DNA from: Neobacillus nitrireducens
GTDB lineage: Bacteria; Bacillota; Bacilli; Bacillales; Cytobacillaceae
Assembly (NCBI RefSeq): GCF_030915405.1
Contig: NZ_CP133262.1
Span: forward strand, 3,286,001 to 3,350,000
Reading direction: 5' to 3'
DNA: 64,000 nt
Within the stretch, counting starts at the first letter, position 1. Each line of letters opens with the position of its first letter. The position numbers were made by a program, and so were the translations under genes. The notes under the pieces were generated by a model. That model was not told the origin of the DNA. It saw only the letters and a list, made by a program, of their open reading frames with translations, and made no database searches. Below, one piece after another: positions 1-64,000 of the stretch.

Positions 1-42
1 GAGTACAGCAACTGCTATGAATGTTTTAATTTTTTTTAGCAA
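1..42 (-). CDS. Start of a secreted or lipoprotein gene (partial, runs off the left edge)
   Basis: Only the first 14 codons are in the window. The reverse strand has a strong ribosome binding site (GGGAGG, 51-56), an 8-nt gap and a TTG start at 42, then Leu-Lys-Lys-Ile-Lys-Thr followed by Phe-Ile-Ala-Val-Ala-Val-Leu. A short basic N-terminus running into a hydrophobic stretch is how a signal peptide or membrane anchor begins. The product cannot be named from this much sequence. Confidence 0.6.
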   Translation of the reverse strand, partial: MLKKIKTFIAVAVL

Positions 43-218
43 TTTTTTATCCTCCCTGTTTTTTGTCAGCTAATTTAACCTAATCCTAACATGGATTTTT
101 CACTAACAAATAACAGGCGTATGTTAAAACCTTTACAGCTGTGGCAATTATATTGCAATAGTATATCTATATTCATTTAATAGTCTGAAAATGGGACTTT
201 TCCAATACAATATAATGT

Positions 219-248
219 AAAAAGCCCAGTAGTGATAGCTACTGAGCT
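219..248 (-). terminator. Rho-independent terminator of the aldo/keto reductase gene
   Basis: Read on the minus strand, an imperfect stem built on CAGTAG/CTACTG with a 6-nt loop is followed by GGC and a T run. It lies about 95 nt beyond the stop codon at 342. The remaining bases of 43-341 are AT-rich with no convincing gene. Confidence 0.6.
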
Positions 249-341
249 AAATCTCAATTTATTACAATTATGTTGCAAAGTTCGTCTTAACTTTTTTGAT
301 ATTACCGGTGTTTACCATTAATACCAATAGTTTTTGCGTAT

Positions 342-1259
342 TTAAGGGAGGATATTTCCTGCAGCACGGTAGATTTGATACCATTCTTCACGTGTTAAAT
401 GAATCTCGCTTGCTTTCACACAGTCCGTTAACCGGTCAATATTCATCGTACCAATCACTGGCTGCATATTCGCGGGATGACGTAACAGCCACGCAGTCGC
501 AATTGTCGTGTTGCTAACTTCATATTTGGCTGCAATTTCATCAATCTGCTGATTCAATTCTGGAAATTTCTCGTTTCCAAGGAAGACACCTTCAAAGAAT
601 CCATATTGGAATGGAGACCAAGGTTGGATTGTCATGTCATGCAGTCTGCAAAAATCAAGAACACTTCCGTCACGGGTGATTGCTGAATCATTCTCCATGT
701 TTACATTGATTCCATTCGAAATCATATTGGCGTTGGTGATACTTAATTGTAATTGATTCGCGACAAGTGGCTGCTTCACAAATTTCTTGAGCAATTGAAT
801 CTGCATCGGATTCTGATTCGATACGCCAAAGTGCCGCACCTTTCCTGAGTTTTCCAGGATATCAAAGGCCTCTGCGACTTCTTCAGGTTCGACCAGCGCA
901 TCGGGACGGTGCAGAAGTAGGACATCGAGATATTCCGTGTTTAGGCGCTTCAAGATGCCATCAACCGATTCTAATATATGTTCTTTTGAAAAATCAAACA
1001 TGCCTTTACGAATCCCGCATTTGGATTGCAGGATAATTTTTTCACGAACTTCCGCGTTCATATGGATTGCATCCGCGAAAATTTCCTCGCATGTTCCGCT
1101 GCCATATATGTCCGCATGGTCGAAGAAGTTAGCTCCTGCTTCTAAAGCCGTTTGTACAAAACGCTCTGCCTCAGGCTTCTCAAGCGAGTTAATCCGCATG
1201 CAGCCAATTGCAACAACTGGCACCTCTAGTGGACTGGATCCTAAGTTAATGGTTCTCAC
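342..1259 (-). CDS. Aldo/keto reductase family oxidoreductase (YdhF-like)
   Basis: A 305-residue, single-domain cytosolic aldo/keto reductase that would reduce carbonyl compounds with NADPH. The family's catalytic tetrad is visible: Asp and Tyr in 'DHADIYG' (about residues 47-53), Lys in 'SKCGI' (about 79-83) and His in 'LLHRPD' (about 114-119). 'GVSNQN' and the C-terminal 'PVIGT' are the usual substrate and cofactor loop landmarks. Length is normal for the group related to Bacillus YdhF. It is transcribed alone, downstream of the RocB-like gene and separated from it by a terminator. The physiological substrate cannot be read from the sequence. Confidence 0.9.
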   Translation of the reverse strand: MRTINLGSSPLEVPVVAIGCMRINSLEKPEAERFVQTALEAGANFFDHADIYGSGTCEEIFADAIHMNAEVREKIILQSKCGIRKGMFDFSKEHILESVDGILKRLNTEYLDVLLLHRPDALVEPEEVAEAFDILENSGKVRHFGVSNQNPMQIQLLKKFVKQPLVANQLQLSITNANMISNGINVNMENDSAITRDGSVLDFCRLHDMTIQPWSPFQYGFFEGVFLGNEKFPELNQQIDEIAAKYEVSNTTIATAWLLRHPANMQPVIGTMNIDRLTDCVKASEIHLTREEWYQIYRAAGNILP

Positions 1260-1368
1260 AGGTTATATCCCTCCAATTTATGTATCTACCTTATTTTTGC
1301 ACACGTGGTTAGAAATTAGCAATATTTGTCTACAAGATTGGATTAGGATAATCAATGATGATACCCGC

Positions 1369-1400
1369 AAAAAAGCCTGTAGACCAGGTCTACAAGCCTT
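1369..1400 (-). terminator. Rho-independent terminator of the rocB-like gene
   Basis: On the minus strand, GGCTTGTAGACC and GTCTACAGGC form a stem with a two-base loop region, followed directly by TTTTTTG. It starts 5 nt beyond the stop codon at 1405. Confidence 0.85.
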
Positions 1401-1404
1401 TGGA

Positions 1405-3057
1405 CTAGCGATTCAAAAGCTTTTGAATCACAAGATTTGTTAAGTTTGGGACCACTTCTAGTGAGTAAGTCATTTCCATTCGTTCAAGTTTTTTGTGAGC
1501 ATCTAAACCATAAGGACCGATATTGATGACTGGTACATTTATATCACGAATGTCTTGATAGTCTACAAAAAGTTTAGTACCCCAGCTCGGGTTATTGTTG
1601 GTTTCGGCATTAATACCAGCTTCATCATCACTTAGAGCAACAAAACTCATATCAGAGATATAAGGGAAAAAGTTTCTTGTCACAATTGGATATTGATAAT
1701 GTGGTTGGATTTCTACCACAGCTTCATCCAATGCCGTAATCAGAGCAAGCTCGTCTGTTGTTTTCCCTGTCAACTCAATTCGTGGTGAATATAGGGAGGA
1801 GTAAAACAGAATAATCGCTGGATTTTTATCCTTCATCCATTTCCAAGCTTCCTCTACGACTCTAGCTGCAAACATACGCGTATCTAAAGAGGTATTTGTT
1901 GAAAGCTTTTCTTTAAACTCATTCATATGAGTGGTGAAAACATCACCATTCTCCGCTCGCAATACTTGCTCCATCTCTTCAAACGTAAAGACGCGCGGTT
2001 TCCATGGATGCTGCATATAAGGCTCCCCGCTCATTGCACTATACTGCTTGTACCTATCTTCAAAAGATGTTAGGGCATTAGTAAAGGCAATATAGGCTTG
2101 CTCCTTTAACTTTTCAAGTACGTCCTTCGGTGACCAGGAATGAATAAAGAAATTGTAGTACACGTAGGCAGATAAGGCTGTCTGAACTGTGTAAGACGGT
2201 TTTAAATCGGTTTGCTTTAAAGAAACGGGTGGAACGGTTGTTTCACCAAAAGCTTCGTTACAAAGCTCTGGATTATAATTAATTTGCCTGGTCAGTTCTG
2301 CGGCGATGAAGTTAGGATCGAGACCCTCAAAGGCTGAGCCTACATGAGTTTCTGCTCCCGTAATAAAGAACGATGGCAGCAACTTTCCGACTGTCCCTTT
2401 GTAAATATAGCGATTTTCGTCGCCTTCATATCTGGGTGAAACGAAATCCGCATTAATCGCTGCTACATAGTCAAAACCATGTTCCTTTTTCCAGCGTTTT
2501 AATGTTTTCAAAGCTGAAAGAACACCATGTGAACTATCCTCCTCATCACATTCTGATAAGAGGACAATGTTTCCGTCTAATTCTTCAGGGTGCAGAGAAT
2601 AATAGTTTAAGAGATATAAATTGCTGGCAACCCCGCTTTTCATATCAAGGACGCCGCGTCCAAATAACCAATCCCCTGAATTTAAATGTTCCATAGCAGA
2701 AGTGGGCAATTGTTCACCTTTGAGTGATTCCATTAGTTTCTCCGGGAAGCATGCCTGGTCTTTTAATTGATTAAAGTCATCAATCCCAACCGTGTCAATA
2801 TGGCCCATCAAAATCAATGTGCGGTTGCTAATTCCCTTTGTTCCTTTAACAAAAGCAAGAACATTATATCGTTCTTGGTCATCGTTAAGCGTTTGTTCTA
2901 ACACTAGTTGGCTAGGGTTTTGTGAAAAATAGGGCATAGAAGAGATCATAGAGTATAAAGACTGGGCAATGGCTTTTTCGCCATTGGAATTAACGACACT
3001 TTCAATGTTTACGAGCTGTTTCGTGAAAGTCAGCACATCCTCACGACATTGCAACAT
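1405..3057 (-). CDS. rocB: M20-family peptidase, RocB-like (arginine utilization protein)
   Basis: A 550-residue cytosolic protein of the M20/M25/M40 metallopeptidase superfamily. Metal-site motifs are present: 'GHIDTV' near residue 85, 'GRGVLDMKSG' near 135 and 'SECDEEDSS' near 170. Overall length matches Bacillus RocB (about 566 residues), which is tied to arginine and ornithine use although its exact reaction is unsettled. I start it at the ATG at 3057 because AGGGGT lies 8 nt upstream; the open frame extends further upstream to 3162 without a better site. It is divergent from the lysine-riboswitch transporter, so an amino-acid catabolic theme is plausible but not proven. Confidence 0.85.
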   Translation of the reverse strand: MLQCREDVLTFTKQLVNIESVVNSNGEKAIAQSLYSMISSMPYFSQNPSQLVLEQTLNDDQERYNVLAFVKGTKGISNRTLILMGHIDTVGIDDFNQLKDQACFPEKLMESLKGEQLPTSAMEHLNSGDWLFGRGVLDMKSGVASNLYLLNYYSLHPEELDGNIVLLSECDEEDSSHGVLSALKTLKRWKKEHGFDYVAAINADFVSPRYEGDENRYIYKGTVGKLLPSFFITGAETHVGSAFEGLDPNFIAAELTRQINYNPELCNEAFGETTVPPVSLKQTDLKPSYTVQTALSAYVYYNFFIHSWSPKDVLEKLKEQAYIAFTNALTSFEDRYKQYSAMSGEPYMQHPWKPRVFTFEEMEQVLRAENGDVFTTHMNEFKEKLSTNTSLDTRMFAARVVEEAWKWMKDKNPAIILFYSSLYSPRIELTGKTTDELALITALDEAVVEIQPHYQYPIVTRNFFPYISDMSFVALSDDEAGINAETNNNPSWGTKLFVDYQDIRDINVPVINIGPYGLDAHKKLERMEMTYSLEVVPNLTNLVIQKLLNR

Positions 3058-3173
3058 TAGCTTGACCCCTTTTTCTAGTAATTTTAAATTTTGGTATTTT
3101 AAAAAAATGTATCTCAAGAAAGAAAACCAGTCAAGGCTTTTCATTCTGGTTACAAATTCCAAAAAAAATATTA

Positions 3174-3202
3174 TTGCATCTGTTAGAATATTCTTTTATA
3201 CT
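3174..3202 (+). promoter_or_regulatory. Sigma-A promoter of the lysine transporter operon
   Basis: TTGCAT (3174-3179) and TATACT (3197-3202) are separated by exactly 17 bp and lie about 50 bp upstream of the riboswitch aptamer, the expected place for its promoter. Confidence 0.7.
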
Positions 3203-3251
3203 GAAGAAAGCTTCGTTAAACTAAATATAAAATCCTCATCTTTTAGCATTA

Positions 3252-3494
3252 GATGAGGTAGAGGTCGCGATTTTTATTAGTATCCTATTTGAGATTTAGT
3301 GAAATCTATGAAAATAGGAAAAAGGATCAATCGCCGAAGCTTCTGAAATCACTTCTTTCAGAAAGCTGGGTCTGCACTCGAATAGGGGCAGAACTGTCAC
3401 AGTTCCATTGGAATTGTGGAGAACTATCTTCATCAATGCTAATCGATGGGGGTGTCTAGAACACCGTCATACTAAAATCGACGGTGTTTTTTTA
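3252..3494 (+). promoter_or_regulatory. Lysine riboswitch (L box) with its terminator
   Basis: The aptamer covers about 3252-3433. P1 pairs GATGAGGTAG (3252 on) with CTATCTTCATC (3423-3433). The L-box core is present in order: AGAGGTCGCG, AGTA, CGCCGAAGC, GCTGGGTCTGCA, ACTGTCACAG and TGGAGAACTATC. Downstream, ACACCGTC (3461-3468) pairs with GACGGTGT (3480-3487) and leads into a T run, which is the OFF terminator. Lysine binding should favour the terminator and stop transcription of the transporter downstream at 3515. Confidence 0.93.
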
Positions 3495-3514
3495 TTACCA
3501 GGGAGGGAATATTT

Positions 3515-4312
3515 ATGAAAAAGTTTGTATTTTTATTAGCTGCGATGATGTTGATTTTATCTGCTTGTGGAACTGCGAAGAGTGATGGGGCAGAAAAGAC
3601 TACAAAAGCAAATGGTTCTAAACTTGAACTAGTAAAAGATGGTGCATTAACATTCTCAATGACAGGGCAGTATCCGCCGCTTAACTTTAAGAAGGACGGA
3701 AAATTGACTGGATTTGATGTTGAAATTGGAACAGAAATTGCCAAGCGAATCGGGCTTGAAGCAAACCCTGTTACAAACCCATGGGAAACGATTATCCAAG
3801 GGCTAAAGGCAAAAAAATATGATGCCATTATCGGCAGTATGACCGCTACACCTGAACGTGATAAGCAAGTTGATTTCACTAATCCGTACTATCTTTCTGG
3901 CGCACAAATTTTTGTAGCAGAAGGCAATTCCGATATTCAGTCGAAAGAGGATTTAAAGGGTAAAAAAGTTGGAGTCATTCAGGCTAGTACCTGGAAAGAC
4001 ATGGCCGAAGAATTATCTGATCAAGTGAAGGGCTATCCAACTGACGTAAATGCACTTCAAGATTTGGCACTTGGCCGTTTAGATGCCGTCATCACTGACA
4101 AAATTGTGGGTGTTAGTGCAAAAAATGAAAAAGGCTTAAAAATTAAGGAAATTGGCGATTTACTGAATGAAGATCGTGTAAGTGTTGCGATTGCTGAAGG
4201 AAACAAAGAGCTTGCTGATAAAATCAACAAGGCCATCCAATCAATGATTGATGATGGTACGTATGAAAAGATTAGTATGAAATGGTTTAATACAAACATC
4301 ATGAAAAAGTAA
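3515..4312 (+). CDS. Amino-acid ABC transporter, substrate-binding lipoprotein (probably lysine)
   Basis: A 265-residue family 3 solute-binding protein. The N-terminus is a lipoprotein signal ending in a lipobox (Leu-Ser-Ala-Cys, Cys about residue 20), so it is tethered to the outer face of the membrane. 'GFDVEIGTEIAKRIG' and 'MTATPERDKQVDFTNPYY' are typical of polar amino-acid binding proteins (HisJ/ArtJ class). It is first in an operon with a permease and an ATPase. Specificity is inferred from the lysine riboswitch immediately upstream, not from pocket residues. SD AGGGAGG lies upstream of the ATG. Confidence 0.9.
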   Translation: MKKFVFLLAAMMLILSACGTAKSDGAEKTTKANGSKLELVKDGALTFSMTGQYPPLNFKKDGKLTGFDVEIGTEIAKRIGLEANPVTNPWETIIQGLKAKKYDAIIGSMTATPERDKQVDFTNPYYLSGAQIFVAEGNSDIQSKEDLKGKKVGVIQASTWKDMAEELSDQVKGYPTDVNALQDLALGRLDAVITDKIVGVSAKNEKGLKIKEIGDLLNEDRVSVAIAEGNKELADKINKAIQSMIDDGTYEKISMKWFNTNIMKK

Positions 4313-4330
4313 GACTGGAAAAAAATATTT

Positions 4331-4361
4331 AGTGCAAGCACCTGATGAGGGTGCTTGCACT
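4331..4361 (+). other. Intercistronic hairpin between binding-protein and permease genes
   Basis: AGTGCAAGCACC pairs perfectly with GGTGCTTGCACT (12 bp, 7-nt loop). No T run follows, so it is unlikely to stop all transcription. Hairpins here commonly stabilise the upstream part of the mRNA and keep binding protein in excess over membrane components; that role is inference. Confidence 0.7.
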
Positions 4362-4384
4362 ATTCAATGAAGGAGGTATAGATC

Positions 4385-5068
4385 GTGGTTTTTATTGAAA
4401 ATATTATCAGTATTTTTAGTGAACATGGAATTGCCTTTTTGAAAGCTGCTTGGATGACGATTGCGATAACAGCCATCTCGCTATTGTTTGCAATGGTGAT
4501 TGGCGTTATTTTTGCCAGCTTTAAGATATCCTCAAGTAAAATACTAAATCGTATCGCTGATATCTACATAGGTATTATTCGTGGAACGCCTCTCATTGTT
4601 CAGATCATGTTCTTATATTATGGACTTGCCAATATAGTGAACCTGGATAGTTTCACAGCGGGTGCCTTGGCATTAGGTGTTCATACGGGCGCCTATATTG
4701 CTGAAATTTTTAGAGGGGCCGTGCAATCCATTGATCGCGGACAAATGGAAGCAGCCAGGTCCCTCGGAATGCCCAATTCTCTTGCGATGAGGAGAATTAT
4801 TTTCCCACAGGCTTTCAAAAGAGCAATTCCGTCTCTAGCCAATCAGTTTATTATTGGATTAAAGGATTCATCCCTTGTTGCCTATATTGCTGTGACTGAT
4901 CTATATAACACGGCCCTAAGTGTCCAAGGTGAAAACTATATGCCTTTTGAAACCTATTTCGTGGTAGGAATCTATTATTTGATTATCGTCCTTATTTTCA
5001 CTTGGTTTGCCAACCGGATTGAGAATAGGATGGATGTCAGCAAACCAAAGGAGGTCCGATTGGCATGA
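4385..5068 (+). CDS. Amino-acid ABC transporter permease (probably lysine)
   Basis: A 227-residue HisM/GlnP-type permease with about five membrane segments. The family signature, with '[15 protein letters not shown]' followed by '[11 protein letters not shown]', is the EAA loop that docks on the ATPase. It starts with GTG at 4385, with AGGAGG at 4371-4376. The stop overlaps the ATPase start by 4 nt, so the two are translationally coupled. A homodimer of this protein would form the pore, as in other three-gene systems of this class. Confidence 0.92.
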
Positions 5069-5787
5069 TTGAAGTCCATCATCTATCAAAGTCCTTTGGT
5101 AAGCTCGAAGTATTAAAGAATATTGACATAAACGTCAGCGAGAAAGAAGTAGTGGTTCTTATCGGCGCCAGTGGCTCCGGGAAAAGCACACTGCTTCGCT
5201 GCTTAAACTTTTTAGAAGTGGCAGAGCGCGGGGAGATTATCATCGATTCAGAAAAGGTAGACCTCGTCAAAACGAACTTAAATAAAGTAAGAGAAAAGGT
5301 TGGAATGGTGTTTCAGCATTTTAATCTTTTCCCGCATAAAACCGTGCTCGAAAATATAACAGAAGCCCCGATTTTCGTCCGAAAGGAAACCAAGGAAGCA
5401 GCAAGTGCCAAAGCTATCGCTCTTTTAAAAAAGGTTGGTTTAGAGGATAAAGCTAACTATTATCCGGACCAGTTATCCGGGGGGCAAAAGCAGCGGGTGG
5501 CGATTGCAAGAGCGTTGGCAATGGAACCAAAAGTGATGCTCTTTGATGAGCCGACTTCCGCTTTGGATCCAGAGCTCGTGGGTGAAGTACTCCAGGTAAT
5601 GAAAGATCTCGCACGTGAAGGAATGACAATGGTCATTGTGACTCATGAAATGGGCTTTGCGAAAGAAGTCGCGGACCGAGTCATTATGCTTGCAGACGGG
5701 AATATTATTGAAGAAGGGCATCCGAGTGAAATTTTTGTCTATCCAAAACACGAACGAACCCAACGGTTTTTGAACCAGGTATTATAA
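5065..5787 (+). CDS. Amino-acid ABC transporter ATP-binding protein (probably lysine)
   Basis: A 240-residue GlnQ/HisP-type ATPase. Walker A 'GASGSGKST' is near residue 33, the signature 'LSGGQKQR' near 136, Walker B '[13 protein letters not shown]' near 157, and the H-loop histidine in 'VTHEMGF' near 192. It overlaps the permease gene by 4 nt and closes the riboswitch-controlled operon, with a strong terminator 35 nt downstream. Confidence 0.93.
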
Positions 5788-5821
5788 ATTGTAGAAATAA
5801 GAAGTAATAAAGGAATTAATT

Positions 5822-5874
5822 AAAAAAGGCTGACTGAAATGGAACCTACAGTTCCACTTTAGTCAGCCTTTTTT
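5822..5874. terminator. Bidirectional terminator between the lysine transporter and the XRE-cupin gene
   Basis: AAAAAAGGCTGACT pairs with AGTCAGCCTTTTTT, with further pairing of TGGAAC and GTTCCA inside. A runs and T runs flank the stem, so it can serve the convergent genes ending at 5787 and 5907. Confidence 0.9.
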
Positions 5875-5906
5875 GACACACAAGTCATCAGAGAGAAAGC
5901 TAAAGA

Positions 5907-6446
5907 TTAAATAATATCATTCAGTTCGCTGTCGGAATAAATGGAAATTAACACCACCGCTTTTCCCTCACCAATATTTCTAACAAAATGCGGTACACTG
6001 GCATTCCAGCTGAAGGAGTCCCCTTCTTCAATAATCATCGAGTCTTCACCTTGTTCTGCTTGAACTCTTCCCTCCAACACTAAATGACATTCCTCGCCTT
6101 CATGGGCGTTTAATTCACCCATAGAAGCCCCTGGAGGAAATTCAACCTGCATCATTCGTAATCCGCCTTTAGAGGTTAAATGTTCTATTTTCAAGCTGTT
6201 GAATGTAGAATAAGTCCTCTCATCCTTTCGAACGACCCGCATGTGCTGCTTTTTTTCCAACAATAAATAAGGTAACGGCACCCCAAGGAAGGTTGAGATG
6301 GTTTGTAAAGTGCTAATCGATGGAGAGGTGTTATTGTTTTCAACATTGCTGATAAATCCCTTTGAAAGCCCTGTTCCTTCACACATTTGAGCAATCGTGA
6401 TTTTTTTTCGATTGCGTATCGTACGAATTTTTGATCCGATATCCAA
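5907..6446 (-). CDS. XRE-family transcriptional regulator with C-terminal cupin domain
   Basis: About 179 residues. Residues 1-60 form an XRE helix-turn-helix ('TIAQMCEGTGLSKGFISNVENN'-like region, key Ser-Lys-Gly-Phe-Ile-Ser). Residues 105-175 form a cupin_2 barrel ('HEGEECHLVLEG' and 'EGDSFSWNASVPHFVRN'). This two-domain plan belongs to small-molecule-sensing repressors related to PuuR and similar regulators. I prefer the TTG start at 6446 because GAGGTG lies 6 nt upstream; an open frame continues to an ATG at 6482. The target genes and ligand are unknown; it is convergent with the lysine transporter. Confidence 0.87.
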   Translation of the reverse strand: MDIGSKIRTIRNRKKITIAQMCEGTGLSKGFISNVENNNTSPSISTLQTISTFLGVPLPYLLLEKKQHMRVVRKDERTYSTFNSLKIEHLTSKGGLRMMQVEFPPGASMGELNAHEGEECHLVLEGRVQAEQGEDSMIIEEGDSFSWNASVPHFVRNIGEGKAVVLISIYSDSELNDII

Positions 6447-6590
6447 ATTTTCCACCTCAAGAGTTTCCAAATAAAAAAACATAATTCTATTTTAGCAAAA
6501 GTAAAGTTGGCAATCTAGAATCACTTTTGTTTTATGGAAAAATAATATTCATATAAGAAAACAAGGTAAAGGCTGTCGATGGATTATTGT

Positions 6591-7298
6591 TCACCATTCC
6601 TTCGGCTGATAATTAAGATCTGCAAATAATTGATTCCGTTCTTTCTTTGACAAATCGCGCCACTGTCCAATTGGCAAATTGCCTAATTGAATATTCATGA
6701 TTCGAGTCCGTTGCAGCCTAACAACTCCATAACCAAGAGCAGAACACATCCGGCGGATTTGCCGATTGAGACCTTGTGTTAGGATAATCTGAAATACATA
6801 TTTAGAAAGTTGGGTAACTTTACACGGCAATGTCTTTGTATCCAAAATTTCGACACCTGCTGCCATTCTTTTTAAAAATTCAGGAGTGATCGGTTTGTCG
6901 ACGGTTACGATATATTCTTTCTCATGCTTATTCTCAGCACGCAAAATTTCGTTAACAATATCTCCATCATTCGTCAGAAGGATTAAACCATCAGATTCCT
7001 TATCCAAACGGCCGATGTGGAATATTCGTAAGGGATGATTGACTAAGTCGATGATATTTCCCTTGATATGTCTTTCCGTTGTACTCGTTATCCCAACAGG
7101 TTTATTTAAGGCGATATAGACATAATTTGCAGTCACTTTAATCGGGGTTCCGCTAATGCGAACATCATCGCCAGGCTCAACCTGGCTCCCTATTTCCGCG
7201 ACCTTCCCATTAATCGTAACTCTTCCTTCACTAATTAACTTATCTGCTCCTCTTCTAGATGCTTTGCCAGACTCGCTAATAAATTTATTAATACGCAT
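6591..7298 (-). CDS. rluF: 23S rRNA pseudouridine synthase, RluF-like
   Basis: About 235 residues. An N-terminal S4 RNA-binding domain ('[19 protein letters not shown]', residues 1-60) precedes an RsuA/RluB/E/F catalytic domain. The catalytic Asp is in '[17 protein letters not shown]' (about 98-114), and '[14 protein letters not shown]' is the conserved distal motif. The RsuA-type motif and length suit RluF, which modifies U2604 of 23S rRNA in E. coli; the exact target here is inferred. The ATG at 7298 is chosen because AGGGTG precedes it by 6 nt. Confidence 0.85.
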
Positions 7299-7399
7299 GT
7301 TACACACCCTTAAGTGGAGAATTGTAAGTTTACCATACCCAAATGCTATCTTTTTTTCAAGTCTTACGGTGCCTTTTCGGATTGTGACAAGAATTGTAA

Positions 7400-7507
7400 A
7401 TTAGCAGTAAAGAGACGGTAGTGACCGGCTGGTTGAATGATAATGAAAAATGGTATTATTTCTATGTTGGTAAAGAAGTGGTTGCTAGTTCAATGAGCGA
7501 ACGGTAG
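7400..7507 (+). pseudogene. Remnant of a cell-wall-binding (choline-binding-type) repeat gene
   Basis: An open stretch of 35 codons, bounded upstream by a stop at 7397, ends in TAG at 7505. It encodes Thr-Gly-Trp-Leu-Asn-Asp-Asn-Glu-Lys-Trp-Tyr-Tyr-Phe, the aromatic pattern (GW...KWYYF) of CW_binding_1 or glucan-binding repeats, which occur in tandem at the ends of surface hydrolases. No enzyme domain or convincing start precedes it, so I read it as the last repeat of a lost gene. A GTG at 7421 could start a 28-residue peptide, but no good SD is visible. Confidence 0.5.
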
Positions 7508-7523
7508 ATAGGGGGATATACAT

Positions 7524-7976
7524 TTGTCAGTTATTAAAAAGCTTCAGTTTAAGGATCAAGGACAAGCTGTATTAATCATTAACGCACCAAAGGCCTATGA
7601 GGAAGTAATGGCATTCTTTGAGGGAAATGTCCATAAACAAGGTGGATTAGAAGAAGGCTATGATTTTGTCCAGGTATTTGGAACCAGTAATGGTGAGCTT
7701 CAAGCTTTTGCAAAGAGTGCGGAAAGTTTTGTGAAAGAGAATGGACTGTTCTGGCTTTGCTATCCTAAAAAATCATCAAAGACATATAAAGGTTCAGACT
7801 GCAGCCGTGACACGGTTATGTACCTACTTGCTGAAAAAGGATATGAACCGGTTCGGCAAATTGCTATTGATGAAGATTGGTCTGCATTAAGATTCCGGAA
7901 GCCAGAACAAATTAAGACAATGAAACGGAGTTTTGCTGTTACGGAAGTTGGGAAAAAACGGACCGAGCAGCAATGA
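7524..7976 (+). CDS. DUF3052-like cytosolic protein
   Basis: A 150-residue soluble protein. It has the pattern of the DUF3052 family: an N-terminal 'LIINAPKAY' strand, 'YDFVQVFGTSNGEL' in the middle and the C-terminal 'GSDCSRDTVM' and 'DWSALRFRKPEQ' blocks. Its function is unknown. The TTG at 7524 is preceded by GGGGGAT. It is monocistronic, with a strong terminator right after it, and lies just upstream of the iteron array of the segregation cassette. Confidence 0.75.
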   Translation: MSVIKKLQFKDQGQAVLIINAPKAYEEVMAFFEGNVHKQGGLEEGYDFVQVFGTSNGELQAFAKSAESFVKENGLFWLCYPKKSSKTYKGSDCSRDTVMYLLAEKGYEPVRQIAIDEDWSALRFRKPEQIKTMKRSFAVTEVGKKRTEQQ

Positions 7977-7991
7977 CTTCTATCAGCTAGC

Positions 7992-8026
7992 AGACCTAAG
8001 GGCTATGAGGGCCTTAGGTCTTTTTT
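7992..8026 (+). terminator. Rho-independent terminator after the DUF3052-like gene
   Basis: AGACCTAAGG pairs with CCTTAGGTCT around a 10-nt loop and is followed by TTTTTT. Confidence 0.92.
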
Positions 8027-8040
8027 ATGCATTCATTTAA

Positions 8041-8252
8041 GAATGTAAACAAATATGTGTACAAGTTTACGGTAATACACTAGTTGTTTACGAAAATGTA
8101 TACAAGTTTACTTTTTGTATACATGTTGTTTACAAATGCGTTTACATGTATACAAACCTGTACACATCTTGCGACGGTGCGATGTATACAGGTTTGTTAT
8201 TGTTGTTTACAAAAATGTAAACAACGTGCGAAAGTTTACGCGTTGTTTACAT
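8041..8252. repeat. Iteron array: candidate centromere (parC-like) of the ParMR cassette
   Basis: About 210 bp with ten copies of GTTTAC or its complement (starting 8045, 8065, 8086, 8106, 8128, 8140, 8205, 8217, 8234, 8245) and four GTATAC sites (8098, 8117, 8148, 8184), plus GTGTAC-type variants at 8057 and 8160. Neighbouring sites are mostly spaced 8 or 11-12 bp apart, so many lie on one face of the helix. Pairs form small palindromes such as GTTTACAAAAATGTAAAC (8205-8222). It sits directly upstream of the ParM-like gene, where ParR-binding centromere and operator repeats of type II partition systems lie. Confidence 0.75.
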
Positions 8253-8383
8253 TTTTACAGTTATATTATTTTTAAGCGGAAATTATTGAAGAATCTAGTA
8301 TTCTTCTATACCCTTAAAGAGGTAAACTAGAACTACATAATTATTAAAAAATAAATCCATTAAATGAAAAGGAATGATATTTT

Positions 8384-9559
8384 ATGAATAAATCCAGAGT
8401 TGCAGCAATTGACGTTGGTAATGACTCGATTAAGGCCATTTTTGGTGAATTAGAATATGAGTTGAATATTCCAAACATTATTGCTAGGGATACAGAAGAT
8501 CGACCTGTTATTGGTATTGAAGAGCTTGATTCAAAAAATCCATTAGATGGAATTCATATCAAGGTCCACTCCCCTGCTTTAAAAGAGAACAACGGAATTT
8601 TCCGCATTGGTAATTTAGCGACGAAAAGTAATAATGCAATGGAATTAGATCCTGGCAGCAGCAAGTCTGAGGAAGACCAAACATTAATTATGCTTTTTGC
8701 TACCTTAGCTTTAGATGCAGTAAAGGAAAATAATTCACATGCTTTCCCACGCACAAAAAATGTGATTGATGCTAACTACACGTTGGGAACAGGTCTCCCC
8801 CTTCGCGAAGTAAAGGAAGGCAAGGATGCTGGCTATCGTTCTAAATTAGTTGGTTCCGTTCATCAAGTAGAATTCTTAGTTACACCAAAGTACCAAGGCT
8901 TGAAAGTAAATATTAAATTTGAAGAAGTAAAGGTATATCCAGAAGGATTTGCTGCATTTATTAATCTTGTTTTAGATAATAGCGGAAAAGTAATTAATAA
9001 AGATTTGATTGATAAACGCATATTAATTCAGGATATCGGCGGATTATCTACAGATATCGCTGTCATCAAAAATCGCAATGTCGATGATGATAAAGCACAA
9101 GGGTTTAATCTTGGGGTTTCAGAATCATTAGAAGCGATTCGTGAAGAGATTCGGTCCAAGCATGGTGTGGAATTAGACAGCCGCCGTGATGTGGTAGATA
9201 TTATCACCAAGAAAAGTGATCGAAACCATATTATGGTTAAAGGAAGCCGGACAAGTGTGCATGATATAACGGACCGAATTCTGCTTGATTTAGCCAAGAA
9301 GCAATATCGTTTATTGCGTAATGTTTGGCAGAAGAACTCACAGACAGAAATTTGCTACTTTGTGGGCGGCGGTGCCAATGTCTTAAAAGAATACCTTAAA
9401 ACACTAAATAACAATTTAGACGGATATAACATTGATTTCTTTGAAGATGAGAAAGAAAGTATTTGGATGATGGCGAATGCTTACTATAAACTAATTCAGG
9501 ATTTTGTTCGTAAAGCGGAGAAACAAAAAGCGGTTAAAGTTGAACCTGTAAAAAGCTAA
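8384..9559 (+). CDS. parM: ParM/StbA-family actin-like ATPase (plasmid-type segregation filament)
   Basis: A 391-residue actin-fold protein. The three nucleotide-binding motifs of the actin/Hsp70 fold are present: phosphate 1 'IDVGNDSIK' (residues 9-17), phosphate 2 'QDIGGLSTDIAVI' (about 216-228) and adenosine 'YFVGGGANVLKEYL' (about 326-339). ParM relatives polymerise with ATP and push replicon copies apart, bound through an adaptor to a centromere. Here the adaptor-like gene follows by 13 nt and repeats precede it, so the three parts form one cassette. SD AAAGGA precedes the ATG. It lies among chromosomal housekeeping genes, so a plasmid role cannot be assumed. Confidence 0.85.
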   Translation: MNKSRVAAIDVGNDSIKAIFGELEYELNIPNIIARDTEDRPVIGIEELDSKNPLDGIHIKVHSPALKENNGIFRIGNLATKSNNAMELDPGSSKSEEDQTLIMLFATLALDAVKENNSHAFPRTKNVIDANYTLGTGLPLREVKEGKDAGYRSKLVGSVHQVEFLVTPKYQGLKVNIKFEEVKVYPEGFAAFINLVLDNSGKVINKDLIDKRILIQDIGGLSTDIAVIKNRNVDDDKAQGFNLGVSESLEAIREEIRSKHGVELDSRRDVVDIITKKSDRNHIMVKGSRTSVHDITDRILLDLAKKQYRLLRNVWQKNSQTEICYFVGGGANVLKEYLKTLNNNLDGYNIDFFEDEKESIWMMANAYYKLIQDFVRKAEKQKAVKVEPVKS

Positions 9560-9572
9560 ATAAGGTGATCAT

Positions 9573-10184
9573 ATGAAGAAATCAGCCTCTGAGGTTCAGA
9601 GGGGGCAAGCGATTTCCTTTCGCGTCCCCTCTGATACACCTGACCATATCTTAAAACATTTACAAAAGTTAAAAGAGACAGAGAGAAGAAATTTTTCAAG
9701 TAAAATTGCTGAGTTTGTGATGCAAGGAGTGAATAGTTCCCATTCGCGGGAAAAGGAAACGATCACGATCCCCCTCCCCCAGAAATTAACGAAGGCGCAA
9801 CGAGATTGGTTAAAACACGAGCACTCTGAGGCATTACTAGGAAGTATTCTTTATCAGCTGATCTCTGATCCAGTACGCTCTACTGCTTTACTTGCCTCTT
9901 TAAACAGCCGCTCATTAGATATTGACGAGGCCTTGTACCTTCAAGAGGAAGTATTTCCTAAGGAACTGCCTGGGGATTCTATGAAGAATACAGGTTACCT
10001 AGAAAGTTCTGCGGCTAAAGAAGATGAACCGTCCCCCCCTATCGACTTGAGTGACATGGATGATGACCTTAGTGACTTTGATTGGGAAGGTGCTAAGGAC
10101 AAGGAGCCAGTGGTTGAAGAAGCGGAAATGGAAGAAAATATCGACGACTTACTTGGCGGTTTTCTGGCAAATATGAATAAATAA
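9573..10184 (+). CDS. parR: ParR-like DNA-binding adaptor of the ParM cassette
   Basis: A 203-residue hydrophilic protein directly downstream of the actin-like gene. The basic N-terminal part (residues 1-60, 'QAISFRVPSDTPDHI' then 'RNFSSKIAEFVMQG') has the strand-helix-helix look of a ribbon-helix-helix domain. Residues 140-200 are strongly acidic and end in an amphipathic tail ('DDLLGGFLANMNK'), the kind of tail that contacts filament tips in ParR proteins. I see no clear similarity beyond this layout, so the call rests on architecture and position. SD AGGTGAT precedes the ATG. Confidence 0.65.
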   Translation: MKKSASEVQRGQAISFRVPSDTPDHILKHLQKLKETERRNFSSKIAEFVMQGVNSSHSREKETITIPLPQKLTKAQRDWLKHEHSEALLGSILYQLISDPVRSTALLASLNSRSLDIDEALYLQEEVFPKELPGDSMKNTGYLESSAAKEDEPSPPIDLSDMDDDLSDFDWEGAKDKEPVVEEAEMEENIDDLLGGFLANMNK

Positions 10185-10192
10185 TAAATTAA

Positions 10193-10245
10193 AGGTCCAA
10201 CCTCACGGGCTGCTTTATTGCGGCTGTGAGGCTGGACCCTTTTTG
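10193..10245. terminator. Bidirectional terminator after parR
   Basis: GGTCCAACCTCAC pairs with GTGAGGCTGGACC across a GC-rich loop and is followed by TTTTTG. It also lies just beyond the stop of the convergent small gene at 10249. Confidence 0.85.
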
Positions 10246-10248
10246 TGA

Positions 10249-10374
10249 TTAATGCTGCTTATTAGGTAATCGTTGACTTTTTTGACTATTTGCTTGTCGT
10301 TGTTTATTTTTCTTGTCTTTTTCCTGTTTTTCATGCAGCTGTTCTACAAATTCATGTGTATTACTGTTATCCAT
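10249..10374 (-). CDS. Small DUF4023-like protein (41 residues)
   Basis: A short gene with a perfect ribosome binding site (AAGGAGG) upstream of an ATG at 10374. It encodes a 41-residue, highly charged peptide: 'HEFVEQLHEKQEKDKKNK' in the middle and 'LPNKQH' at the end. This matches the DUF4023 family of tiny Bacillus proteins, whose function is unknown. It is convergent with the segregation cassette and shares its terminator. Confidence 0.8.
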   Translation of the reverse strand: MDNSNTHEFVEQLHEKQEKDKKNKQRQANSQKSQRLPNKQH

Positions 10375-10523
10375 TTATTAAACCTCCTTGAAAAATCGAA
10401 GCAAAGTTATTTTGACCATAGTGTGAGAAATTATTCTGTCATGCATTTCATATGTTGTGAATAAGAATATATCGTTAATTATTTCAAATCTATGAAACTA
10501 TTAAATGATGCGGTGGTGGGTTA

Positions 10524-11465
10524 ATGGAGCTGCCAAAGAACATAGTCTTAGCCAATGGTAAACTTAATGATGAATTAATCGTGAACAGGGAAATCCTCTA
10601 TAAAGGTATGAATGGTAGATTTGTTGAAAGATTCTATCTGTCTCCATCACAAAGCTATGTTTTTAAACCACTAACAAATGATGGTCAATGGGGAAAAGAG
10701 GTTTGGGTCCATGAACATATTCTTCCCCAATTCCCGAAAATATATCCAAAAATTATTTCCTTTTCCATCAGTGAAAGGACCGAGCTTAATTGGATGATTC
10801 TTGAAGACCTTGGCCCACTTTCCCACGATTTTAATGAGGGTAGTGTAATGGCGGTGATTAAGTGGTTGGCTTGGTGGCATTCGCTTCCTGTGGGAAAATG
10901 GGGTGATATTCCTTTAAAGGGGCTAAAACCAAGAATAGAAGAAATGGTATCAGAAATTTGTCTGAAGAAGGACGAATTTTATCGTTTATTGCCTGCGTTA
11001 AAGGTGGAGGAAAGCCTTATTCATAGCCTTTTTTTAAAACTTAATCGATTTAGCTTTTCCGAGAAACAAGTGTTAACTCATGGCGATTTACACACAGGGA
11101 ATTTCGCAATCGTCGATAATGAGTTGAAGATTTTGGACTGGGAGCACACCCATCTTAATTTGCCACACTGGGATTTGTTTCATCTGATGGATCTGTCCCA
11201 TCCGCTTTTTCCTAAAAAGCTAACGAGTCCATTGCGGGAGAGAATTTTGGAGTCTTACCTTAGTCAGGTAGAGTATGAGGTTGACCGCGCGGCCTTTATC
11301 AGTGAGTATTATTTATTTGCATCTGTATTCTCGCTTTGGATGATTTTATTGATTCAAAAGGACTTAGTGAATAATGGCGGGAAATGGTCGGTCGAGCAGC
11401 TGCATATTCAACTTGAGGAAACGGTATCCAGTCTTAAACAGTGCGCTACAGCGCTAATTTTATGA
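10524..11465 (+). CDS. Phosphotransferase family protein (APH/choline-kinase fold)
   Basis: A 313-residue cytosolic kinase-like protein. 'THGDLHTGNF' (about residues 187-196) is the catalytic loop and 'KILDWEHT' (about 205-212) carries the metal-binding Asp, as in aminoglycoside phosphotransferases and choline kinases. The N-terminal lobe has a candidate Lys in 'YVFKPL' near residue 48. The family phosphorylates small hydroxyl compounds; nothing in the sequence or neighbours identifies the substrate, and a resistance function should not be assumed. Confidence 0.85.
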   Translation: MELPKNIVLANGKLNDELIVNREILYKGMNGRFVERFYLSPSQSYVFKPLTNDGQWGKEVWVHEHILPQFPKIYPKIISFSISERTELNWMILEDLGPLSHDFNEGSVMAVIKWLAWWHSLPVGKWGDIPLKGLKPRIEEMVSEICLKKDEFYRLLPALKVEESLIHSLFLKLNRFSFSEKQVLTHGDLHTGNFAIVDNELKILDWEHTHLNLPHWDLFHLMDLSHPLFPKKLTSPLRERILESYLSQVEYEVDRAAFISEYYLFASVFSLWMILLIQKDLVNNGGKWSVEQLHIQLEETVSSLKQCATALIL

Positions 11466-11472
11466 AGTATTT

Positions 11473-11512
11473 AAAAGCTAACTGCAGGAATCGAGCGCAG
11501 TTAGCTTTTTTT
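11473..11512 (+). terminator. Rho-independent terminator after the phosphotransferase gene
   Basis: AAAAGCTAACTGC pairs with GCAGTTAGCTTTT, followed by more T residues. Confidence 0.92.
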
Positions 11513-11570
11513 GTTGTATATGGAATTATAAAATATTTAATTGTGGATAAATTGATTTAGTCTCTTTGAA

Positions 11571-11718
11571 TCCAGCTCCAGCGCCCAACGGCTAGTGTCC
11601 TTCGCGCTCCGCCCTACGATAAGTCAAGCACGAATGCGCTAACGCTCTTCGTGTTTCCTTTATCTCAGTTGGAGCGCTCCAGGCCATACGCCGCTGAACG
11701 GGCGCTTGCGCCTTTTGT
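11571..11718 (-). repeat. Stop-codon-proximal intergenic repeat, full-length copy 1 (after pepT)
   Basis: About 148 bp, clearly homologous to the copy at 43459-43604 (shared blocks include CGCTAACGCTCTTCGTGTTT and CCATACG.CGCTGAAC.GGCGCTT). Read in the direction of pepT it starts 10 nt after the stop codon. Its ends are mutually complementary (GCGCC.../...GGCGC), so the transcript could fold into a long structured hairpin. Confidence 0.88.
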
Positions 11719-11728
11719 TCTGGAATTA

Positions 11729-12967
11729 TTATGCCTTTTGTTCTGTCAATTTGATGATTTCAATGACCGTGTTGGTTGCTTTGATCATATTATCAACGGA
11801 AATAAATTCAAATTTACCGTGGAAATTCTCGCCGCCAGTAAAAATATTTGGTGTCGGCAGACCCATATATGAAAGCTGTGAGCCATCGGTGCCGCCGCGG
11901 ATTGGTTTGACAATTGGCTGGATGCTGAGGTTCACCATCGCCTCATGGGCAATGTCGACGATTTCCATCACTGGTTTAATCTTTTCACCCATGTTGTAAT
12001 ATTGGTCGTTTAGTTCTAGTTGGATGTTATCGCTGCCGTATTTTGCTTTGAACTCATTGGCGATATTTTCGATGAGCGTTTTTCTAGCCTGGAATTTCTC
12101 CATGTCGTGATCTCTAATAATATAGTGGAGCTTTGTTCGTTCCACATCGCCGTTGAATGAGAGCAGATGAAAGAAGCCTTCGTACCCTTCGGTGTGTTCA
12201 GGTGCTTCCTGTGCGGGTAGCTTGCTATGTAAGTCCATCGCGATTTTCATTGAGTTAACCATTTTATCCTTTGCGGAACCTGGGTGAATGTTGTTTCCTT
12301 TAATCGTAATCTTAGCTGCAGCGGCGTTGAAGCTTTCGAACTCTAACTCGCCGAGCGGTCCGCCATCGACCGTATACGCATGCTTCGCCTGGAAGGCAGC
12401 AACATCAAACTTATGTGGACCTCTGCCGATTTCTTCATCCGGGGTGAACGCAACGCGGACCTTACCGTGTTTAATTTCGGGATGATTGATCAGGTAGGCC
12501 ATTGCTGTCATGATCTCAGTGATGCCGGCTTTGTTGTCCGCACCAAGCAGCGTCGTACCGTCGGTCGTGATTAAGGTGTGGCCCTTGTAATCAGGAAGGC
12601 TTGGAAAATCCTTTGGAGACATCACTACTTTTAGCGCCTCGTTTAAGACGATTTCATTGCCATCATAATTTTCGACGATTTGCGGGTTCACATTTTTCCC
12701 GGTAAAATCTGTGGCGGTATCGACATGGGCGAGGAAGCCGATGGTAGACACTTCTTTGTTTGTATTCGACGGTAAGGTCGCCATCACATAGCCATTTTCA
12801 TCGATGGTGACTTCTTTCATCCCAATCGATTTCAATTCATTGACCAGCATGTGGGCTAATGTCCACTGCCCCTCTGTGGATGGACAAGTTTCACTGTTTT
12901 CATTGGACTGGGTGTCGACTTTAACATAGGAAGTAAATCTTTCAATAAGCTCATTTTTCAATTGCAC
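11729..12967 (-). CDS. pepT: Peptidase T (tripeptide aminopeptidase)
   Basis: A 412-residue M20B zinc aminopeptidase that releases the N-terminal residue from tripeptides in the cytosol. Metal-site landmarks are 'GFLAHVDTA' (about residue 78), 'GADNKAG' (about 142), '[11 protein letters not shown]' (about 174) and the C-terminal '[19 protein letters not shown]'. Length equals that of B. subtilis PepT. It starts with GTG at 12967 after GGGGAG; a TTG at codon 3 is the alternative. Odd detail: a 13-bp piece of its 3' end is repeated just past the stop codon. Confidence 0.95.
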
Positions 12968-13110
12968 TACACTCCCCTTTTTGTGGTTGAATTCATGATT
13001 ATCATATCATAAATATACCAGTAAACATGCATCCTAGAACACCCCGATATGCCATACTATACAACAAACAATCATTTTATAATTTTGTAAAAAATATAGC
13101 TTGACCGCTA

Positions 13111-13160
13111 TTGACCGTAGGGGTCAACGGGAGTACACTATGGTTGACTGATGTGGTCAA
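13111..13160 (+). promoter_or_regulatory. tetR/ABC operon promoter with two palindromic operators
   Basis: Promoter: TTGACC (13111-13116), 17 bp, TACACT (13134-13139). Operator 1 is TTGACC-N5-GGTCAA (13111-13127), a perfect 6-bp dyad that contains the -35 box. Operator 2 is TTGACT-N5-GGTCAA (13144-13160), just past the -10. The centres are 33 bp apart, about three helical turns. An extra TTGACC half-site lies at 13101. The TetR-family protein encoded next is the obvious ligand. Confidence 0.82.
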
Positions 13161-13185
13161 TAGGTAGAAAAGGAGGACCGCAACA

Positions 13186-13809
13186 ATGTTTTCAAAATTC
13201 CTCAACTTAGATAAAGAAAAACAAGATCGAATGATAAATGCCGCCATAAAGGAATTTGCTGAGAAAGGATATGACCGTGCCTCAACCAATGAAATTGTCA
13301 AAGAGGCTGGAATCTCTAAGGGATTGTTGTTCCATTATTTTCAGAACAAAAAGCAGTTGTTCTTTTTTGTCTTTGATTACTGCTACGAAATCGTTATCGA
13401 TGAATTTTACAAAAAAATTAACTTCCAAGAGACGGACTTTTTCATGCGAATGAGGCAGGCAGTCGGAATTAAAGTAGAAATGCTTGCTACCTATCCGGAT
13501 ATCTTTAAATTTATTCAAGAGGTATTTTTGGAGGAATCCGCGGAAATAAAGGTTGAGTTTGATAAAAAGAAAACGGAAATTACTCATATCAATATTGAAA
13601 AAGCGTATGAGGGCATTGATTATACAAAATTTAGGGATGATGTAGATCTCACCAAAATCTTAAAGATCATTAGCTGGACGTTTGAAAAAATAAGTGATGA
13701 GGCATTAGCGCAGGCAAAGTTGTCACCAACCCATGAGATTGATTATCTAACCATCCAGAGGGAAGCAGAGGAATACTTTCAAATCTTAACGAGAGTATTT
13801 TATAAATAA
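13186..13809 (+). CDS. TetR/AcrR-family transcriptional regulator
   Basis: A 207-residue repressor. Residues 10-56 form the TetR DNA-binding domain ('RMINAAIKEFAEKGYDRAS', then 'ISKGLLFHYFQNKKQLF'). The rest is a variable helical ligand-binding region. It precedes the ABC transporter genes by 13 nt in one operon and is preceded by two matching palindromes over its own promoter, so autorepression and control of the transporter are expected. SD AGGAGG precedes the ATG. The inducer is unknown. Confidence 0.93.
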   Translation: MFSKFLNLDKEKQDRMINAAIKEFAEKGYDRASTNEIVKEAGISKGLLFHYFQNKKQLFFFVFDYCYEIVIDEFYKKINFQETDFFMRMRQAVGIKVEMLATYPDIFKFIQEVFLEESAEIKVEFDKKKTEITHINIEKAYEGIDYTKFRDDVDLTKILKIISWTFEKISDEALAQAKLSPTHEIDYLTIQREAEEYFQILTRVFYK

Positions 13810-13822
13810 GGGGGTTCTTACG

Positions 13823-14707
13823 ATGAATGTGATTGAAATTAACAACCTTACAAAAATGTATGGCAAATCAAGAGGAATCACGGACATAAGCTTTCATGTC
13901 GAGGAAGGCGAAATTTTTGGCTTCATTGGACCAAATGGCGCCGGTAAATCAACAACGATTCGAACACTTTTGTCGCTCATCTACCCTACCAGCGGCAGTG
14001 CGACCATCTTTGGGAAAGACTGTGTTCAATTTGCGCCTGAAATTAAAAAGGAGATTGGTTATTTGCCTTCAGAAGTTTTTTACTATGACAATATGAAGGT
14101 GAAGGACCTATTAAAATATTCTGCTAGTTTTTATAAAAAGGATTGCAGTAAACGAATCAAAGAATTGGCTGAAATTATGGACCTTGATCTGAATAAAAAA
14201 ATCGATGACCTTTCCTTGGGAAATAAAAAGAAGGTTGGGATCGTTCAAGGACTGCTCCATCAACCCAAGCTGATTATTCTAGACGAACCAACCAGCGGCC
14301 TCGACCCGCTGATGCAGCAAAAGTTCTTTGAACTGTTAGAAGAAGAGAATAAAAAGGGGGCAACCATTCTCTTTTCGTCGCACATCCTTAGCGAGGTGCA
14401 ACGCCTATGTAACAGGGTCGCCATCATTAAAGAAGGTAAGATTGTTACAGTGGAAAAGATTAGTACTTTAAAAGAAAGCAACTATAAGAAGTTTAAAGTG
14501 GAAACGAAAACACCGCTCGAATCGAATTACTTCAACATGAGCGGCGTCAATAACTTAGAAATCAAAGAAAACATCACGAGCTTTTTATTTAGAGGAAACA
14601 TCAATACCATCATGAAAAAACTGGCAGACATTGAACTTGTGAATCTATGGATTGAAGAGCCAGACCTTGAGGAGATCTTTTTGCATTATTACGAAAAGGA
14701 GGCCTAG
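13823..14707 (+). CDS. ABC-2 type transporter ATP-binding protein
   Basis: A 294-residue ATPase of the BcrA/CcmA class. Walker A 'GPNGAGKST' (about residues 38-46), signature 'LSLGNKKK' (about 132-139; the canonical LSGGQ is altered to LSLGN, common in this subfamily), Walker B 'LIILDEPTSGLDP' (about 150-162), H-loop 'SSHILSE'. The C-terminal 80 residues are an accessory domain. It is followed by two permease genes in a TetR-controlled operon, which suggests export of a toxic or lipid-like compound. Confidence 0.9.
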   Translation: MNVIEINNLTKMYGKSRGITDISFHVEEGEIFGFIGPNGAGKSTTIRTLLSLIYPTSGSATIFGKDCVQFAPEIKKEIGYLPSEVFYYDNMKVKDLLKYSASFYKKDCSKRIKELAEIMDLDLNKKIDDLSLGNKKKVGIVQGLLHQPKLIILDEPTSGLDPLMQQKFFELLEEENKKGATILFSSHILSEVQRLCNRVAIIKEGKIVTVEKISTLKESNYKKFKVETKTPLESNYFNMSGVNNLEIKENITSFLFRGNINTIMKKLADIELVNLWIEEPDLEEIFLHYYEKEA

Positions 14708-14713
14708 GAAGCT

Positions 14714-15508
14714 ATGAATATCTTTTTTCATGAATGGAAGGCTTATCGGAAGTCGACGATTATTTGGTCTGTATCGTTAGTGTTAATAATTGCGCTATTC
14801 ATGTCCTTTTATCCAGCCTTTGCGAAGGATGCGGAGAGTTTCCAAAAAATCATGGAGGGTTATCCAGAGGCCATCCGTAATGCCATCGGGTTTAATCTTG
14901 GATTCTTTACGATTCTCGGCTTCTATTGCTTCCCGTTATCCTTTATTACCTTGTGCGGTGCGATTCAGGGGATGAATCTAGGCACAAGCATTGTCAGTAA
15001 GGAAGTCCGTGAAAAAACAGCTGATTTTCTGTTAACCAAGCCTGTGACCAGATCATCAGTGTTAACATTCAAATTAATGGCGGCGTTTGCGTCGATTGTG
15101 GTGACAAATATCGTTTACCTGGCTGTAACAATTCTGATCACCTTTCAAGTGAAGACAGCTGATTTTAGCCTTAAAGTGCTAGTCATGCTTTCACTCACGA
15201 TGTTTTTTATCCAGCTGATTTTCCTTGCTTTAGGGATTATGATTTCGGTGATTGTCCCGAAGATAAAATCGGTATTGACCGTCTCCCTGACTACTGTTTT
15301 TGCGTTCTATTTTTTGGGGATGTTTAGCAGCACAACGGGTGAGGAAGCAAAACGTTATATCTCGCCGTTTAAGTATTTCGACACCGCCTATATCATCAAA
15401 CATGCCGGCTATGAAGCGTCCTTTTTAATTGTCGGGGCAGTCATTATTATTCTAGCCATCACAGCGAGTTATTTTGTTTATCTTAAAAAGGATATCCACG
15501 CTGTATAG
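14714..15508 (+). CDS. ABC-2 type permease subunit 1
   Basis: A 264-residue membrane protein with about six hydrophobic segments. 'GTSIVSKEVREKTADFLLTKPVTR' is the cytoplasmic coupling motif of this permease family, split here as 'EVREKTADFLLTKP'. It starts 7 nt after the ATPase gene. It is a distant paralogue of the next gene: both begin with a short basic helix, 'E..(A/S)YRKS(T/I)I.WS', and end with 'SPFKYFD'/'TPFKYFD'-type loops. The pair probably forms a heterodimeric pore. Confidence 0.88.
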   Translation: MNIFFHEWKAYRKSTIIWSVSLVLIIALFMSFYPAFAKDAESFQKIMEGYPEAIRNAIGFNLGFFTILGFYCFPLSFITLCGAIQGMNLGTSIVSKEVREKTADFLLTKPVTRSSVLTFKLMAAFASIVVTNIVYLAVTILITFQVKTADFSLKVLVMLSLTMFFIQLIFLALGIMISVIVPKIKSVLTVSLTTVFAFYFLGMFSSTTGEEAKRYISPFKYFDTAYIIKHAGYEASFLIVGAVIIILAITASYFVYLKKDIHAV

Positions 15509-15531
15509 CTGTGAAATGGAGGGGTTTGGTC

Positions 15532-16332
15532 ATGAATGTATTTATAAGAGAATTAAGATCTTATCGAAAGTCGATCATATTTTGGAGCATTGGTGTTTTC
15601 TTAATGGTAGCATCGGGAATGGCTAAATTTGAGGCCTATTCCTCATCGGGCCAATCAATCAATGATTTGATTGGCGATCTGCCAAAGTCAATGAAGGCCA
15701 TCATGGGTTTTGGGGTCGTCGATTTATCGAAGATTAGCGGTTATTATTCCATGCTGTATATCTATTTGTTGTTAATGGCGACAATCCATGCAGCCATGCT
15801 CGGGGCATCCATTATTGCTAAGGAAGAGCGAGACAAAACAGCGGAGTTTCTATTTGTCAAACCCATTTCCAGAAATACGATTATTAGTGCAAAATTACTG
15901 GCTGCTTTTACAAATATCATCATCTTCAATCTTGTCACCTGGGGGTCGTTGATTATTTTGGTTGGGAAATACAACAGCTCTGGTGAAGCCGTTAATGGTG
16001 ATATTGCCCTTACCATGGCGGGCCTGTTTATATTACAAGTCTTGTTCCTGGTCATTGGCAGCGCCCTTGCGGCGGTAAAAAGGAAACCGAAAACAGCTCC
16101 GTCTCTAGCGACGGGTGTCCTTCTCCTTACGTATATGTTATCGATTGCCATCGATTTGAACGAGAAGATTGAAGGGATGAAATATTTCACCCCGTTCAAA
16201 TATTTTGATGCAAAAAATGTAATGTTTGGCGGTGGGCTTGAAGGTATTTTTATCGTCCTATCCGTGATTTTAATTGCCGTTCTCCTGGTAGTAACCTTCC
16301 GTTTTTATAAAAGGAAGGATTTAAATGCATAA
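15532..16332 (+). CDS. ABC-2 type permease subunit 2
   Basis: A 266-residue membrane protein with about six hydrophobic segments, paralogous to the preceding permease ('ELRSYRKSIIFWS' at the N-terminus, 'KEERDKTAEFLFVKPISR' coupling loop, 'FTPFKYFDAKN' near residue 222). I use the ATG at 15532 because GGAGGGG precedes it by 7 nt; an in-frame codon at 15511 lies too close to the previous gene and lacks an SD. It is last in the TetR-controlled operon. Confidence 0.88.
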   Translation: MNVFIRELRSYRKSIIFWSIGVFLMVASGMAKFEAYSSSGQSINDLIGDLPKSMKAIMGFGVVDLSKISGYYSMLYIYLLLMATIHAAMLGASIIAKEERDKTAEFLFVKPISRNTIISAKLLAAFTNIIIFNLVTWGSLIILVGKYNSSGEAVNGDIALTMAGLFILQVLFLVIGSALAAVKRKPKTAPSLATGVLLLTYMLSIAIDLNEKIEGMKYFTPFKYFDAKNVMFGGGLEGIFIVLSVILIAVLLVVTFRFYKRKDLNA

Positions 16333-16335
16333 AAG

Positions 16336-16362
16336 GAGGCCTGACTTTTGTCAGGCCTTTTC
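16336..16362. terminator. Bidirectional terminator between the ABC operon and the yhcN-like gene
   Basis: GGCCTGAC pairs with GTCAGGCC around TTTT, with A-rich and T-rich flanks on either side. The genes ending at 16332 and 16373 converge on it. Confidence 0.88.
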
Positions 16363-16372
16363 ATTTTGACTG

Positions 16373-17083
16373 TTATTTTTCGCGTGTCATTTTAATAAGG
16401 GTGTTGATATCATTTGAAAGCTTGCTATAGGTAGGAGTTTTCGATTTAATATTTGCCTTGATTCCATCAATGAGCGGTAATGCTTTTGGGTTTGTAACCG
16501 TTAAGATTTGTACATGTCCGTTAAAGGCTTTATCTATCAACTCTTTGGCTTGATCTAAATTATCATCATTACTCAGCTTCTCTGGATCAACTCCGTCAAG
16601 GTTTCCCTTTCCTGAGGAACCAGACGTGTTTTTTAACACCTTATTTTGAAGCTCATCGTAACGAGTCGAGGTCACTTCCGGTTTTGCACGGGCCAAAATA
16701 ATCGTGTCATCTAGTACAAATACCTTGATACCTGGAATCCCCTCACCTGATAATCGTGATTCTAAATGAGAGGAAATCCCGCCATCATGAAGACCTGAAC
16801 TGCCAATCAGGCTATAGACATCCGTTCCAACACCGCTGGTTGTTTGACCAGCCCGGTTCGTTGTTTTTTTCTTTGCCCTGTCAACACTCGGGATGACATT
16901 TACACTATTCTCATGTCCATGGACGTTTCCATTTCCCTTTTTATTAACCGAAGGATCATGATAGTCAACGTTTTCTGCTGCTCCGATCTCATTTCCTTTC
17001 ATGTTTTGCTGGCCCGAACATGCTGACAGCACGAATAAAGCAGCGATCGGGAGTCCCCAGATTTTCCATTTTCGTTTAAACAT
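16373..17083 (-). CDS. YhcN/YlaJ-family sporulation lipoprotein
   Basis: A 236-residue secreted lipoprotein. The signal peptide ends in a lipobox (Leu-Ser-Ala-Cys, Cys about residue 19). A low-complexity linker follows (about 20-70), then a YhcN/YlaJ domain with 'LESRLSGEGIPGIKVFVLDDTI'-type spacing (key 'IPGIKVFVLDD') and a late 'HVQILTVTNPKALPLID' block. Relatives sit in the spore inner membrane or cortex and affect germination. The ATG at 17083 has AGGAGG 7 nt upstream; the frame continues further up without a good site. Confidence 0.85.
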   Translation of the reverse strand: MFKRKWKIWGLPIAALFVLSACSGQQNMKGNEIGAAENVDYHDPSVNKKGNGNVHGHENSVNVIPSVDRAKKKTTNRAGQTTSGVGTDVYSLIGSSGLHDGGISSHLESRLSGEGIPGIKVFVLDDTIILARAKPEVTSTRYDELQNKVLKNTSGSSGKGNLDGVDPEKLSNDDNLDQAKELIDKAFNGHVQILTVTNPKALPLIDGIKANIKSKTPTYSKLSNDINTLIKMTREK

Positions 17084-17207
17084 AAAACATCCTCCTTTTT
17101 TAAAATGTATTTTTCCCAAATCTTTTCTAATTATGAATGGATGATTTCGGAATAAATGAGAAATATTAAAATTATGGGAAATAATGTCGAAAATTGGAGG
17201 TACAAGT

Positions 17208-17945
17208 ATGGCTGAAGAAAATAAAGAAAATCCAGAATCATTATCGAGAAGGAAATTTATTCGTAATACGGGTTTCACTGTTGGCGGGCTGGCTGTTGGA
17301 GGGGTATTGGGCAGTCTCCTCCCACGTAAAAAAGAAGAAAAGGTAACACCAGCGACAAAGTCAGAAAACTTTAATCAGGCTTTGATGTATTTTACACCTG
17401 AACAGTTTCAGCTGACCGAAGCAGCAACCGAGCGAATTTTTCCAGAGGAAGAGTCTGGGCCAGGTGCAAAGGCTCTCGGGGTCGCTTTTTTTATTGACCA
17501 TCAACTTGCTGGTGATTGGGGCTTTAATGCGAGGGAGTATATGCAGGCTCCATTTTTCAAAGGGGAAAAAGTTCAAGGCTACCAAGGCAGATTAAGGCGC
17601 CGCGATATCTTTGATATTGGCCTAAGGGAACTTCAAAATCACAGTATGACAGTCCATAAGAAAAAATTCACCGAGCTAAAAGAAGAAGAGCAGGATGCCA
17701 TTCTTCGCGATTTTGAAGAAGATAAGGTGAACTTAACGACCATCTCTCCCAGTGGATTTTTTCAGATGCTAAGGAGTGCTACACTCGAAGGAGCCTACAG
17801 TGATCCATTATATGGAGGGAATAGAAATATGGACGGCTGGAAAATGCGAAACTATCCAGGTAGCCAAATGGCTTATACAGACATTATCGATAAAGATTTT
17901 AAGAAAATAAATCCACAAAGTTTAAAAAATCATCTAAATCACTAA
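17208..17945 (+). CDS. Gluconate 2-dehydrogenase subunit 3-family protein (Tat-exported)
   Basis: A 245-residue small subunit of a membrane-linked GMC dehydrogenase. The N-terminus carries a twin-arginine signal ('SRRKFIRNTGF' followed by a Gly/Val-rich segment to about residue 45). The mature part matches the subunit 3 family ('FTPEQFQLTEAATERIFP' and 'GAYSDPLYGGNRNMDGWKM'). Such subunits escort the flavin subunit, which lacks its own signal, through the Tat system. The ATG at 17208 has GGAGG 7 nt upstream. The flavin subunit gene follows by 18 nt. Confidence 0.88.
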   Translation: MAEENKENPESLSRRKFIRNTGFTVGGLAVGGVLGSLLPRKKEEKVTPATKSENFNQALMYFTPEQFQLTEAATERIFPEEESGPGAKALGVAFFIDHQLAGDWGFNAREYMQAPFFKGEKVQGYQGRLRRRDIFDIGLRELQNHSMTVHKKKFTELKEEEQDAILRDFEEDKVNLTTISPSGFFQMLRSATLEGAYSDPLYGGNRNMDGWKMRNYPGSQMAYTDIIDKDFKKINPQSLKNHLNH

Positions 17946-17963
17946 AAAGGGCAGGTGGAAACG

Positions 17964-19679
17964 ATGGCAAGGAAATTACCGAAAGTGGATGTAGTGATTA
18001 TTGGAGTCGGCTGGGCAGGAGGAATTATTGCCTCTGAACTGACCAAAAAAGGACTGAAAGTAGTCGGTTTGGAACGAGGCAAGGAAAGAAAAACGGAAGA
18101 TTACTTTATGGTTCATGATGAACTGCGGTATGCATTGCGCTATGGAATGATGCAAGATCTGTCAAAAGAAACGATTACTTTCCGTGGAAATGAGAGAATC
18201 CGTGCACTGCCGATGCGGCAATATGGCTCATTTCTGCTTGGAGATGGATTAGGGGGTTCCGGTGTCCATTGGAATGGTCAAACCTTTCGATTTCTACCAT
18301 ACGATTTTGAAATCTATAGTAAGACTGTGGAAAGGTATGGGAAAAATAAAATTCCTGCTGGGATGACGATTCAAGATTGGGGAATCACCTATGATCAAAT
18401 CGAGCCCTATTATGATAAATTTGAAAAACTAACGGGGATTTCAGGAGAAAAAAACCCGCTTGCAGGGAAACGTTCAAGTGATTATCCAACGCCGCCGATG
18501 AAAAAGTCGCCTCCATTGCAAATGTTCGAGGAGGCCACAAAAAAATTGAAACTCCATCCCTATATGATGCCGTCTGCTAATCTTTCTGAATCCTATACAA
18601 ATCCAGACGGAATCAAAAGAGCGGCCTGTCAATATTGTGGGTACTGCGAACGCTTTGGCTGTGAATATGGAGCAAAAGCAGATCCTGTGGTAACCGTGAT
18701 TCCTGTTGCTAATAAAACGGGCAATTTTGAAATCAGAACCCATTCCAATGTGAGAAGAATCTTAAAGAACGGAAATATGGTTACAGGGGTTATGTACACG
18801 GATGTAACCACAGGTGAGGATATAGAACAGCCGGCGGATATTGTCGTTCTAACCAGTTATGTTTTCAATAATATTCGCCTCTTACTAATGTCAAATGTGG
18901 GCAAACCATATGATCCGCAATCGGGTAAAGGCGTCATTGGGAAAAATTATGCCTATCAAGTGATCAAGGGAAATGCTATCGGCTTTTTCGAGGATAAAGA
19001 GTTTAATACGTTTGCGGGTGCCGGTTCACTCGGCATGGTGTTGGATGACTATAATGGAGATAATTTTGACCACTCTCAAGTGGATTTTATCCATGGCGGT
19101 ATGGTCTCGCTTAGTCAGACAGGCATGAGGCCGATTCAAAATAACCCTGTTCCCGGGGGCAAACCAACTTGGGGGAAGGAGTTCAAGGAAAAATCGGTTA
19201 AATATGCAAATCGCTTTCTATCAGTAGGTGCCCAAGGCTCCTCCATGCCTTTTAAACACCATTTTCTCGATCTAGATCCAAGCTATAAAGATGCGTACGG
19301 CGACCCATTAATCCGAATTACTTTTGATTTCGAAAAACAAGATCAGCAACTGGCAAAGTTCCTTGCCTCCAAATGTGAAGGCATCCTGAAAGAAATGGGA
19401 GCTGATCACATCGATGCGATGAAGGATTTAGGTCCATATGATATCACTACCTATCAATCTACCCACAATACCGGCGGTGTCATTATGGGGAATGATCCAT
19501 CGACGTCGGCTGTAAATAATTATTTGCAAATGTGGGATGTAGATAATTTGTTCGTGGTGGGTGCATCTGCATTTCCGCATAATTCTGGCTATAATCCGAC
19601 CGATACCGTGGGTGCCTTGGCTTTTCGCGCAGCGGAAGGAATCATTAAATATCATGATAAAGGCGGACAGGTAAGTTAA
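17964..19679 (+). CDS. GMC oxidoreductase, gluconate 2-dehydrogenase-like flavoprotein
   Basis: A 571-residue FAD-dependent dehydrogenase. The dinucleotide-binding motif 'VIIGVGWAGGIIASEL' is at residues 8-23 (Gly-x-Gly-x-x-Gly pattern). 'GDGLGGSGVHWNG' (about 92-104) is the GMC signature, 'CQYCGYCERFGCEYGAKA' (about 220-237) is Cys-rich and occurs in membrane-linked members, and 'THNTGG...FPHNSGYNPTDTVGALA' holds the active-site His region. It has no signal peptide and likely rides with the Tat-exported small subunit. No cytochrome c subunit is adjacent, so the electron acceptor is open. ATG 17964 follows AGGTGG; GTG 17955 is possible. Confidence 0.88.
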   Translation: MARKLPKVDVVIIGVGWAGGIIASELTKKGLKVVGLERGKERKTEDYFMVHDELRYALRYGMMQDLSKETITFRGNERIRALPMRQYGSFLLGDGLGGSGVHWNGQTFRFLPYDFEIYSKTVERYGKNKIPAGMTIQDWGITYDQIEPYYDKFEKLTGISGEKNPLAGKRSSDYPTPPMKKSPPLQMFEEATKKLKLHPYMMPSANLSESYTNPDGIKRAACQYCGYCERFGCEYGAKADPVVTVIPVANKTGNFEIRTHSNVRRILKNGNMVTGVMYTDVTTGEDIEQPADIVVLTSYVFNNIRLLLMSNVGKPYDPQSGKGVIGKNYAYQVIKGNAIGFFEDKEFNTFAGAGSLGMVLDDYNGDNFDHSQVDFIHGGMVSLSQTGMRPIQNNPVPGGKPTWGKEFKEKSVKYANRFLSVGAQGSSMPFKHHFLDLDPSYKDAYGDPLIRITFDFEKQDQQLAKFLASKCEGILKEMGADHIDAMKDLGPYDITTYQSTHNTGGVIMGNDPSTSAVNNYLQMWDVDNLFVVGASAFPHNSGYNPTDTVGALAFRAAEGIIKYHDKGGQVS

Positions 19680-19754
19680 AATTGTTTATAAATGGAATAA
19701 ACCATAGTGATAGTGTTAATATAGATAAATGAATTGTAAAAAGGAGGAGAAAAT

Positions 19755-20105
19755 ATGACTACAGGAAATGAAAACAATACCTTACCGGAAAAAACTAGTT
19801 CAATTGAACGTTTAGTAACTGTGGAAGAAGATGTAAAGAAGGTACTTGCGGGTGAAAAAACAGCGACACGCCGTAATGGCCGATATGCCGACCCAGGTGA
19901 AATCATGACACTAGAAGGCCGTGACTTCGTGGTCGATCGTGTCTATTCCCAGTCATTAGGTGAATTAACGGATGACGATGCACGCCGCGAGGGCTTCGAG
20001 TCAGTTGAAGAATACAAGCAATCCATTTTAAGTATTCATCCAGGTATGCCATGGCTGCCGCAAATGCGTGTGTGGGTTCATGAGTTCAGCCCAGTTCAAA
20101 AATAA
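19755..20105 (+). CDS. ASCH domain-containing protein
   Basis: A 116-residue soluble protein consisting of one ASCH domain (RNA-binding, PUA-like fold). Recognisable blocks are 'GEKTATRRNGRYADPGEIM' (about residues 34-52), 'FVVDRVYSQSLGELTDDDAR' (split: 'VYSQSLGELTD') and 'EGFESVEEYKQSI'. ASCH proteins are proposed to bind RNA or act as small amidohydrolases; the role here is unknown. SD AAGGAGGAG precedes the ATG. Confidence 0.87.
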   Translation: MTTGNENNTLPEKTSSIERLVTVEEDVKKVLAGEKTATRRNGRYADPGEIMTLEGRDFVVDRVYSQSLGELTDDDARREGFESVEEYKQSILSIHPGMPWLPQMRVWVHEFSPVQK

Positions 20106-20120
20106 GATAAAACTGTTGAC

Positions 20121-20148
20121 GGTCCATTTTTCGAAATGGGCCATTTTT
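20121..20148 (+). terminator. Terminator after the ASCH gene
   Basis: GGTCCATTT pairs with AAATGGGCC (one T-G pair) around a TTCG tetraloop, followed by ATTTTTAT. Confidence 0.75.
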
Positions 20149-20257
20149 ATGGACAATAATTCGTCTTCTCGAGAAAAAGGTCAATTATTTGTTTAATCCT
20201 CATCATAAAATTTATAATATGGCTAGTGAGGGATTTCCGATAAACCGGGGTGAGAAG

Positions 20258-21988
20258 ATGACATTTTTATCAAAATACATAAAGAAATATTGGAAGTCTT
20301 TTTGCATTGCTGTTTTTTTTCTTACCATAGAGGCCGTTAGTGACCTGATGCAGCCAACGATTATGGCAAAAATTATCGATGAAGGGGTCGCAAACAAGGA
20401 TATCCATTATGTTCTGAAAATGGGCGGCTTGATGCTGCTTATTACCGCATGCGGGGCGATAGCTGCTTCCACGAGAAGTGTGGTCGCCAGTATTGTTTCT
20501 CAAAGCTTTGGGACGGAGTTAAGGTCTGACTTATTTAAAAAGATCCAAACGCTCTCTTTTAAAAATATCGATAAATTTGACCGCGCCTCCCTTGTGACCA
20601 GGCTGACGAATGATGTCACCCAAGTGCAAGTGTTTGTGAATGGCTTAATGCGGATCTTCGTCAAAGCTCCGCTGTTGGCACTGGGCGGTTTAATTATGGC
20701 GATGCGCTTAAATTTACAGCTCTCGGTGGTTCTGGCGGTTGTGGTCCCGATTGTCGCCCTGTTAATTATCTTTAACTTGCGACTTGGCTTTCCCCGCTTT
20801 TCTCGTGTCCAAAAGGCATTGGACCGCGTGAACAGTGTGATGCGGGAGTATTTATCAGGTGTCCGGGTGGTTAAGGCGTTTAATCGCTTTGATGCCGAGA
20901 TTGGCAAGTTTTCAATCGTGAATAATGATTATAAAAATCAATCCATTTCCGCCAATCGCTTAATGGCAACCTTTAGTCCTGTAATAATGCTGACCGTCAA
21001 CCTTGGGATTGTGGTCGTTCTTTGGATTGGCGGCTATGGAGTGAATAGCGGTTCTATTCAGGTGGGGCATATCATTGCTTTTATCAACTATATGACACAA
21101 ATTTTATTTTCACTGATGATGATCTCAATGGTCTTTAATATGTTTGTCAGGGCAAAGTCCTCGGCCGGAAGAATTGATGAAGTATTTTTACAAGAGGATT
21201 CCCTTTCTTCTGATGAGAATCAGAAAGTAAATTTCATTGAAGAAGGCAGAATCGACTTTGAAAACGTCTCGTTTACTTATGAACAAGCAACAGGTGAGCC
21301 CATCTTAAAAAATATTAATCTAACAATTCTGCCAGGTGAAACAGTTGGAATTATCGGTTCGACGGGGTCGGGAAAAAGCACGCTTGTCGGACTAATCCCC
21401 CGCTTCTATGAAACGGTGGGCGGTACGATTAAAGTAGATGGAATCGATAGTAAACAGGTTAGTCCGAAAAAATTACGAGAGAAAATTGCGATGGTACCGC
21501 AAAAGAATATTTTATTCACAGGAACGATCGAGGAAAATATCCGCTGGGGTATGGAAGATGCCTCGGATGCGGAAGTGATTTCTGCTGCAACGATTGCGGG
21601 GGCGCATGATTTTATCATGGCCTCACCAGAGGGCTATCAAACAAGAATTGGTCAGGGCGGCGTTAATTTTTCCGGCGGGCAAAAGCAGCGGATTTCGATT
21701 GCCAGGGCCTTGGTGAAAAAACCGGAAATATTAATTTTAGATGATAGTACAAGTGCCGTTGACGTTGCCACTGAGGCGAGAATCAAAGAAGGTTTGAAGA
21801 CCTATGCCAAGGGGCTGACTTGTTTATTGATTGCACAGCGGATCACGTCAATCATCGATGCTGATAAAATCGTTGTCCTCGACCGCGGTGAGCTTGTTGG
21901 AGTGGGAACACATCAGAATTTGTTGAAGGAATGCCGTATTTATCAGGAAATCTACCAATCTCAGGTCGGCAAGGAGGTACAGGATTAA
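20258..21988 (+). CDS. ABC exporter half-transporter, subunit A (degenerate ATP site)
   Basis: A 576-residue type I ABC exporter half: six membrane helices (about 1-310) then an ATPase domain. Walker A 'GSTGSGKST' and signature 'FSGGQKQR' are intact, but the catalytic Glu after Walker B is Asp ('ILILDDSTSAVD') and the H-loop His is Gln ('LLIAQRITSI'). This is the pattern of the non-hydrolysing site in heterodimeric exporters such as BmrC-like proteins. The ATG at 20258 (after GGGGTGAG) starts in the first basic helix; upstream in-frame sequence to 20189 looks non-conserved. The stop overlaps the next start (TAATG). Confidence 0.88.
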   Translation: MTFLSKYIKKYWKSFCIAVFFLTIEAVSDLMQPTIMAKIIDEGVANKDIHYVLKMGGLMLLITACGAIAASTRSVVASIVSQSFGTELRSDLFKKIQTLSFKNIDKFDRASLVTRLTNDVTQVQVFVNGLMRIFVKAPLLALGGLIMAMRLNLQLSVVLAVVVPIVALLIIFNLRLGFPRFSRVQKALDRVNSVMREYLSGVRVVKAFNRFDAEIGKFSIVNNDYKNQSISANRLMATFSPVIMLTVNLGIVVVLWIGGYGVNSGSIQVGHIIAFINYMTQILFSLMMISMVFNMFVRAKSSAGRIDEVFLQEDSLSSDENQKVNFIEEGRIDFENVSFTYEQATGEPILKNINLTILPGETVGIIGSTGSGKSTLVGLIPRFYETVGGTIKVDGIDSKQVSPKKLREKIAMVPQKNILFTGTIEENIRWGMEDASDAEVISAATIAGAHDFIMASPEGYQTRIGQGGVNFSGGQKQRISIARALVKKPEILILDDSTSAVDVATEARIKEGLKTYAKGLTCLLIAQRITSIIDADKIVVLDRGELVGVGTHQNLLKECRIYQEIYQSQVGKEVQD

Positions 21989-23856
21989 TGTCAAAGGGAA
22001 ATGTACAGACCCAAAGCACTCCTCCTACTCCGCCCCCCATGCGCCCAGGCGGCTTTGGCGGTGCGCACCGCCGCGGACCCGGGCCAGTGGTAAAGCCAAA
22101 GAATTTTAAAGGAACCCTTAAAAGGCTTTGGCAATACTTCGGTAAGGAACGAAAAATGCTCGCAATTATTTTTATCTTTATTGTGTTGGACTCAAGTCTG
22201 ATGCTCCTTGCCCCCTTCCTGATTGGGAAAGCGATTGATGCGATGCGCGTGAATGGTGGAACGGTAGATTTTGGCTTTCTGGAGGTCATGATTGTCATTT
22301 TGGTGGCTGCCTATGTGATCGATAGTCTGCTTACTTTTTTACAAGGCTGGCTGATGGCGGGTGTATCCCAGCGAATCGTCAAAAGCTTACGAGATGCCCT
22401 TTTTAAAAAATTGCAAAAGCTGCCGGTCTCCTTTTTCGATTCACTGTCACACGGTGAATTAATGAGCCGGTTATCTAACGATGTTGATAACGTTAGTAAT
22501 ACCATCTCGCAGTCGACCACGCAATTAATGTCAGGGGTGGTCATCCTTTCCGGATCGTTAATTATGATGTTATGGTTAAGCCCTTTGTTGACACTTGCCA
22601 GCTTAATCACGGTACCGCTCGTCTTTATATTAACAAAGACCATCGCAAAGCAGACGAGTGTTCTATTTAAAAATCAGCAAGTAGAGCTTGGAAAATTAAA
22701 TGGACATATTGAGGAAACCATTTCTGGAATTGAGATTGTTAAGGCCTTTAATCATGAGGAAAAGGTCATTGAAGAGTTTGATGTAGTCAATACGAGACTG
22801 CGTGAGGTCGGCCTTAAGGCGCAAATCTGGTCTGGCTTTTTGATGCCCATCATGAACGTAATCAATAACCTGGGCTTTGCGGTCGTCGCAGTTGTGGGCG
22901 GAATCCTTGCGGTGAAAAGCATCATCACCGTGGGGGCCATCGCCAGCTTCATTACCTACTCCAGGCAATTTGTTAGGCCGCTTAACGATTTGGCCAATAT
23001 CTTCAACATTCTTCAATCCGGTGTTGCCGGGGCAGAGCGTGTCTTTGAAATCATCGATGAAGAAGAGGAACCACTTGACTCACCTCAAGCAATTTCCTTG
23101 GAAAAACCAAGAGGACATGTCGCTTTTGAAAATGTCAGTTTTGGTTATCGGCCCGATGTACCCATTCTAAAAAATGTCAGCTTTGAGGCAGATATCGGCA
23201 GCAGTACCGCCCTCGTTGGTCCCACCGGCGCGGGGAAAACAACGATTGTGAACCTATTGACAAGATTCTACGACGTGACAGGCGGAAGAATTCTCTTGGA
23301 TGGTCATGATATTCGAGAATATACAAGAGACAGTTTGCGAAAATGTTTTGGATTTGTTCTCCAGGATACGTATTTATTCTCTGGGACGATTAAGGAGAAT
23401 ATCAAGTATGGAAATGCGGCGGCATCAGACGATGAGGTGGAACGTGCGGCGAGGATGGCCAATGCCGATACCTTTATCAAGCGGCTGCCAAACCAGTATG
23501 AGACGGTTCTATCTGAAAATGGCGGCAACCTAAGTCAAGGTCAGCGGCAGCTCCTGGCAATTGCGAGGGTAATCTTAGCTAAGCCCTCTCTCCTCATCTT
23601 GGATGAAGCGACAAGCAGCATTGACACGAGGACAGAGCTTCATATTCAAGCAGCCTTGCTCACGTTAATGGAGAATCGGACCAGCTTTATTATTGCCCAC
23701 CGCCTCAATACCATCCGTGATGCGGACACTATCATGGTGATTGATCACGGGGAAATTATCGAAAGTAGCAGCCACGAGACATTAATGAGCCTGCAGGGCA
23801 AATATTATAGTATGTTTTTTAATCAGTTCAAAAACGTCGAAGCCAGTTTGGATTGA
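21988..23856 (+). CDS. ABC exporter half-transporter, subunit B
   Basis: A 622-residue type I ABC exporter half. A Pro/Gly-rich N-terminal tail of about 40 residues ('TPPTPPPMRPGGFGGAHRRG') precedes six membrane helices and an ATPase domain. Walker A 'GPTGAGKTT', Walker B plus catalytic Glu 'LLILDEATSSIDT' and H-loop 'FIIAHRLNTI' are canonical, but the signature is altered to 'LSQGQRQ'. With subunit A this leaves one full and one defective ATP site, as in YfiB/YfiC and BmrC/BmrD. It starts at the ATG at 21988, overlapping the upstream stop by 1 nt. Substrate unknown; drugs or lipids are typical for the class. Confidence 0.88.
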   Translation: MSKGNVQTQSTPPTPPPMRPGGFGGAHRRGPGPVVKPKNFKGTLKRLWQYFGKERKMLAIIFIFIVLDSSLMLLAPFLIGKAIDAMRVNGGTVDFGFLEVMIVILVAAYVIDSLLTFLQGWLMAGVSQRIVKSLRDALFKKLQKLPVSFFDSLSHGELMSRLSNDVDNVSNTISQSTTQLMSGVVILSGSLIMMLWLSPLLTLASLITVPLVFILTKTIAKQTSVLFKNQQVELGKLNGHIEETISGIEIVKAFNHEEKVIEEFDVVNTRLREVGLKAQIWSGFLMPIMNVINNLGFAVVAVVGGILAVKSIITVGAIASFITYSRQFVRPLNDLANIFNILQSGVAGAERVFEIIDEEEEPLDSPQAISLEKPRGHVAFENVSFGYRPDVPILKNVSFEADIGSSTALVGPTGAGKTTIVNLLTRFYDVTGGRILLDGHDIREYTRDSLRKCFGFVLQDTYLFSGTIKENIKYGNAAASDDEVERAARMANADTFIKRLPNQYETVLSENGGNLSQGQRQLLAIARVILAKPSLLILDEATSSIDTRTELHIQAALLTLMENRTSFIIAHRLNTIRDADTIMVIDHGEIIESSSHETLMSLQGKYYSMFFNQFKNVEASLD

Positions 23857-23862
23857 GGATAG

Positions 23863-23895
23863 GAAGAGAGACTGGGGATCCAGTCTCTCTTTTTA
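23863..23895 (+). terminator. Terminator after the ABC exporter operon
   Basis: AGAGAGACTGG pairs with CCAGTCTCTCT around a short loop, then TTTTTA. Confidence 0.9.
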
Positions 23896-23899
23896 TACT

Positions 23900-24105
23900 C
23901 CAGGTTAATGTGTTTTTTTTCATTTACCGAGGATGCCCAAATTTAACGGATGACGGTTAATGTAGATGCCTTTCATTAACCGCGAAGGCACAAATATATA
24001 GTTGACGGTAAATGCAACCCCCATCCATTTACCATCGAGGCTTGATTTTACAGTTAACGGGAAATGTAATTGAATAACCACTGCAAATGTCCGTGCGATC
24101 CGATT
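23900..24105. repeat. 52-bp tandem repeat array with internal dyads (three units plus a decayed fourth)
   Basis: Units start at 23900, 23952, 24004 and 24056, an exact 52-bp period. Each of the first three contains GGTWAATG (23903, 23955, 24007), 10-11 bp, then CATTWACC (23921, 23974, 24026), so each can fold into a hairpin. The fourth keeps only GGGAAATG at 24059, again in register. No gene lies in 23857-24271; the rest of the gap holds the niaP promoter. Confidence 0.85.
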
Positions 24106-24153
24106 ATTCCTATCAAATAACGCTACCATCTACCAGAATAAATTAAATTATTA

Positions 24154-24182
24154 ATGACAACTGTAAAGACACTTGTTAGAAT
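24154..24182 (+). promoter_or_regulatory. niaP promoter with palindromic operator (candidate NiaR site)
   Basis: ATGACA (24154-24159), 17 bp, TAGAAT (24177-24182). The spacer is filled by the 20-bp dyad ACAACTGTAAAGACACTTGT (24157-24176), in which ACAAnTGT mirrors ACAnTTGT. NiaR, the niacin-responsive repressor of Bacillales, is the likely binder because the gene is a niacin transporter; the match to its consensus is from memory. Confidence 0.55.
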
Positions 24183-24271
24183 ACTTATGGGATAATAGAT
24201 TATTCTTGTACCTAAACGAAAGAAAATTAGGGAATAATGTATGAAAATAGTAACAACATAGGGGGATTTAC

Positions 24272-25477
24272 ATGAATAGCAAAAAGGAAATTTCAAGCCG
24301 GAAACTGCTTGGTATCGCCGGAATGGGCTGGATGTTTGATGCCTTGGATGTCGGCATGCTCTCCTTCATCATCGCCGCCTTAAAGGTAGAATGGGACCTG
24401 ACTCCTGGACAGATGGGCTGGATTGGGAGTATCAATTCGATTGGGATGGCCGTCGGTGCACTTATCTTTGGCTTAATGGCAGATAAAATAGGCCGCAAAC
24501 ATGTATTTATCATCACATTACTCTTATTTTCGATTGGGAGCGGTCTTTCCGCGATGACAACCACATTAACCGCCTTTTTAGTGCTGCGATTCTTCATTGG
24601 GGCAGGCCTTGGAGGGGAACTGCCTGTTGCCTCAACGCTCGTATCAGAAAGTGTCCCTGCTGAAAAGCGCGGCAGGATCGTTGTTCTGCTGGAAAGCTTT
24701 TGGGCGGGCGGCTGGTTAGTGGCAGCTATTATATCGTATTTCATTATTCCAAAATTCGGATGGCAAATAGCATTAATTATCAGTGCGGTACCTGCTTTGT
24801 ATGCCCTATACTTACGCATAGGGCTTCCGGATTCACCTCGTTTCACGGCAGTTAAGAAAAAGGAGAAGATTTCCGTCCTCCAAAGCATAAAGAATCTATT
24901 TGCTAAGAATTATCGGCGTCAAACGACAATGCTTTGGATTTTATGGTTTTGTGTTGTTTTCTCTTATTATGGAATGTTTCTATGGCTGCCAAGTGTGATG
25001 ATTATGAAAGGGTTCAGCTTAATTAAAAGCTTTGAATATGTGCTCATCATGACGCTGGCACAGCTGCCAGGCTATTTTACAGCTGCCTGGTTTATTGAAA
25101 AATTCGGTCGTAAGTTCGTTTTAGTGGTCTATTTAACTGGTACGGCAATAAGTGCTTATTTCTTTGGTGCAGCAGAATCAACAGCTTTGTTGATGGTCTC
25201 AGGAATATTATTATCATTTTTTAACCTAGGTGCCTGGGGCGGCCTTTACGCTTATACCCCCGAACAATATCCAACGATTATCCGTGGGACAGGCTCTGGT
25301 ATGGCAGCAGCGGTTGGAAGGGTTGGCGGCGTGTTAGGACCACTATTAGTTGGTAATCTAGTCGCCCGGCAAGTATCGATTTCAACCATCTTTATGATTT
25401 TCTGTATCGCCGTCTTAATTGGAGCATTGACCGTTTTTGTATTGGGAAAAGAAACGAAGAATACAGAATTAGTATAG
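24272..25477 (+). CDS. niaP: MFS transporter, niacin permease NiaP-like
   Basis: A 401-residue, 12-helix major facilitator. The sequence follows B. subtilis NiaP (YceI) closely in several blocks: 'RKLLGIAGMGWMFDALDVG' at the start, 'GLGGELPVASTLVSE', 'FCVVFSYYGMFLWLPSVM' and 'LYAYTPEQYPT'. The MFS motif A 'GLMADKIGRKH' is in the loop after helix 2. NiaP imports nicotinate for NAD synthesis. It is transcribed alone, with a likely repressor site inside the promoter. Confidence 0.85.
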   Translation: MNSKKEISSRKLLGIAGMGWMFDALDVGMLSFIIAALKVEWDLTPGQMGWIGSINSIGMAVGALIFGLMADKIGRKHVFIITLLLFSIGSGLSAMTTTLTAFLVLRFFIGAGLGGELPVASTLVSESVPAEKRGRIVVLLESFWAGGWLVAAIISYFIIPKFGWQIALIISAVPALYALYLRIGLPDSPRFTAVKKKEKISVLQSIKNLFAKNYRRQTTMLWILWFCVVFSYYGMFLWLPSVMIMKGFSLIKSFEYVLIMTLAQLPGYFTAAWFIEKFGRKFVLVVYLTGTAISAYFFGAAESTALLMVSGILLSFFNLGAWGGLYAYTPEQYPTIIRGTGSGMAAAVGRVGGVLGPLLVGNLVARQVSISTIFMIFCIAVLIGALTVFVLGKETKNTELV

Positions 25478-25486
25478 TAATAACTC

Positions 25487-25520
25487 AAAGGAGATTCCTA
25501 ATTTTGGAGTCTCCTTTTTT
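25487..25520 (+). terminator. Terminator after niaP
   Basis: AAAGGAGA pairs with TCTCCTTT across about 15 nt and is followed by a T run. Confidence 0.8.
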
Positions 25521-25716
25521 ATATATTCAACATTGAATCATATTTAACCAAAATATTAGAAAAAGGGAATTTATTTTCCTAACGAAATTTAAATCCTTTT
25601 CAACTTTACTGGAATAAAGGCTTTTGGGGGATTAAAATTCGTATTTTTGCTATATTGCAAATTATCTTAAAATAATTTATAATATCACTAGACGAACCCC
25701 CAAATATTTTGTACAA

Positions 25717-25731
25717 TGTTTTCAGAATATT
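25717..25731. promoter_or_regulatory. Candidate CodY box upstream of livJ
   Basis: TGTTTTCAGAATATT matches the CodY consensus AATTTTCWGAAAATT at 12 of 15 positions and lies 67 bp before the livJ start. CodY senses branched-chain amino acids, the likely cargo of the operon. The remainder of 25521-25797 is AT-rich promoter DNA without a gene. Confidence 0.45.
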
Positions 25732-25797
25732 ATCTTTTTTTAAAACAGTTAGACAAAGGCGTTTGGGAAAATTTTTTTAAAAAACAGGGGGTAAATC

Positions 25798-26970
25798 ATG
25801 AGGAAAAAGAAATTAGCTGGTATCTTTATGTCGTTTATGGTTGCAGCGGGGGTGTTGGCAGGATGTAATTCAAGTGCTAGTGGTGATGGGGAAAAAGGCG
25901 GCAAGATTAAAATTGGTGCGAACCTCGAACTATCTGGCGGAGTAGCCTCTTATGGTCAATCAGCAAAAGAGGGTATTGAATTAGCCATCGAAGAAATCAA
26001 CAAAAAAGGGATTAATGGCAAAAAATTAGAATTAGTGACGGTTGATAATAAGTCTGATGCAGCAGAAGCTACAAGTGGTGCCCTTAAACTTGCTACACAA
26101 GATAAGGTAGTCGCAATGATTGGTGCTGCAACAAGTACAAACACCTTAGCACAAGTACAGATTGCCCAAGATAACAAAATTCCATTAATTACACCAACGG
26201 CAACAAACGCGACAATCACGAATAAAGATGGAAAGCTAAATGATTATGTTTTCCGTACCTGTTTTATTGACCCATTCCAAGGGACTGTTGCAGCAAACTT
26301 TGCAACCAATGATTTAAAGGTGAAGAGTGCAGCTGTTCTAATTGATAGCTCAAGCGACTACTCTAAAGGCCTTGCATCTTCGTTTAAAAAGAATTTTGAG
26401 GCCAATGGTGGAAAAATTGTTAAGGAAGAAGCATATGTGGCAAAAGATACAGATTTCCGTGCAACCTTAACAAATATAAAAGCAGCAAATCCGGAATATA
26501 TATTCGTTCCCGGTTTCTATGAAGAGGTTGGTTTAATTGTTAAACAAGCTCGTGAACTTGGCTTAAATGTACCAATCATGGGTGGTGACGGTTGGGACTC
26601 TCCTAATCTAGTAAAAATTGCAGGTAAAGATACACTTAATAACACATTTATTACTAACCACTATTCATCTGGTGACAGTGATAAGAAGGTTCAAGACTTT
26701 GTTACAGCGTTCAAGGCAAAATACGATGGTAAATCTCCAGATGCCTTTACAGCTTTAGGTTATGACACAGTTTACTTCCTTGCCGATGCGATTAAACGTG
26801 CTGGAAGTGGCGATTCTGAAAAAATCCGCAAAGCGCTTGAAGAAACAGATGGATTACAGCTTGTTTCTGGAAATGTGAAGCTTGATAAAAACCATGATCC
26901 AATTAAAGCCGCTGTTATCCTTGAGTACAAAAATGGTGAACAACAATTTAAAACTAAGATCAATCCTTAA
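25798..26970 (+). CDS. livJ: Branched-chain amino-acid ABC transporter, substrate-binding lipoprotein
   Basis: A 390-residue LivJ-type (Peripla_BP_6) binding protein. The signal peptide ends in Leu-Ala-Gly-Cys (Cys about 22), so it is lipid-anchored. 'IKIGANLELSGGVASYGQS' opens the mature fold, and 'AMIGAATSTNTLA', 'RTCFIDPFQG' and 'ALGYDTVYFLADA' are family blocks. It leads livHMGF. A 182-bp gap with a hairpin separates it from livH, which probably lets it be made in excess. Specificity for Leu/Ile/Val is by family; related amides or urea are possible. Confidence 0.9.
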   Translation: MRKKKLAGIFMSFMVAAGVLAGCNSSASGDGEKGGKIKIGANLELSGGVASYGQSAKEGIELAIEEINKKGINGKKLELVTVDNKSDAAEATSGALKLATQDKVVAMIGAATSTNTLAQVQIAQDNKIPLITPTATNATITNKDGKLNDYVFRTCFIDPFQGTVAANFATNDLKVKSAAVLIDSSSDYSKGLASSFKKNFEANGGKIVKEEAYVAKDTDFRATLTNIKAANPEYIFVPGFYEEVGLIVKQARELGLNVPIMGGDGWDSPNLVKIAGKDTLNNTFITNHYSSGDSDKKVQDFVTAFKAKYDGKSPDAFTALGYDTVYFLADAIKRAGSGDSEKIRKALEETDGLQLVSGNVKLDKNHDPIKAAVILEYKNGEQQFKTKINP

Positions 26971-27006
26971 TGAAAAGCAGAAGCGCCTAAGCGCGTAGCT
27001 TGACAA
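26971..27006 (+). repeat. Stop-codon-proximal intergenic repeat, short copy (after livJ)
   Basis: Starts at the base after the livJ stop. AAAGCAGAAGCGCC and GTAGCTTGACA match the two ends of the longer elements at 11571 and 43459 read in gene direction, with the middle missing. Confidence 0.65.
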
Positions 27007-27026
27007 ATTTTTATAGTTTGCCAGAG

Positions 27027-27055
27027 GGATAGGGAGCGAGACGTCTCCCTATTCT
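27027..27055 (+). other. Intercistronic hairpin between livJ and livH
   Basis: GATAGGGAG pairs with CTCCCTATT(C) around an 8-nt loop; no T run follows. It may protect the livJ part of the message or attenuate transcription into livH. Confidence 0.6.
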
Positions 27056-27152
27056 ACTTTATTAAAGAAATGCAAGTTTCCCAACATGCAAAGATTGTTT
27101 AATTGTATTTAAAAAAAGATACGTGAAGTCGGTCCAAAGGAGTGTATAACAG

Positions 27153-28031
27153 ATGGAAGTAATACAGCAGCTTGTCAACGGAATATCCTTGGGGAGTATT
27201 TATGCACTAATCGCCCTAGGGTACACAATGGTATACGGTATTGTAAAATTGATTAACTTTGCTCATGGAGATGTCTTCATGGTCGGTGCCTTTATAGGTT
27301 TTTATTCCATTACGATTCTTGATTTAGGGTTTTTCCCATCTTTACTTATTTCGATGGTTGCTTGCGCCATTTTTGGTGTATTAATCGAGAGGATTGCCTA
27401 CAAACCGCTTAGAAATGCGACTAGAATTGCCGCTCTAATTACGGCAATCGGAGTTTCACTATTCATCGAATATGGAACCATTTATGCACGTGGTGCCCAA
27501 CCGGAAGCTTATCCGGATGGAGTTGTTTCACTGAAGAGCTTAGAGATTTTTGGAGTGAAAATTAGCGGTCAGTCCATTCTTATTTTAGGAACATCTTTAT
27601 TCTTAATGATCTTATTACAATTTATCGTTCATAAAACAAAAATTGGTAAAGCCATGCGGGCTGTATCACACGATATGGATGCTGCTAGATTAATGGGGAT
27701 TAATGTGAATAACACGATCTCAGCAACCTTTGCCATTGGCTCTGCCCTTGCTGGAGCAGCTGGTGTGATCTTTGGTGTCTACTACACAAAAATTGAGCCA
27801 TTAATGGGAATTATCCCAGGGCTTAAAGCGTTTGTTGCCGCTGTTTTAGGCGGTATCGGAATTATTCCTGGTGCGATGGCCGGCGGTTTAGTATTAGGCG
27901 TAATCGAGTCGCTTGTCAGTGCAGCAGGCTATTCTCTCTGGCGCGACGGTGTAGCATTTGTCGTCCTAATCTTAATCTTAATCTTCCGTCCAGCAGGATT
28001 ATTTGGTAAAAATATCAGGGAAAAGGTTTAA
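27153..28031 (+). CDS. livH: Branched-chain amino-acid ABC transporter permease LivH
   Basis: A 292-residue membrane protein with about eight hydrophobic segments and the LivH hallmarks 'GSIYALIALGYTMVYGIVKLINFAHGD' region (key 'LINFAHGD'), 'AVSHDMDAARLMGIN' (ATPase-contact loop) and the C-terminal 'ILIFRPAGLFG'. SD AAAGGAG lies upstream of the ATG. It pairs with LivM to form the pore. Confidence 0.93.
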   Translation: MEVIQQLVNGISLGSIYALIALGYTMVYGIVKLINFAHGDVFMVGAFIGFYSITILDLGFFPSLLISMVACAIFGVLIERIAYKPLRNATRIAALITAIGVSLFIEYGTIYARGAQPEAYPDGVVSLKSLEIFGVKISGQSILILGTSLFLMILLQFIVHKTKIGKAMRAVSHDMDAARLMGINVNNTISATFAIGSALAGAAGVIFGVYYTKIEPLMGIIPGLKAFVAAVLGGIGIIPGAMAGGLVLGVIESLVSAAGYSLWRDGVAFVVLILILIFRPAGLFGKNIREKV

Positions 28032-28046
28032 GGGGGTCTTTTAGCG

Positions 28047-29021
28047 ATGAATATATTTAAACAAGCAAAGTTTTTCTGGACCTCGATTGTTTCAGCCATT
28101 GTTTTTTCGGTTATTATGCAATTTTTAATCACTGGTGGCACATTGAACCAGTTTTATGTAAACACATTATTTTTTATCGGTATTAATATTATCTTAGCTA
28201 CAAGTCTCCATTTGATTATCGGGATTACAGGACAATTTTCAATTGGACATGCAGGGTTCCTTGCAGTTGGCGCTTACGCCTCAGCGATTATGACCATGAA
28301 ACTGGGCTTGCCATTTCCAGTTGCAATCCTTGTTGGCGGTTTGGCAGCAGCAGTGGCCGGGCTGATTATTGGGATTCCTACCCTAAGACTAAAAGGAGAT
28401 TATCTTGCCATCGCGACACTTGGTTTTGGAGAGATTGTGAGAATCGTCTTTTTAAATATTGACTATGTCGGCGGTGCAAGCGGGATGACAGTCTCCCATT
28501 TAACAACATGGCCATGGCTGGTTGCTTGTGTAGTGCTAACGATCATTGTTATTGTGAACTTTACTAACTCAACACACGGACGAGCATGTATTTCAATCAG
28601 AGAAAATGAAATAGCTGCAGATGCGATGGGAATTAATACAACCTTTTATAAAGTTACAGCTTTCGCGATTGGTGCCTTTTTTGCGGGAATCGCCGGTGCC
28701 TTGTACGCGCATAACTTTTATATCATCCAACCTACAAACTTTGGCTTTTTAAAGTCATTTGATATTTTAATCTTTGTTGTACTAGGCGGGTTAGGAAGTA
28801 TGTCAGGAGCAGTTATTGCGGCCATCCTGTTAACCATTATTTCAACTTACCTTTCCAGCTATCCAGAAGTACGAATGGTTATTTACAGCCTTGTCCTAAT
28901 CGCGATGATGCTTTTCCGTCCGCAAGGGCTGCTCGGTACAAGAGAAATCACCTCATTCTTTAAAGCTGGTAAAACTGCTAAAGGAGGAGTACAGCATGAC
29001 AACAAGAAAACAGTTGCTTAA
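28047..29021 (+). CDS. livM: Branched-chain amino-acid ABC transporter permease LivM
   Basis: A 324-residue membrane protein. 'GQFSIGHAGFLAVGAYASA', 'TLRLKGDYLAIATLGFGEI', 'IRENEIAADAMGIN' (ATPase contact) and 'MLFRPQGLLG' are typical LivM blocks. It follows livH by 15 nt and its 3' end overlaps livG by 26 nt, so livG translation is coupled to it. Confidence 0.93.
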   Translation: MNIFKQAKFFWTSIVSAIVFSVIMQFLITGGTLNQFYVNTLFFIGINIILATSLHLIIGITGQFSIGHAGFLAVGAYASAIMTMKLGLPFPVAILVGGLAAAVAGLIIGIPTLRLKGDYLAIATLGFGEIVRIVFLNIDYVGGASGMTVSHLTTWPWLVACVVLTIIVIVNFTNSTHGRACISIRENEIAADAMGINTTFYKVTAFAIGAFFAGIAGALYAHNFYIIQPTNFGFLKSFDILIFVVLGGLGSMSGAVIAAILLTIISTYLSSYPEVRMVIYSLVLIAMMLFRPQGLLGTREITSFFKAGKTAKGGVQHDNKKTVA

Positions 29022-29775
29022 AGTAGAAAATGCCGGAATTCGTTTTGGCGGATTAAAGGCTGTATCAGATGTAAACTTGGAATTAAAACAAGGTGAACTT
29101 GTCGGTTTAATAGGCCCGAATGGTGCAGGTAAAACGACATTCTTTAACTTGTTAACAGGTGTTTATGTTCCGACCGAAGGAAGTATTTCGTTAGATGGCG
29201 AAAGACTAAACGGACAAGCACCTTATAAAATCACAAAAAAAGGTATTAGCCGGACATTTCAAAATATTCGTTTGTTTAGTGAACTTTCTGTTCTCGATAA
29301 TGTAAAGGTAGCCTACCATTCGCTAGCCAAGCATTCCATGTTGAGCTCCATTCTTCGCCTCCCCTCTCACTTTTCAGGTGAGAAAGAAATGGAGGAAAAG
29401 GCAATTGAATTCTTAAAAATCTTCAACCTGGAAAAGTTTATGCATGAAAAGGCGAAGAACTTACCATATGGTCAGCAGCGTCGTCTTGAAATTGCCAGGG
29501 CCTTGGCTGCAAATCCAAAATTATTGCTACTCGATGAACCGGCTGCTGGGATGAACCCACAGGAAACAGAAGAACTAATGAATTTAATTGCGTTAATCCG
29601 CGAGCGATTTTCATTAACGATCCTTTTAATTGAACATGACATGCTGCTGGTTATGGGTGTGTGTGAGCGAATCTATGTCCTTGACCATGGGCAATTAATT
29701 GCAGATGGCACTCCAGAAGAAATCAGAAATAATCCAAAAGTCATCGAAGCTTATCTTGGGGAGGAGGTCTCCTAA
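28996..29775 (+). CDS. livG: Branched-chain amino-acid ABC transporter ATP-binding protein LivG
   Basis: A 259-residue ATPase. Walker A 'GPNGAGKTT' (about 40-48), 'ISRTFQNIRLF', signature 'LPYGQQRR' (the LivG form of LSGGQ), Walker B 'LLLLDEPAAGMNP', H-loop 'IEHDM'. The ATG at 28996 lies inside livM and has AAAGGAGGAG upstream. It overlaps livF by one base. Confidence 0.94.
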   Translation: MTTRKQLLKVENAGIRFGGLKAVSDVNLELKQGELVGLIGPNGAGKTTFFNLLTGVYVPTEGSISLDGERLNGQAPYKITKKGISRTFQNIRLFSELSVLDNVKVAYHSLAKHSMLSSILRLPSHFSGEKEMEEKAIEFLKIFNLEKFMHEKAKNLPYGQQRRLEIARALAANPKLLLLDEPAAGMNPQETEELMNLIALIRERFSLTILLIEHDMLLVMGVCERIYVLDHGQLIADGTPEEIRNNPKVIEAYLGEEVS

Positions 29776-30482
29776 TGCTAAAAGTTAATGATATAAATGT
29801 ATATTACGGAAATATCCACGCACTAAAGGGCGTTTCCCTCGAGATCCATCAAGGGGAAATTGTCACACTGATTGGCGCCAATGGTGCGGGGAAAAGTACG
29901 CTCCTACAAACGATTTCTGGATTACTAAAGCCAAAAAATGGTGAAGTTGTCTTTGATAATGAACACGTGGCTGGCAAGGTTCCTCAATTAATTGTTAAAA
30001 GAGGTATTTCGCAAGTACCGGAAGGACGCCGTGTCTTTTCAAATATGTCCGTTGAGGAAAATCTTGAATTAGGTGCATACCTTCGTAAAGATAAAAAAGG
30101 CATTCAAGAAGATTTTGAAAAGGTCTTTCAGCTCTTCCCTCGCCTCTTGGAGCGCCGTAAGCAGCTATCTGGTACTCTTTCAGGTGGAGAGCAGCAAATG
30201 CTTGCCATGGGCCGGGCATTAATGGCTAGGCCGCGTCTATTACTTTTAGACGAACCGTCCATGGGTCTTGCTCCATTGTTAGTAAAAACAATCTTCAAGA
30301 TTATTGAAGAAATCAATAAAACAGGCACAACGATTCTATTAGTTGAGCAAAATGCGAATATGGCGCTTTCGATTGCCGACCGTGCCTATGTTATTGAAAC
30401 GGGTAAAATTGTTGCCTCAGGCACAGCTGAAGAACTAAATCAAAGCGACCAAATAAGAAATGCCTATCTTGGCGGGCACTAA
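29775..30482 (+). CDS. livF: Branched-chain amino-acid ABC transporter ATP-binding protein LivF
   Basis: A 235-residue ATPase. Walker A 'GANGAGKST', 'VPEGRRVFSNMSVEENL', signature 'LSGGEQQM', Walker B 'LLLLDEPSMGLAP' and H-loop replaced by the LivF-type 'LVEQNANMAL'. It overlaps the livG stop by one base (TAATG) and ends the operon ahead of a strong terminator. Confidence 0.94.
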   Translation: MLKVNDINVYYGNIHALKGVSLEIHQGEIVTLIGANGAGKSTLLQTISGLLKPKNGEVVFDNEHVAGKVPQLIVKRGISQVPEGRRVFSNMSVEENLELGAYLRKDKKGIQEDFEKVFQLFPRLLERRKQLSGTLSGGEQQMLAMGRALMARPRLLLLDEPSMGLAPLLVKTIFKIIEEINKTGTTILLVEQNANMALSIADRAYVIETGKIVASGTAEELNQSDQIRNAYLGGH

Positions 30483-30492
30483 ACCGCCTGAA

Positions 30493-30528
30493 AAAGGAGA
30501 TGAGGGGAATCCCTTCATCTCCTTTTAT
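30493..30528. terminator. Bidirectional terminator between livF and the radical-SAM gene
   Basis: AAAGGAGATGA pairs with TCATCTCCTTT, with an inner GGG/CCC, flanked by A and T runs. The genes converge here. Confidence 0.88.
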
Positions 30529-30530
30529 GA

Positions 30531-32339
30531 TTAAATTTTCATTTTTCTCTGTTCAGGGTCAAGCTGGAATTGCTGGCGGCGCTTTGGTTGTAATAGATGT
30601 CTAATCTTGTTTTCATAATCCTCATAGAGCTGTTCGAGGCCGACTAATGTAAGTGAAAAGAAGTTCGCGTAATTTTTGGGTGCTTCCCACTTCAACTCGT
30701 TCTTTCCACAAATGCTATATTTATTTAACTCCTCAATCTCCTCACGAATTTTAGCTAATTCAATAGGCTGCTGCTCTTCAGACAGGGAGAGAACATAATC
30801 AATTTTTTCAATAAAATCAATTGATTTCTCGATTTTCCACTTAATTTCTAGATAGCCATCCTCATCAATCAGACCGTATTTTAATTTGAAATCATTTAGT
30901 AGTTGAGCTGATTCGTAGGTTGAGTTAACAATGTCATCACGTGTCATATCTTTTGTTTCATAGCTTAGCATATGCTTCCATGAAGGCTGGCAAATCGCCT
31001 TGCGATGATCTTCGAGTGTATGGCAGAACTTTTTATAGCCGTGCAGTTCGGGATTTTCAAACGCAGGGCTTGCAGGATCAAGGAATGGTGCAAGTGGTGC
31101 AACAAAGTAGAAGATTCGTTTATCTTGTTTGCAGGCAAGATGAATCTTTTCACAGAAATCGATGTTTTCTAAGGCACTGTTATAGGTCTGTCCGGGAATC
31201 CCAACCATGAAGAATAAATCAATTTTTTTACAGCCATGCTTTAGAGCAAAATTAAGTGTATCGATGACTTTTGGGTTGGTACAATTAAATTTCCCGTTAT
31301 AGCGTCTGATTTTTTCATCATGTGTTTCAAGGGTGATTTCAATGCTGTAATTTGGGACACTATCATTCATTTGTTTAAAGAACTCTTCGTCTGCATACTG
31401 GAATAATTCAAAAACAATCTCATTTTTCAGATGAAGTTCCTTCAACCGGCTAAAAAATTCCTTCACGTATTCCCGTCCACCTTGGCGCAGGTCATGTAGA
31501 ATAAAAATCGGTGCCCGGCTAAAGCGCGAAATGAATTTAATGTCCTCAATCAGTTTTTCGGGTGACCTTAAGGCAAGCGAGCTCCGGTTACAGTTTTGAT
31601 CATATGCATCCTTGGAACCACCGCAGATGAGACAGTTTTGTGAGCAGCCTCGCGCTGTTAGTAAGGCTGTATTCGGATATTGAAGCCAGCCATTATACGG
31701 AAGCGGATCAAGGAAGTTCCGGTATTTAAAAACAGAGCGGATCGCATAGCGATAACCAGGTACATCAAGATCATCTAAATCCTTTGGAACGTAGGTAAGC
31801 GGATTATAGCCAATGTCGCTCCCCTTCTTCCAAGTTAAATTGGGAATGTCAGCATAGTGGGTATTCCCTTGTTCAATTTTATTCATTAAAAGAAGCATAA
31901 GCTTCTCGGTTGAATCGCCGCGCATAATAAAGTCAATGCATGGATATTCAATGAGCTCTTTATGATAATAGGTGGATGATAGTCCGCCGAAAATGACTGG
32001 TGTATCGGGATGTAGTTTTTTGACGATTTTTGCTAACTCAATACTGCCGTGTGCATGTGGCAGCCAATGAAGATCGATCCCGAACGCCTTGGTGTTAATT
32101 TTCCTTAACTTCGCTTCGACATCAAATTTGTCACTCATCAGCATCCGATTGGCGATATTAATAATTTTTACCCGAAGACCGTACCTTTCTAGATATTCTG
32201 CAATACTGGTGATTCCAATTGGGTACATTTCAAACACAGGTGATGAAGGAACTACATCACTAATGGGACCGGCAAGCAGGGAATTCTTTCTAAAGTCATA
32301 AACACTTGGTGCATGTAACAGAACTAAATCGTATTTCAT
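30531..32339 (-). CDS. B12-binding domain/radical SAM protein of unknown substrate
   Basis: About 602 residues. Residues 1-190 resemble a cobalamin-binding Rossmann domain ('VIFGGLSSTYYH' near 115). The radical SAM core follows, with the cluster motif Cys-x3-Cys-x2-Cys in 'ARGCSQNCLICGG' (about 228-240), then 'IEITLETHDEKIRRYNGKF' and 'FFMVGIPGQTYNSALEN', and a helical C-terminal extension of about 150 residues. Such enzymes methylate or rearrange unreactive carbons. It has no pathway neighbours, so the substrate is unknown. The ATG at 32339 with GAGGTGG upstream is preferred over in-frame codons up to 32423. Confidence 0.8.
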   Translation of the reverse strand: MKYDLVLLHAPSVYDFRKNSLLAGPISDVVPSSPVFEMYPIGITSIAEYLERYGLRVKIINIANRMLMSDKFDVEAKLRKINTKAFGIDLHWLPHAHGSIELAKIVKKLHPDTPVIFGGLSSTYYHKELIEYPCIDFIMRGDSTEKLMLLLMNKIEQGNTHYADIPNLTWKKGSDIGYNPLTYVPKDLDDLDVPGYRYAIRSVFKYRNFLDPLPYNGWLQYPNTALLTARGCSQNCLICGGSKDAYDQNCNRSSLALRSPEKLIEDIKFISRFSRAPIFILHDLRQGGREYVKEFFSRLKELHLKNEIVFELFQYADEEFFKQMNDSVPNYSIEITLETHDEKIRRYNGKFNCTNPKVIDTLNFALKHGCKKIDLFFMVGIPGQTYNSALENIDFCEKIHLACKQDKRIFYFVAPLAPFLDPASPAFENPELHGYKKFCHTLEDHRKAICQPSWKHMLSYETKDMTRDDIVNSTYESAQLLNDFKLKYGLIDEDGYLEIKWKIEKSIDFIEKIDYVLSLSEEQQPIELAKIREEIEELNKYSICGKNELKWEAPKNYANFFSLTLVGLEQLYEDYENKIRHLLQPKRRQQFQLDPEQRKMKI

Positions 32340-32630
32340 AAATTCCACCTCAAGTAGATTAGTTAGGCCAACAACTTCTTTCTTTTGTATAGGTAAATAT
32401 ATTTTGTTTGTGAGGAATTTCACATAGATAATTTAATTATAGTGAAAATGTAAATAATATCTTTTCTGGGAATGAAAGTAAATTATTATTGTTAAGTTAA
32501 GTGTACTATAATAATGGTTTAATAGAGTGACAAACGGGTGACAGATTTTGGGTGATTTTGTGTAATTTCCGTTGATTTAGTATGCTGAATCTGGATCGTA
32601 ATCTTCAAAGTCAGGGAGGGAATTTGTAAA

Positions 32631-33107
32631 GTGGCACAGGTTAAAACGAACGCTATGCGCATTTTGGATGCAAAAAAAGTTCACTATGAAATGCTTACTT
32701 ACGAAAATAAAGATGGAAAAATCGATGGTGTTTCTGTTGCGGAGAAAATCGGCAGGAACCCAAAGGAAGTCTTTAAAACGCTGGTTGCACAAGGCTCAAG
32801 TAAGAATGTATTTGTCTTCGTAATTCCCGTTACCGAGGAATTGGATTTGAAAAAGGCAGCCAAAGCAGCCGGTGAAAAGAATATTGAAATGCTTCCGGTG
32901 AAGGATATTCAGAAATGGACCGGATATATCCGCGGCGGCTGTTCGCCAATTGGCATGAAAAAGGAATATAAGACGTTTATTGATGAAAGCAGTAAGTCAC
33001 TCGAATCGATTATTGTAAGCGGCGGAAAAATTGGGGTGCAAATGGTTTTAGACCCAGTTCAATTAACGGATGTTACAAAAGCTGACATTGTCCCGATAAT
33101 TAAGTAA
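32631..33107 (+). CDS. ybaK: YbaK/EbsC-family Cys-tRNA(Pro) deacylase
   Basis: A 158-residue cytosolic trans-editing protein. The conserved Lys in 'EVFKTLVAQG' (about residue 46) and 'YIRGGCSPIGMKK' (about 100-112) are the YbaK landmarks, and 'TDVTKADIVPI' closes the fold. YbaK hydrolyses cysteine mischarged onto tRNA(Pro). It starts with GTG at 32631 after AGGGAGG. It is monocistronic as far as can be seen. Confidence 0.88.
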   Translation: MAQVKTNAMRILDAKKVHYEMLTYENKDGKIDGVSVAEKIGRNPKEVFKTLVAQGSSKNVFVFVIPVTEELDLKKAAKAAGEKNIEMLPVKDIQKWTGYIRGGCSPIGMKKEYKTFIDESSKSLESIIVSGGKIGVQMVLDPVQLTDVTKADIVPIIK

Positions 33108-33207
33108 GATTTTTTCCCTAGGCACTCACCTATGGGCGGCAATCGCATAAGATAGGGTGAAATTTAAAATTATCTTTCGAGTGTCACTATAAAAGGGAGT
33201 GTTGACA

Positions 33208-34311
33208 GTGGCAGGGAAAATTAAAAATTACTTTGCAGGCGGTAATACAGCGAGAGGCTTTCATAATTTATATGATACTAATCTGCAAGGACTTGACCGA
33301 TTATTTATTTTAAAAGGCGGCCCGGGAACCGGGAAGTCCTCACTAATGAAAAAAGTTGGTAATGAGTGGCTGGAAAAGGGTTATGATATTGAATTTTTAC
33401 ATTGTTCTTCCGATAACAATTCTATTGATGGTGTGTTGATTCCAGCGTTAAGGGTGGGCATCGTTGATGGAACTGCTCCGCATGTGATTGAACCGATTGC
33501 ACCCGGGGCAATCGATGAATATATCAACCTTGGGGAAGCCTGGGATGCCCGTGCACTAGCGATTCATAAAAACACGATCCTCAAGTTATCCAACCAAATT
33601 ATTAAAGCCTTCCATAAAGCGTATGATACCTATAAAGAAGCGCTGGATATCCACGATGATTGGGAAAAGATTTATATTAACAGCATGGACTTTAAGAAAG
33701 CCGATCAATTGACTAATAAATTAATTGATAGCTTTTTTGGTAAAATGAAGCTCAGCAAAAATTCAGATATCCGCCACCGCTTTTTAGGGGCAGCCACACC
33801 AAAAGGAGCGGTCGATTTTGTCCCAAATCTAACGGAAGAGATTCCAAAACGCTACTTTATTAAAGGGCGCCCGGGGTCCGGAAAGTCCACGATGCTGAAG
33901 AAGCTTGCGGCAGCGGCCGAAGTAAGAGGGGTCGATGTCGAGGTGTATCACTGCGGATTTGACCCGAATAGTCTTGATATGGTTATTTTCAGGGAGCTGG
34001 GGATTGCTATCTTTGATAGTACCGCCCCGCACGAATATTTCCCGAGCAGAGATGGCGATGAAATCATTGATATGTATGAATTACTGATTGCTCCAGGAAC
34101 TGATGAAATTTTTGAGGATATCATTAGTAAAATCTCAACGAATTATAAAAATAAAATGGTTGATGCTACGTCTTATTTGGCGAAGGCAAAGGAACTGCAT
34201 GATGAATTAGAGGGAATTTATATCGCCGCCATGGATTTTTCAGTCGTTGAACGGATCCAAAGTAAGATTGCTGAGGAGATTAGGGAACTTGCAGCGAGTA
34301 AAGTAGAATAA
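33208..34311 (+). CDS. Double P-loop ATPase of the PRK06851 family
   Basis: About 367 residues. It contains two homologous nucleotide-binding halves: Walker A 'GGPGTGKSS' near residue 37 and 'GRPGSGKST' near residue 220. Each is followed at a like distance by a matching block ('FLHCSSDNNSIDGV...DGTAPHV' and 'VYHCGFDPNSLDMV...DSTAPHE'), so the gene arose by internal duplication. No clear Walker B carboxylate pair or helicase motif is visible. The function is unknown. I use the GTG at 33208 (AGGGAG, 8-nt gap); the frame opens at 33199. Confidence 0.82.
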   Translation: MAGKIKNYFAGGNTARGFHNLYDTNLQGLDRLFILKGGPGTGKSSLMKKVGNEWLEKGYDIEFLHCSSDNNSIDGVLIPALRVGIVDGTAPHVIEPIAPGAIDEYINLGEAWDARALAIHKNTILKLSNQIIKAFHKAYDTYKEALDIHDDWEKIYINSMDFKKADQLTNKLIDSFFGKMKLSKNSDIRHRFLGAATPKGAVDFVPNLTEEIPKRYFIKGRPGSGKSTMLKKLAAAAEVRGVDVEVYHCGFDPNSLDMVIFRELGIAIFDSTAPHEYFPSRDGDEIIDMYELLIAPGTDEIFEDIISKISTNYKNKMVDATSYLAKAKELHDELEGIYIAAMDFSVVERIQSKIAEEIRELAASKVE

Positions 34312-34410
34312 CTAAACTTCAGCCTATCATCAAATTTATTAATTAATACTTCACCAAATTAGGCGAAGCGCATACATTAGAGGGAAAATAAATAGAAGGG
34401 GACTAAATCC

Positions 34411-35031
34411 GTGGATAATTTAAATTACCCTCAGGGTCATGGTAGTATGCCTAATTTTTCTTTTGAAAACAATCTTCGGCAATCACCTTCGTATGAAGGG
34501 GGTCACCAACCGCCGTCACATGGAGGGGGTCACCAACCGCCGTCACATGGAGGGGGTCACCAACCGCCGTCACATGGAGGGGGTCACCAACCGCCGTCAC
34601 ATGGAGGGGGTCACCAACCGCCGTCACATGGAGGGGGTCACCAGCCACCGCCGCACGGAGGAGGTCACCAGCCGCCACCGTTTGGAGGAGGTCACCAGCC
34701 GCCGCCGTTCGGAGGAGGTCATCAGCCGCCGCCGCACGAAGGAGGATATCATCCACCATATGGAGGAGGCCCACATTATGGAGGTGCACCGACTGCACCG
34801 CCACCAACCTTCATCCCACATGAAACAGTTGGATTATATGCAGTAGACCCAGGCGGAATTAGACACTGTTTGTACCGCTATACCTATGTTTGGTTGAATA
34901 ATGGAAGAAGCTTCTGGTATTACCCAACCTACGTTGGCAGAACATCTATCGCCGGGTATCGCTGGCGTGGATACTACTGGGATTATTACGGAATGGATTT
35001 AAACCGAATCCGTTCATTTAGCTGCCACTAA
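34411..35031 (+). CDS. GGGHQPPSH-repeat protein, possibly a spore coat or surface protein
   Basis: A 206-residue protein. Residues 30-112 are nine near-identical 9-residue repeats (GGGHQPPSH and variants with PPPH or PPPF). The C-terminal 70 residues are unique and rich in Tyr and Trp ('CLYRYTYVWLNNGRSFWYYP', then 'GYRWRGYYWDYYGMD'). There is no signal peptide. Tandem Gly-His-Pro tracts with an aromatic tail suggest a structural protein that could bind metal or be cross-linked on spores; that is inference. It starts with GTG after AGGGGAC. Confidence 0.75.
   Translation: MDNLNYPQGHGSMPNFSFENNLRQSPSYEGGHQPPSHGGGHQPPSHGGGHQPPSHGGGHQPPSHGGGHQPPSHGGGHQPPPHGGGHQPPPFGGGHQPPPFGGGHQPPPHEGGYHPPYGGGPHYGGAPTAPPPTFIPHETVGLYAVDPGGIRHCLYRYTYVWLNNGRSFWYYPTYVGRTSIAGYRWRGYYWDYYGMDLNRIRSFSCH
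34498..34746 (+). repeat. 27-bp coding tandem repeat (nine units)
   Basis: The T of GGTCACC recurs at 34503, 34530, 34557, 34584, 34611, 34638, 34665, 34692 and 34719, an exact 27-bp period. The first five to six units are essentially identical in DNA, including synonymous positions, so they expanded recently; the last three have drifted. Confidence 0.95.
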
Positions 35032-35032
35032 T

Positions 35033-35071
35033 AAGAAAGGACTGTCCCTAAATGGGGCAGTTCTTTCATTT
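35033..35071 (+). terminator. Terminator after the repeat-protein gene
   Basis: GAAAGGACTGTCCC pairs with GGGGCAGTTCTTTC, followed by ATTTG. Pairing is good but the T run is weak. Confidence 0.65.
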
Positions 35072-35162
35072 GAATGACACTTTAATAATGAAAAAAATAG
35101 CTTACAAAGAGGTCATTGGGGCAACATAAGATTAAACTTTTTAAAAAAAAGGAGCGCGAATA

Positions 35163-35396
35163 ATGGCAAAAGATATGAACTTAGCCAATGAAACGGTTGA
35201 AGCAAACATTAAGATGAACACTCAGCTTGAAGATGGGAAGGTCCATGCATCTACAGAGAGAAGTTCTGAAGCAGAAAGCGCAAACCTCCAAATGCAGGAT
35301 CAATTTAGAGGTGAGAATAAACAGCCTTCTGAAAATGTTTCGGGTGCATTTATTTATAACCCAGCAATAAAATTTAATCCTGAAAATAAAGACTAA
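35163..35396 (+). CDS. Small hydrophilic protein, unknown (77 residues)
   Basis: A 77-residue acidic, Asn/Gln/Glu-rich protein without membrane segments, Cys or signal peptide. Such composition is common among minor spore proteins of Bacillus, and the flanking genes have a similar flavour, but I recognise no family. SD AAAGGAGCG precedes the ATG, and a strong terminator starts right after the stop, so it looks like a real monocistronic gene. Confidence 0.65.
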   Translation: MAKDMNLANETVEANIKMNTQLEDGKVHASTERSSEAESANLQMQDQFRGENKQPSENVSGAFIYNPAIKFNPENKD

Positions 35397-35432
35397 AAAG
35401 TCGACTTTCAAATGAGAAAGTCGACTTTTTTA
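35397..35432. terminator. Bidirectional terminator between two small genes
   Basis: AAAAGTCGACTTT and AAAGTCGACTTTTT form a perfect stem with an 8-nt loop. The genes ending at 35396 and 35433 converge on it. Confidence 0.9.
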
Positions 35433-35588
35433 TTATGAGTTTGGATTCGTTTTGCTACTCTGCCCCTTGTTGCGTTTATTGCCTTTACTGTTATCACCGC
35501 TGACAAACTCGGCGGCAAATTTAGCCTCGGCGTGCCCTGCCTCGGGAGAGTTTTGATTCTGGCTGCCTTTGTTGTATTTCTTCGTCAA
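35433..35588 (-). CDS. Small basic protein, possible gamma-type spore protein (51 residues)
   Basis: A 51-residue gene with AAGGAGT 7 nt upstream of a TTG at 35588. The product is Asn/Gln/Lys/Ser-rich with no hydrophobic core. Its centre reads 'AEAKFAAEFVSG', weakly like the 'TEFASE' motif of gamma-type small acid-soluble spore proteins. The assignment is tentative, but the ribosome site, terminator and clean composition argue for a real gene. Confidence 0.6.
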   Translation of the reverse strand: MTKKYNKGSQNQNSPEAGHAEAKFAAEFVSGDNSKGNKRNKGQSSKTNPNS

Positions 35589-35666
35589 TTAAAAAACTCC
35601 TTTTCAATAAGCTAGAGTTAGTTTTGGCATCAGCGTTTTTCTTTATGTATGCAGAACATTTCCAAC

Positions 35667-37061
35667 TTAAACCGCCTTTTTATCTTCTATTGGTTTTCCG
35701 CCCTTTACGCTCCCCTTAAGTCTAAATCCGATATAAAGGACCAAGAACCATACAGGTCCAACCACTAAAGCAACTCTCATTCCATCGATAAAGGCAATTA
35801 AGACAATGACCAATGCTAAAAAGGTAAGGGCAATATAGGAAGAGTAAGGAAAGAAGGGAAGCTTGAATTCAAGGTTTCTAATTTCCTCCTTAGATTTTGC
35901 CTTTCTAAACTTAATTTGGGTAACTAAGATAATTGTCCAGCTTGTAATAACAGCAACAGTGGCGACAGCAGAGATGTAAAGGAATACTTTTTCTGGAACA
36001 AAGTAATTTAAGATAACAGCAATTAATAGGAACGCAGATGAGAATAATATCCCCCTGCTTGGTGTACTCCATTTATTTAATTTTCCAAAGAACTTTGGTC
36101 CGTTATTTTGTAAGGATAAATTGTAAAGCATTCTTCCCGTGCTGAAGAGTCCGCTGTTAAAGGCAGATAGTGCTGCGGTTAAGACGACAAAGTTGATTAA
36201 ATCAGCGGCCCCAGGAATGCCAATCTTATCGAATATCAAGACGAATGGACTTCCATTTGAGCCAATTTTATTCCATGGGTACAAAGTCATCATGATGCCA
36301 AGTGCACCAATATAAAAAATTAGTATTCGCCAAATGACACTATTAATGGCTGAAGGGATCGTCTTCTTAGGATTATGCGCTTCTCCTGCCGTAATACCAA
36401 TTAATTCCACTCCTCCAAAAGAAAACATGACCATGACAAGTGAGAGGAGGAGACCCTTCATGCCATTAGGAAACATACCGCCGTGGGACCAAAGGTTGCT
36501 AAAGCCGAGAGAATCTCCGCCATTCCCAAAACCAAAAAGAATGATTCCAAGTCCAGCGATAATCATTCCAATAATGGCGATCACCTTAATCATTGCAAAC
36601 CAAAATTCAAATTCACCATAAGCTCTAACATTGATGAGATTTACTCCTGTGATTACTACTAAGGCTGCAAAGGCTGAAGCCCATTGAGGAATATCAGGAA
36701 ACCAGTAATTCACATAAACGCCGACAACCGTAATTTCTGCCATACCTACTATGACCCACATAAACCAGTAAGTCCAGCCTGTTAAATAGCCGGCAAAAGG
36801 GCCAAGATAACGGTTAGCATAGGAACTAAATGATCCTGAAACTGGCTCAGCAACGGCCATTTCACCAAGAGCCCTCATGATTGTAAAAATGATCAGTCCA
36901 CCAAACATGTATGAAAAAATAACGGCAGGACCAGCCAATTGGATGGTTGAAGCGGAACCATAAAAAAGTCCGACACCAACCGCTCCTCCTAAAGCAATTA
37001 ACTGAATGTGACGATTGCTTAAACCTCTTGATAATTCTTCCCTTTCTTGCTTCTTCCCCAT
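35667..37061 (-). CDS. Amino-acid permease, APC superfamily (AAT family)
   Basis: A 464-residue, 12-helix transporter. The N-terminal 'LSNRHIQLIALGGAVGVGLFYGSA' region (key 'GGAVGVGLF') is the substrate-binding helix 1 motif of AAT-family permeases, and 'GEMAVAEPVSGSFSSYANRY' and 'VELIGITAGEAHNPKKTIP' are further family blocks. It imports an amino acid with protons; whether alanine, proline, GABA or another cannot be told. Monocistronic, SD AGGAGTG. Confidence 0.9.
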   Translation of the reverse strand: MGKKQEREELSRGLSNRHIQLIALGGAVGVGLFYGSASTIQLAGPAVIFSYMFGGLIIFTIMRALGEMAVAEPVSGSFSSYANRYLGPFAGYLTGWTYWFMWVIVGMAEITVVGVYVNYWFPDIPQWASAFAALVVITGVNLINVRAYGEFEFWFAMIKVIAIIGMIIAGLGIILFGFGNGGDSLGFSNLWSHGGMFPNGMKGLLLSLVMVMFSFGGVELIGITAGEAHNPKKTIPSAINSVIWRILIFYIGALGIMMTLYPWNKIGSNGSPFVLIFDKIGIPGAADLINFVVLTAALSAFNSGLFSTGRMLYNLSLQNNGPKFFGKLNKWSTPSRGILFSSAFLLIAVILNYFVPEKVFLYISAVATVAVITSWTIILVTQIKFRKAKSKEEIRNLEFKLPFFPYSSYIALTFLALVIVLIAFIDGMRVALVVGPVWFLVLYIGFRLKGSVKGGKPIEDKKAV

Positions 37062-37270
37062 TCATTACACTCCTTATTTCATTAAAAGTTCAATCTTACT
37101 ATTCACTTATTATGACAGAAAAATGAGTTAATAATTTCTTAACTCAGTAATCAAACCATTAAAACCATTAATAGTCAATTCATATTTTTCTGATTACATT
37201 TACAGGAGGTAAAATGGAAAAATAGCGGAATAACTAACATTAGCCAAACTAATTGCAAGGAGTGATTCTA

Positions 37271-37939
37271 GTGCATTTAAAAGTAGACTTGCTGACTAAA
37301 CTGTTTGAGGAACACCGCAATGAAGCAAATGCCGAATCGATGAAGAAATATATGAAAGACCATTTTCCTTTCCTGGGAATTAAGAAACCACAGCGAAGTG
37401 AGTTGGAAAAGAAATTTTTTCAAGAAACTGGGTTATTAAAAGATTCATTTAACCATGAATTCATCCAAGAACTTTGGGCAAAGGAAGAACGGGAATATCA
37501 ATACACGGCCTTGGTTTATATGGAAAAATCACTGAAAAAGCTTGAGAAAGCAGATTTACCCTTTATGGAAGAGCTGATCAAAACGAAGTCATGGTGGGAT
37601 ACCGTCGATGCAATTGCCCCCAAGCCGGTTGGGACAATTGCTGAGAAGTTCCCCGAGGTGGTGTCAGGCACCATCGATGTCTGGGCCATCAGTGAGAATC
37701 TCTGGCTGCGCAGAGCGGCATTGCTTTTTCAATTAAAATATAAAGGGAAAACGAATGAAGAGGTGCTCTATCACTACATAAAACAAAATGCAGACAGCAA
37801 GGAATTTTTTATCCAAAAGGCGATTGGCTGGGCACTGCGGGAATTTTCAAAGACTAATCCTGCTTCTGTTAAGACGTTTATTGAGGGAACGCGGTTGGCA
37901 TCATTAAGTGTTCGGGAAGGAAGTAAGTATTTAGCTTGA
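37271..37939 (+). CDS. alkD: DNA alkylation repair enzyme, AlkD-like
   Basis: A 222-residue all-helical HEAT-repeat glycosylase. AlkD relatives excise 3- and 7-alkylated purines without base flipping. 'FLGIKKPQRSELEKKF', 'SWWDTVDAIAP' (the Trp/Asp active site region), 'LWLRRAALLFQL' and 'KAIGWALREFSKTNP' are characteristic. I start at GTG 37271 (AAGGAG, about 8 nt upstream) instead of the TTG at 37253 that overlaps the SD. Confidence 0.9.
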   Translation: MHLKVDLLTKLFEEHRNEANAESMKKYMKDHFPFLGIKKPQRSELEKKFFQETGLLKDSFNHEFIQELWAKEEREYQYTALVYMEKSLKKLEKADLPFMEELIKTKSWWDTVDAIAPKPVGTIAEKFPEVVSGTIDVWAISENLWLRRAALLFQLKYKGKTNEEVLYHYIKQNADSKEFFIQKAIGWALREFSKTNPASVKTFIEGTRLASLSVREGSKYLA

Positions 37940-38010
37940 GCATCTGGAAGATAATGTTTTGGTAATCATGTTAAAATGGCAATAATGAAAATGGAATGAG
38001 GGTGGACAAC

Positions 38011-38865
38011 ATGATTAAATGTATCGCATCAGATATGGATGGAACATTATTGAATTCCAATCAATTAATCAGCGAGGAAAATAAGGAAGCAATCGTAAAA
38101 GCACAAGCGCAAGGAATTGAATTTGTAGTCGCAACTGGAAGGTCATATCAAGAGGCAACTTACGTCCTAGCTCAGGCTAGCTTAACCTGCCCGGTTATTT
38201 GTGCGAATGGCGCGGAGGTTCGCTCCAAGGAGGGAGAAATTCTTTCAGCAACACCCATAAGTAAACAAATGGCAAGAGAGGTAGCGGCGAGGCTGACGGA
38301 AAAGGATGTTTATTTCGAAGTTTACACCAATCAAGGGGCTTTCACGATCGATCCGGACAAGGCCGTGTCGATTCTTGTTGATATTGTTATGAGTGCTAAC
38401 CCTGAAGTGGATCGTGAGGAGATTACGGAGACAGCAGGGGCAAGAATCCGTGAGGGGTTAATCCACTCTATTGAAGATTATGAACTACTTTTTGCCGATG
38501 AAGACTATCAAATATATAAATTACTGGCCTTCTCCTTTGATGCAGACAGGCTAGCTTCTGCAAACCGGTCTCTATCTGAACTAGAAGGACTTGCCGTATC
38601 AACGTCAGGCCATGATAATTTGGAAATTACTAATATACAGGCTCAAAAGGGGATTGCACTGGAGTCCTTTGTGATGTCGAGTGGGATTGATTTAGCGGAA
38701 ACAATGGCAATTGGTGATAATTATAATGATGTTTCGATGCTTAAAAAGGCCGGAAGAGCGGTTGCCATGGGGAATGCTGATCATTATATTAAGTCTCTTT
38801 GCGATGTAATTACTGACACCAATGAGGAAAGCGGCGTAGCGAAGGCTATTCTTGAAGTTATTTAA
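38011..38865 (+). CDS. Cof-type HAD-IIB family phosphatase
   Basis: A 284-residue hydrolase. HAD motif 1 'DMDGTLLNS' (residues 8-16) with the nucleophilic Asp, motif 2 'VVATGRSYQEA' (about 40-50), the Lys in 'QKGIALESF' (about 212) and motif 4 'AIGDNYNDVSML' (about 232-243) are all present, with a type IIB cap between. These act on sugar phosphates or flavin and pyridoxal phosphates. Start at the ATG 38011 after GAGGGTGG; 38011 places motif 1 at the usual distance. Confidence 0.9.
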   Translation: MIKCIASDMDGTLLNSNQLISEENKEAIVKAQAQGIEFVVATGRSYQEATYVLAQASLTCPVICANGAEVRSKEGEILSATPISKQMAREVAARLTEKDVYFEVYTNQGAFTIDPDKAVSILVDIVMSANPEVDREEITETAGARIREGLIHSIEDYELLFADEDYQIYKLLAFSFDADRLASANRSLSELEGLAVSTSGHDNLEITNIQAQKGIALESFVMSSGIDLAETMAIGDNYNDVSMLKKAGRAVAMGNADHYIKSLCDVITDTNEESGVAKAILEVI

Positions 38866-38899
38866 GGAAAGGCAGGAAGTCCGATATTTGTGATTGAAA

Positions 38900-39004
38900 A
38901 CTGGGATTCGCTCATTGAATGCGTGAATTCGCTCATTGGACCATGAAATTCGCTCATTAAAACCCAGAATCCGCTCATTGGACCAAAAAATCCGCTCATT
39001 GAAG
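38900..39004. repeat. 21-bp tandem repeat array (five units, core CGCTCATT)
   Basis: CGCTCATT starts at 38909, 38930, 38951, 38972 and 38993, an exact 21-bp period, each preceded by AAWTC or similar. It lies between the HAD gene and its terminator. Because 21 is divisible by 3 the repeat stays open in several frames and yields spurious peptide repeats. Confidence 0.9.
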
Positions 39005-39034
39005 GGAATACCAATAACAATTAGTAAAAAATTT

Positions 39035-39063
39035 AAAGAGATTGGGGCTTCCAATCTCTTTTT
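39035..39063. terminator. Bidirectional terminator between the HAD gene and the nos operon
   Basis: AAAGAGATTGG pairs with CCAATCTCTTT around GGCTT and is flanked by A-rich and T-rich stretches; the operons converge here. Confidence 0.88.
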
Positions 39064-39126
39064 GTCATGCAAATGGTATTATTATTTTAATTTTCTCAGT
39101 TACTTTTTAAAAAATGCCAGTCTTTC

Positions 39127-40029
39127 TTACAAAATCTCAATCTTCAAGGAATTAACTTGGGAGACAAGGAGTTCTTCGTATTCTTTTTGAGCTTGGAAGT
39201 AGATTTCTTGTTCACCGGCTTTGGGGTTTTCCTTTTTAACTTTGTTGATTAAGTCCATTTGGACCTTCTGGGACATGACAATCATTTGATACTGCTGTTT
39301 TTCTGTAGCCCAGAACTTTTCTTCTCCGTATTCGTTAATCAGCTTTTTAGCGGGTTCATATTGGTTATATTGTTCACGTGCTTTGAGAAGAGCTGCATCG
39401 ACCTCGGCATCCGTTGCTTTATGGCCTTTTTCACTCGCCAGTAATGCTATCGCACGGAGACGAATGATTTGCGTTAATAATTGATTTTTATCCTCGATGG
39501 TCTTTTCCTGTGACTCTAAATAGGCTAGTTCTTCCTCTAACTGTTTACCTTTGTATTTTTTCTTAGCGCCCTCACGGTTAATCTCAAGCTGTATCTTGTT
39601 AATCAGCTTATAGAAGCTGATATCCTCATCGGTAATCCATTCACCATTAATCTTGGCGACACCTTCTGGCTTGGTAACGTTCATCTCGATGACTTTCTCG
39701 GTCTTTTTCCCGTCTTTTTCTAACGTCAATGCTGCCTCATATTTGCCGCCCATCGGCAGATTTACTTTTCCAGAATAAGTGCCATTCTTTCCTTCCTCAA
39801 GCTTCACATCGTAGCTGCCATGATCCATTTTGGTCATCGACAATTCGGCCGACACATCGAGTCCTTTTACAGCCTTTTTATTTTCCGTTACTTTTATTTC
39901 AAAAGGCATGGCTGTATCCTTGACGAAATAAAGGTCTTTCGTCACCGTTACTTTATAATCAGGAGCGGAAGCGCACCCCGTAAGTAAAGCAATCAGCAAG
40001 AGTATGCCAAGTGTTAACCGTATCTTCAT
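39127..40029 (-). CDS. nos-operon lipoprotein: FixH/YtkA-like domain plus SurA-like helical region
   Basis: A 300-residue lipoprotein (lipobox Leu-Thr-Gly-Cys, Cys about 19). Residues 25-130 look like a YtkA/FixH immunoglobulin-like domain ('MPFEIKVTENKKAVKGLDV', 'MTKMDHGSYDVKL', 'LPMGGKYEAALTLEKDGK'). Residues 135-300 are helical and resemble the N-terminal domain of SurA-type chaperones without the PPIase part. It overlaps nosF by ATGA and ends the operon. A role in copper delivery or folding of NosZ outside the membrane is inferred; no nosL is seen in the window. Confidence 0.65.
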   Translation of the reverse strand: MKIRLTLGILLLIALLTGCASAPDYKVTVTKDLYFVKDTAMPFEIKVTENKKAVKGLDVSAELSMTKMDHGSYDVKLEEGKNGTYSGKVNLPMGGKYEAALTLEKDGKKTEKVIEMNVTKPEGVAKINGEWITDEDISFYKLINKIQLEINREGAKKKYKGKQLEEELAYLESQEKTIEDKNQLLTQIIRLRAIALLASEKGHKATDAEVDAALLKAREQYNQYEPAKKLINEYGEEKFWATEKQQYQMIVMSQKVQMDLINKVKKENPKAGEQEIYFQAQKEYEELLVSQVNSLKIEIL

Positions 40030-40703
40030 GAACTGATTCCTCCTAAATCATGAGTTAGTAAAAAGTCCTCTACAGTATACTTTTCCATTCTTCCATTGTC
40101 CAAATAAGCGACATGAGTACATATCTGTTTAATTTCATCGAGATGATGGGAGGACAGCAGAATGGTTTTATCATGCAGCGAACCAAGCACCTCCAAAATC
40201 TCTTTTCTGCCGAGCGGGTCGATGCCGCTCGTCGGTTCATCGAGGATGAGCAGGCTTGAATCTTGATAAAGGGTAATCGCTAAACCAAGGCGCTGCAGCA
40301 TCCCTTTCGAATATTGCTTGACTTGAACGGCGCGGTCGTCCCACAAGCTAACTGAGCGAAGAACCTGCTCGATCCGTTCCAGATTAGCAGCCTTGGATAC
40401 CGCTTCTGCAAAAAATGTCATATTTTCAAGTCCAGTCAGCATCGGATAAAGCATGAATTTCTCCGGCAGGTAAGCAATACTTCTTTTCCATTCCTCATTT
40501 TTCTTGTTTACAGCAATCCCGTTAATCAAAATTTCCCCTTGCTTTACAGGAAGTAATCCAAGTAAACTATTGATCAACGTTGATTTACCGGCCCCATTAC
40601 GGCCGACAAGGGCACATATTTCATTTGAGTTAATGTCTAGATTGATTGAATCCAAGACGTTTTTTTTTCCAAACGACTGGTTTAAGTTTATCACTTTAAT
40701 CAT
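40026..40703 (-). CDS. nosF: NosF, ATP-binding protein of the nitrous oxide reductase maturation transporter
   Basis: A 225-residue ATPase. Walker A 'GRNGAGKST' (about 34-42), signature 'YSKGMLQRLG' (the NosF/CcmA form), Walker B 'LLILDEPTSGIDP' and H-loop 'SSHHLDE'. With NosY and NosD it forms the complex needed to build the copper-sulphide centre of NosZ. It overlaps both neighbours by ATGA. Confidence 0.88.
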   Translation of the reverse strand: MIKVINLNQSFGKKNVLDSINLDINSNEICALVGRNGAGKSTLINSLLGLLPVKQGEILINGIAVNKKNEEWKRSIAYLPEKFMLYPMLTGLENMTFFAEAVSKAANLERIEQVLRSVSLWDDRAVQVKQYSKGMLQRLGLAITLYQDSSLLILDEPTSGIDPLGRKEILEVLGSLHDKTILLSSHHLDEIKQICTHVAYLDNGRMEKYTVEDFLLTHDLGGISS

Positions 40704-41497
40704 TCGTAGCCCTCCTTACGGTTGAAAACAATTGCTGTGAAAAATGAAACGACAAGCCAAAACAAGAGATTTCCAAGTAAAAAGAATACCGGTTTCGTCC
40801 ACATAAATGCTTGTAAGAGTCTCGACATATGGCCGAAGGAATATACCCCTGTGCCCGTTTCCAGAAACATGCGAACCGCCTGAAGCGGATTTAAAAAGTA
40901 GACCGAAGAGAATAGTTTCACATTTTCATGTGTGACATCAGGCAAGAACGATAGCAAGATAAAATCATGTAAGAAGAAAAAGTAGAACCAGACAAAAATT
41001 GTGAACCCTAAAATTTGCATGCGCGAGCGGCTAAAACTGCCGATCGCCGCCCCCATTTGCAGAAAGACGAGACTCATGCAAACGATCGCTGCTATAAAGA
41101 TGAAGTAACCTTTAATATCAAGTTGGAAATTAAATTTTAGTAGAAATAAATAGATGAAAAACCAAGTAATCAGCGGGACAAGGACGACGGCATAAAGCCC
41201 AAGGCTTTTTTTCATCAAAAAGCTGCCAAAATGGTCTGTCTTCGTCAGTAGCATGATCAAGGTCTTCTGTTCCTTTTCCTGAAAAATCGAGAAGGCCCCG
41301 ATAAATAAACATAGAATCGGAATAAAATAGATAATCGTATCAAATAGATTGATTAAGAGCACATAAAAGCCTTTATCAAATGAAAGGACTGAGGAACGAA
41401 ATAAAATCGCAATTGAAATCAGAACAATAATGCTTAAACTTAGCCAAAGTCCTTTTCCTCTTATATTTTCCTTCCATTCCTTCCAAATGTAATGCAT
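40700..41497 (-). CDS. nosY: NosY, permease of the nitrous oxide reductase maturation transporter
   Basis: A 265-residue ABC-2 type membrane protein with about six helices. 'IFQEKEQKTLIMLLTKT' (about 90-106) is the ATPase-contact loop seen in NosY. The ATG at 41497 with GGGAG upstream lies inside the nosD 3' end (37-nt overlap), and the stop overlaps nosF by 4 nt. Family and position give the name. Confidence 0.85.
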   Translation of the reverse strand: MHYIWKEWKENIRGKGLWLSLSIIVLISIAILFRSSVLSFDKGFYVLLINLFDTIIYFIPILCLFIGAFSIFQEKEQKTLIMLLTKTDHFGSFLMKKSLGLYAVVLVPLITWFFIYLFLLKFNFQLDIKGYFIFIAAIVCMSLVFLQMGAAIGSFSRSRMQILGFTIFVWFYFFFLHDFILLSFLPDVTHENVKLFSSVYFLNPLQAVRMFLETGTGVYSFGHMSRLLQAFMWTKPVFFLLGNLLFWLVVSFFTAIVFNRKEGYE

Positions 41498-42801
41498 AGT
41501 AGGTGTCTCCCTTTTATTAAAATACCCACAATTATTAAGCTGACAATAAGGAAAACTGCATTCGTATGCGTTCCTTTTGCTGTGGTTAGTGGGTGTGGGT
41601 CATGAAACATGACCGCTTCCTTTGTAAGTGCGGCGTTCATTTTTTCATAAATCTTCAGTGCTGGACTTTTTAAAAATAAATAGGATAATTCTTGATCCTC
41701 AATTAATTGATATAAAGATGAATGATAGGTTATCGGAAAATCCCCAATCTGGTCTTGGTCTAAATCGGTGATTGGGAACGCACTGCCCCAGTCATTCCCT
41801 TTGCCATTCTTGCTCCAGGAATTATTCTCATTATTGCCGCCAAGAGTTACAGCAGGAATCGTATTTTCAGAAATTTGGTTTAAGGTGAAAACTTGTTCAT
41901 TGGAACTCGCCCACAGTTCGATCCCGATTTGGTTTTGAGCGATTAGGTTGTGGCAAAATTCGTTTCTTGTCGCTTGATCAATATACATCCCACGTTGGTT
42001 CATGTAAAAGGTATTATTGGCTATTAGATTGTCATTCGCTTGAAGCAGCAACAAGCCAAAGGATTGGTTGCCGTAGTTGACGATAAATTGATTATCCTCG
42101 AGCTTTAAATGGTTCGAGTTCATAATCGCGGCGCCGCCGGTGTTCATCGTAAAGGTATTTTTCTTAAAAATGTTTTCATCGGAATACATGTAATGCAGTC
42201 CATATCTTGTCTGGCTGATATTGTTTGCATAGCTGTGATTGTTGTTGGCATATTCGAAGAACATTCCGTCCCGGGTGCCTTCGATCGTGTTTTTTTCAAG
42301 CAGATTATCATTGGCATAATAAACGTGAATCCCATTTCCCTGCTCGGCAATTTTGCCTTTACCCATTCCCTTAATATTGTTAAAACGAATCTTATTTTTG
42401 TGAGCCTGGCTTAAATAAATGCCGTGAAAGGAATCGCGGATGTTAATATGTTCGACAATATTCTTGTTGGTATAAATCTTGATGGCCGCGTATTCCTCAG
42501 CAGAGTTCCGGTTCATACCACCATGTGTTACCGTTAGATGACTCAGCTTCACATGAGGGGCCTTGATAGAAATGACATTCCCGGTACCGTCCCCTTTGAT
42601 CACGGTCTTTTTAGAGCCAATAATCGTCAGTGGTTTGTTGATGACAATATTGCCCTGATAGGTTTCATTTTCAAGTTGTAAGACCGCCCCCTCTTTCAGG
42701 CTGTCGATGGTTGTTTGTAAGTTTTCGGCTGCCAGCTTTTTCTCAGGACTCATCAATAGAAATAGAGAAAAAATGAAAGATAAGAGCGTAAGTTTTTTCA
42801 T
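41461..42801 (-). CDS. nosD: NosD, right-handed beta-helix maturation protein
   Basis: A 446-residue exported protein: a Sec signal peptide (to about residue 24), many beta-helix repeats ('NDNLLEKNTIEGTRDGMF', 'DENIFKKNTFTMNTGG', 'NDNLIANNTFYMNQRGM'; Asn-rich turns each about 22 residues) and a C-terminal membrane anchor near 420-440. NosD is the NosFY partner that passes sulphur or copper to NosZ. It starts at the base after the stop of the upstream nosB-like gene. Confidence 0.9.
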   Translation of the reverse strand: MKKLTLLSFIFSLFLLMSPEKKLAAENLQTTIDSLKEGAVLQLENETYQGNIVINKPLTIIGSKKTVIKGDGTGNVISIKAPHVKLSHLTVTHGGMNRNSAEEYAAIKIYTNKNIVEHINIRDSFHGIYLSQAHKNKIRFNNIKGMGKGKIAEQGNGIHVYYANDNLLEKNTIEGTRDGMFFEYANNNHSYANNISQTRYGLHYMYSDENIFKKNTFTMNTGGAAIMNSNHLKLEDNQFIVNYGNQSFGLLLLQANDNLIANNTFYMNQRGMYIDQATRNEFCHNLIAQNQIGIELWASSNEQVFTLNQISENTIPAVTLGGNNENNSWSKNGKGNDWGSAFPITDLDQDQIGDFPITYHSSLYQLIEDQELSYLFLKSPALKIYEKMNAALTKEAVMFHDPHPLTTAKGTHTNAVFLIVSLIIVGILIKGRHLLCITFGRNGRKI

Positions 42802-43371
42802 TTACTTTCGATCCTTCCATAAAGGAATTAAGAGCAGGATAAATGCTGCGATTACCAAATAGGTTCCCAAGCCAAGCAGGCTGTCAGTTTGAAAGTTTGC
42901 CACTGTATTATGCCCTAATATAGGCGGAACAAATGGATCCATTTTTATCGGTGCATGAGGATCTAAATTCGTGCCGAATTTTTTCAGTGCATGCATCAGG
43001 TCGAAGACACCAAGACCTCCGCCAATTACAAATAGACCGATTAAGCCGTATAAAACTGATTTTTTCCGTAAAAGAGCTGTTAATAGAGTTAATGCAGCTA
43101 AACCACCCACTAAATAGGGTAAATACGATAATTCAGGGAAGTTCTTTTCGCTGAAATTTGCCATACCGATATAGTGATTTAATCCATTAACAATATCAAT
43201 TTCACCCGCAAGCTTGTTAGGATAAACAATGATATTTAAGCCTTCCGGATATTGCGGAGCCACAAAGACCATTTTCCACCACGGGAAAAAAAGTGAGATA
43301 ACTATTAAAATACTTGAAGCAACTAGTATCAATGAAGAAACTACTGATAATTTTTTTGCTTGACCTTTCAT
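42802..43371 (-). CDS. Four-helix membrane protein of the nos operon (NosB-like)
   Basis: About 189 residues with four hydrophobic segments (roughly 12-32, 83-100, 108-125 and 165-184). The loop between the first two carries 'FFPWWKMVF' and 'NGLNHYIGM'. A membrane protein of this size between nosZ and nosD is typical of clade II nos clusters and has been called NosB; its job is unknown. I prefer the ATG at 43371 because the AAAGG site is too close to the ATG at 43380. Confidence 0.7.
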   Translation of the reverse strand: MKGQAKKLSVVSSLILVASSILIVISLFFPWWKMVFVAPQYPEGLNIIVYPNKLAGEIDIVNGLNHYIGMANFSEKNFPELSYLPYLVGGLAALTLLTALLRKKSVLYGLIGLFVIGGGLGVFDLMHALKKFGTNLDPHAPIKMDPFVPPILGHNTVANFQTDSLLGLGTYLVIAAFILLLIPLWKDRK

Positions 43372-43458
43372 GTTAAACATCGCCTTTTTTATGGGATCAT
43401 CGATAAATAGAGAAGGGTATCAATCCTTAGAATTGATACCCATCGCCAACTTTTTACT

Positions 43459-43604
43459 GTCTAGCTTCAGCGCCTAGCGACTAGTGTACTTCGCCCTCCT
43501 CAATTCGATAAGTCAACATCGAATCGCTAACGCTCTTCGTGTTTCCTTTATCTTTTTCGAAGGGCTCCAGTCCATACGTCGCTGAACAGGCGCTTCCGCT
43601 TTTC
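43459..43604 (-). repeat. Stop-codon-proximal intergenic repeat, full-length copy 2 (after nosZ, inside the operon)
   Basis: About 146 bp, about 70 percent alike to the copy at 11571-11718. It abuts the nosZ stop codon directly and separates nosZ from nosB. In gene direction it opens with AAGCGGAAGCGCCTGTTCAG and ends with CGCTAGGCGCTGAAGCTAGA; the ends pair (AGCGCCT/AGGCGCT, AGCGAC/GTCGCT) and an inner ATTCGAT/ATCGAAT stem follows. Confidence 0.88.
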
Positions 43605-45470
43605 CTATTTCTTTGGTTTTACAAGGAAGTAACCGTTCATTTCTTGGTGTAGCGCTGAACAGAAGTTTGTACAATAAAGTGGATAGGTTCCTGCTTTATT
43701 CGCAACAAATTCCATTGTGTTGGTTTGACCAGGCTGAACTTCCATGTTTAAGTTATAGCTGTTGATGGCAAATCCATGGGTAATATCTTCATCGAAATCA
43801 ATATTCGTTAGATGAATGGAGACGTGATCCCCTTCATTAACTTCAATCACATCTGGACGTTTTGCTTTTGCATCAAAGATGAATTTCGAACGCATGGCAA
43901 TTCCGTATACATCGACCTTGTTACCGTTGCGGACGATTTTCGTATCACTTTGCTTGTATACTGCATCCTTGTTCTTTGTATCCTTCGGATAGACATTAAT
44001 AGTTTTGATCTTATCCGCTTTAATCATTTGTGCATAGTGCGGTTCAGGGTCTACTGGTGACGATTGAATGACTTTCATTTTCCCGCTGATATCAATTAAT
44101 TGCATGGATTCAGGATGGGATGGTCCAACAGATAAGTAGCTGTCTTTAGCAATCTTGTTTAAAGCAATAAGCCATTTTCCATCTGGTGCAACGGTATCGC
44201 CTTCTGCGGCAACAGAGTGTCCAGGAGAATATTGAACAGGTACACGGTCTAGTGTTTCACCTGTTTTTGGATTCCATTTCACGATTTCAGAAGAAATGAA
44301 CATCGTTGTATAGGCCATGCCTTTGTCATCAAATTGAGTGTGAAGCGGTCCTAAAGCATTTTCAGGGTTAACTTCTCTTTCCATGACTGATTTGTAATTA
44401 AGAATCGGAATCCCATTACGTTCTCCGGCAAAGTCTTTGTTTTTAACAGCTTCAAAGGCTTTTTCAAACGAGAAGACAGTCATTGTCGGTGCAAGTTTAC
44501 CTGAAGCAATAAATTGCTTACCATCTGGTGTTACGTCAACACCATGTGGTGACTTAGCAACCGGAATTAAATAAATGCCACCCTTTTGTTTTTCAGGGTA
44601 AATCATTTTTTGACCGCCAACATTTTCGTACTTGCCTTCCTTAACCATCTTTGCAAGCTCTTTCCAGTTAAACAAAACGATGTAGTCACGGTCTGCTTGT
44701 GATGCATTGATTTCCAAGTTTGTTGTAGCTTCTTCAGTATTGTAGGTTGTCATAACAGCCCAATCAGCTGAACTCTTTTTACCAGCATCAGAAAGGTCAT
44801 AGGACCATGGTGGAAGCGCCACTTGATAGGCAATACCTAGCTTTTGATTCTTTTCATTAAAGGTTACAGCCGACATAACGCCGCGGTACTGATCGCTAAA
44901 GTTGTCAAGTGATTCATATTTTTGGCCAACCGGTACAGCAAACCGAGTTGGTAAGAACATGTACTCTGTATTTTCTGTTACGAATGCTGCACAGTGCGGG
45001 CCGGCAGTGTTTGGAACTTGAATGATATCTTTTGTTGTAAATGTTTTAAGGTCGACAACAGCTGCACGGCTGTTCCCTACATCTGTAGCAAACATGTATT
45101 TACCGTCATAGTCACCCTTTGTTTCAGAGAAGGCCGGATGGTGAAGGTCTCCCCATGTATAGTCGCCCATCATTTTTTTCGAATGCTCATCGAAACCGTA
45201 TCCTGTCGCAGAATCTTGAGAGAATACAGGAATCGTTCTAATTTTCCGCATCGACGGAACCCCGTAAATAAACATTTGACCAGAGTGACCGCCTGAGGCA
45301 AATAGGTAATAATCATCTTTTTGACCGAATGGAACATATACCTTTTCTGCATCACTCTTAGTGCTGGAGGCAGCTTCGGTATTCGTCTTTGCTGAGAAAT
45401 CAGCAAAAGAGATGGTTGCTGCAACAAACCCTGCTAAGAGTCCCGATGCGATCGGAATCCATTTTTTCAT
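43605..45470 (-). CDS. nosZ: Nitrous oxide reductase NosZ (Sec-exported, clade II type)
   Basis: A 621-residue multicopper enzyme that reduces N2O to N2 outside the membrane. The signal peptide (residues 1-34) has no twin arginine, so export is by Sec, a mark of clade II enzymes. 'GDLHHPAFSETKGDYDG' holds two histidines of the CuZ site, with others in 'GPHCAAF' and 'SPHGVDV'. The C-terminal cupredoxin carries the CuA ligands in 'CTNFCSALHQEMNG' (Cys-x3-Cys-x3-His-x2-Met). It lies downstream of a cytochrome c gene and upstream of nosDYF. Confidence 0.96.
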   Translation of the reverse strand: MKKWIPIASGLLAGFVAATISFADFSAKTNTEAASSTKSDAEKVYVPFGQKDDYYLFASGGHSGQMFIYGVPSMRKIRTIPVFSQDSATGYGFDEHSKKMMGDYTWGDLHHPAFSETKGDYDGKYMFATDVGNSRAAVVDLKTFTTKDIIQVPNTAGPHCAAFVTENTEYMFLPTRFAVPVGQKYESLDNFSDQYRGVMSAVTFNEKNQKLGIAYQVALPPWSYDLSDAGKKSSADWAVMTTYNTEEATTNLEINASQADRDYIVLFNWKELAKMVKEGKYENVGGQKMIYPEKQKGGIYLIPVAKSPHGVDVTPDGKQFIASGKLAPTMTVFSFEKAFEAVKNKDFAGERNGIPILNYKSVMEREVNPENALGPLHTQFDDKGMAYTTMFISSEIVKWNPKTGETLDRVPVQYSPGHSVAAEGDTVAPDGKWLIALNKIAKDSYLSVGPSHPESMQLIDISGKMKVIQSSPVDPEPHYAQMIKADKIKTINVYPKDTKNKDAVYKQSDTKIVRNGNKVDVYGIAMRSKFIFDAKAKRPDVIEVNEGDHVSIHLTNIDFDEDITHGFAINSYNLNMEVQPGQTNTMEFVANKAGTYPLYCTNFCSALHQEMNGYFLVKPKK

Positions 45471-45488
45471 CTAATTACACCACCTGTT

Positions 45489-45944
45489 TTATTTTTCAGA
45501 AGCTTGTTTAAGTAGGTCTAACACTTGTGTGCGTTCTTCATCAGTTAATGGGTTTTTGCCGATAACGCCTGACATCACGGCAGAAGTAGGCGCTTTCAGG
45601 AATTCCTCGATCGGCTTGCCATGCTTTCCTTCAACGTTAACAAACGCTTGTGAAAGATCTGGTCCTACGGCTCCACCCTTAATATTTAAGGCTTCAACAC
45701 TGTGACAGCCAAGGCAGCCCTTCTTGTTTAGGATGTTGTCCTCACTAGCTGAAACGGTTGTAGCTTCCTTTGCATCCGTACCTTCTTCTTTGGCAGCAGC
45801 TGCTGTTTCTGTCTTTTCTGTTGTTGATGTTTGTGCTACTTGAGGCTGCTTACCAGAATCTCCCATGATTACATCAAATACTAAGTAGCCAAGTCCAAAG
45901 CCAAGTATTGCACAGACTACAAAACTAATAATGGCTTTATTCAT
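45489..45944 (-). CDS. nosC: Membrane-anchored c-type cytochrome of the nos operon (NosC)
   Basis: A 151-residue cytochrome c. An N-terminal membrane anchor (about 5-27) is followed by a Thr/Glu/Ala-rich linker and a heme domain with the binding motif 'CLGCH' (about residues 76-80). 'APTSAVMSGVI' offers the axial Met. It is first in the operon and would pass electrons from quinol oxidation to NosZ. SD AGGAGGGG precedes the ATG at 45944. Confidence 0.87.
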   Translation of the reverse strand: MNKAIISFVVCAILGFGLGYLVFDVIMGDSGKQPQVAQTSTTEKTETAAAAKEEGTDAKEATTVSASEDNILNKKGCLGCHSVEALNIKGGAVGPDLSQAFVNVEGKHGKPIEEFLKAPTSAVMSGVIGKNPLTDEERTQVLDLLKQASEK

Positions 45945-45980
45945 CTTTTCCCCTCCTTTTTATATATAATGAACACCTTC

Positions 45981-46023
45981 ATCCTAAACGCTGCAAAGGG
46001 GGAAAAATGTGATATACTTCACA
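45981..46023 (-). promoter_or_regulatory. nosC-nosZ promoter with an Fnr box at -41.5
   Basis: TGTGATATACTTCACA (46008-46023) is a perfect TGTGA-N6-TCACA dyad. On the minus strand a -10 box TAGGAT (45986-45981) places the start near 45974, so the dyad is centred at -41.5, the class II activation position. The leader before nosC would be about 30 nt. Confidence 0.8.
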
Positions 46024-46092
46024 CCTTTTTGGGAGATTTTGAACGTTATGTGAAACTGATTGCGGCAATTGGCTTTATAATATTGAACATTT

Positions 46093-46135
46093 TGTGAATT
46101 ACGTCACTACATCACTGGATTGATTACTTTACAAT
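46093..46135 (+). promoter_or_regulatory. fnr promoter with its own Fnr box at -41.5
   Basis: TGTGAATTACGTCACT (46093-46108) matches TGTGA-N6-TCACT. A -10 box TACAAT (46130-46135) predicts a start near 46142, again putting the dyad centre at -41.5. This points to positive autoregulation. Confidence 0.78.
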
Positions 46136-46186
46136 AGATGGTAAGTATTCAGCAAAAGGAAAATTCCAAATAGGGTGGTGAAAAGG

Positions 46187-46936
46187 TTGAATCAATTCGA
46201 TTGTTTAAAAGAACCGAATCTAGAAGTCTATCATGGCGCAAACGCAGTCCAAACAGATTTACTGCGGAAAATTGTTATTTTTAAGGATTTATCATCCAAG
46301 TCGTTATCTATTATTGAAAAAAGGATTCAAACACTGGACCTGAAGAAGGGCGAACGGATTATTAACGAGGCAGAGGCGGCCAAAGGTGTTTATTTCATTT
46401 ATTCAGGAGCGGTCAAGCTGACGAAGCAGGATGAAAATGGCAATGAAATCATCGTTTGTGTGAAGCAAAAAGGGGATGTGTTTGCAGAGGCCTGTTTGTT
46501 TACTAAGAGGACCGAATACTATCCAGCAACAGCGACGATGCTCCAGGACGGAAGGGTCCTTTTTTTAGATAAGTTGGAATTAGAGCGGGACTTATTCAAC
46601 TACCCGGAGTTGTCGATGCAAATGATCAGTTATATGAGTGACACCTTACGGGAAATGACTTCACAATTACGAGACGTTGCCTTGCTTGATGTTTATGCGA
46701 AGACCGTGAAAACGTTAGAACGGCTCGGAAATAAATTTAATACGGGACTTAACCGATGGGATATTGAGATTCCTTTGACCATTCAAGAATTTGCAACCGT
46801 CGTCGGAACGACAAGAGAAAGCGTAAGCCGTGTCTTTTCTAAGTTAAAAAAGGATGGCATCATCGATATGAAATCGCGGAAGATCATCATTCGCGATTGG
46901 TGCACGCTTTGTACCTTGCTGCACAAGGAATATTAA
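46187..46936 (+). CDS. fnr: Crp/Fnr-family regulator (Fnr), probable oxygen sensor for the nos operon
   Basis: A 249-residue regulator: cyclic-nucleotide-binding-like beta barrel (about 20-130), dimer helix, then an HTH_Crp domain with recognition helix 'TTRESVSRVFSKLKKDG'. The Glu, Ser and Arg of 'ESVSR' are the FNR residues that read TGTGA sites. The C-terminus ends 'WCTLCTLLHKEY', a Cys-x2-Cys where Bacillus Fnr holds part of its iron-sulphur cluster. It is divergent from nosC. The TTG at 46187 is 6 nt after GGTGGTG; GTG codons at 46175 and 46178 are alternatives. Confidence 0.85.
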   Translation: MNQFDCLKEPNLEVYHGANAVQTDLLRKIVIFKDLSSKSLSIIEKRIQTLDLKKGERIINEAEAAKGVYFIYSGAVKLTKQDENGNEIIVCVKQKGDVFAEACLFTKRTEYYPATATMLQDGRVLFLDKLELERDLFNYPELSMQMISYMSDTLREMTSQLRDVALLDVYAKTVKTLERLGNKFNTGLNRWDIEIPLTIQEFATVVGTTRESVSRVFSKLKKDGIIDMKSRKIIIRDWCTLCTLLHKEY

Positions 46937-46946
46937 TATCATTGGA

Positions 46947-46981
46947 AAAAGCCCCTCGTAGCTTGTAAAGGGTTCCGTTTT
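46947..46981 (+). repeat. Left copy of an imperfect inverted repeat flanking the recombinase island
   Basis: AAAGCCCCTC-N10-AAAGGGTTCC follows the fnr stop by about 10 nt. The reverse complement of 51328-51360 reads AAAGCCCTTC-N9-AAAGGGTTCC. The arms can also pair with each other, so each copy may be just a weak terminator. Confidence 0.45.
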
Positions 46982-47110
46982 GAAGTGCCTTTCTTAAAAT
47001 ACGTGCCGAAATGACCGTCGTATTGGCATCGTTATTGGTATATAAAAAAGTAAAATACTTCTTCTTTTATAAGATGAGTTATCCTTAATCGAGTAACCAG
47101 CAAAAGCAAA

Positions 47111-47298
47111 ATAAGCGGAGAATTTCCGGCTAAATGCAAAATAGAGCTCATTTCGGGGAATATAAGCGGAGAATTTCCGGTTATGCAAAGTAATATCTCC
47201 CATTTTCAAATTTTTCGAGTCAATAGGCGGAATCTCTCCGCCTATTTAAGCTCTTTTTAATAATAATTTCCAATTAAGCGGACTTTTTCCGTCTATTT
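47111..47298. repeat. Degenerate ~51-bp repeat array with GCGGA hairpins
   Basis: GCGGA starts at 47115, 47166, 47227 and 47278 (spacing 51, 61, 51). The first two units share ATAAGCGGAGAATTTCCGG; the third is a clean hairpin (AATAGGCGGA...TCCGCCTATT); the fourth is GCGGACTTTTTCCGTCTATT. The whole 671-bp gap 46937-47607 holds no intact gene. Confidence 0.75.
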
Positions 47299-47457
47299 AT
47301 CAGCTCGGGTGCTTAACCTGATCTCCAACCGATAAGTGCGGACCCTCTTGATCCTAGATGCGGGAATCAGCAGCTTTTTATCGACCAGCTTATAAAGTTC
47401 AATAAAATAGTTAAATGAAACCTTAATAAATAGAGAAAAGGACGTATGCCAATTCAT
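47293..47457 (-). pseudogene. Possible decayed transposase C-terminus (54 codons)
   Basis: A 54-residue open frame with a coding-like composition ('FNYFIELYKLVDKKLLIPAS' followed by an Arg-rich tail with 'TYRLEIRLSTR') ends at TAG 47293. The only ATG lies inside a terminator hairpin and has no ribosome site, so it is not a normal gene. The basic, aromatic tail is reminiscent of IS transposase ends, but I cannot name a family. Confidence 0.3.
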
Positions 47458-47469
47458 ACGTCAATTTTT
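47441..47469 (+). terminator. Rho-independent terminator (plus strand) with no nearby gene
   Basis: GACGTATG pairs with CATACGTC around CCAATT, then AATTTTTTT. The nearest upstream plus-strand gene (fnr) ends 500 bp away, so its transcript is unexplained. Confidence 0.8.
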
Positions 47470-47538
47470 TTGTTTATTAATAAGTAGGCACCTATCATGA
47501 AATCAAGACTAAAATAATTAAAATGTAAGGAAATAAAA

Positions 47539-47584
47539 GGCTCTCACGTTGTGTATATGTACACAACGTGAGAGCCTTTCTTCA
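47539..47584 (-). terminator. Terminator of the tnpABC operon, 17-bp perfect stem
   Basis: GGCTCTCACGTTGTGTA pairs perfectly with TACACAACGTGAGAGCC around TATG. On the minus strand it is followed by TTTTATTT, 25 nt past the tnpC stop. Confidence 0.85.
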
Positions 47585-47607
47585 AATTTTCGTAATAAAG
47601 TTGTCTC

Positions 47608-47988
47608 CTAAAAGTTTTCATATAGCTTACCGTTAACTCTTTTAATTTCCTCTTTTAATTGCTTGTTTTCCTTTTCTAATTCTCGAATGCGTTCGCGAAA
47701 GACTTGAATTAAGCTATCTTTATTCTCAACATTCATATTCTTCTTTATATTCTTTGGAGATGCCACTTCTCGTTGTTGCTGACGAAGGGTTTCAATCCTT
47801 TCCCTTAGTTCAGTTTGGTTGTATAAATAAGACTTAGAAACTCCTGCTGCGATTGTAACAGTATTGAAATTTATTTTTTCATTCTGCTGGATCAATTGTT
47901 TAATCGTTTGTTCAACCTTATCAACTGTTTCTTCTTTTTTCTTTTTTGCATATGCAACGACTGCCTCAGTATTTCTTTTGTGTTTCAT
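47608..47988 (-). CDS. tnpC: TnpC-like protein of a Tn554-family transposon (DUF6262 type)
   Basis: A 126-residue basic protein. Residues 1-75 look like a helix-turn-helix ('TVTIAAGVSKSYLYNQTELRERI'-type region, key 'AGVSKSYLYN'); residues 90-120 are a short coiled coil ('FRERIRELEKENKQLKEEIK'). The third gene of Tn554-type elements has this size and build and affects orientation and frequency of transposition. Its ATG overlaps the tnpB stop by one base (TAATG). Confidence 0.85.
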   Translation of the reverse strand: MKHKRNTEAVVAYAKKKKEETVDKVEQTIKQLIQQNEKINFNTVTIAAGVSKSYLYNQTELRERIETLRQQQREVASPKNIKKNMNVENKDSLIQVFRERIRELEKENKQLKEEIKRVNGKLYENF

Positions 47989-49985
47989 TATTTCACCACA
48001 CTATCTTTTCTTTCCTGAGCTTGTAGTAATATTCTTTTGGCACTAGAACCACGGTGAGCTTTACCCTCGGTAAGTTGATCCCTAACTCTTGTTAGATTGT
48101 TCAATTGTTCTAGCGTTTTTTCGTTGTATATTGGGTAATGCCTCGTCATTTCTATATGTTCTTCAACCTTTTTGATTTCTCTGTTAAAATCGGGAAGATT
48201 TTCGGGGGTTCTACAAAAATTAGGACATGTTAAACAAGGTGTAATTACATATGGACAACCCTCTTTTTTAGAAGCCAAACAATAGCCTAAAGGAACACGT
48301 ACTGCCTCAATATTACTTTGAATATATTCCCAATGGATAAGGTCCTCATCCAAATTCATTTCTGATACTCTCGCCATACCAAGGTCAACTCGTAAGAGTG
48401 GACCCTTTTTTTCTTGTGCCTTTAACCATTCTTTTCTAAGGGTATCATCGGCAATTTTGGCATACCTCATTGTCATTTCAGGTGAAGAATGGGCAAACCA
48501 TTTCATAATGTGAGTTAAATTCATTCCAAGGTTGATTAATTCTACACCTTTTGTATGCCGGAATGCATGGTTTCCAAAGTGATAGACAGTTCCGTTTTGA
48601 TCTACAATGGAATATCTTTCAGCCCAACGATTTAATGCATCGCGAATACTTTGGTCAGTGAAAGGTTTTCCCTTCCGTTTTCCTTTTGTTCGAACAAATA
48701 AATACCCTTCGGGATTGTTCTTATGTGTTGTTTTGTCTTTTGTTTGCTCTATAATGACTTGTAAAACTTTAGCTAGTTCCTTATCAATAGGCACTCGGTG
48801 TTGTTTCACATCTGTTTTTGGAATATCTCCTTGTAAATAATAACCATTGTTTGTGGGTATCAAACAATTTTGGAACCGGAGGTTCAAAATATCACTTATT
48901 CTCCATCCGGTAGCTATAAGTAATATCACAATTGGTACATATTCTTTTTCATTATCCTTCATAGGTGGATTAACGTCTTCTGGATTCAGGTTTATAAGAA
49001 GCTCCAACTGATTCATGACGGTTTCAGGAATATATTTAATTTGATTTTCATTTTGCTTCGGTTGCTTCAAAAAATCCTCCCTAAAAAATAATGTGCCGAT
49101 ATGCTTTAACGGAGCTTCAGATCGTTCAGAACGTTGAAGATACTCTAAAAAGTATTTAACAGATGAAATCAAAAAATTCCTATAATATGGGCTATAAGAG
49201 GAGTTACTCTGATTAAAATAAATTAAATACTTTTCAATGTCTTCTCTTTTTAATTGGCTAAAATCTTTCCAATCTGGATGTTGTCCCTTAACGTAGTTTA
49301 AATAACTACTGATCCCTATAATATGACCAGCTAATTTACCCTGACTTAAATAGGTTAATGCATAAGCACAATATTCCTTTACTATTTTTCGAAATGGTGT
49401 AGGGATTTTCTCAAAAGAAAGGAGATAATGGGTTCCGTTTATTGTATACCTTGCATTCGGTATCTTTCTCAAATCCCATACATCCTTCTCAAGCTCTTCC
49501 CGTGTATCATAGAAGTGAGATAAATATTTAATAATTGAATTAAAAACTGTAATATGTGAGGAGTTATTGCCACTCTTTGTTATTATTCTGATACCTGTAT
49601 TGGTCAAAAAAGTTTTGTATTTCATTAAGCCCTGATTAAAAGGTATATCTACCAAACTCTCAATCTTAGAATAATATTTCTCCAAGAAATGACTTAAGTG
49701 TACAAGTGAAAATGAATACAACACTAATGTACTAAGGGATAAACTCTCATTCACCAATTTATTAGCGAAGAAAAATTTAATTTCATGTCTAATTGAATTA
49801 GATAAGAATGTAAAATCTATTTTTGTTTTCGAGGCGGACCAAGAACTACCACCACCGTATACCTTAAAAAAGGAGTTTGTTAAATCCCATACATCATTTT
49901 CAAAATACCCACACAATTGCTCTTGAATCACTGCCGTTTTCTCGGATGTTACGCAGGGTTGATAAGCAACAGTGTTACTCTTCAT
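47988..49985 (-). CDS. tnpB: TnpB-like tyrosine recombinase of a Tn554-family transposon
   Basis: A 665-residue phage-integrase-type recombinase. The catalytic core in the C-terminal half has Arg in 'ATGWRISDIL' (about 357), His-x2-Arg in 'NHAFRHTKG' (about 474), His in 'FAHSSPEMT' (about 496) and the nucleophile Tyr in 'MRYAKIAD' (about 505). A Cys cluster follows ('KKEGCPYVITPCLTCPNFC'), typical of TnpB in Tn554. It overlaps tnpA by 11 nt and tnpC by 1 nt. Confidence 0.92.
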   Translation of the reverse strand: MKSNTVAYQPCVTSEKTAVIQEQLCGYFENDVWDLTNSFFKVYGGGSSWSASKTKIDFTFLSNSIRHEIKFFFANKLVNESLSLSTLVLYSFSLVHLSHFLEKYYSKIESLVDIPFNQGLMKYKTFLTNTGIRIITKSGNNSSHITVFNSIIKYLSHFYDTREELEKDVWDLRKIPNARYTINGTHYLLSFEKIPTPFRKIVKEYCAYALTYLSQGKLAGHIIGISSYLNYVKGQHPDWKDFSQLKREDIEKYLIYFNQSNSSYSPYYRNFLISSVKYFLEYLQRSERSEAPLKHIGTLFFREDFLKQPKQNENQIKYIPETVMNQLELLINLNPEDVNPPMKDNEKEYVPIVILLIATGWRISDILNLRFQNCLIPTNNGYYLQGDIPKTDVKQHRVPIDKELAKVLQVIIEQTKDKTTHKNNPEGYLFVRTKGKRKGKPFTDQSIRDALNRWAERYSIVDQNGTVYHFGNHAFRHTKGVELINLGMNLTHIMKWFAHSSPEMTMRYAKIADDTLRKEWLKAQEKKGPLLRVDLGMARVSEMNLDEDLIHWEYIQSNIEAVRVPLGYCLASKKEGCPYVITPCLTCPNFCRTPENLPDFNREIKKVEEHIEMTRHYPIYNEKTLEQLNNLTRVRDQLTEGKAHRGSSAKRILLQAQERKDSVVK

Positions 49986-51102
49986 TTTTCTCCTCCCTTA
50001 ATTGTTTTTGCATCATAGCTTTCTCCCAATCATTCCGTATATCATCTTCAGAAGGGTGAATATACATTTGAATTGTTGTTTGCACATGGGCATGTCCTGC
50101 TCGCTTTTGAAGAGTTTCAGGACGCATTTCACCTGTTTTCCATAACTCCGTTATATTTGTATGACGTAACATATGGGGTGTCGCATCTATTCCAGTTTTT
50201 GCTTTAAGACGATTAAAAAGTGCTTGAATGCAATGATAATCGAGGGGGCTCCCTTTTTGTTCCCCGCGAAGTTTTATAAAAACAAAATTTGTATCAATCT
50301 CGTCTGTATGAATATCTATGATATAAGCCCGGTAAAGGTTAGCTAATTCATTTGATATATCAAGCGTGCGGGGGCTACATATTGTCTTAATCTCTGCACC
50401 ATTAATAAGTTCTCCACGATCTCGTATTGTGATCTTTTTTGCTGCTGGAACAATATCAGAAAGGTGAAGTGATAGGGCTTCACCAATCCTAATGCCTGTC
50501 TCATAAAGAAGTGCCAATAAAAATTTATCCCTGACGTTCCGACATGCATCAACTAATTTTTGTACCTGTTCTGATGTCAAAACTTTTAACTTTTCCCTTG
50601 GTTCCTTAAGTTTCAAAATCATAATATTTTTTGATTTATTTTTAAGTGTGTGGTGGAGAAAGCCCTTGAAACTACCCCTAGAGGCGAGTATCTGACTTTT
50701 CAGACGCTCAGATAAATCCAAAGCGTAGTCTTCATGCCTCATCAAATAATCATAAAATGAGTAGACCTTGTCAAGATAGATATTAATTGTACAAGCCTTT
50801 CTCGTTTTAACATCTGTTTGTTTTATATTAATTACCTTTAAATCCCGATAGGGATTCTGAAGCCACCTAACAAACTCCGCCATATTGTCAATTCCGATAT
50901 CCCTGTAATCTACCTGCTTTTGCTCCAGAAACTCAAAAAATAATTTCAATGCAAAGCAATAAGAACGGAGTGTATTTCTGGAAGATCCAGTGTTGTCCAT
51001 ATACTTGAGGAATTTTACTACTGGTTTTACAAATTCCCCATGGTTATCTTGAAGTAAATATCTCTTTCTATTACCTGAGACAATGATCTCTTGGACTTTC
51101 AT
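49975..51102 (-). CDS. tnpA: TnpA-like tyrosine recombinase of a Tn554-family transposon
   Basis: A 375-residue phage-integrase-type recombinase. The N-terminal SAM-like DNA-binding domain has 'SRNTLRSYCFALKLFFEFL' (about 41-60). Catalytic residues: Arg in 'TGIRIGEAL', His-x2-Arg in 'PHMLRHTNI', His in 'AGHAHVQTT' and Tyr in 'QMYIHPSE'. The start 'MKVQEI' mirrors that of Tn554 TnpA; the ATG 51102 is 11 nt from GAGG, and a TTG at 51108 is the alternative. It is the first gene of the three-gene transposition operon. Confidence 0.92.
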   Translation of the reverse strand: MKVQEIIVSGNRKRYLLQDNHGEFVKPVVKFLKYMDNTGSSRNTLRSYCFALKLFFEFLEQKQVDYRDIGIDNMAEFVRWLQNPYRDLKVINIKQTDVKTRKACTINIYLDKVYSFYDYLMRHEDYALDLSERLKSQILASRGSFKGFLHHTLKNKSKNIMILKLKEPREKLKVLTSEQVQKLVDACRNVRDKFLLALLYETGIRIGEALSLHLSDIVPAAKKITIRDRGELINGAEIKTICSPRTLDISNELANLYRAYIIDIHTDEIDTNFVFIKLRGEQKGSPLDYHCIQALFNRLKAKTGIDATPHMLRHTNITELWKTGEMRPETLQKRAGHAHVQTTIQMYIHPSEDDIRNDWEKAMMQKQLREEKNEE

Positions 51103-51268
51103 AACCAACCATCCTCTTTTACTTATTTAATGGGGAATTTACTCCATTAGTAAATTTCAATCATATTGGACTTATCCTAATTTCAACAAAACAGAATGTA
51201 CCTTCGTAGTATACTTTGACTACTATAATTATGAAATAGGGTTTTACTGTCAATAAAGTACAATAAAA

Positions 51269-51308
51269 AGGGATAAACCCCACGTAGAATACGTTAAGGT
51301 CTATCCCT
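51269..51308. repeat. Imperfect 40-bp palindrome upstream of tnpA
   Basis: AGGGATAAACC and GGTCTATCCCT form the outer arms and ACGTA/TACGT the inner arms. It lies 160 bp before tnpA, near the edge of the island. The rest of 51109-51366 is AT-rich and holds no gene. Confidence 0.6.
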
Positions 51309-51327
51309 AATTATAGTTGTGTTTTGT

Positions 51328-51364
51328 AAATGGAACCCTTTCCGTAACTTGAAGGGCTTTCTGA
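51328..51364 (-). repeat. Right copy of the imperfect inverted repeat flanking the recombinase island
   Basis: Read on the minus strand it gives AAAGCCCTTC-N9-AAAGGGTTCC, the counterpart of 46947-46981, with 20 of 29 positions shared in the core. It begins 2 nt beyond the bshB2 stop and may double as that gene's terminator. Confidence 0.45.
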
Positions 51365-51366
51365 GT

Positions 51367-52038
51367 TTACTTATCAAATGTATACGTCCAAAACCGTTCG
51401 TTGTTGATCCACTTCATCACTTGCGGATCTTGTTCTTTCAACTTCTCCTCCATGCCAATAAACATTTGCTCTGTTTGCGACCTGTGAGCTTGGATGGCAG
51501 CAAGCTTTATTTCTGTAACGGGGCTAATATCATTGAGGATATCCGGTTCCCCAATCTCATCTACACAATTATTTGAGAAGGCGACACAGTGTAAGGTTGG
51601 CCGCACGTCCGCAGGCATTTTCTCAACCGCCCGCACGACCGCCGCACCGGTGGCGTCATGGTCAGGGTGGACGGAATACCCGGGATAAAACGTGATAATA
51701 AGTGAAGGGTTAACTTCCTTAATCACTTCTAACATCTTGTTGGCGAGCTTCTCTTCATCTTCAAATTCGATTGTTTTATCACGGTATCCCAGCATGCGCA
51801 GATCTTGAATGCCCAACACCCGTGCTGCTTCCTTCAATTCTTCTTTCCTGATTTTCGGCAGGTTCTCGCGATTGGTAAACGGGGGATTCCCCATGTTGCG
51901 TCCCATTTCACCTAGAGTTAAACAGGCATAGGTGACAGGGGTGCCGTTCTTAACATGGGTTGCAATCGTCCCGGACACACCAAATGCCTCATCATCTGGG
52001 TGAGGAAAAACGACCAAAACGCTTTGTTCTTTTTCCAT
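51367..52038 (-). CDS. bshB2: Bacillithiol biosynthesis deacetylase BshB2
   Basis: A 223-residue zinc deacetylase of the LmbE/PIG-L family. 'FPHPDDEAFG' (residues 11-20) and 'HPDHDATG' (about 123-130) supply the zinc ligands and catalytic Asp. It removes the acetyl group from GlcNAc-malate in bacillithiol synthesis. Length and the downstream 'TEQMFIGMEEK' block match B. subtilis YojG/BshB2. The yojF-like gene lies 28 nt upstream, the same pairing as in B. subtilis. Confidence 0.92.
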   Translation of the reverse strand: MEKEQSVLVVFPHPDDEAFGVSGTIATHVKNGTPVTYACLTLGEMGRNMGNPPFTNRENLPKIRKEELKEAARVLGIQDLRMLGYRDKTIEFEDEEKLANKMLEVIKEVNPSLIITFYPGYSVHPDHDATGAAVVRAVEKMPADVRPTLHCVAFSNNCVDEIGEPDILNDISPVTEIKLAAIQAHRSQTEQMFIGMEEKLKEQDPQVMKWINNERFWTYTFDK

Positions 52039-52066
52039 AAATCATTCTCCTTCCGGCCTTGCCGTA

Positions 52067-52414
52067 TTATTCAAAAGGGGTGCTGGAAATTTCCAAGGCA
52101 ACCGCTAGTTTTCCGGCATTATCGTGACCGGCTAAGAGCAGGTGATTGTCTTCATCTATTTCGTAATGGGTAATTCCTTCTGCATAAATCCAGCCAAGGT
52201 TGATCTTCAAACCAACCCTAAACGGGCCATTCCCGGTTATTTTGCCTAATTCATAACGAACAAGCGCATTGCGGATGAATGCTCCGGCTGAAAAAAATGA
52301 TTGATCATTATGTGATGCATAGGCACCGTTTGTTGTTTCAAGGTGGATGTAAACATCCTTATTGGCAAAGCTGTTAATCGCAGCCTGTGCGCCTTTCACA
52401 TCAATAGGTTCCAA
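52067..52414 (-). CDS. yojF: YojF-family protein (DUF1806)
   Basis: A 115-residue soluble protein of the YojF/DUF1806 family, function unknown, regularly paired with bshB2. 'VYIHLETTNGAYASH' and 'YRVGLK/FRVGLKINLGWIYAEGLTH'-type blocks are recognisable (here 'GWIYAEGITHYE'). A TTG at 52414 with AAAGGAGG 7 nt upstream gives the B. subtilis length; the open frame continues to 52570 without conservation. Confidence 0.87.
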   Translation of the reverse strand: MEPIDVKGAQAAINSFANKDVYIHLETTNGAYASHNDQSFFSAGAFIRNALVRYELGKITGNGPFRVGLKINLGWIYAEGITHYEIDEDNHLLLAGHDNAGKLAVALEISSTPFE

Positions 52415-52571
52415 AGTGCAACCTCCTTTCCCTCCATAATTAGAATGATTAGGTCTAATGTCTATTTTAATTAATAATGTAACTATCATACTAAAATTAG
52501 GTAAAAAATGCGAAATGAATGCTCGCTGGTGCCTGACACCATGAAAATGACAATATGAAAAGGACAGCATG

Positions 52572-52605
52572 AAGAAAGAGCCGATCCAGGGACCGGCTCT
52601 TTCTT
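52572..52605 (-). terminator. Terminator after pdxK
   Basis: AAGAAAGAGCCG pairs with CGGCTCTTTCTT around 10 nt, located 8 nt beyond the pdxK stop on the minus strand. Confidence 0.85.
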
Positions 52606-52612
52606 CTATAGT

Positions 52613-53455
52613 TTATTCCACACAATCCTCGCAGTACTCAGTTTTAGATAGGCCGCTGCGGTAAGCACCATGCCAGGTTGGACCGACATATTCGTTTAGG
52701 CGGAAGCCTTGCCTGATGGCCGCTGTAATAAACTCTTTGGCAACATCAACCGCATCATAAACGGATTTTCCTTTTGCTAATTCAGCGGTTATCGCTGAAG
52801 AGTAGGTACAGCCTGCACCGTGCGTGTAGGTGGTTTCAAATTTTTCTGACTCGTACAGCATAAAGTCCTTTCCATCATAAAGAAGGTCGACTGCTTTTTC
52901 TTCGGATTGAAGCTTGCCGCCGCCTTTAATCAACACAAATTTTGCTCCCTGCGCATGGATTTTCTCCGCGGCTTCCTTCATTTCCGCAACCGTACGTGGC
53001 GTCTTCATGCCTGCCAGCTGTCCTGCTTCAAACAGATTAGGTGTAACCACTAAAGCACGCGGCAACAGAAACTCACGCATGGCATCGGTTGTTTCCGGAT
53101 TTAGGACCTCATCTTCCCCTTTACAAACCATAACCGGGTCAATGACGACACGCTCGAGTTTATTTTCATCGATTTTCCGTGCGGCTAATTCAATGATTTC
53201 AACCGTACCAAGCATGCCTGTTTTCATTGCATCAATACCAACCGAAAGAACGGTTTCAAGTTGTGTTTCAAGGGTATCCACTGCGATTGGAAAAACGCTA
53301 TGGTGCCAACCGTTTTTCGGGTCCATCGTAACGATGGATGTTAATGCTGTCATTCCGTAGACACCAAGCTCCTGAAATGTTTTTAAATCTGCTTGAATTC
53401 CAGCCCCGCCGCTTGTATCAGAGCCGGCAATCGTCATTACTTTTTTAATCGACAT
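52613..53455 (-). CDS. pdxK: Pyridoxal/pyridoxine kinase PdxK (ThiD-like fold)
   Basis: A 280-residue ribokinase-fold enzyme. 'IAGSDTSGGAGIQADLKTF' opens the protein (substrate site), 'VIDPVMVCKGEDEVL' and 'LVVTPNLFEAGQL' follow, and 'THGAGCTYSSAI' (about 228-239) is the anion hole with the catalytic Cys/Asp region (Gly-Ala-Gly-Cys, as in B. subtilis PdxK, versus Gly-Thr-Gly-Asp in plain ThiD). It phosphorylates B6 vitamers and may also act on the thiamine precursor HMP. Confidence 0.9.
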   Translation of the reverse strand: MSIKKVMTIAGSDTSGGAGIQADLKTFQELGVYGMTALTSIVTMDPKNGWHHSVFPIAVDTLETQLETVLSVGIDAMKTGMLGTVEIIELAARKIDENKLERVVIDPVMVCKGEDEVLNPETTDAMREFLLPRALVVTPNLFEAGQLAGMKTPRTVAEMKEAAEKIHAQGAKFVLIKGGGKLQSEEKAVDLLYDGKDFMLYESEKFETTYTHGAGCTYSSAITAELAKGKSVYDAVDVAKEFITAAIRQGFRLNEYVGPTWHGAYRSGLSKTEYCEDCVE

Positions 53456-53696
53456 ATGTCTTCCTCCTTAGTAACTAAAACCTCTTACTTATTATAGAAC
53501 ATTTTTATAAAATTAGCAGAAATCTAGGAGGACATGACCCTGAAAATTGAATTTTTGAAGCAATAGTTGACAGGAAAATGACAAATACCTTTTTTGTACT
53601 ATTAACAAGCCTTTATAGTGATAAATATTACTTTCGAAAAAAATAACCGGCAGTAAGATATTTACAATAGGAAGTGCATTTAATCGACTTTGGCGA

Positions 53697-53710
53697 TGGA
53701 AACGCTTTCA
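53697..53710. promoter_or_regulatory. CcpA cre site upstream of the formate dehydrogenase cluster
   Basis: TGGAAACGCTTTCA fits the cre consensus and is a near-perfect palindrome. It is 260 bp before fdhD in a 514-bp gene-free region (53456-53969), suggesting carbon catabolite control. No Fnr box of the TGTGA-N6-TCAC type was found in this gap. Confidence 0.6.
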
Positions 53711-53969
53711 AACAGAAGGTAAATCACATAGCGAACGTGACTAAATAACCAGTTCATAAAATTGTCGAAAGAATGACACAAACATGAAATAGAATGGACA
53801 AAGTCCTGACATCTATGTGCAGAGAATTGTAATAGATGTAAAAAGAAACAGTCATTCCTTTTTATAAGGATAATCGCTAATTTCGCAAGTGACAAATGTC
53901 GCTGAGTTTACTAGGTAAAAATTCTTACAATGATTAAATGTTGAAGTTTCCTAAAGAGGAGGGAAAACA

Positions 53970-54746
53970 ATGCACAGTAAAGGTTGTCCCGATGAATATC
54001 CTATTTCCTTACTTATTAACGGCTATGAAATTGCCGTTTTTCAACTGACAAAGCACAACTTAGACGATTGGACCTATGGATATTTGTTTTCTGAAGGATT
54101 TATTCAATCCTCAAATGATATTGAGTCAATTGTGATCAATGAAGAACTAAGTACAATCAACGTTTCGCTCCGCTCTGAATTTGACGAGGAGCAATTCTTT
54201 TCGAAAAAGAAGCATTACACCGCAGGCTGTGGCCGTGGCGTAACTTTCTTTTCGATGACAGATGTGAAGGCGTTTGAAAGAGTAACATCTGAAAAAAACT
54301 ATCAATTGAGTTATCTATTAAAAAAGAGAAGTGAATTCGCCCAGAATTCAGAACTTTATCTTGAAACCGGTGGTATGCATGGTGCCTGTATTGTTGATGA
54401 GGATGGCAATATTACCATCCGTGAAGATATTGGCAGACATAATGCCGTAGATAAAATAATTGGTTACGCTATCAAAAATCACCTGCAGCCCGATCGGTTA
54501 ATTTTACTAACAACTGGCAGGGTTTCATATGAAATGCTCTCTAAAGCAGCAAAATTTGGCTTTCCTGTGATAGGTTCACGTACGGCGGCTACTAAGCAGG
54601 CAGTACAGCTGGCGAAATATTTAAACATTGAAGTAATAGGCTATTTAAGAGGGAAAATGGCAACGATTTATACTTCAGCTGGCAGAGTCGAAAACGATGT
54701 AACCGGGGAGTCCAGTTTCCAGAGAATCATTGAAGGGGGGAATTAG
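53970..54746 (+). CDS. fdhD: Formate dehydrogenase accessory sulfurtransferase FdhD
   Basis: A 258-residue cytosolic protein that sulphurates the molybdenum cofactor before insertion into FdhA. 'YLFSEGFIQS', 'AGCGRGVTF' (about 88-96, with the loop Cys), 'ETGGMHGACIVD', 'REDIGRHNAVDKIIG' and 'SYEMLSKAAKFGFPVIGSRTA'-type blocks (key 'VIGSRTA') are classic FdhD. The ATG at 53970 follows GAGGAGGG. It leads the fdh cluster 85 bp upstream of fdhA. Confidence 0.93.
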   Translation: MHSKGCPDEYPISLLINGYEIAVFQLTKHNLDDWTYGYLFSEGFIQSSNDIESIVINEELSTINVSLRSEFDEEQFFSKKKHYTAGCGRGVTFFSMTDVKAFERVTSEKNYQLSYLLKKRSEFAQNSELYLETGGMHGACIVDEDGNITIREDIGRHNAVDKIIGYAIKNHLQPDRLILLTTGRVSYEMLSKAAKFGFPVIGSRTAATKQAVQLAKYLNIEVIGYLRGKMATIYTSAGRVENDVTGESSFQRIIEGGN

Positions 54747-54831
54747 CAACACCATTCAATGGCCAGTAAGAAAGATGCAATAGAGAGAAATATAGGGATA
54801 TTCTAAATTAGTTTATGGGAAGGAGAATGAG

Positions 54832-57822
54832 ATGATGGTTGAATTGAACCTGAATCGTCGGCAATTTTTAAAGCTGTCAGGTGCTACCGCTGCTACCTTG
54901 GCCGTTGTTGAGCTCGGCTTTAATGAGAAAAAGGCCTATGCGAACGCAAAGAATTTTAAAATTGCCAAAGCTACTGTAACACCAACTGTTTGCTGCTTTT
55001 GCGGTGTAGGATGTGGGATCCTTGTGCACACCAAAAACAACACTGTGGTTTATACGGAAGGGGATCCGGATAATCCGATTAACGAGGGTAAGCTATGCAG
55101 TAAAGGTACAACATTAAGACAGCTTTACACATCTGAAAAACGTATGACCAAACCGCTTTACCGTGCTCCTGGCAGCACGAAGTGGGAGGAAAAAGAGTGG
55201 GAATGGATGCTTGACACGATTGCCAAGCGGACAAAAGATACAAGAGATGCTTCATTTGTTGTAAAAGAAAACGGACTGACCGTAAACAAGACTGAAAAAA
55301 TTGCCAGCCTTGGCGGCGCGGCACTTGATAATGAAGAAACCTATTTAGTGTCAAAATTAATGAGAGGGCTTGGTGTCACCTACTTAGAGCACCAGGCACG
55401 AATATGACATAGTTCGACGGTTGCCGGTCTGGCACCTTCATTTGGTCGTGGCGCAATGACAAACCATTGGAACGACTTACAACATACGGATTGTGCACTT
55501 ATTATGGGCGCGAATCCTGCGGAAAATCATCCAATCAGCTTTAGATGGTTGACAAAAGCGAAAGAAAACGGCGGGAAAATCATCAGTGTTGACCCAAGGT
55601 ATACACGTACCTCTGCGGTATCTGATATTTATGCACCGCTGCGTTCTGGAACAGATATTGCCTTCATGGGCGGTATGATTAAATATGCAATCGATAACAA
55701 TCTTTTACACAAAGATTATGTTATTAACTATACAAATGCCTCCTTTATTGTGGCAGACGGATTTGATTTTAATGATGGCCTTTTCTCAGGCTATGACGAA
55801 GCAACGCGTACCTATGACAATACCAAATGGACAATTGCAGTAAATGAAGATGGAACTCCGAAAAAAGATCCAACCTTACAGAATCCGCGGAGTGTCTTCC
55901 AATTAATGAAGAAGCACTATTCTCGTTATGATGTGGATACAGTATCGGGAGTGACTGGTACACCTAAAAAGGATTTATTAAAGGTGTATGAGGCTTTCTG
56001 TGTAACAAGTAAAGTGGGCAAAGCAGGAACGATTCTTTACGCAATGGGTACAACCCAGCATACAGTTGGTTCACAAAACGTTCGTGCTTTCGCAATCATT
56101 CAGATGCTTTTAGGAAACATTGGCTTACCAGGCGGTGGAATCAACGCGATGCGCGGTGAATCAAACGTTCAAGGTTCGACAGACTTCGGCTTATTATGGG
56201 ATAACCTCACAGGATACCTTGGGGCTCCTAAAGCAACCGTCCCTGAGCATGCGACACTAGCAACCTATTTGGCAAAAGAAACACCTCCAACCGGTTTCTG
56301 GAGTAACAAACCAAAATTCGTGGTCAGCTTATTAAAAGCTTGGTACGGCGATAATGCTACCAAGAATAACGAGTTCGGTTATCACTACTTACCAAAGGGC
56401 AACAAAAACTACTCACATATTAACTTATTTAAAGCAATGTATAACAATGAATTAGATGGTGCTTTCCTTTGGGGAACAAACCCGGTAGTTGGCGGACCTA
56501 ATGCTGGTAAGGAGAAAGATGCACTTGGCAATCTAAAATGGCTCGTTGCTGTTGACCTTTGGGAAACAGAAACAGCAGCCTTCTGGAAAAAAGAAGCAGG
56601 CAGTGACCCATCAAAGATTAATACAGAGGTATTCCTGCTACCGGCATCGGCTTCTTTTGAAAAAGAAGGAAGTATTTCCAACAGCTCGCGTTGGATGCAA
56701 TATCGTTGGAAAGCCATTGACTCACGGGGAGAAGCACGACCAGACCTTGATATTATCCATGAACTGGCACTAAAACTGAAAAAGCTATATGCTAACAGTC
56801 CCAAACCTGCGGATCAACCTTTCTTAGCACTTGATTGGAACTATGGTAATGGCGAAGCACCAGATCTTGATGCAATTGCAAAAGAAATCAACGGATATGA
56901 CTTAAAAACTGGGAAACTCTTACCAGGCATCGCTGCCCTATTAGATGATGGAACCACTTCAAGCGGAAACTGGATTTATTCCGGCTTCTATCCTGAAGAA
57001 GGAAAAAATCTATCGAAGCGCCGTGATAACAAAGATACAGGTAATGCCAACTTCCTTAACTGGTCATTTGCTTGGCCGGCAAACCGTCGTATTCTTTACA
57101 ACCGCGCTTCTGCTGATCCAAGCGGTAAGCCATGGAGCAAGGAAAAGGCTGTTATTTGGTGGGATGCTGCGGCGAAGTCATGGGTAGGTAACGATGTTCC
57201 AGACTTTAAAGCGATTCTTTCACCAAGTGAACCAGGCGGTACGGGTGCCTTCATGATGAATAAAGATGGCGTAGGATTATTGTTTGCCCCTACGATGAAG
57301 GATGGTCCATTCCCTGAACACTATGAACCATTTGAAAGTCCAGCTAAAAATGCGTTCTCATCGGTCGAATTGAATCCTGCAGTTGTCATTAATGATGGTG
57401 ACTTTAATAAAAAAGGCTACAAGGTCGATTATCCAATTGTCGCAACTACTTACCGTGTAGAAGCACATTGGCAATCAGGTTCAATGACTCGTAACCAAGA
57501 GTGGCTTTCTGAGATTGCTAGATATATGTTTGTAGAAATAAGTGAAGAACTGGCAAAAGAAAAAGGAATTAATAATAAAGATAAAATCATTGTTGAATCG
57601 GCACGCGGCAAAATCACAGCCTATGCGATGGTAACAAAACGCTATAAACCATTTAATGTTAATGGCAAAAAGGTGCATCAAGTAGGGATGCCTTGGAATT
57701 TTGGATTTAAAGGATATGCAACAGGAGATTCTGCTAACCGCCTGACTCCACATATTGGGGATGCCAACACAATGATTCCGGAATATAAAGCATTCCTTTG
57801 CGACATAAGGAGGGCTGACTAA
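54832..57822 (+). CDS. fdhA: Respiratory formate dehydrogenase, catalytic subunit, with selenocysteine (UGA at 55405)
   Basis: One gene of 997 codons read through an in-frame TGA (codon 192). The upstream part ends '...LEHQARI', the TGA follows, then 'HSSTVAGLAPSFGRGAMTNH', which lines up with the Sec region of E. coli FdnG (Sec196). A Tat signal ('NRRQFLKLSGA') means it acts outside the membrane; 'CCFCGVGCG' and 'GKLCSKG' bind a 4Fe-4S cluster; the rest binds two molybdopterin guanine dinucleotides. It oxidises formate to CO2. A bSECIS hairpin follows the TGA. FdhB overlaps its stop by one base. SelA, SelB and tRNA-Sec must be encoded elsewhere. Confidence 0.93.
55405..55439 (+). promoter_or_regulatory. 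Bacterial SECIS element with the selenocysteine UGA
   Basis: TGA (55405-55407) is followed 11 nt later by GGTTGCC (55419-55425), the loop GGTCT (55426-55430) and GGCACC (55431-55436), a stem with one bulged U. GA (55416-55417) and TC (55438-55439) extend it. The GGUCU apical loop with a bulged U in the stem is the SelB recognition pattern of E. coli fdhF. Confidence 0.88.
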
Positions 57823-58655
57823 TGGCTGAATTTGTAAAATATGTTGACGTGACCAAATGTGATGGCTGTAAGGCTTGTATGGTTGCTTGTAAAAACTGGA
57901 ATGACCTTCCTGCCGAAGTAACCGAATTCCAAGGAAGTGTTCAGTCACATCCTAAAACAAGCGCAGATACATGGAATGTGCTTCAGTATATTGAACACGA
58001 AAATGGCAAAGGTGATTTAGAATATCTTTTCCGCCACACTTCTTGTATGCATTGTAAGGAAGCGGCATGTGAAAAGGTTTGCCCGGAAAATGCAATCAGT
58101 TATTCTAAATTTGGCTCGGTTGTCATTGATCATGATAAGTGCGTAGGCTGCGGCTATTGCGTGGAAAACTGTCCATTCGAAGTCATTTCCTTAAAGACGT
58201 ACAAAGATAAAAATGGCAAGGAATATAAAAAGTCACAAAAGTGCACGATGTGTACAGACCGTCTCGAAGAGGGCTTACAGCCTGCCTGCGTGACTACTTG
58301 TCACACGGATGCGATGCAGTTTGGTAAAAAAGATGAAATGCTGGCAAAGGCGCATAAACGTTTAGCTCAAATTAAAGACCGTTTCCCGAATGCCAATATT
58401 TATAATCCGCAAGGGGTTGGCGGTACGCACACAATTTATGTGTTAGCTGAAAAACCAAGTGTATATGGCCTTCCTGAAAGCCCTAAGATTCCAACCTCTG
58501 CAGTTGTGTGGAAAGACTATGCACAGCCAATCGGTAAAGCCATGATCGGGGCAACCACGATGGCGGTTGTCGGTGCCTTTATCACCAACAGTATTATGAG
58601 TAAGAGAAGTAAAGAAGATAATCATGACGAAGATGGAGGTGGCAGCCATGAGTAA
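57822..58655 (+). CDS. fdhB: Formate dehydrogenase iron-sulphur subunit FdhB
   Basis: A 277-residue ferredoxin-like electron carrier. Four Cys-rich motifs can hold four 4Fe-4S clusters: 'CDGCKACMVACKNW', 'CMHCKEAACEKVCP', 'CVGCGYCVENCPFE' and 'CTMC...CVTTC'. A single C-terminal membrane helix ('GATTMAVVGAFITNSIM', about 240-262) anchors it, as in FdnH. It sits between the catalytic subunit and cytochrome b. The start overlaps the fdhA stop (TAATG), and its stop lies inside fdhC. Confidence 0.93.
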   Translation: MAEFVKYVDVTKCDGCKACMVACKNWNDLPAEVTEFQGSVQSHPKTSADTWNVLQYIEHENGKGDLEYLFRHTSCMHCKEAACEKVCPENAISYSKFGSVVIDHDKCVGCGYCVENCPFEVISLKTYKDKNGKEYKKSQKCTMCTDRLEEGLQPACVTTCHTDAMQFGKKDEMLAKAHKRLAQIKDRFPNANIYNPQGVGGTHTIYVLAEKPSVYGLPESPKIPTSAVVWKDYAQPIGKAMIGATTMAVVGAFITNSIMSKRSKEDNHDEDGGGSHE

Positions 58656-59367
58656 TTACCAGAAGCATCCGAAAGCAAATGAGCAAATTAGACGTTTTCC
58701 GAAGGCTTTTGTTTGGGCACATGCAATCAATGGCTTGGCATTCTTTGCCCTCTATATCACGGCTCTGCCAATGTATACCGAATTCTTTGACTGGCTTTAT
58801 CCCGTTTTGGGCGGACCGGCAAATGCAAGGCTTTTACACAGAATTTTTGCGGTAGTGTTTATAGCACCTACCTTCATCTTACTGATTTTTAGCCCGAAGT
58901 TTTTTATGCATTGGATGAAAGAGTTAATCACATGGAAAAAGCGTGATCTTCAATTTTTCACTGAATTTGTTAAAGAATTATTTGGCTTTAACTTCAAGCA
59001 TATTCGCCAAAGTTTCTTTAACGCAGGGGAAAAAATCAACTCAGTAATCCAGATTTTATGTGCGATTCTGATTATTGCATCAGGATTCACGATGTGGTTT
59101 CCTGACTTCTTTCCAAGAGCACTTGTCCAATGGGGATACGTTCTTCATAACATCGGTTTCGGACTAGGAATTGCGGTTATCGTTGGTCACGTCTATCTAT
59201 CTGTTGTTCATAGGCATTCCAGACCAGGATATTCTGGTGTTGTTACCGGAAAAGTACCTGCCTGGTGGGCAAAAGGCCACTATCCGGACTGGTATGATGA
59301 AGAAGCCAAAAAGGGCAACTTCCCTAACTTGGATGATCCAAAGCATAAGAAGAACAAAGGCGCGTAG
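58648..59367 (+). CDS. fdhC: Formate dehydrogenase cytochrome b556 subunit FdhC
   Basis: A 239-residue, four-helix diheme cytochrome that passes electrons to the quinone pool. Candidate heme histidines are in 'VWAHAINGLAF' (helix 1), 'LLHRIFAVVF' (helix 2) and 'GYVLHNIGFGLGIAVIVGH' (helix 4), as in FdnI. The ATG at 58648 has GGAGGTGG upstream and overlaps fdhB by 8 nt; the frame opens earlier at 58624 without conservation. Confidence 0.9.
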   Translation: MSNYQKHPKANEQIRRFPKAFVWAHAINGLAFFALYITALPMYTEFFDWLYPVLGGPANARLLHRIFAVVFIAPTFILLIFSPKFFMHWMKELITWKKRDLQFFTEFVKELFGFNFKHIRQSFFNAGEKINSVIQILCAILIIASGFTMWFPDFFPRALVQWGYVLHNIGFGLGIAVIVGHVYLSVVHRHSRPGYSGVVTGKVPAWWAKGHYPDWYDEEAKKGNFPNLDDPKHKKNKGA

Positions 59368-59374
59368 AAAGAAA

Positions 59375-59430
59375 TGCGGAAGCGCCCGTTTAGCGAAGTA
59401 TACTAGGCGTTGGGCGCCGGAGCTTGACAC
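59375..59430 (+). repeat. Stop-codon-proximal intergenic repeat, short copy (after fdhC)
   Basis: Begins 7 nt after the fdhC stop. ATGCGGAAGCGCCCGTTTAG and GGCGCCGGAGCTTGACA match the two ends of the long elements, and the arms AAGCGCC/GGCGC pair to form one hairpin. Same orientation relative to the gene as the other three copies. Confidence 0.78.
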
Positions 59431-59508
59431 AAGGAAAATGATAAAAAAGGGATGGCTGTCACTCTAAAGGCAGCCATTTCTTTACTACATGAAAGAGGTG
59501 CAGAACAT

Positions 59509-60318
59509 ATGATAAAGTCGGTGGTTTCAAAAGAATATCAGGAACTTCAAAAAGAAATAGTTTTACTTCAAGATAAATGGAAGCAACAGATCAATCCCGA
59601 AACGATTAGGCCAAACCTTGACAAAGCTGCGATGGAAGCTGGTGTGCCTGCTGCTGCATTATCGGCTATTGACTTTGAAATTCCCCTATATTTACAGTGG
59701 ATAGAGGAAATAATTACCTTATTAGTCATGAAAAATCCTGAGCTTGAATCAAAGCTTACAGGCATTAACAGTCTGCTAACGGAAGAAACGGCTATCCGAT
59801 GGATCGAAGAGGCTTTTTCATCCAACCATGTTTACTTTGTTAAGTTTGCAGAAGAAAACGGACTTGAAGAATGGATTCCGCAATTCTTGGCTGAAACCGT
59901 TCTCCGTCCTTATTTACAATTAACTGCAGAAAAGGTCCAAGACGAGATCACTCACGCCATCCCGGGCGCAGGCTGCCCCGTTTGTGGTGAACCAGTCCGC
60001 TTAGCTTCATTGAATGATGATGGAAAGAAGGTAATCCATTGCCCGCGCTGCCTTGCACACTGGAATGCTAAACGCCTAGAATGCGCACACTGTGGCAATG
60101 AGGACCATAAAACCACCGAGTTTATTACCATTGAAGGGGATGCTGTTTCTCAAATTCAAGTTTGCGAAGAGTGTAACGGCTATATTAAAATTATTGATAC
60201 TAGACAATATATTGAAAAACCGTCTGCAGCCTTACTGGATTTAAACTCGATTCATTTGGATTTTGTTGCTCAGGAAAATGGCTATAACGCGGTAGGTATG
60301 AAAAAAGAAACACATTAA
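59509..60318 (+). CDS. fdhE: Formate dehydrogenase accessory protein FdhE
   Basis: A 269-residue cytosolic chaperone with a helical N-terminal half and a rubredoxin-like C-terminal half holding four Cys-x2-Cys pairs: 'CPVCGEP', 'CPRCLA', 'CAHCGN' and 'CEECNG' (about 158-230). FdhE binds iron and matures respiratory formate dehydrogenases before Tat export. The ATG 59509 with AGAGGTG upstream is preferred; in-frame sequence from 59452 overlaps the repeat and is not conserved. Confidence 0.88.
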   Translation: MIKSVVSKEYQELQKEIVLLQDKWKQQINPETIRPNLDKAAMEAGVPAAALSAIDFEIPLYLQWIEEIITLLVMKNPELESKLTGINSLLTEETAIRWIEEAFSSNHVYFVKFAEENGLEEWIPQFLAETVLRPYLQLTAEKVQDEITHAIPGAGCPVCGEPVRLASLNDDGKKVIHCPRCLAHWNAKRLECAHCGNEDHKTTEFITIEGDAVSQIQVCEECNGYIKIIDTRQYIEKPSAALLDLNSIHLDFVAQENGYNAVGMKKETH

Positions 60319-60333
60319 GAAGGTGCTGAAAAC

Positions 60334-60954
60334 ATGAAGGCTGCGGCTATTATTTTATCAGGCGGGAAATCAAGCAGGATGGGCACCAATAAAGCCCTTC
60401 TAAAAATAAATGAGAAAACCAACATCGAGAGAATTGTAGATACGCTAAAGTTGTCCTTTAATGATATAATTCTTGTAACCAATCATCCTGAACAGTATCC
60501 ATTTTTAGGAGTGAAGATGGTCCCGGATCTTTATCCCGGTCAAGGACCGCTTGCAGGGGTTCATGCCGGCTTGCTGTCATCCAAGTATGATAAAAATTTT
60601 ATTGTCGCTTGTGATATGCCGTTTGTTTCAGTCGAACTAGCCGAGGTGCTTGTCCAAAAATGCGGCGACTGTGATGCAGTCATCCCTGTCATTCATGGAG
60701 TTCAGCACCCTTTATTTGCTGTCTTTGATAAGAGAGTGACGGATGAGGTCGCAAATAGTATTAAAGCGGGACGACTTCGTATGAAACATCTGCTCGATCA
60801 TATAAACGTCCGTTATATAACGGAAAAGGACCTGCAGGAATACAGCAGTTTGGACTTAGAACGTGTCTTTTTTAATATGAATCGCCCAAACGAGTATGAA
60901 GACGCCAAAAGGTGGGCTGAAGCAGACGATTTTTCCAGCATTAACGGGCAGTAA
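60334..60954 (+). CDS. mobA: Molybdenum cofactor guanylyltransferase MobA
   Basis: A 206-residue enzyme that attaches GMP to molybdopterin, giving the bis-MGD cofactor that FdhA needs. 'IILSGGKSSRMGTNKALL' (residues 6-23) is the GTP-binding loop, 'GPLAGVHAGLLSS' and 'FIVACDMPFVS' (with the metal-binding Asp) follow. It lies 15 nt after fdhE, which fits a dedicated cofactor supply within the fdh cluster. Confidence 0.92.
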   Translation: MKAAAIILSGGKSSRMGTNKALLKINEKTNIERIVDTLKLSFNDIILVTNHPEQYPFLGVKMVPDLYPGQGPLAGVHAGLLSSKYDKNFIVACDMPFVSVELAEVLVQKCGDCDAVIPVIHGVQHPLFAVFDKRVTDEVANSIKAGRLRMKHLLDHINVRYITEKDLQEYSSLDLERVFFNMNRPNEYEDAKRWAEADDFSSINGQ

Positions 60955-61011
60955 CAAGGAAGTACAGGCAAGGGGATAACTGCCCATAAAAGCTCGATTT
61001 GTTCAACTAAC

Positions 61012-61036
61012 AATAAGTGGAAAATCACCACTTATT
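61012..61036 (+). other. Intercistronic hairpin between mobA and moeA
   Basis: AATAAGTGG pairs with CCACTTATT around 7 nt; no T run follows. It probably affects message stability between the two genes. Confidence 0.6.
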
Positions 61037-61071
61037 GAAGTTTCACTATCAAAAGGGGGAAGTAGGGAACC

Positions 61072-62304
61072 ATGCAATTTTTCAAAGTGAAAACAGTTGA
61101 AGAAACATTTGCCTTAATTGAGGAAAATATTCCAGCCATCAAGCAAACCGAAGTGCGCGTGCTCGAAGAAGCGCTTCATTATATCTTAGCTGAACCAGTG
61201 ATTGCAAAGGAAAATGTGCCGAGTTTTGATCGTTCAACTGTCGATGGTTATGCTGTTCGTGCCAAGGATACGTATGGTTCTTCTGAATCGATGCCTGGCT
61301 TCCTGACGGTAACGGGGGAAGTGAAAATGGGGGAAGTTCCCACGGCAAAAGCAGGCCCAGGTCATGCGGTCTATGTGCCAACTGGCGGGATGCTTCCATT
61401 TGGTAGTGACAGCGTTATCATGATTGAACATTGTGAAGAAGTCGATACGCTATTAAATACGTACAAGCAGATTGCTCCAGGAGAAAACGTCATCCGTGCT
61501 GGGGAAGATATTAAAGAAGGCGAAACGCTGCTTACTGCTGGCACAAAACTTCGACCACAGGAGTTAGGGGCACTCGCTTCTTTAGGAGTGGCAACTGTAA
61601 CGGTATTCCGTAAATTAAAAGTCGGTTATCTTTCATCCGGTGATGAAATCGTCCCATATCAAACGGAAACCTTAGCAGAAGGGCAAATTCGTGACATCAA
61701 CTTTTTAACCATTTCAGGATTAGCGAGCGAATGGAATGTGGATGTACTCTATGGCGGAATTGTCCGTGATGATTTTGAAGAGTTTAAACAAAAGGCCCGT
61801 GAACTCTATCAACAGGTAGATTGTTTAATCCTTTCCGGCGGAAGCTCGGTCGGCGCAAAGGATTATACCACGGATGTCATCCAGTCGTTAGGTGACCCTG
61901 GCGTTTTTGTCCATGGTATTTCGATTAAGCCCGGAAAACCTACGATTCTAGCAATGGCGGATGGGAAACCAGTGATTGGACTGCCAGGTCATCCAGCCAG
62001 TGCAATGATTATCTTTAAGCTGTTTGGCGAGCAAATTTTACGCAAGCTAAAAGGCGAGCGGATCGAACGGAAACTGGAGCGGGTGTTTGCAAGAATTACG
62101 AAAAATATTCCTTCCTCACCCGGACGTTCTGATTATATCCGTGTCCGCTTGTTCGAAAAGGCGGGAGAATGGTGGGCGGAACCGATTATTGGCAAATCCG
62201 GCTTGATCACAACCTTAGTCAAGAGCGATGGAATTGTCGAAATTAGTTCAGAAAAAGAGGGAATTGCACAGGGAGATTACGTACCTGTGATTTCATCACG
62301 ATAA
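61072..62304 (+). CDS. moeA: Molybdopterin molybdotransferase MoeA
   Basis: A 410-residue enzyme that inserts molybdate into adenylated molybdopterin. 'SFDRSTVDGYAV' (about residues 51-62), 'PTGGMLPFGSDSVIMIEH' , 'LSGGSSVGAKDYT' (about 260-272) and 'GISIKPGKPTI' with 'IGLPGHPASA' are the MoeA landmarks. SD AAGGGGGAAG precedes the ATG. It is followed 14 nt later by a second, fused MoeA-type gene. Confidence 0.94.
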   Translation: MQFFKVKTVEETFALIEENIPAIKQTEVRVLEEALHYILAEPVIAKENVPSFDRSTVDGYAVRAKDTYGSSESMPGFLTVTGEVKMGEVPTAKAGPGHAVYVPTGGMLPFGSDSVIMIEHCEEVDTLLNTYKQIAPGENVIRAGEDIKEGETLLTAGTKLRPQELGALASLGVATVTVFRKLKVGYLSSGDEIVPYQTETLAEGQIRDINFLTISGLASEWNVDVLYGGIVRDDFEEFKQKARELYQQVDCLILSGGSSVGAKDYTTDVIQSLGDPGVFVHGISIKPGKPTILAMADGKPVIGLPGHPASAMIIFKLFGEQILRKLKGERIERKLERVFARITKNIPSSPGRSDYIRVRLFEKAGEWWAEPIIGKSGLITTLVKSDGIVEISSEKEGIAQGDYVPVISSR

Positions 62305-62317
62305 AGGGGACCTAGCA

Positions 62318-64000
62318 ATGGATTATAAAAACTTTAAGCGAAAAATTTATTTAGAAGATAAACCCCGAGCGCAAGCTAGAGAAGAAATTCTCGCGGCTCA
62401 TTCGCTGACCCCTGAAAAGGAAGAAATCGCAACAAGTACCTCCTTGGGCCGTGTGACAGCCGAACCTATCTTTGCACGGGTGTCAATGCCGCATTACCAC
62501 GCAAGCGCGATGGATGGAATTGCCGTCGTTGCTGAAAGCACCTATCAAGCCCATGAGCAAAATCCACTTCGTTTGAAAAGAGGCGAAGAATTTAGTTATG
62601 TCGATACGGGGAATGCAATTCCTTCTCCATTTAACGCCGTCATTATGATTGAGCATGTCGATGTTATGGATGAGGAAACGATTGAAATTATCGAACCCGC
62701 AACCCCTTGGCAGCATATTCGTCCCATCGGCGAAGACGTTGTTCAAGAGGAAATGCTGTTTCCGCAAGGACATATCTTACGGCCGGCTGATCTCGGTGTA
62801 CTTTTAGCCGGGCAGCAAACGGTCATTCCTGTTGCCAAAAAGCCCGTAGTGACGATTATTCCAACCGGCAACGAGCTTGTGGATGCAGATGCGGCTGAAC
62901 TTGCACCAGGAAAAATTATTGAATTTAATGGTTCCGTCTTTGCAGGCTTTATTCAGGATTGGGGCGGCGAACCAGTGCTTCATCCAATCGTAAAGGACGA
63001 TCCTGAAAAAATTAAAGAAGTCCTTTTAGAAGCAGCTGAGACGTCCGATATCATTGTAATTAATGCAGGATCATCTGCAGGGTCGAAAGACTACACGGTC
63101 CACATTATCGGTGAAATCGGCGAGGTCTTTACCCATGGGGTCGCCGCACGGCCTGGAAAACCAGTTATTTTAGGAAAAATAAATGGGAAAATTGTGGTCG
63201 GAGTTCCAGGTTATCCGGTCTCGGCTTATTTGGCACTCGAATGGTTTGTCAGACCGCTAATTTGCAAGTACCTGCAAATCCCCGAACCCAAAAGGCAGAC
63301 GGTAACTGTTAAGCTCGGGCGCCGGATTGTCTCGTCCATGGGAGCTGAGGACTTTGTGCGGATGAACATCGGCTATGTGAATGGACAGTTCGTCGCGAAC
63401 CCGCTGACAAGAGCGGCAGGCGTGACGATGTCGTATGTCAGGGCAGACGGGATGCTAATCGTACCAACCAACATTATTGGCTATGAACAAGGCGATCTCG
63501 CCGAGGTTGAATTGCTGCGCCCGCTTGAAGAAATTAAAAACGCGATTGTGTTTTGCGGGAGCCACGATTTGACGATTGACCTGTTGTCGTCCCGATTAAA
63601 GCGGGTGCGGACAGATATGAAAATTGTTTCTTCCCATGTCGGCAGTATGGCCGGTATCATGGCGATTCGCAAAGGAGAGGCCCATGTAGCCGGGATTCAT
63701 TTGCTTGACCCAGGTACAAAGGAATACAATCTTTCTTATGTAAGTAAATTTTTAGCCGGCCAAGACGTCGTTCTTTATCCATTTTTAAAAAGAAAGCAAG
63801 GCTGGATTCTGCCAAACGGCAATCCGCTTGGCATTGAAACAGCAGCTGATTTAGCACGAGTCCACGCCAATTACGTCAACCGTCAAAAAGGAGCAGGAAC
63901 CCGAATCCTGTTTGATCTTTTATTGGAAGAAGGGTGCCTGACACCAGACGATATTACCGGTTATGACCGGGAAATGTTTTCGCATTTAGCGGTAGCTGCG
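62318..64000 (+). CDS. MoeA-like domain fused to a periplasmic-binding-protein-like domain (partial at right edge)
   Basis: At least 561 codons, open to the end of the window. Residues 1-400 form a second MoeA domain ('MPHYHASAMDGIAV', 'INAGSSAGSKDYT', 'GVAARPGKPVI', 'VGVPGYPVSAYLA'). From about 405 a PBP-like domain begins ('NAIVFCGSHDLTIDLLSSRL', 'SSHVGSMAGIMAIRKGEAHVAGIHLLDP'-type blocks, key 'HVAGIHLLD'), as found in molybdopterin proteins of Bacilli and Clostridia. The added domain may sense or deliver a ligand such as molybdate; that is inference. SD AAAGGGG precedes the ATG. Confidence 0.9.
   Translation, partial: MDYKNFKRKIYLEDKPRAQAREEILAAHSLTPEKEEIATSTSLGRVTAEPIFARVSMPHYHASAMDGIAVVAESTYQAHEQNPLRLKRGEEFSYVDTGNAIPSPFNAVIMIEHVDVMDEETIEIIEPATPWQHIRPIGEDVVQEEMLFPQGHILRPADLGVLLAGQQTVIPVAKKPVVTIIPTGNELVDADAAELAPGKIIEFNGSVFAGFIQDWGGEPVLHPIVKDDPEKIKEVLLEAAETSDIIVINAGSSAGSKDYTVHIIGEIGEVFTHGVAARPGKPVILGKINGKIVVGVPGYPVSAYLALEWFVRPLICKYLQIPEPKRQTVTVKLGRRIVSSMGAEDFVRMNIGYVNGQFVANPLTRAAGVTMSYVRADGMLIVPTNIIGYEQGDLAEVELLRPLEEIKNAIVFCGSHDLTIDLLSSRLKRVRTDMKIVSSHVGSMAGIMAIRKGEAHVAGIHLLDPGTKEYNLSYVSKFLAGQDVVLYPFLKRKQGWILPNGNPLGIETAADLARVHANYVNRQKGAGTRILFDLLLEEGCLTPDDITGYDREMFSHLAVAA

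Follow-up and report, generated by a model that had tools for sequence, protein, structure and literature searches.

The frame at 54832–57822 of the window (the whole stretch of 64,000 nucleotides from Neobacillus nitrireducens analysed here) is a single fdhA gene interrupted by one in-frame TGA, and it almost certainly encodes an ordinary respiratory formate dehydrogenase of the FdnG/FDH-N type with selenocysteine (Sec) at that codon, in a soil relative of Bacillus. The TGA is followed by a SECIS hairpin under codon-level constraint, and the genes of the Sec machinery are present in the genome. Judged by these sequence features, the fdhA system is real and very probably functional. Systems of this kind are well known, and the analysis adds one more example together with two minor leads.

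Mechanical ORF calling had listed two adjacent ORFs in the same frame, 54832–55407 (191 aa) and 55456–57822 (788 aa). Read through, they form one frame of 996 residues with a single TGA at residue 192 (55405–55407) and a terminal TAA, and AAGGAG stands ahead of the start at 54820–54825. The product matched TIGR01553 (formate dehydrogenase-N alpha) with 1276.7 bits (cut-off 814.2) over profile positions 2–1008 of 1009. It contains the Fe4S4 and molybdopterin domains and the Tat signal expected of a TIGR01553-type protein, all of them above cut-off (PF10518, TAT_signal, 25.7 bits vs 22.7; PF04879; PF00384; PF01568). Best-segment identity was 100% with Bacillus sp. AFS006103 and 97% with Neobacillus drentensis NBRC 102427. 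FdhA aligned over almost its whole length with 1h0h, 6sdr and 1kqf, and its residue 192 was paired with the X (a non-standard residue) that precedes HSATVA in 1h0h chain A; here the TGA is followed by HSSTVAGLAPSFGRGAMTNH. The original prediction, that the two ORFs are one fdhA interrupted solely by a TGA at 55405, at the Sec position of FdnG-type enzymes and ahead of this very block, was thus confirmed.

Of the solved enzymes, 1h0h, which we take to be the tungsten formate dehydrogenase of Desulfovibrio gigas, aligned with residues 43–995 (1058 bits) and has the same Sec position and post-Sec block, but the fdh operon here includes a cytochrome b subunit gene and the metal here would be Mo or W. 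The entry 1kqf (formate dehydrogenase, nitrate-inducible, major subunit; presumably E. coli FdnG) aligned with residues 6–995 and likewise has a Tat signal and Fe-S and cytochrome b partners. However, it scored 955 bits vs 1058 for 1h0h, and the partner subunits here fall under the NCBIfam cut-offs.

The genes around fdhA are listed in Table 1. FdhB and FdhC find their best NCBIfam matches in TIGR01582 and TIGR01583, and since the scores of these two proteins and of FdhE lie under the NCBIfam cut-offs, the three names are used at family level only. Among the 70 relatives with full flanks, the order FdhD-FdhA-FdhB-FdhC-FdhE-MobA-MoeA is kept in 67; fdhB, fdhC and the fdhE-like gene are in place in all 70, fdhD and the mobA-like gene in 69 each, and the moeA-like gene in 68.

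Table 1 Features of the fdh locus and of the Sec genes elsewhere in the genome (positions are those of the window unless a locus handle is given)
Feature	Position	Strand	Evidence
fdhD, formate dehydrogenase accessory sulfurtransferase	53970..54746	+	PF02634 E 7e-67; TIGR00129 177.5 bits vs cut-off 140.9; NF001943 under cut-off
fdhA (fdnG-type), molybdopterin formate dehydrogenase alpha subunit, Tat signal, codon 192 predicted Sec	54832..57822	+	TIGR01553, PF10518
In-frame UGA, predicted Sec codon	55405..55407	+	Alignment to 1h0h chain A; TGA in relatives
SECIS element, Rfam SECIS_3	55402..55460	+	60.0 bits, under gathering score 63
Apical SECIS hairpin GGU-U-GCC(GGUCU)GGC-ACC, predicted SelB contact	55419..55436	+	Sequence and pairing test
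fdhB, Fe-S subunit	57822..58655	+	PF13247 E 3e-20; best NCBIfam TIGR01582 233.9 bits, under cut-off 334.7
fdhC, cytochrome b membrane subunit	58624..59367	+	PF01292 E 2.7e-16; TIGR01583 85.5 bits, under cut-off 115.85
fdhE-like, formate dehydrogenase accessory protein	59452..60318	+	PF24860 31.7 bits vs 27; TIGR01562 51.3 bits, under cut-off 187.65
mobA-like, molybdenum cofactor nucleotidyltransferase	60334..60954	+	PF12804 (MobA-like NTP transferase) 132.2 bits vs 27
moeA-like, molybdopterin molybdotransferase	61072..62304	+	PF03453, PF00994, PF03454 all above cut-off
SelW-like Rdx gene, 79 residues, CxxU (CMQU), TGA at codon 14	L002:10342-10581 (G000:C1 ~644.3-644.6 kb)	-	PF10262, TIGR02174
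selD, in-frame TGA at codon 19, motif KAGUGCK	L002:10723-11778 (G000:C1 ~644.7-645.8 kb)	+	TIGR00476
tRNA-Sec, strong copy	L013:10921-11017	-	63.3 bits
tRNA-Sec, weak copy	L013:9959-10050	-	45.4 bits, under gathering 47; acceptor stem changed

Several other features of the window were noted in passing. A nitrous oxide reductase cluster (39127–46936; nos_propeller protein, NosD, ABC transporter genes and a small CxxCH protein) with a CRP-type regulator lies 7–8 kb ahead of the fdh operon and fits anaerobic respiration. On the minus strand between these two clusters (47988–51108) lie overlapping genes for two tyrosine recombinases of 665 and 377 aa, presumably arranged like TnpA/TnpB of Tn554-type elements. 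On the plus strand, a Lysine riboswitch (RF00168, 134 bits) at 3251–3434 precedes what by inspection is an apparent amino-acid ABC transporter operon (3515–5787), and the stretch 8384–10184 holds a chromosomal Alp7A/ParM-like actin homologue (PF22128) with a 203-aa gene behind it, an arrangement that we take to be that of plasmid segregation loci.

The Sec codon was then compared among relatives of the gene, taken as the best 80 of 479 loci from a scan of named genomes (62–100% identity; Neobacillus, Mesobacillus, Cytobacillus, Evansella, Anaerobacillus and others). One locus (L101), whose contig starts past the Sec codon, was left out of this count. The codon was TGA in 78 of the 79 readable relatives and TGC in one (L076), a copy with a decayed hairpin that differs at hairpin nucleotides and in the codon ahead of the TGC; L090, which is listed under the same MAG but has TGA, retains the hairpin. 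Within the genus, fdhA was found in 49 of 61 genomes, with TGA in all 49 (one copy is split across two contigs). Across the phylum, 101 of 398 sampled genomes had a match at E < 1e-100, and 89 loci out of 125 match rows were used apart from the window's own gene, mostly the higher-scoring ones, with one (L185) from the same family. A motif recognised 84 of the 89 as 78 Sec and 6 Cys copies. Five loci (L257, L267, L268, L269 and L273) were not recognised, and all of these except L257 came from rows marked as lacking a stop, so that Cys copies are undercounted in the phylum-wide set.

The sequence behind the TGA matched the full length (1–59) of SECIS_3 (RF01989) with an E-value of 9.1e-14, its score missing the gathering score by 3 bits. 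The first hairpin pair (55419) follows the TGA after a spacer of 11 nt and the GGUCU loop occupies 55426–55430, exactly the spacing and loop that had been predicted. The layout (11-nt spacer, GGU, bulged U, GCC, GGUCU loop, GGC, ACC) is, we presume, that of the E. coli element; unlike the SECIS_3 consensus, which has GUC ahead of the UGA, the gene has AUA there. The fold of the 60 nt after the UGA was no more stable than that of shuffled sequences (z 0.35), and RNA stability alone was therefore dropped as evidence for a SECIS element: what counts is this particular hairpin and the fact that it is conserved. When the peptide was recoded 20,000 times with randomly chosen synonymous codons, all six pairs plus the GU arose in 250 recodings, a GU-tipped hairpin of equal or greater stability in 188, and one of any stability in 3172. 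The fdhA hairpin is more than chance.

Synonymous variation was analysed in 79 Sec-type genes, i.e. the window gene and 78 loci, with the Cys copy L076 left out. Of 416 stretches of seven codons, the one from residue 196 varied least, with an entropy of 0.07 at synonymous level vs a mean of 0.76 over 439 well-conserved codons of the same set; as the sequences are related, these values do not amount to a probability, and the rest of the same genes served as the control. A GU-tipped hairpin was present in 78/78 Sec copies and 0/1 Cys copy among the best 80 of 479 loci, and phylum-wide in 76/78 Sec and 2/6 Cys copies, the latter from an incomplete set. The exact six-pair register of the window hairpin recurred in 24 of the 78 phylum-wide Sec copies, which means that the register varies and is not a phylum-wide rule. 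Taken by the general definition of a bacterial SECIS element, the gene has a hairpin 11 nt past the UGA, with GU in its loop, conserved beyond coding need. A second SECIS_3 match at 5047058 of the genome (19 bits, E 0.36) was weak and was taken as chance.

The genome is a single contig of 5,153,056 bases, and the gene set that defines the Sec-decoding trait, selA, selB, selC and selD, is complete in it. selA lies at ~642 kb (TIGR00474, 555 bits vs 267.9), selB at ~1.10 Mb (TIGR00475, 364 bits vs 242, with SelB-wing_2 and wing_3), and selD scored 412 bits vs 125 with TIGR00476. Two tRNA-Sec genes stand ~900 bases apart at ~1.338 Mb, the stronger with anticodon TCA and 63.3 bits vs a gathering score of 47. 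The original prediction had implied a full Sec system and had named the genome-wide absence of selB or selC as the outcome that would count against it; the search found selA, selB, selD and tRNA-Sec alike. The weak second tRNA-Sec may be a pseudogene; a second copy scores above the cut-off in seven other genomes of the genus (G101, G125, G139, G141, G153, G155 and G160). In addition, a gene for MnmH (selenouridine synthase) was found at ~5.02 Mb.

Two further genes with an in-frame TGA were identified next to selA. The gene between selA and selD, below the 90-aa threshold of the ORF list, encodes an Rdx domain with a CxxU motif that places it in the SelW-like (Rdx) family (PF10262, 81.2 bits vs 22.6; TIGR02174, 67.9 vs 34.2; NF041051, 77.4, under its 88). 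The ORF list begins selD downstream of its TGA, at a TTG, and SelD itself is a predicted selenoprotein. The three in-frame TGA genes known here (fdhA, selD and the selW-like gene) all belong to selenoprotein families. In 17 distinct SelW-like and 23 distinct SelD sequences (own genome's included), collected with motifs that required U and would miss Cys forms, several codons soon after the TGA show little or no synonymous variation, as expected if the two genes have SECIS elements of their own. When 30 selA loci were examined with 1.5-kb flanks and motifs that also allowed C, a SelW-like gene was found in 9 and SelD in 17, with U alone; at the remaining loci they were not found inside the 1.5-kb flank. 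Table 2 of Zhang et al. 2006 (PMC1794560) gives three selenoprotein families and three selenoproteins for Firmicutes/Bacillales, the same number as known here (FdhA, SelD and SelW-like), and our guess is that these are the same three families. According to a 2016 survey (PMC5029168), no selenoproteins are more widespread in bacteria than formate dehydrogenase alpha and SelD.

Of 79 Sec-type fdhA genes (the window gene and 78 from the best 80 of 479 loci), 78 have AUA ahead of the UGA (55402–55404 in the window), the exception being CTC in L073; elsewhere in the same genes AUA accounts for 281 of 3893 Ile codons, and the Cys copy L076 has AUC before its TGC. Outside the order, i.e. in the 77 phylum-wide Sec copies that remain without L185, the codon is C-ending in 53 and AUA in 11 (CTC 29, ATC 21, ATA 11, ATT 5, CTT 4, TTG 3, GTC 3, CTA 1), and AUA before UGA was thus rejected as a general rule. 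Since the codon before the TGA is GGT or GGC in SelD and varied in the SelW-like gene, and mostly C-ending in fdhA outside the order, the pattern is specific to fdhA in this lineage. Codon-level selection for AUA before the fdhA Sec codon of Bacillus relatives is a doubtful, tentative reading of these counts; if true, a P-site tRNA decoding AUA would help UGA to be read as Sec. In 30/30 genus genomes examined (L003, L156–L184), seven positions of the tRNA-Sec acceptor arm are paired, while at the eighth two purines oppose each other (A-G 16, A-A 8, G-A 3, G-G 3), and such selection may go with this purine-purine tRNA-Sec. The tRNA is similar to the types with a 12-bp AT-stem that section 10 of PMC5330540 describes, where the lineages named omit Bacillales.

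Sec had been thought uncommon in Bacillus relatives, and this view was rejected by the SelA counts. PF03841 (SelA) matched in 182 of 193 genomes of the family, in 172 of them at E < 1e-90 and in ten weakly, with no match in eleven; all 13 genomes of one genus (g20) are without strong SelA. In the order, sampled as genomes at least 90% complete, SelA was found at E < 1e-60 in 136 of 299 genomes and 56 of 113 genera. The Sec trait is common among the relatives, not a rarity. B. subtilis, one of 14 control genomes, gave no SelA match, which may explain the impression of rarity. Where strong SelA is missing, in 21 genomes of the family, only two carry fdhA, both with TGA, and these genomes are 80 and 81% complete. 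From this distribution the trait would be old, and it looks as if it has been kept by descent in the family and lost as a set. Selenocysteine or a seleno-formate dehydrogenase was not found in the main text of two papers on Bacillales respiration (PMC11944866 and PMC3475470), and no study of Neobacillus selenoproteins was among the matches listed by a search with subscription literature mostly outside its scope.

Within the genus, a tRNA-Sec above the cut-off was found in 60 of 61 genomes (exception G109) by a scan with stricter filters, in which weak matches are lost. Eleven of the twelve genus genomes without fdhA keep SelA, and the twelfth, G109, is without both strong SelA and an above-cut-off tRNA-Sec. 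This fdhA is therefore not the sole client of the machinery. Of ten such fdhA-less, SelA-positive genomes (L145–L154; G157, one of the eleven, was left out of this count), nine have a Sec-type SelD next to selA and eight a SelW-like gene with CxxU, and these two proteins may keep the Sec machinery there. Zhang et al. 2006 (PMC1794560) proposed that in genomes lacking FdhA the Sec trait may be sustained by SelD, and the eleven genomes fit this proposal.

Other readings of the TGA were weighed against Sec. If it were a true stop, in a pseudogene or through a sequencing error in a Cys-type gene, the split of fdhA by mechanical ORF calling would follow at once, but among the best 80 of 479 loci (62–100% identity) 78 of the 79 that are readable share the TGA, as do all 49 fdhA-bearing genomes among the 61 of the genus, and the remainder of the frame is open with the codons past the TGA frozen, which makes such a stop extremely improbable. 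We give just as little credence to a TGA read as Trp or Cys, through a general code change or near-cognate read-through: nothing in the genes examined was found to favour it, the neighbouring genes are whole when translated under table 11, a tRNA-Sec with anticodon TCA, SelA and SelB are present, and the position is that of Sec in a solved enzyme.

A separate question is whether the Sec-containing enzyme came with a cassette (fdhA with selABC) acquired recently by horizontal transfer, as described for Pseudomonadales (PMC1794560). The tyrosine recombinase pair nearby (47988–51108) would suit such an event, yet selA-selW-selD, selB, tRNA-Sec and fdhA occupy four separate chromosomal places, strong SelA is found in 172/193 family genomes, and the fdh cluster order is the same in 67/70 relatives. 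Recent acquisition is thus very unlikely, though a little less so than the alternative readings of the TGA; an older transfer may have taken place.

For the Sec-containing formate dehydrogenase encoded here, we infer the following route from the gene content. SelD would make selenophosphate, with which SelA would convert seryl-tRNA-Sec to selenocysteyl-tRNA-Sec; SelB would carry the latter to the ribosome, its C-terminal winged helices binding the hairpin 11 nt past the UGA, and the UGA at 55405 would be decoded as Sec192. These SelD, SelA and SelB steps follow the known bacterial Sec pathway. FdhD and the FdhE-like, MobA-like and MoeA-like proteins would provide the Mo or W cofactor and assist assembly, the Tat signal would export FdhA together with FdhB, and FdhC would hand the electrons of formate to the quinone pool as their probable acceptor.

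To summarize, the gene split is corrected, with one fdhA in place of two ORFs, and members of this family of Bacillus relatives as a rule possess the Sec machinery, among them genomes of the genus from which fdhA has been lost. If this is confirmed at the bench, spore-formers such as these, whose selenoproteins are few, might serve as simple models of Gram-positive Sec decoding.
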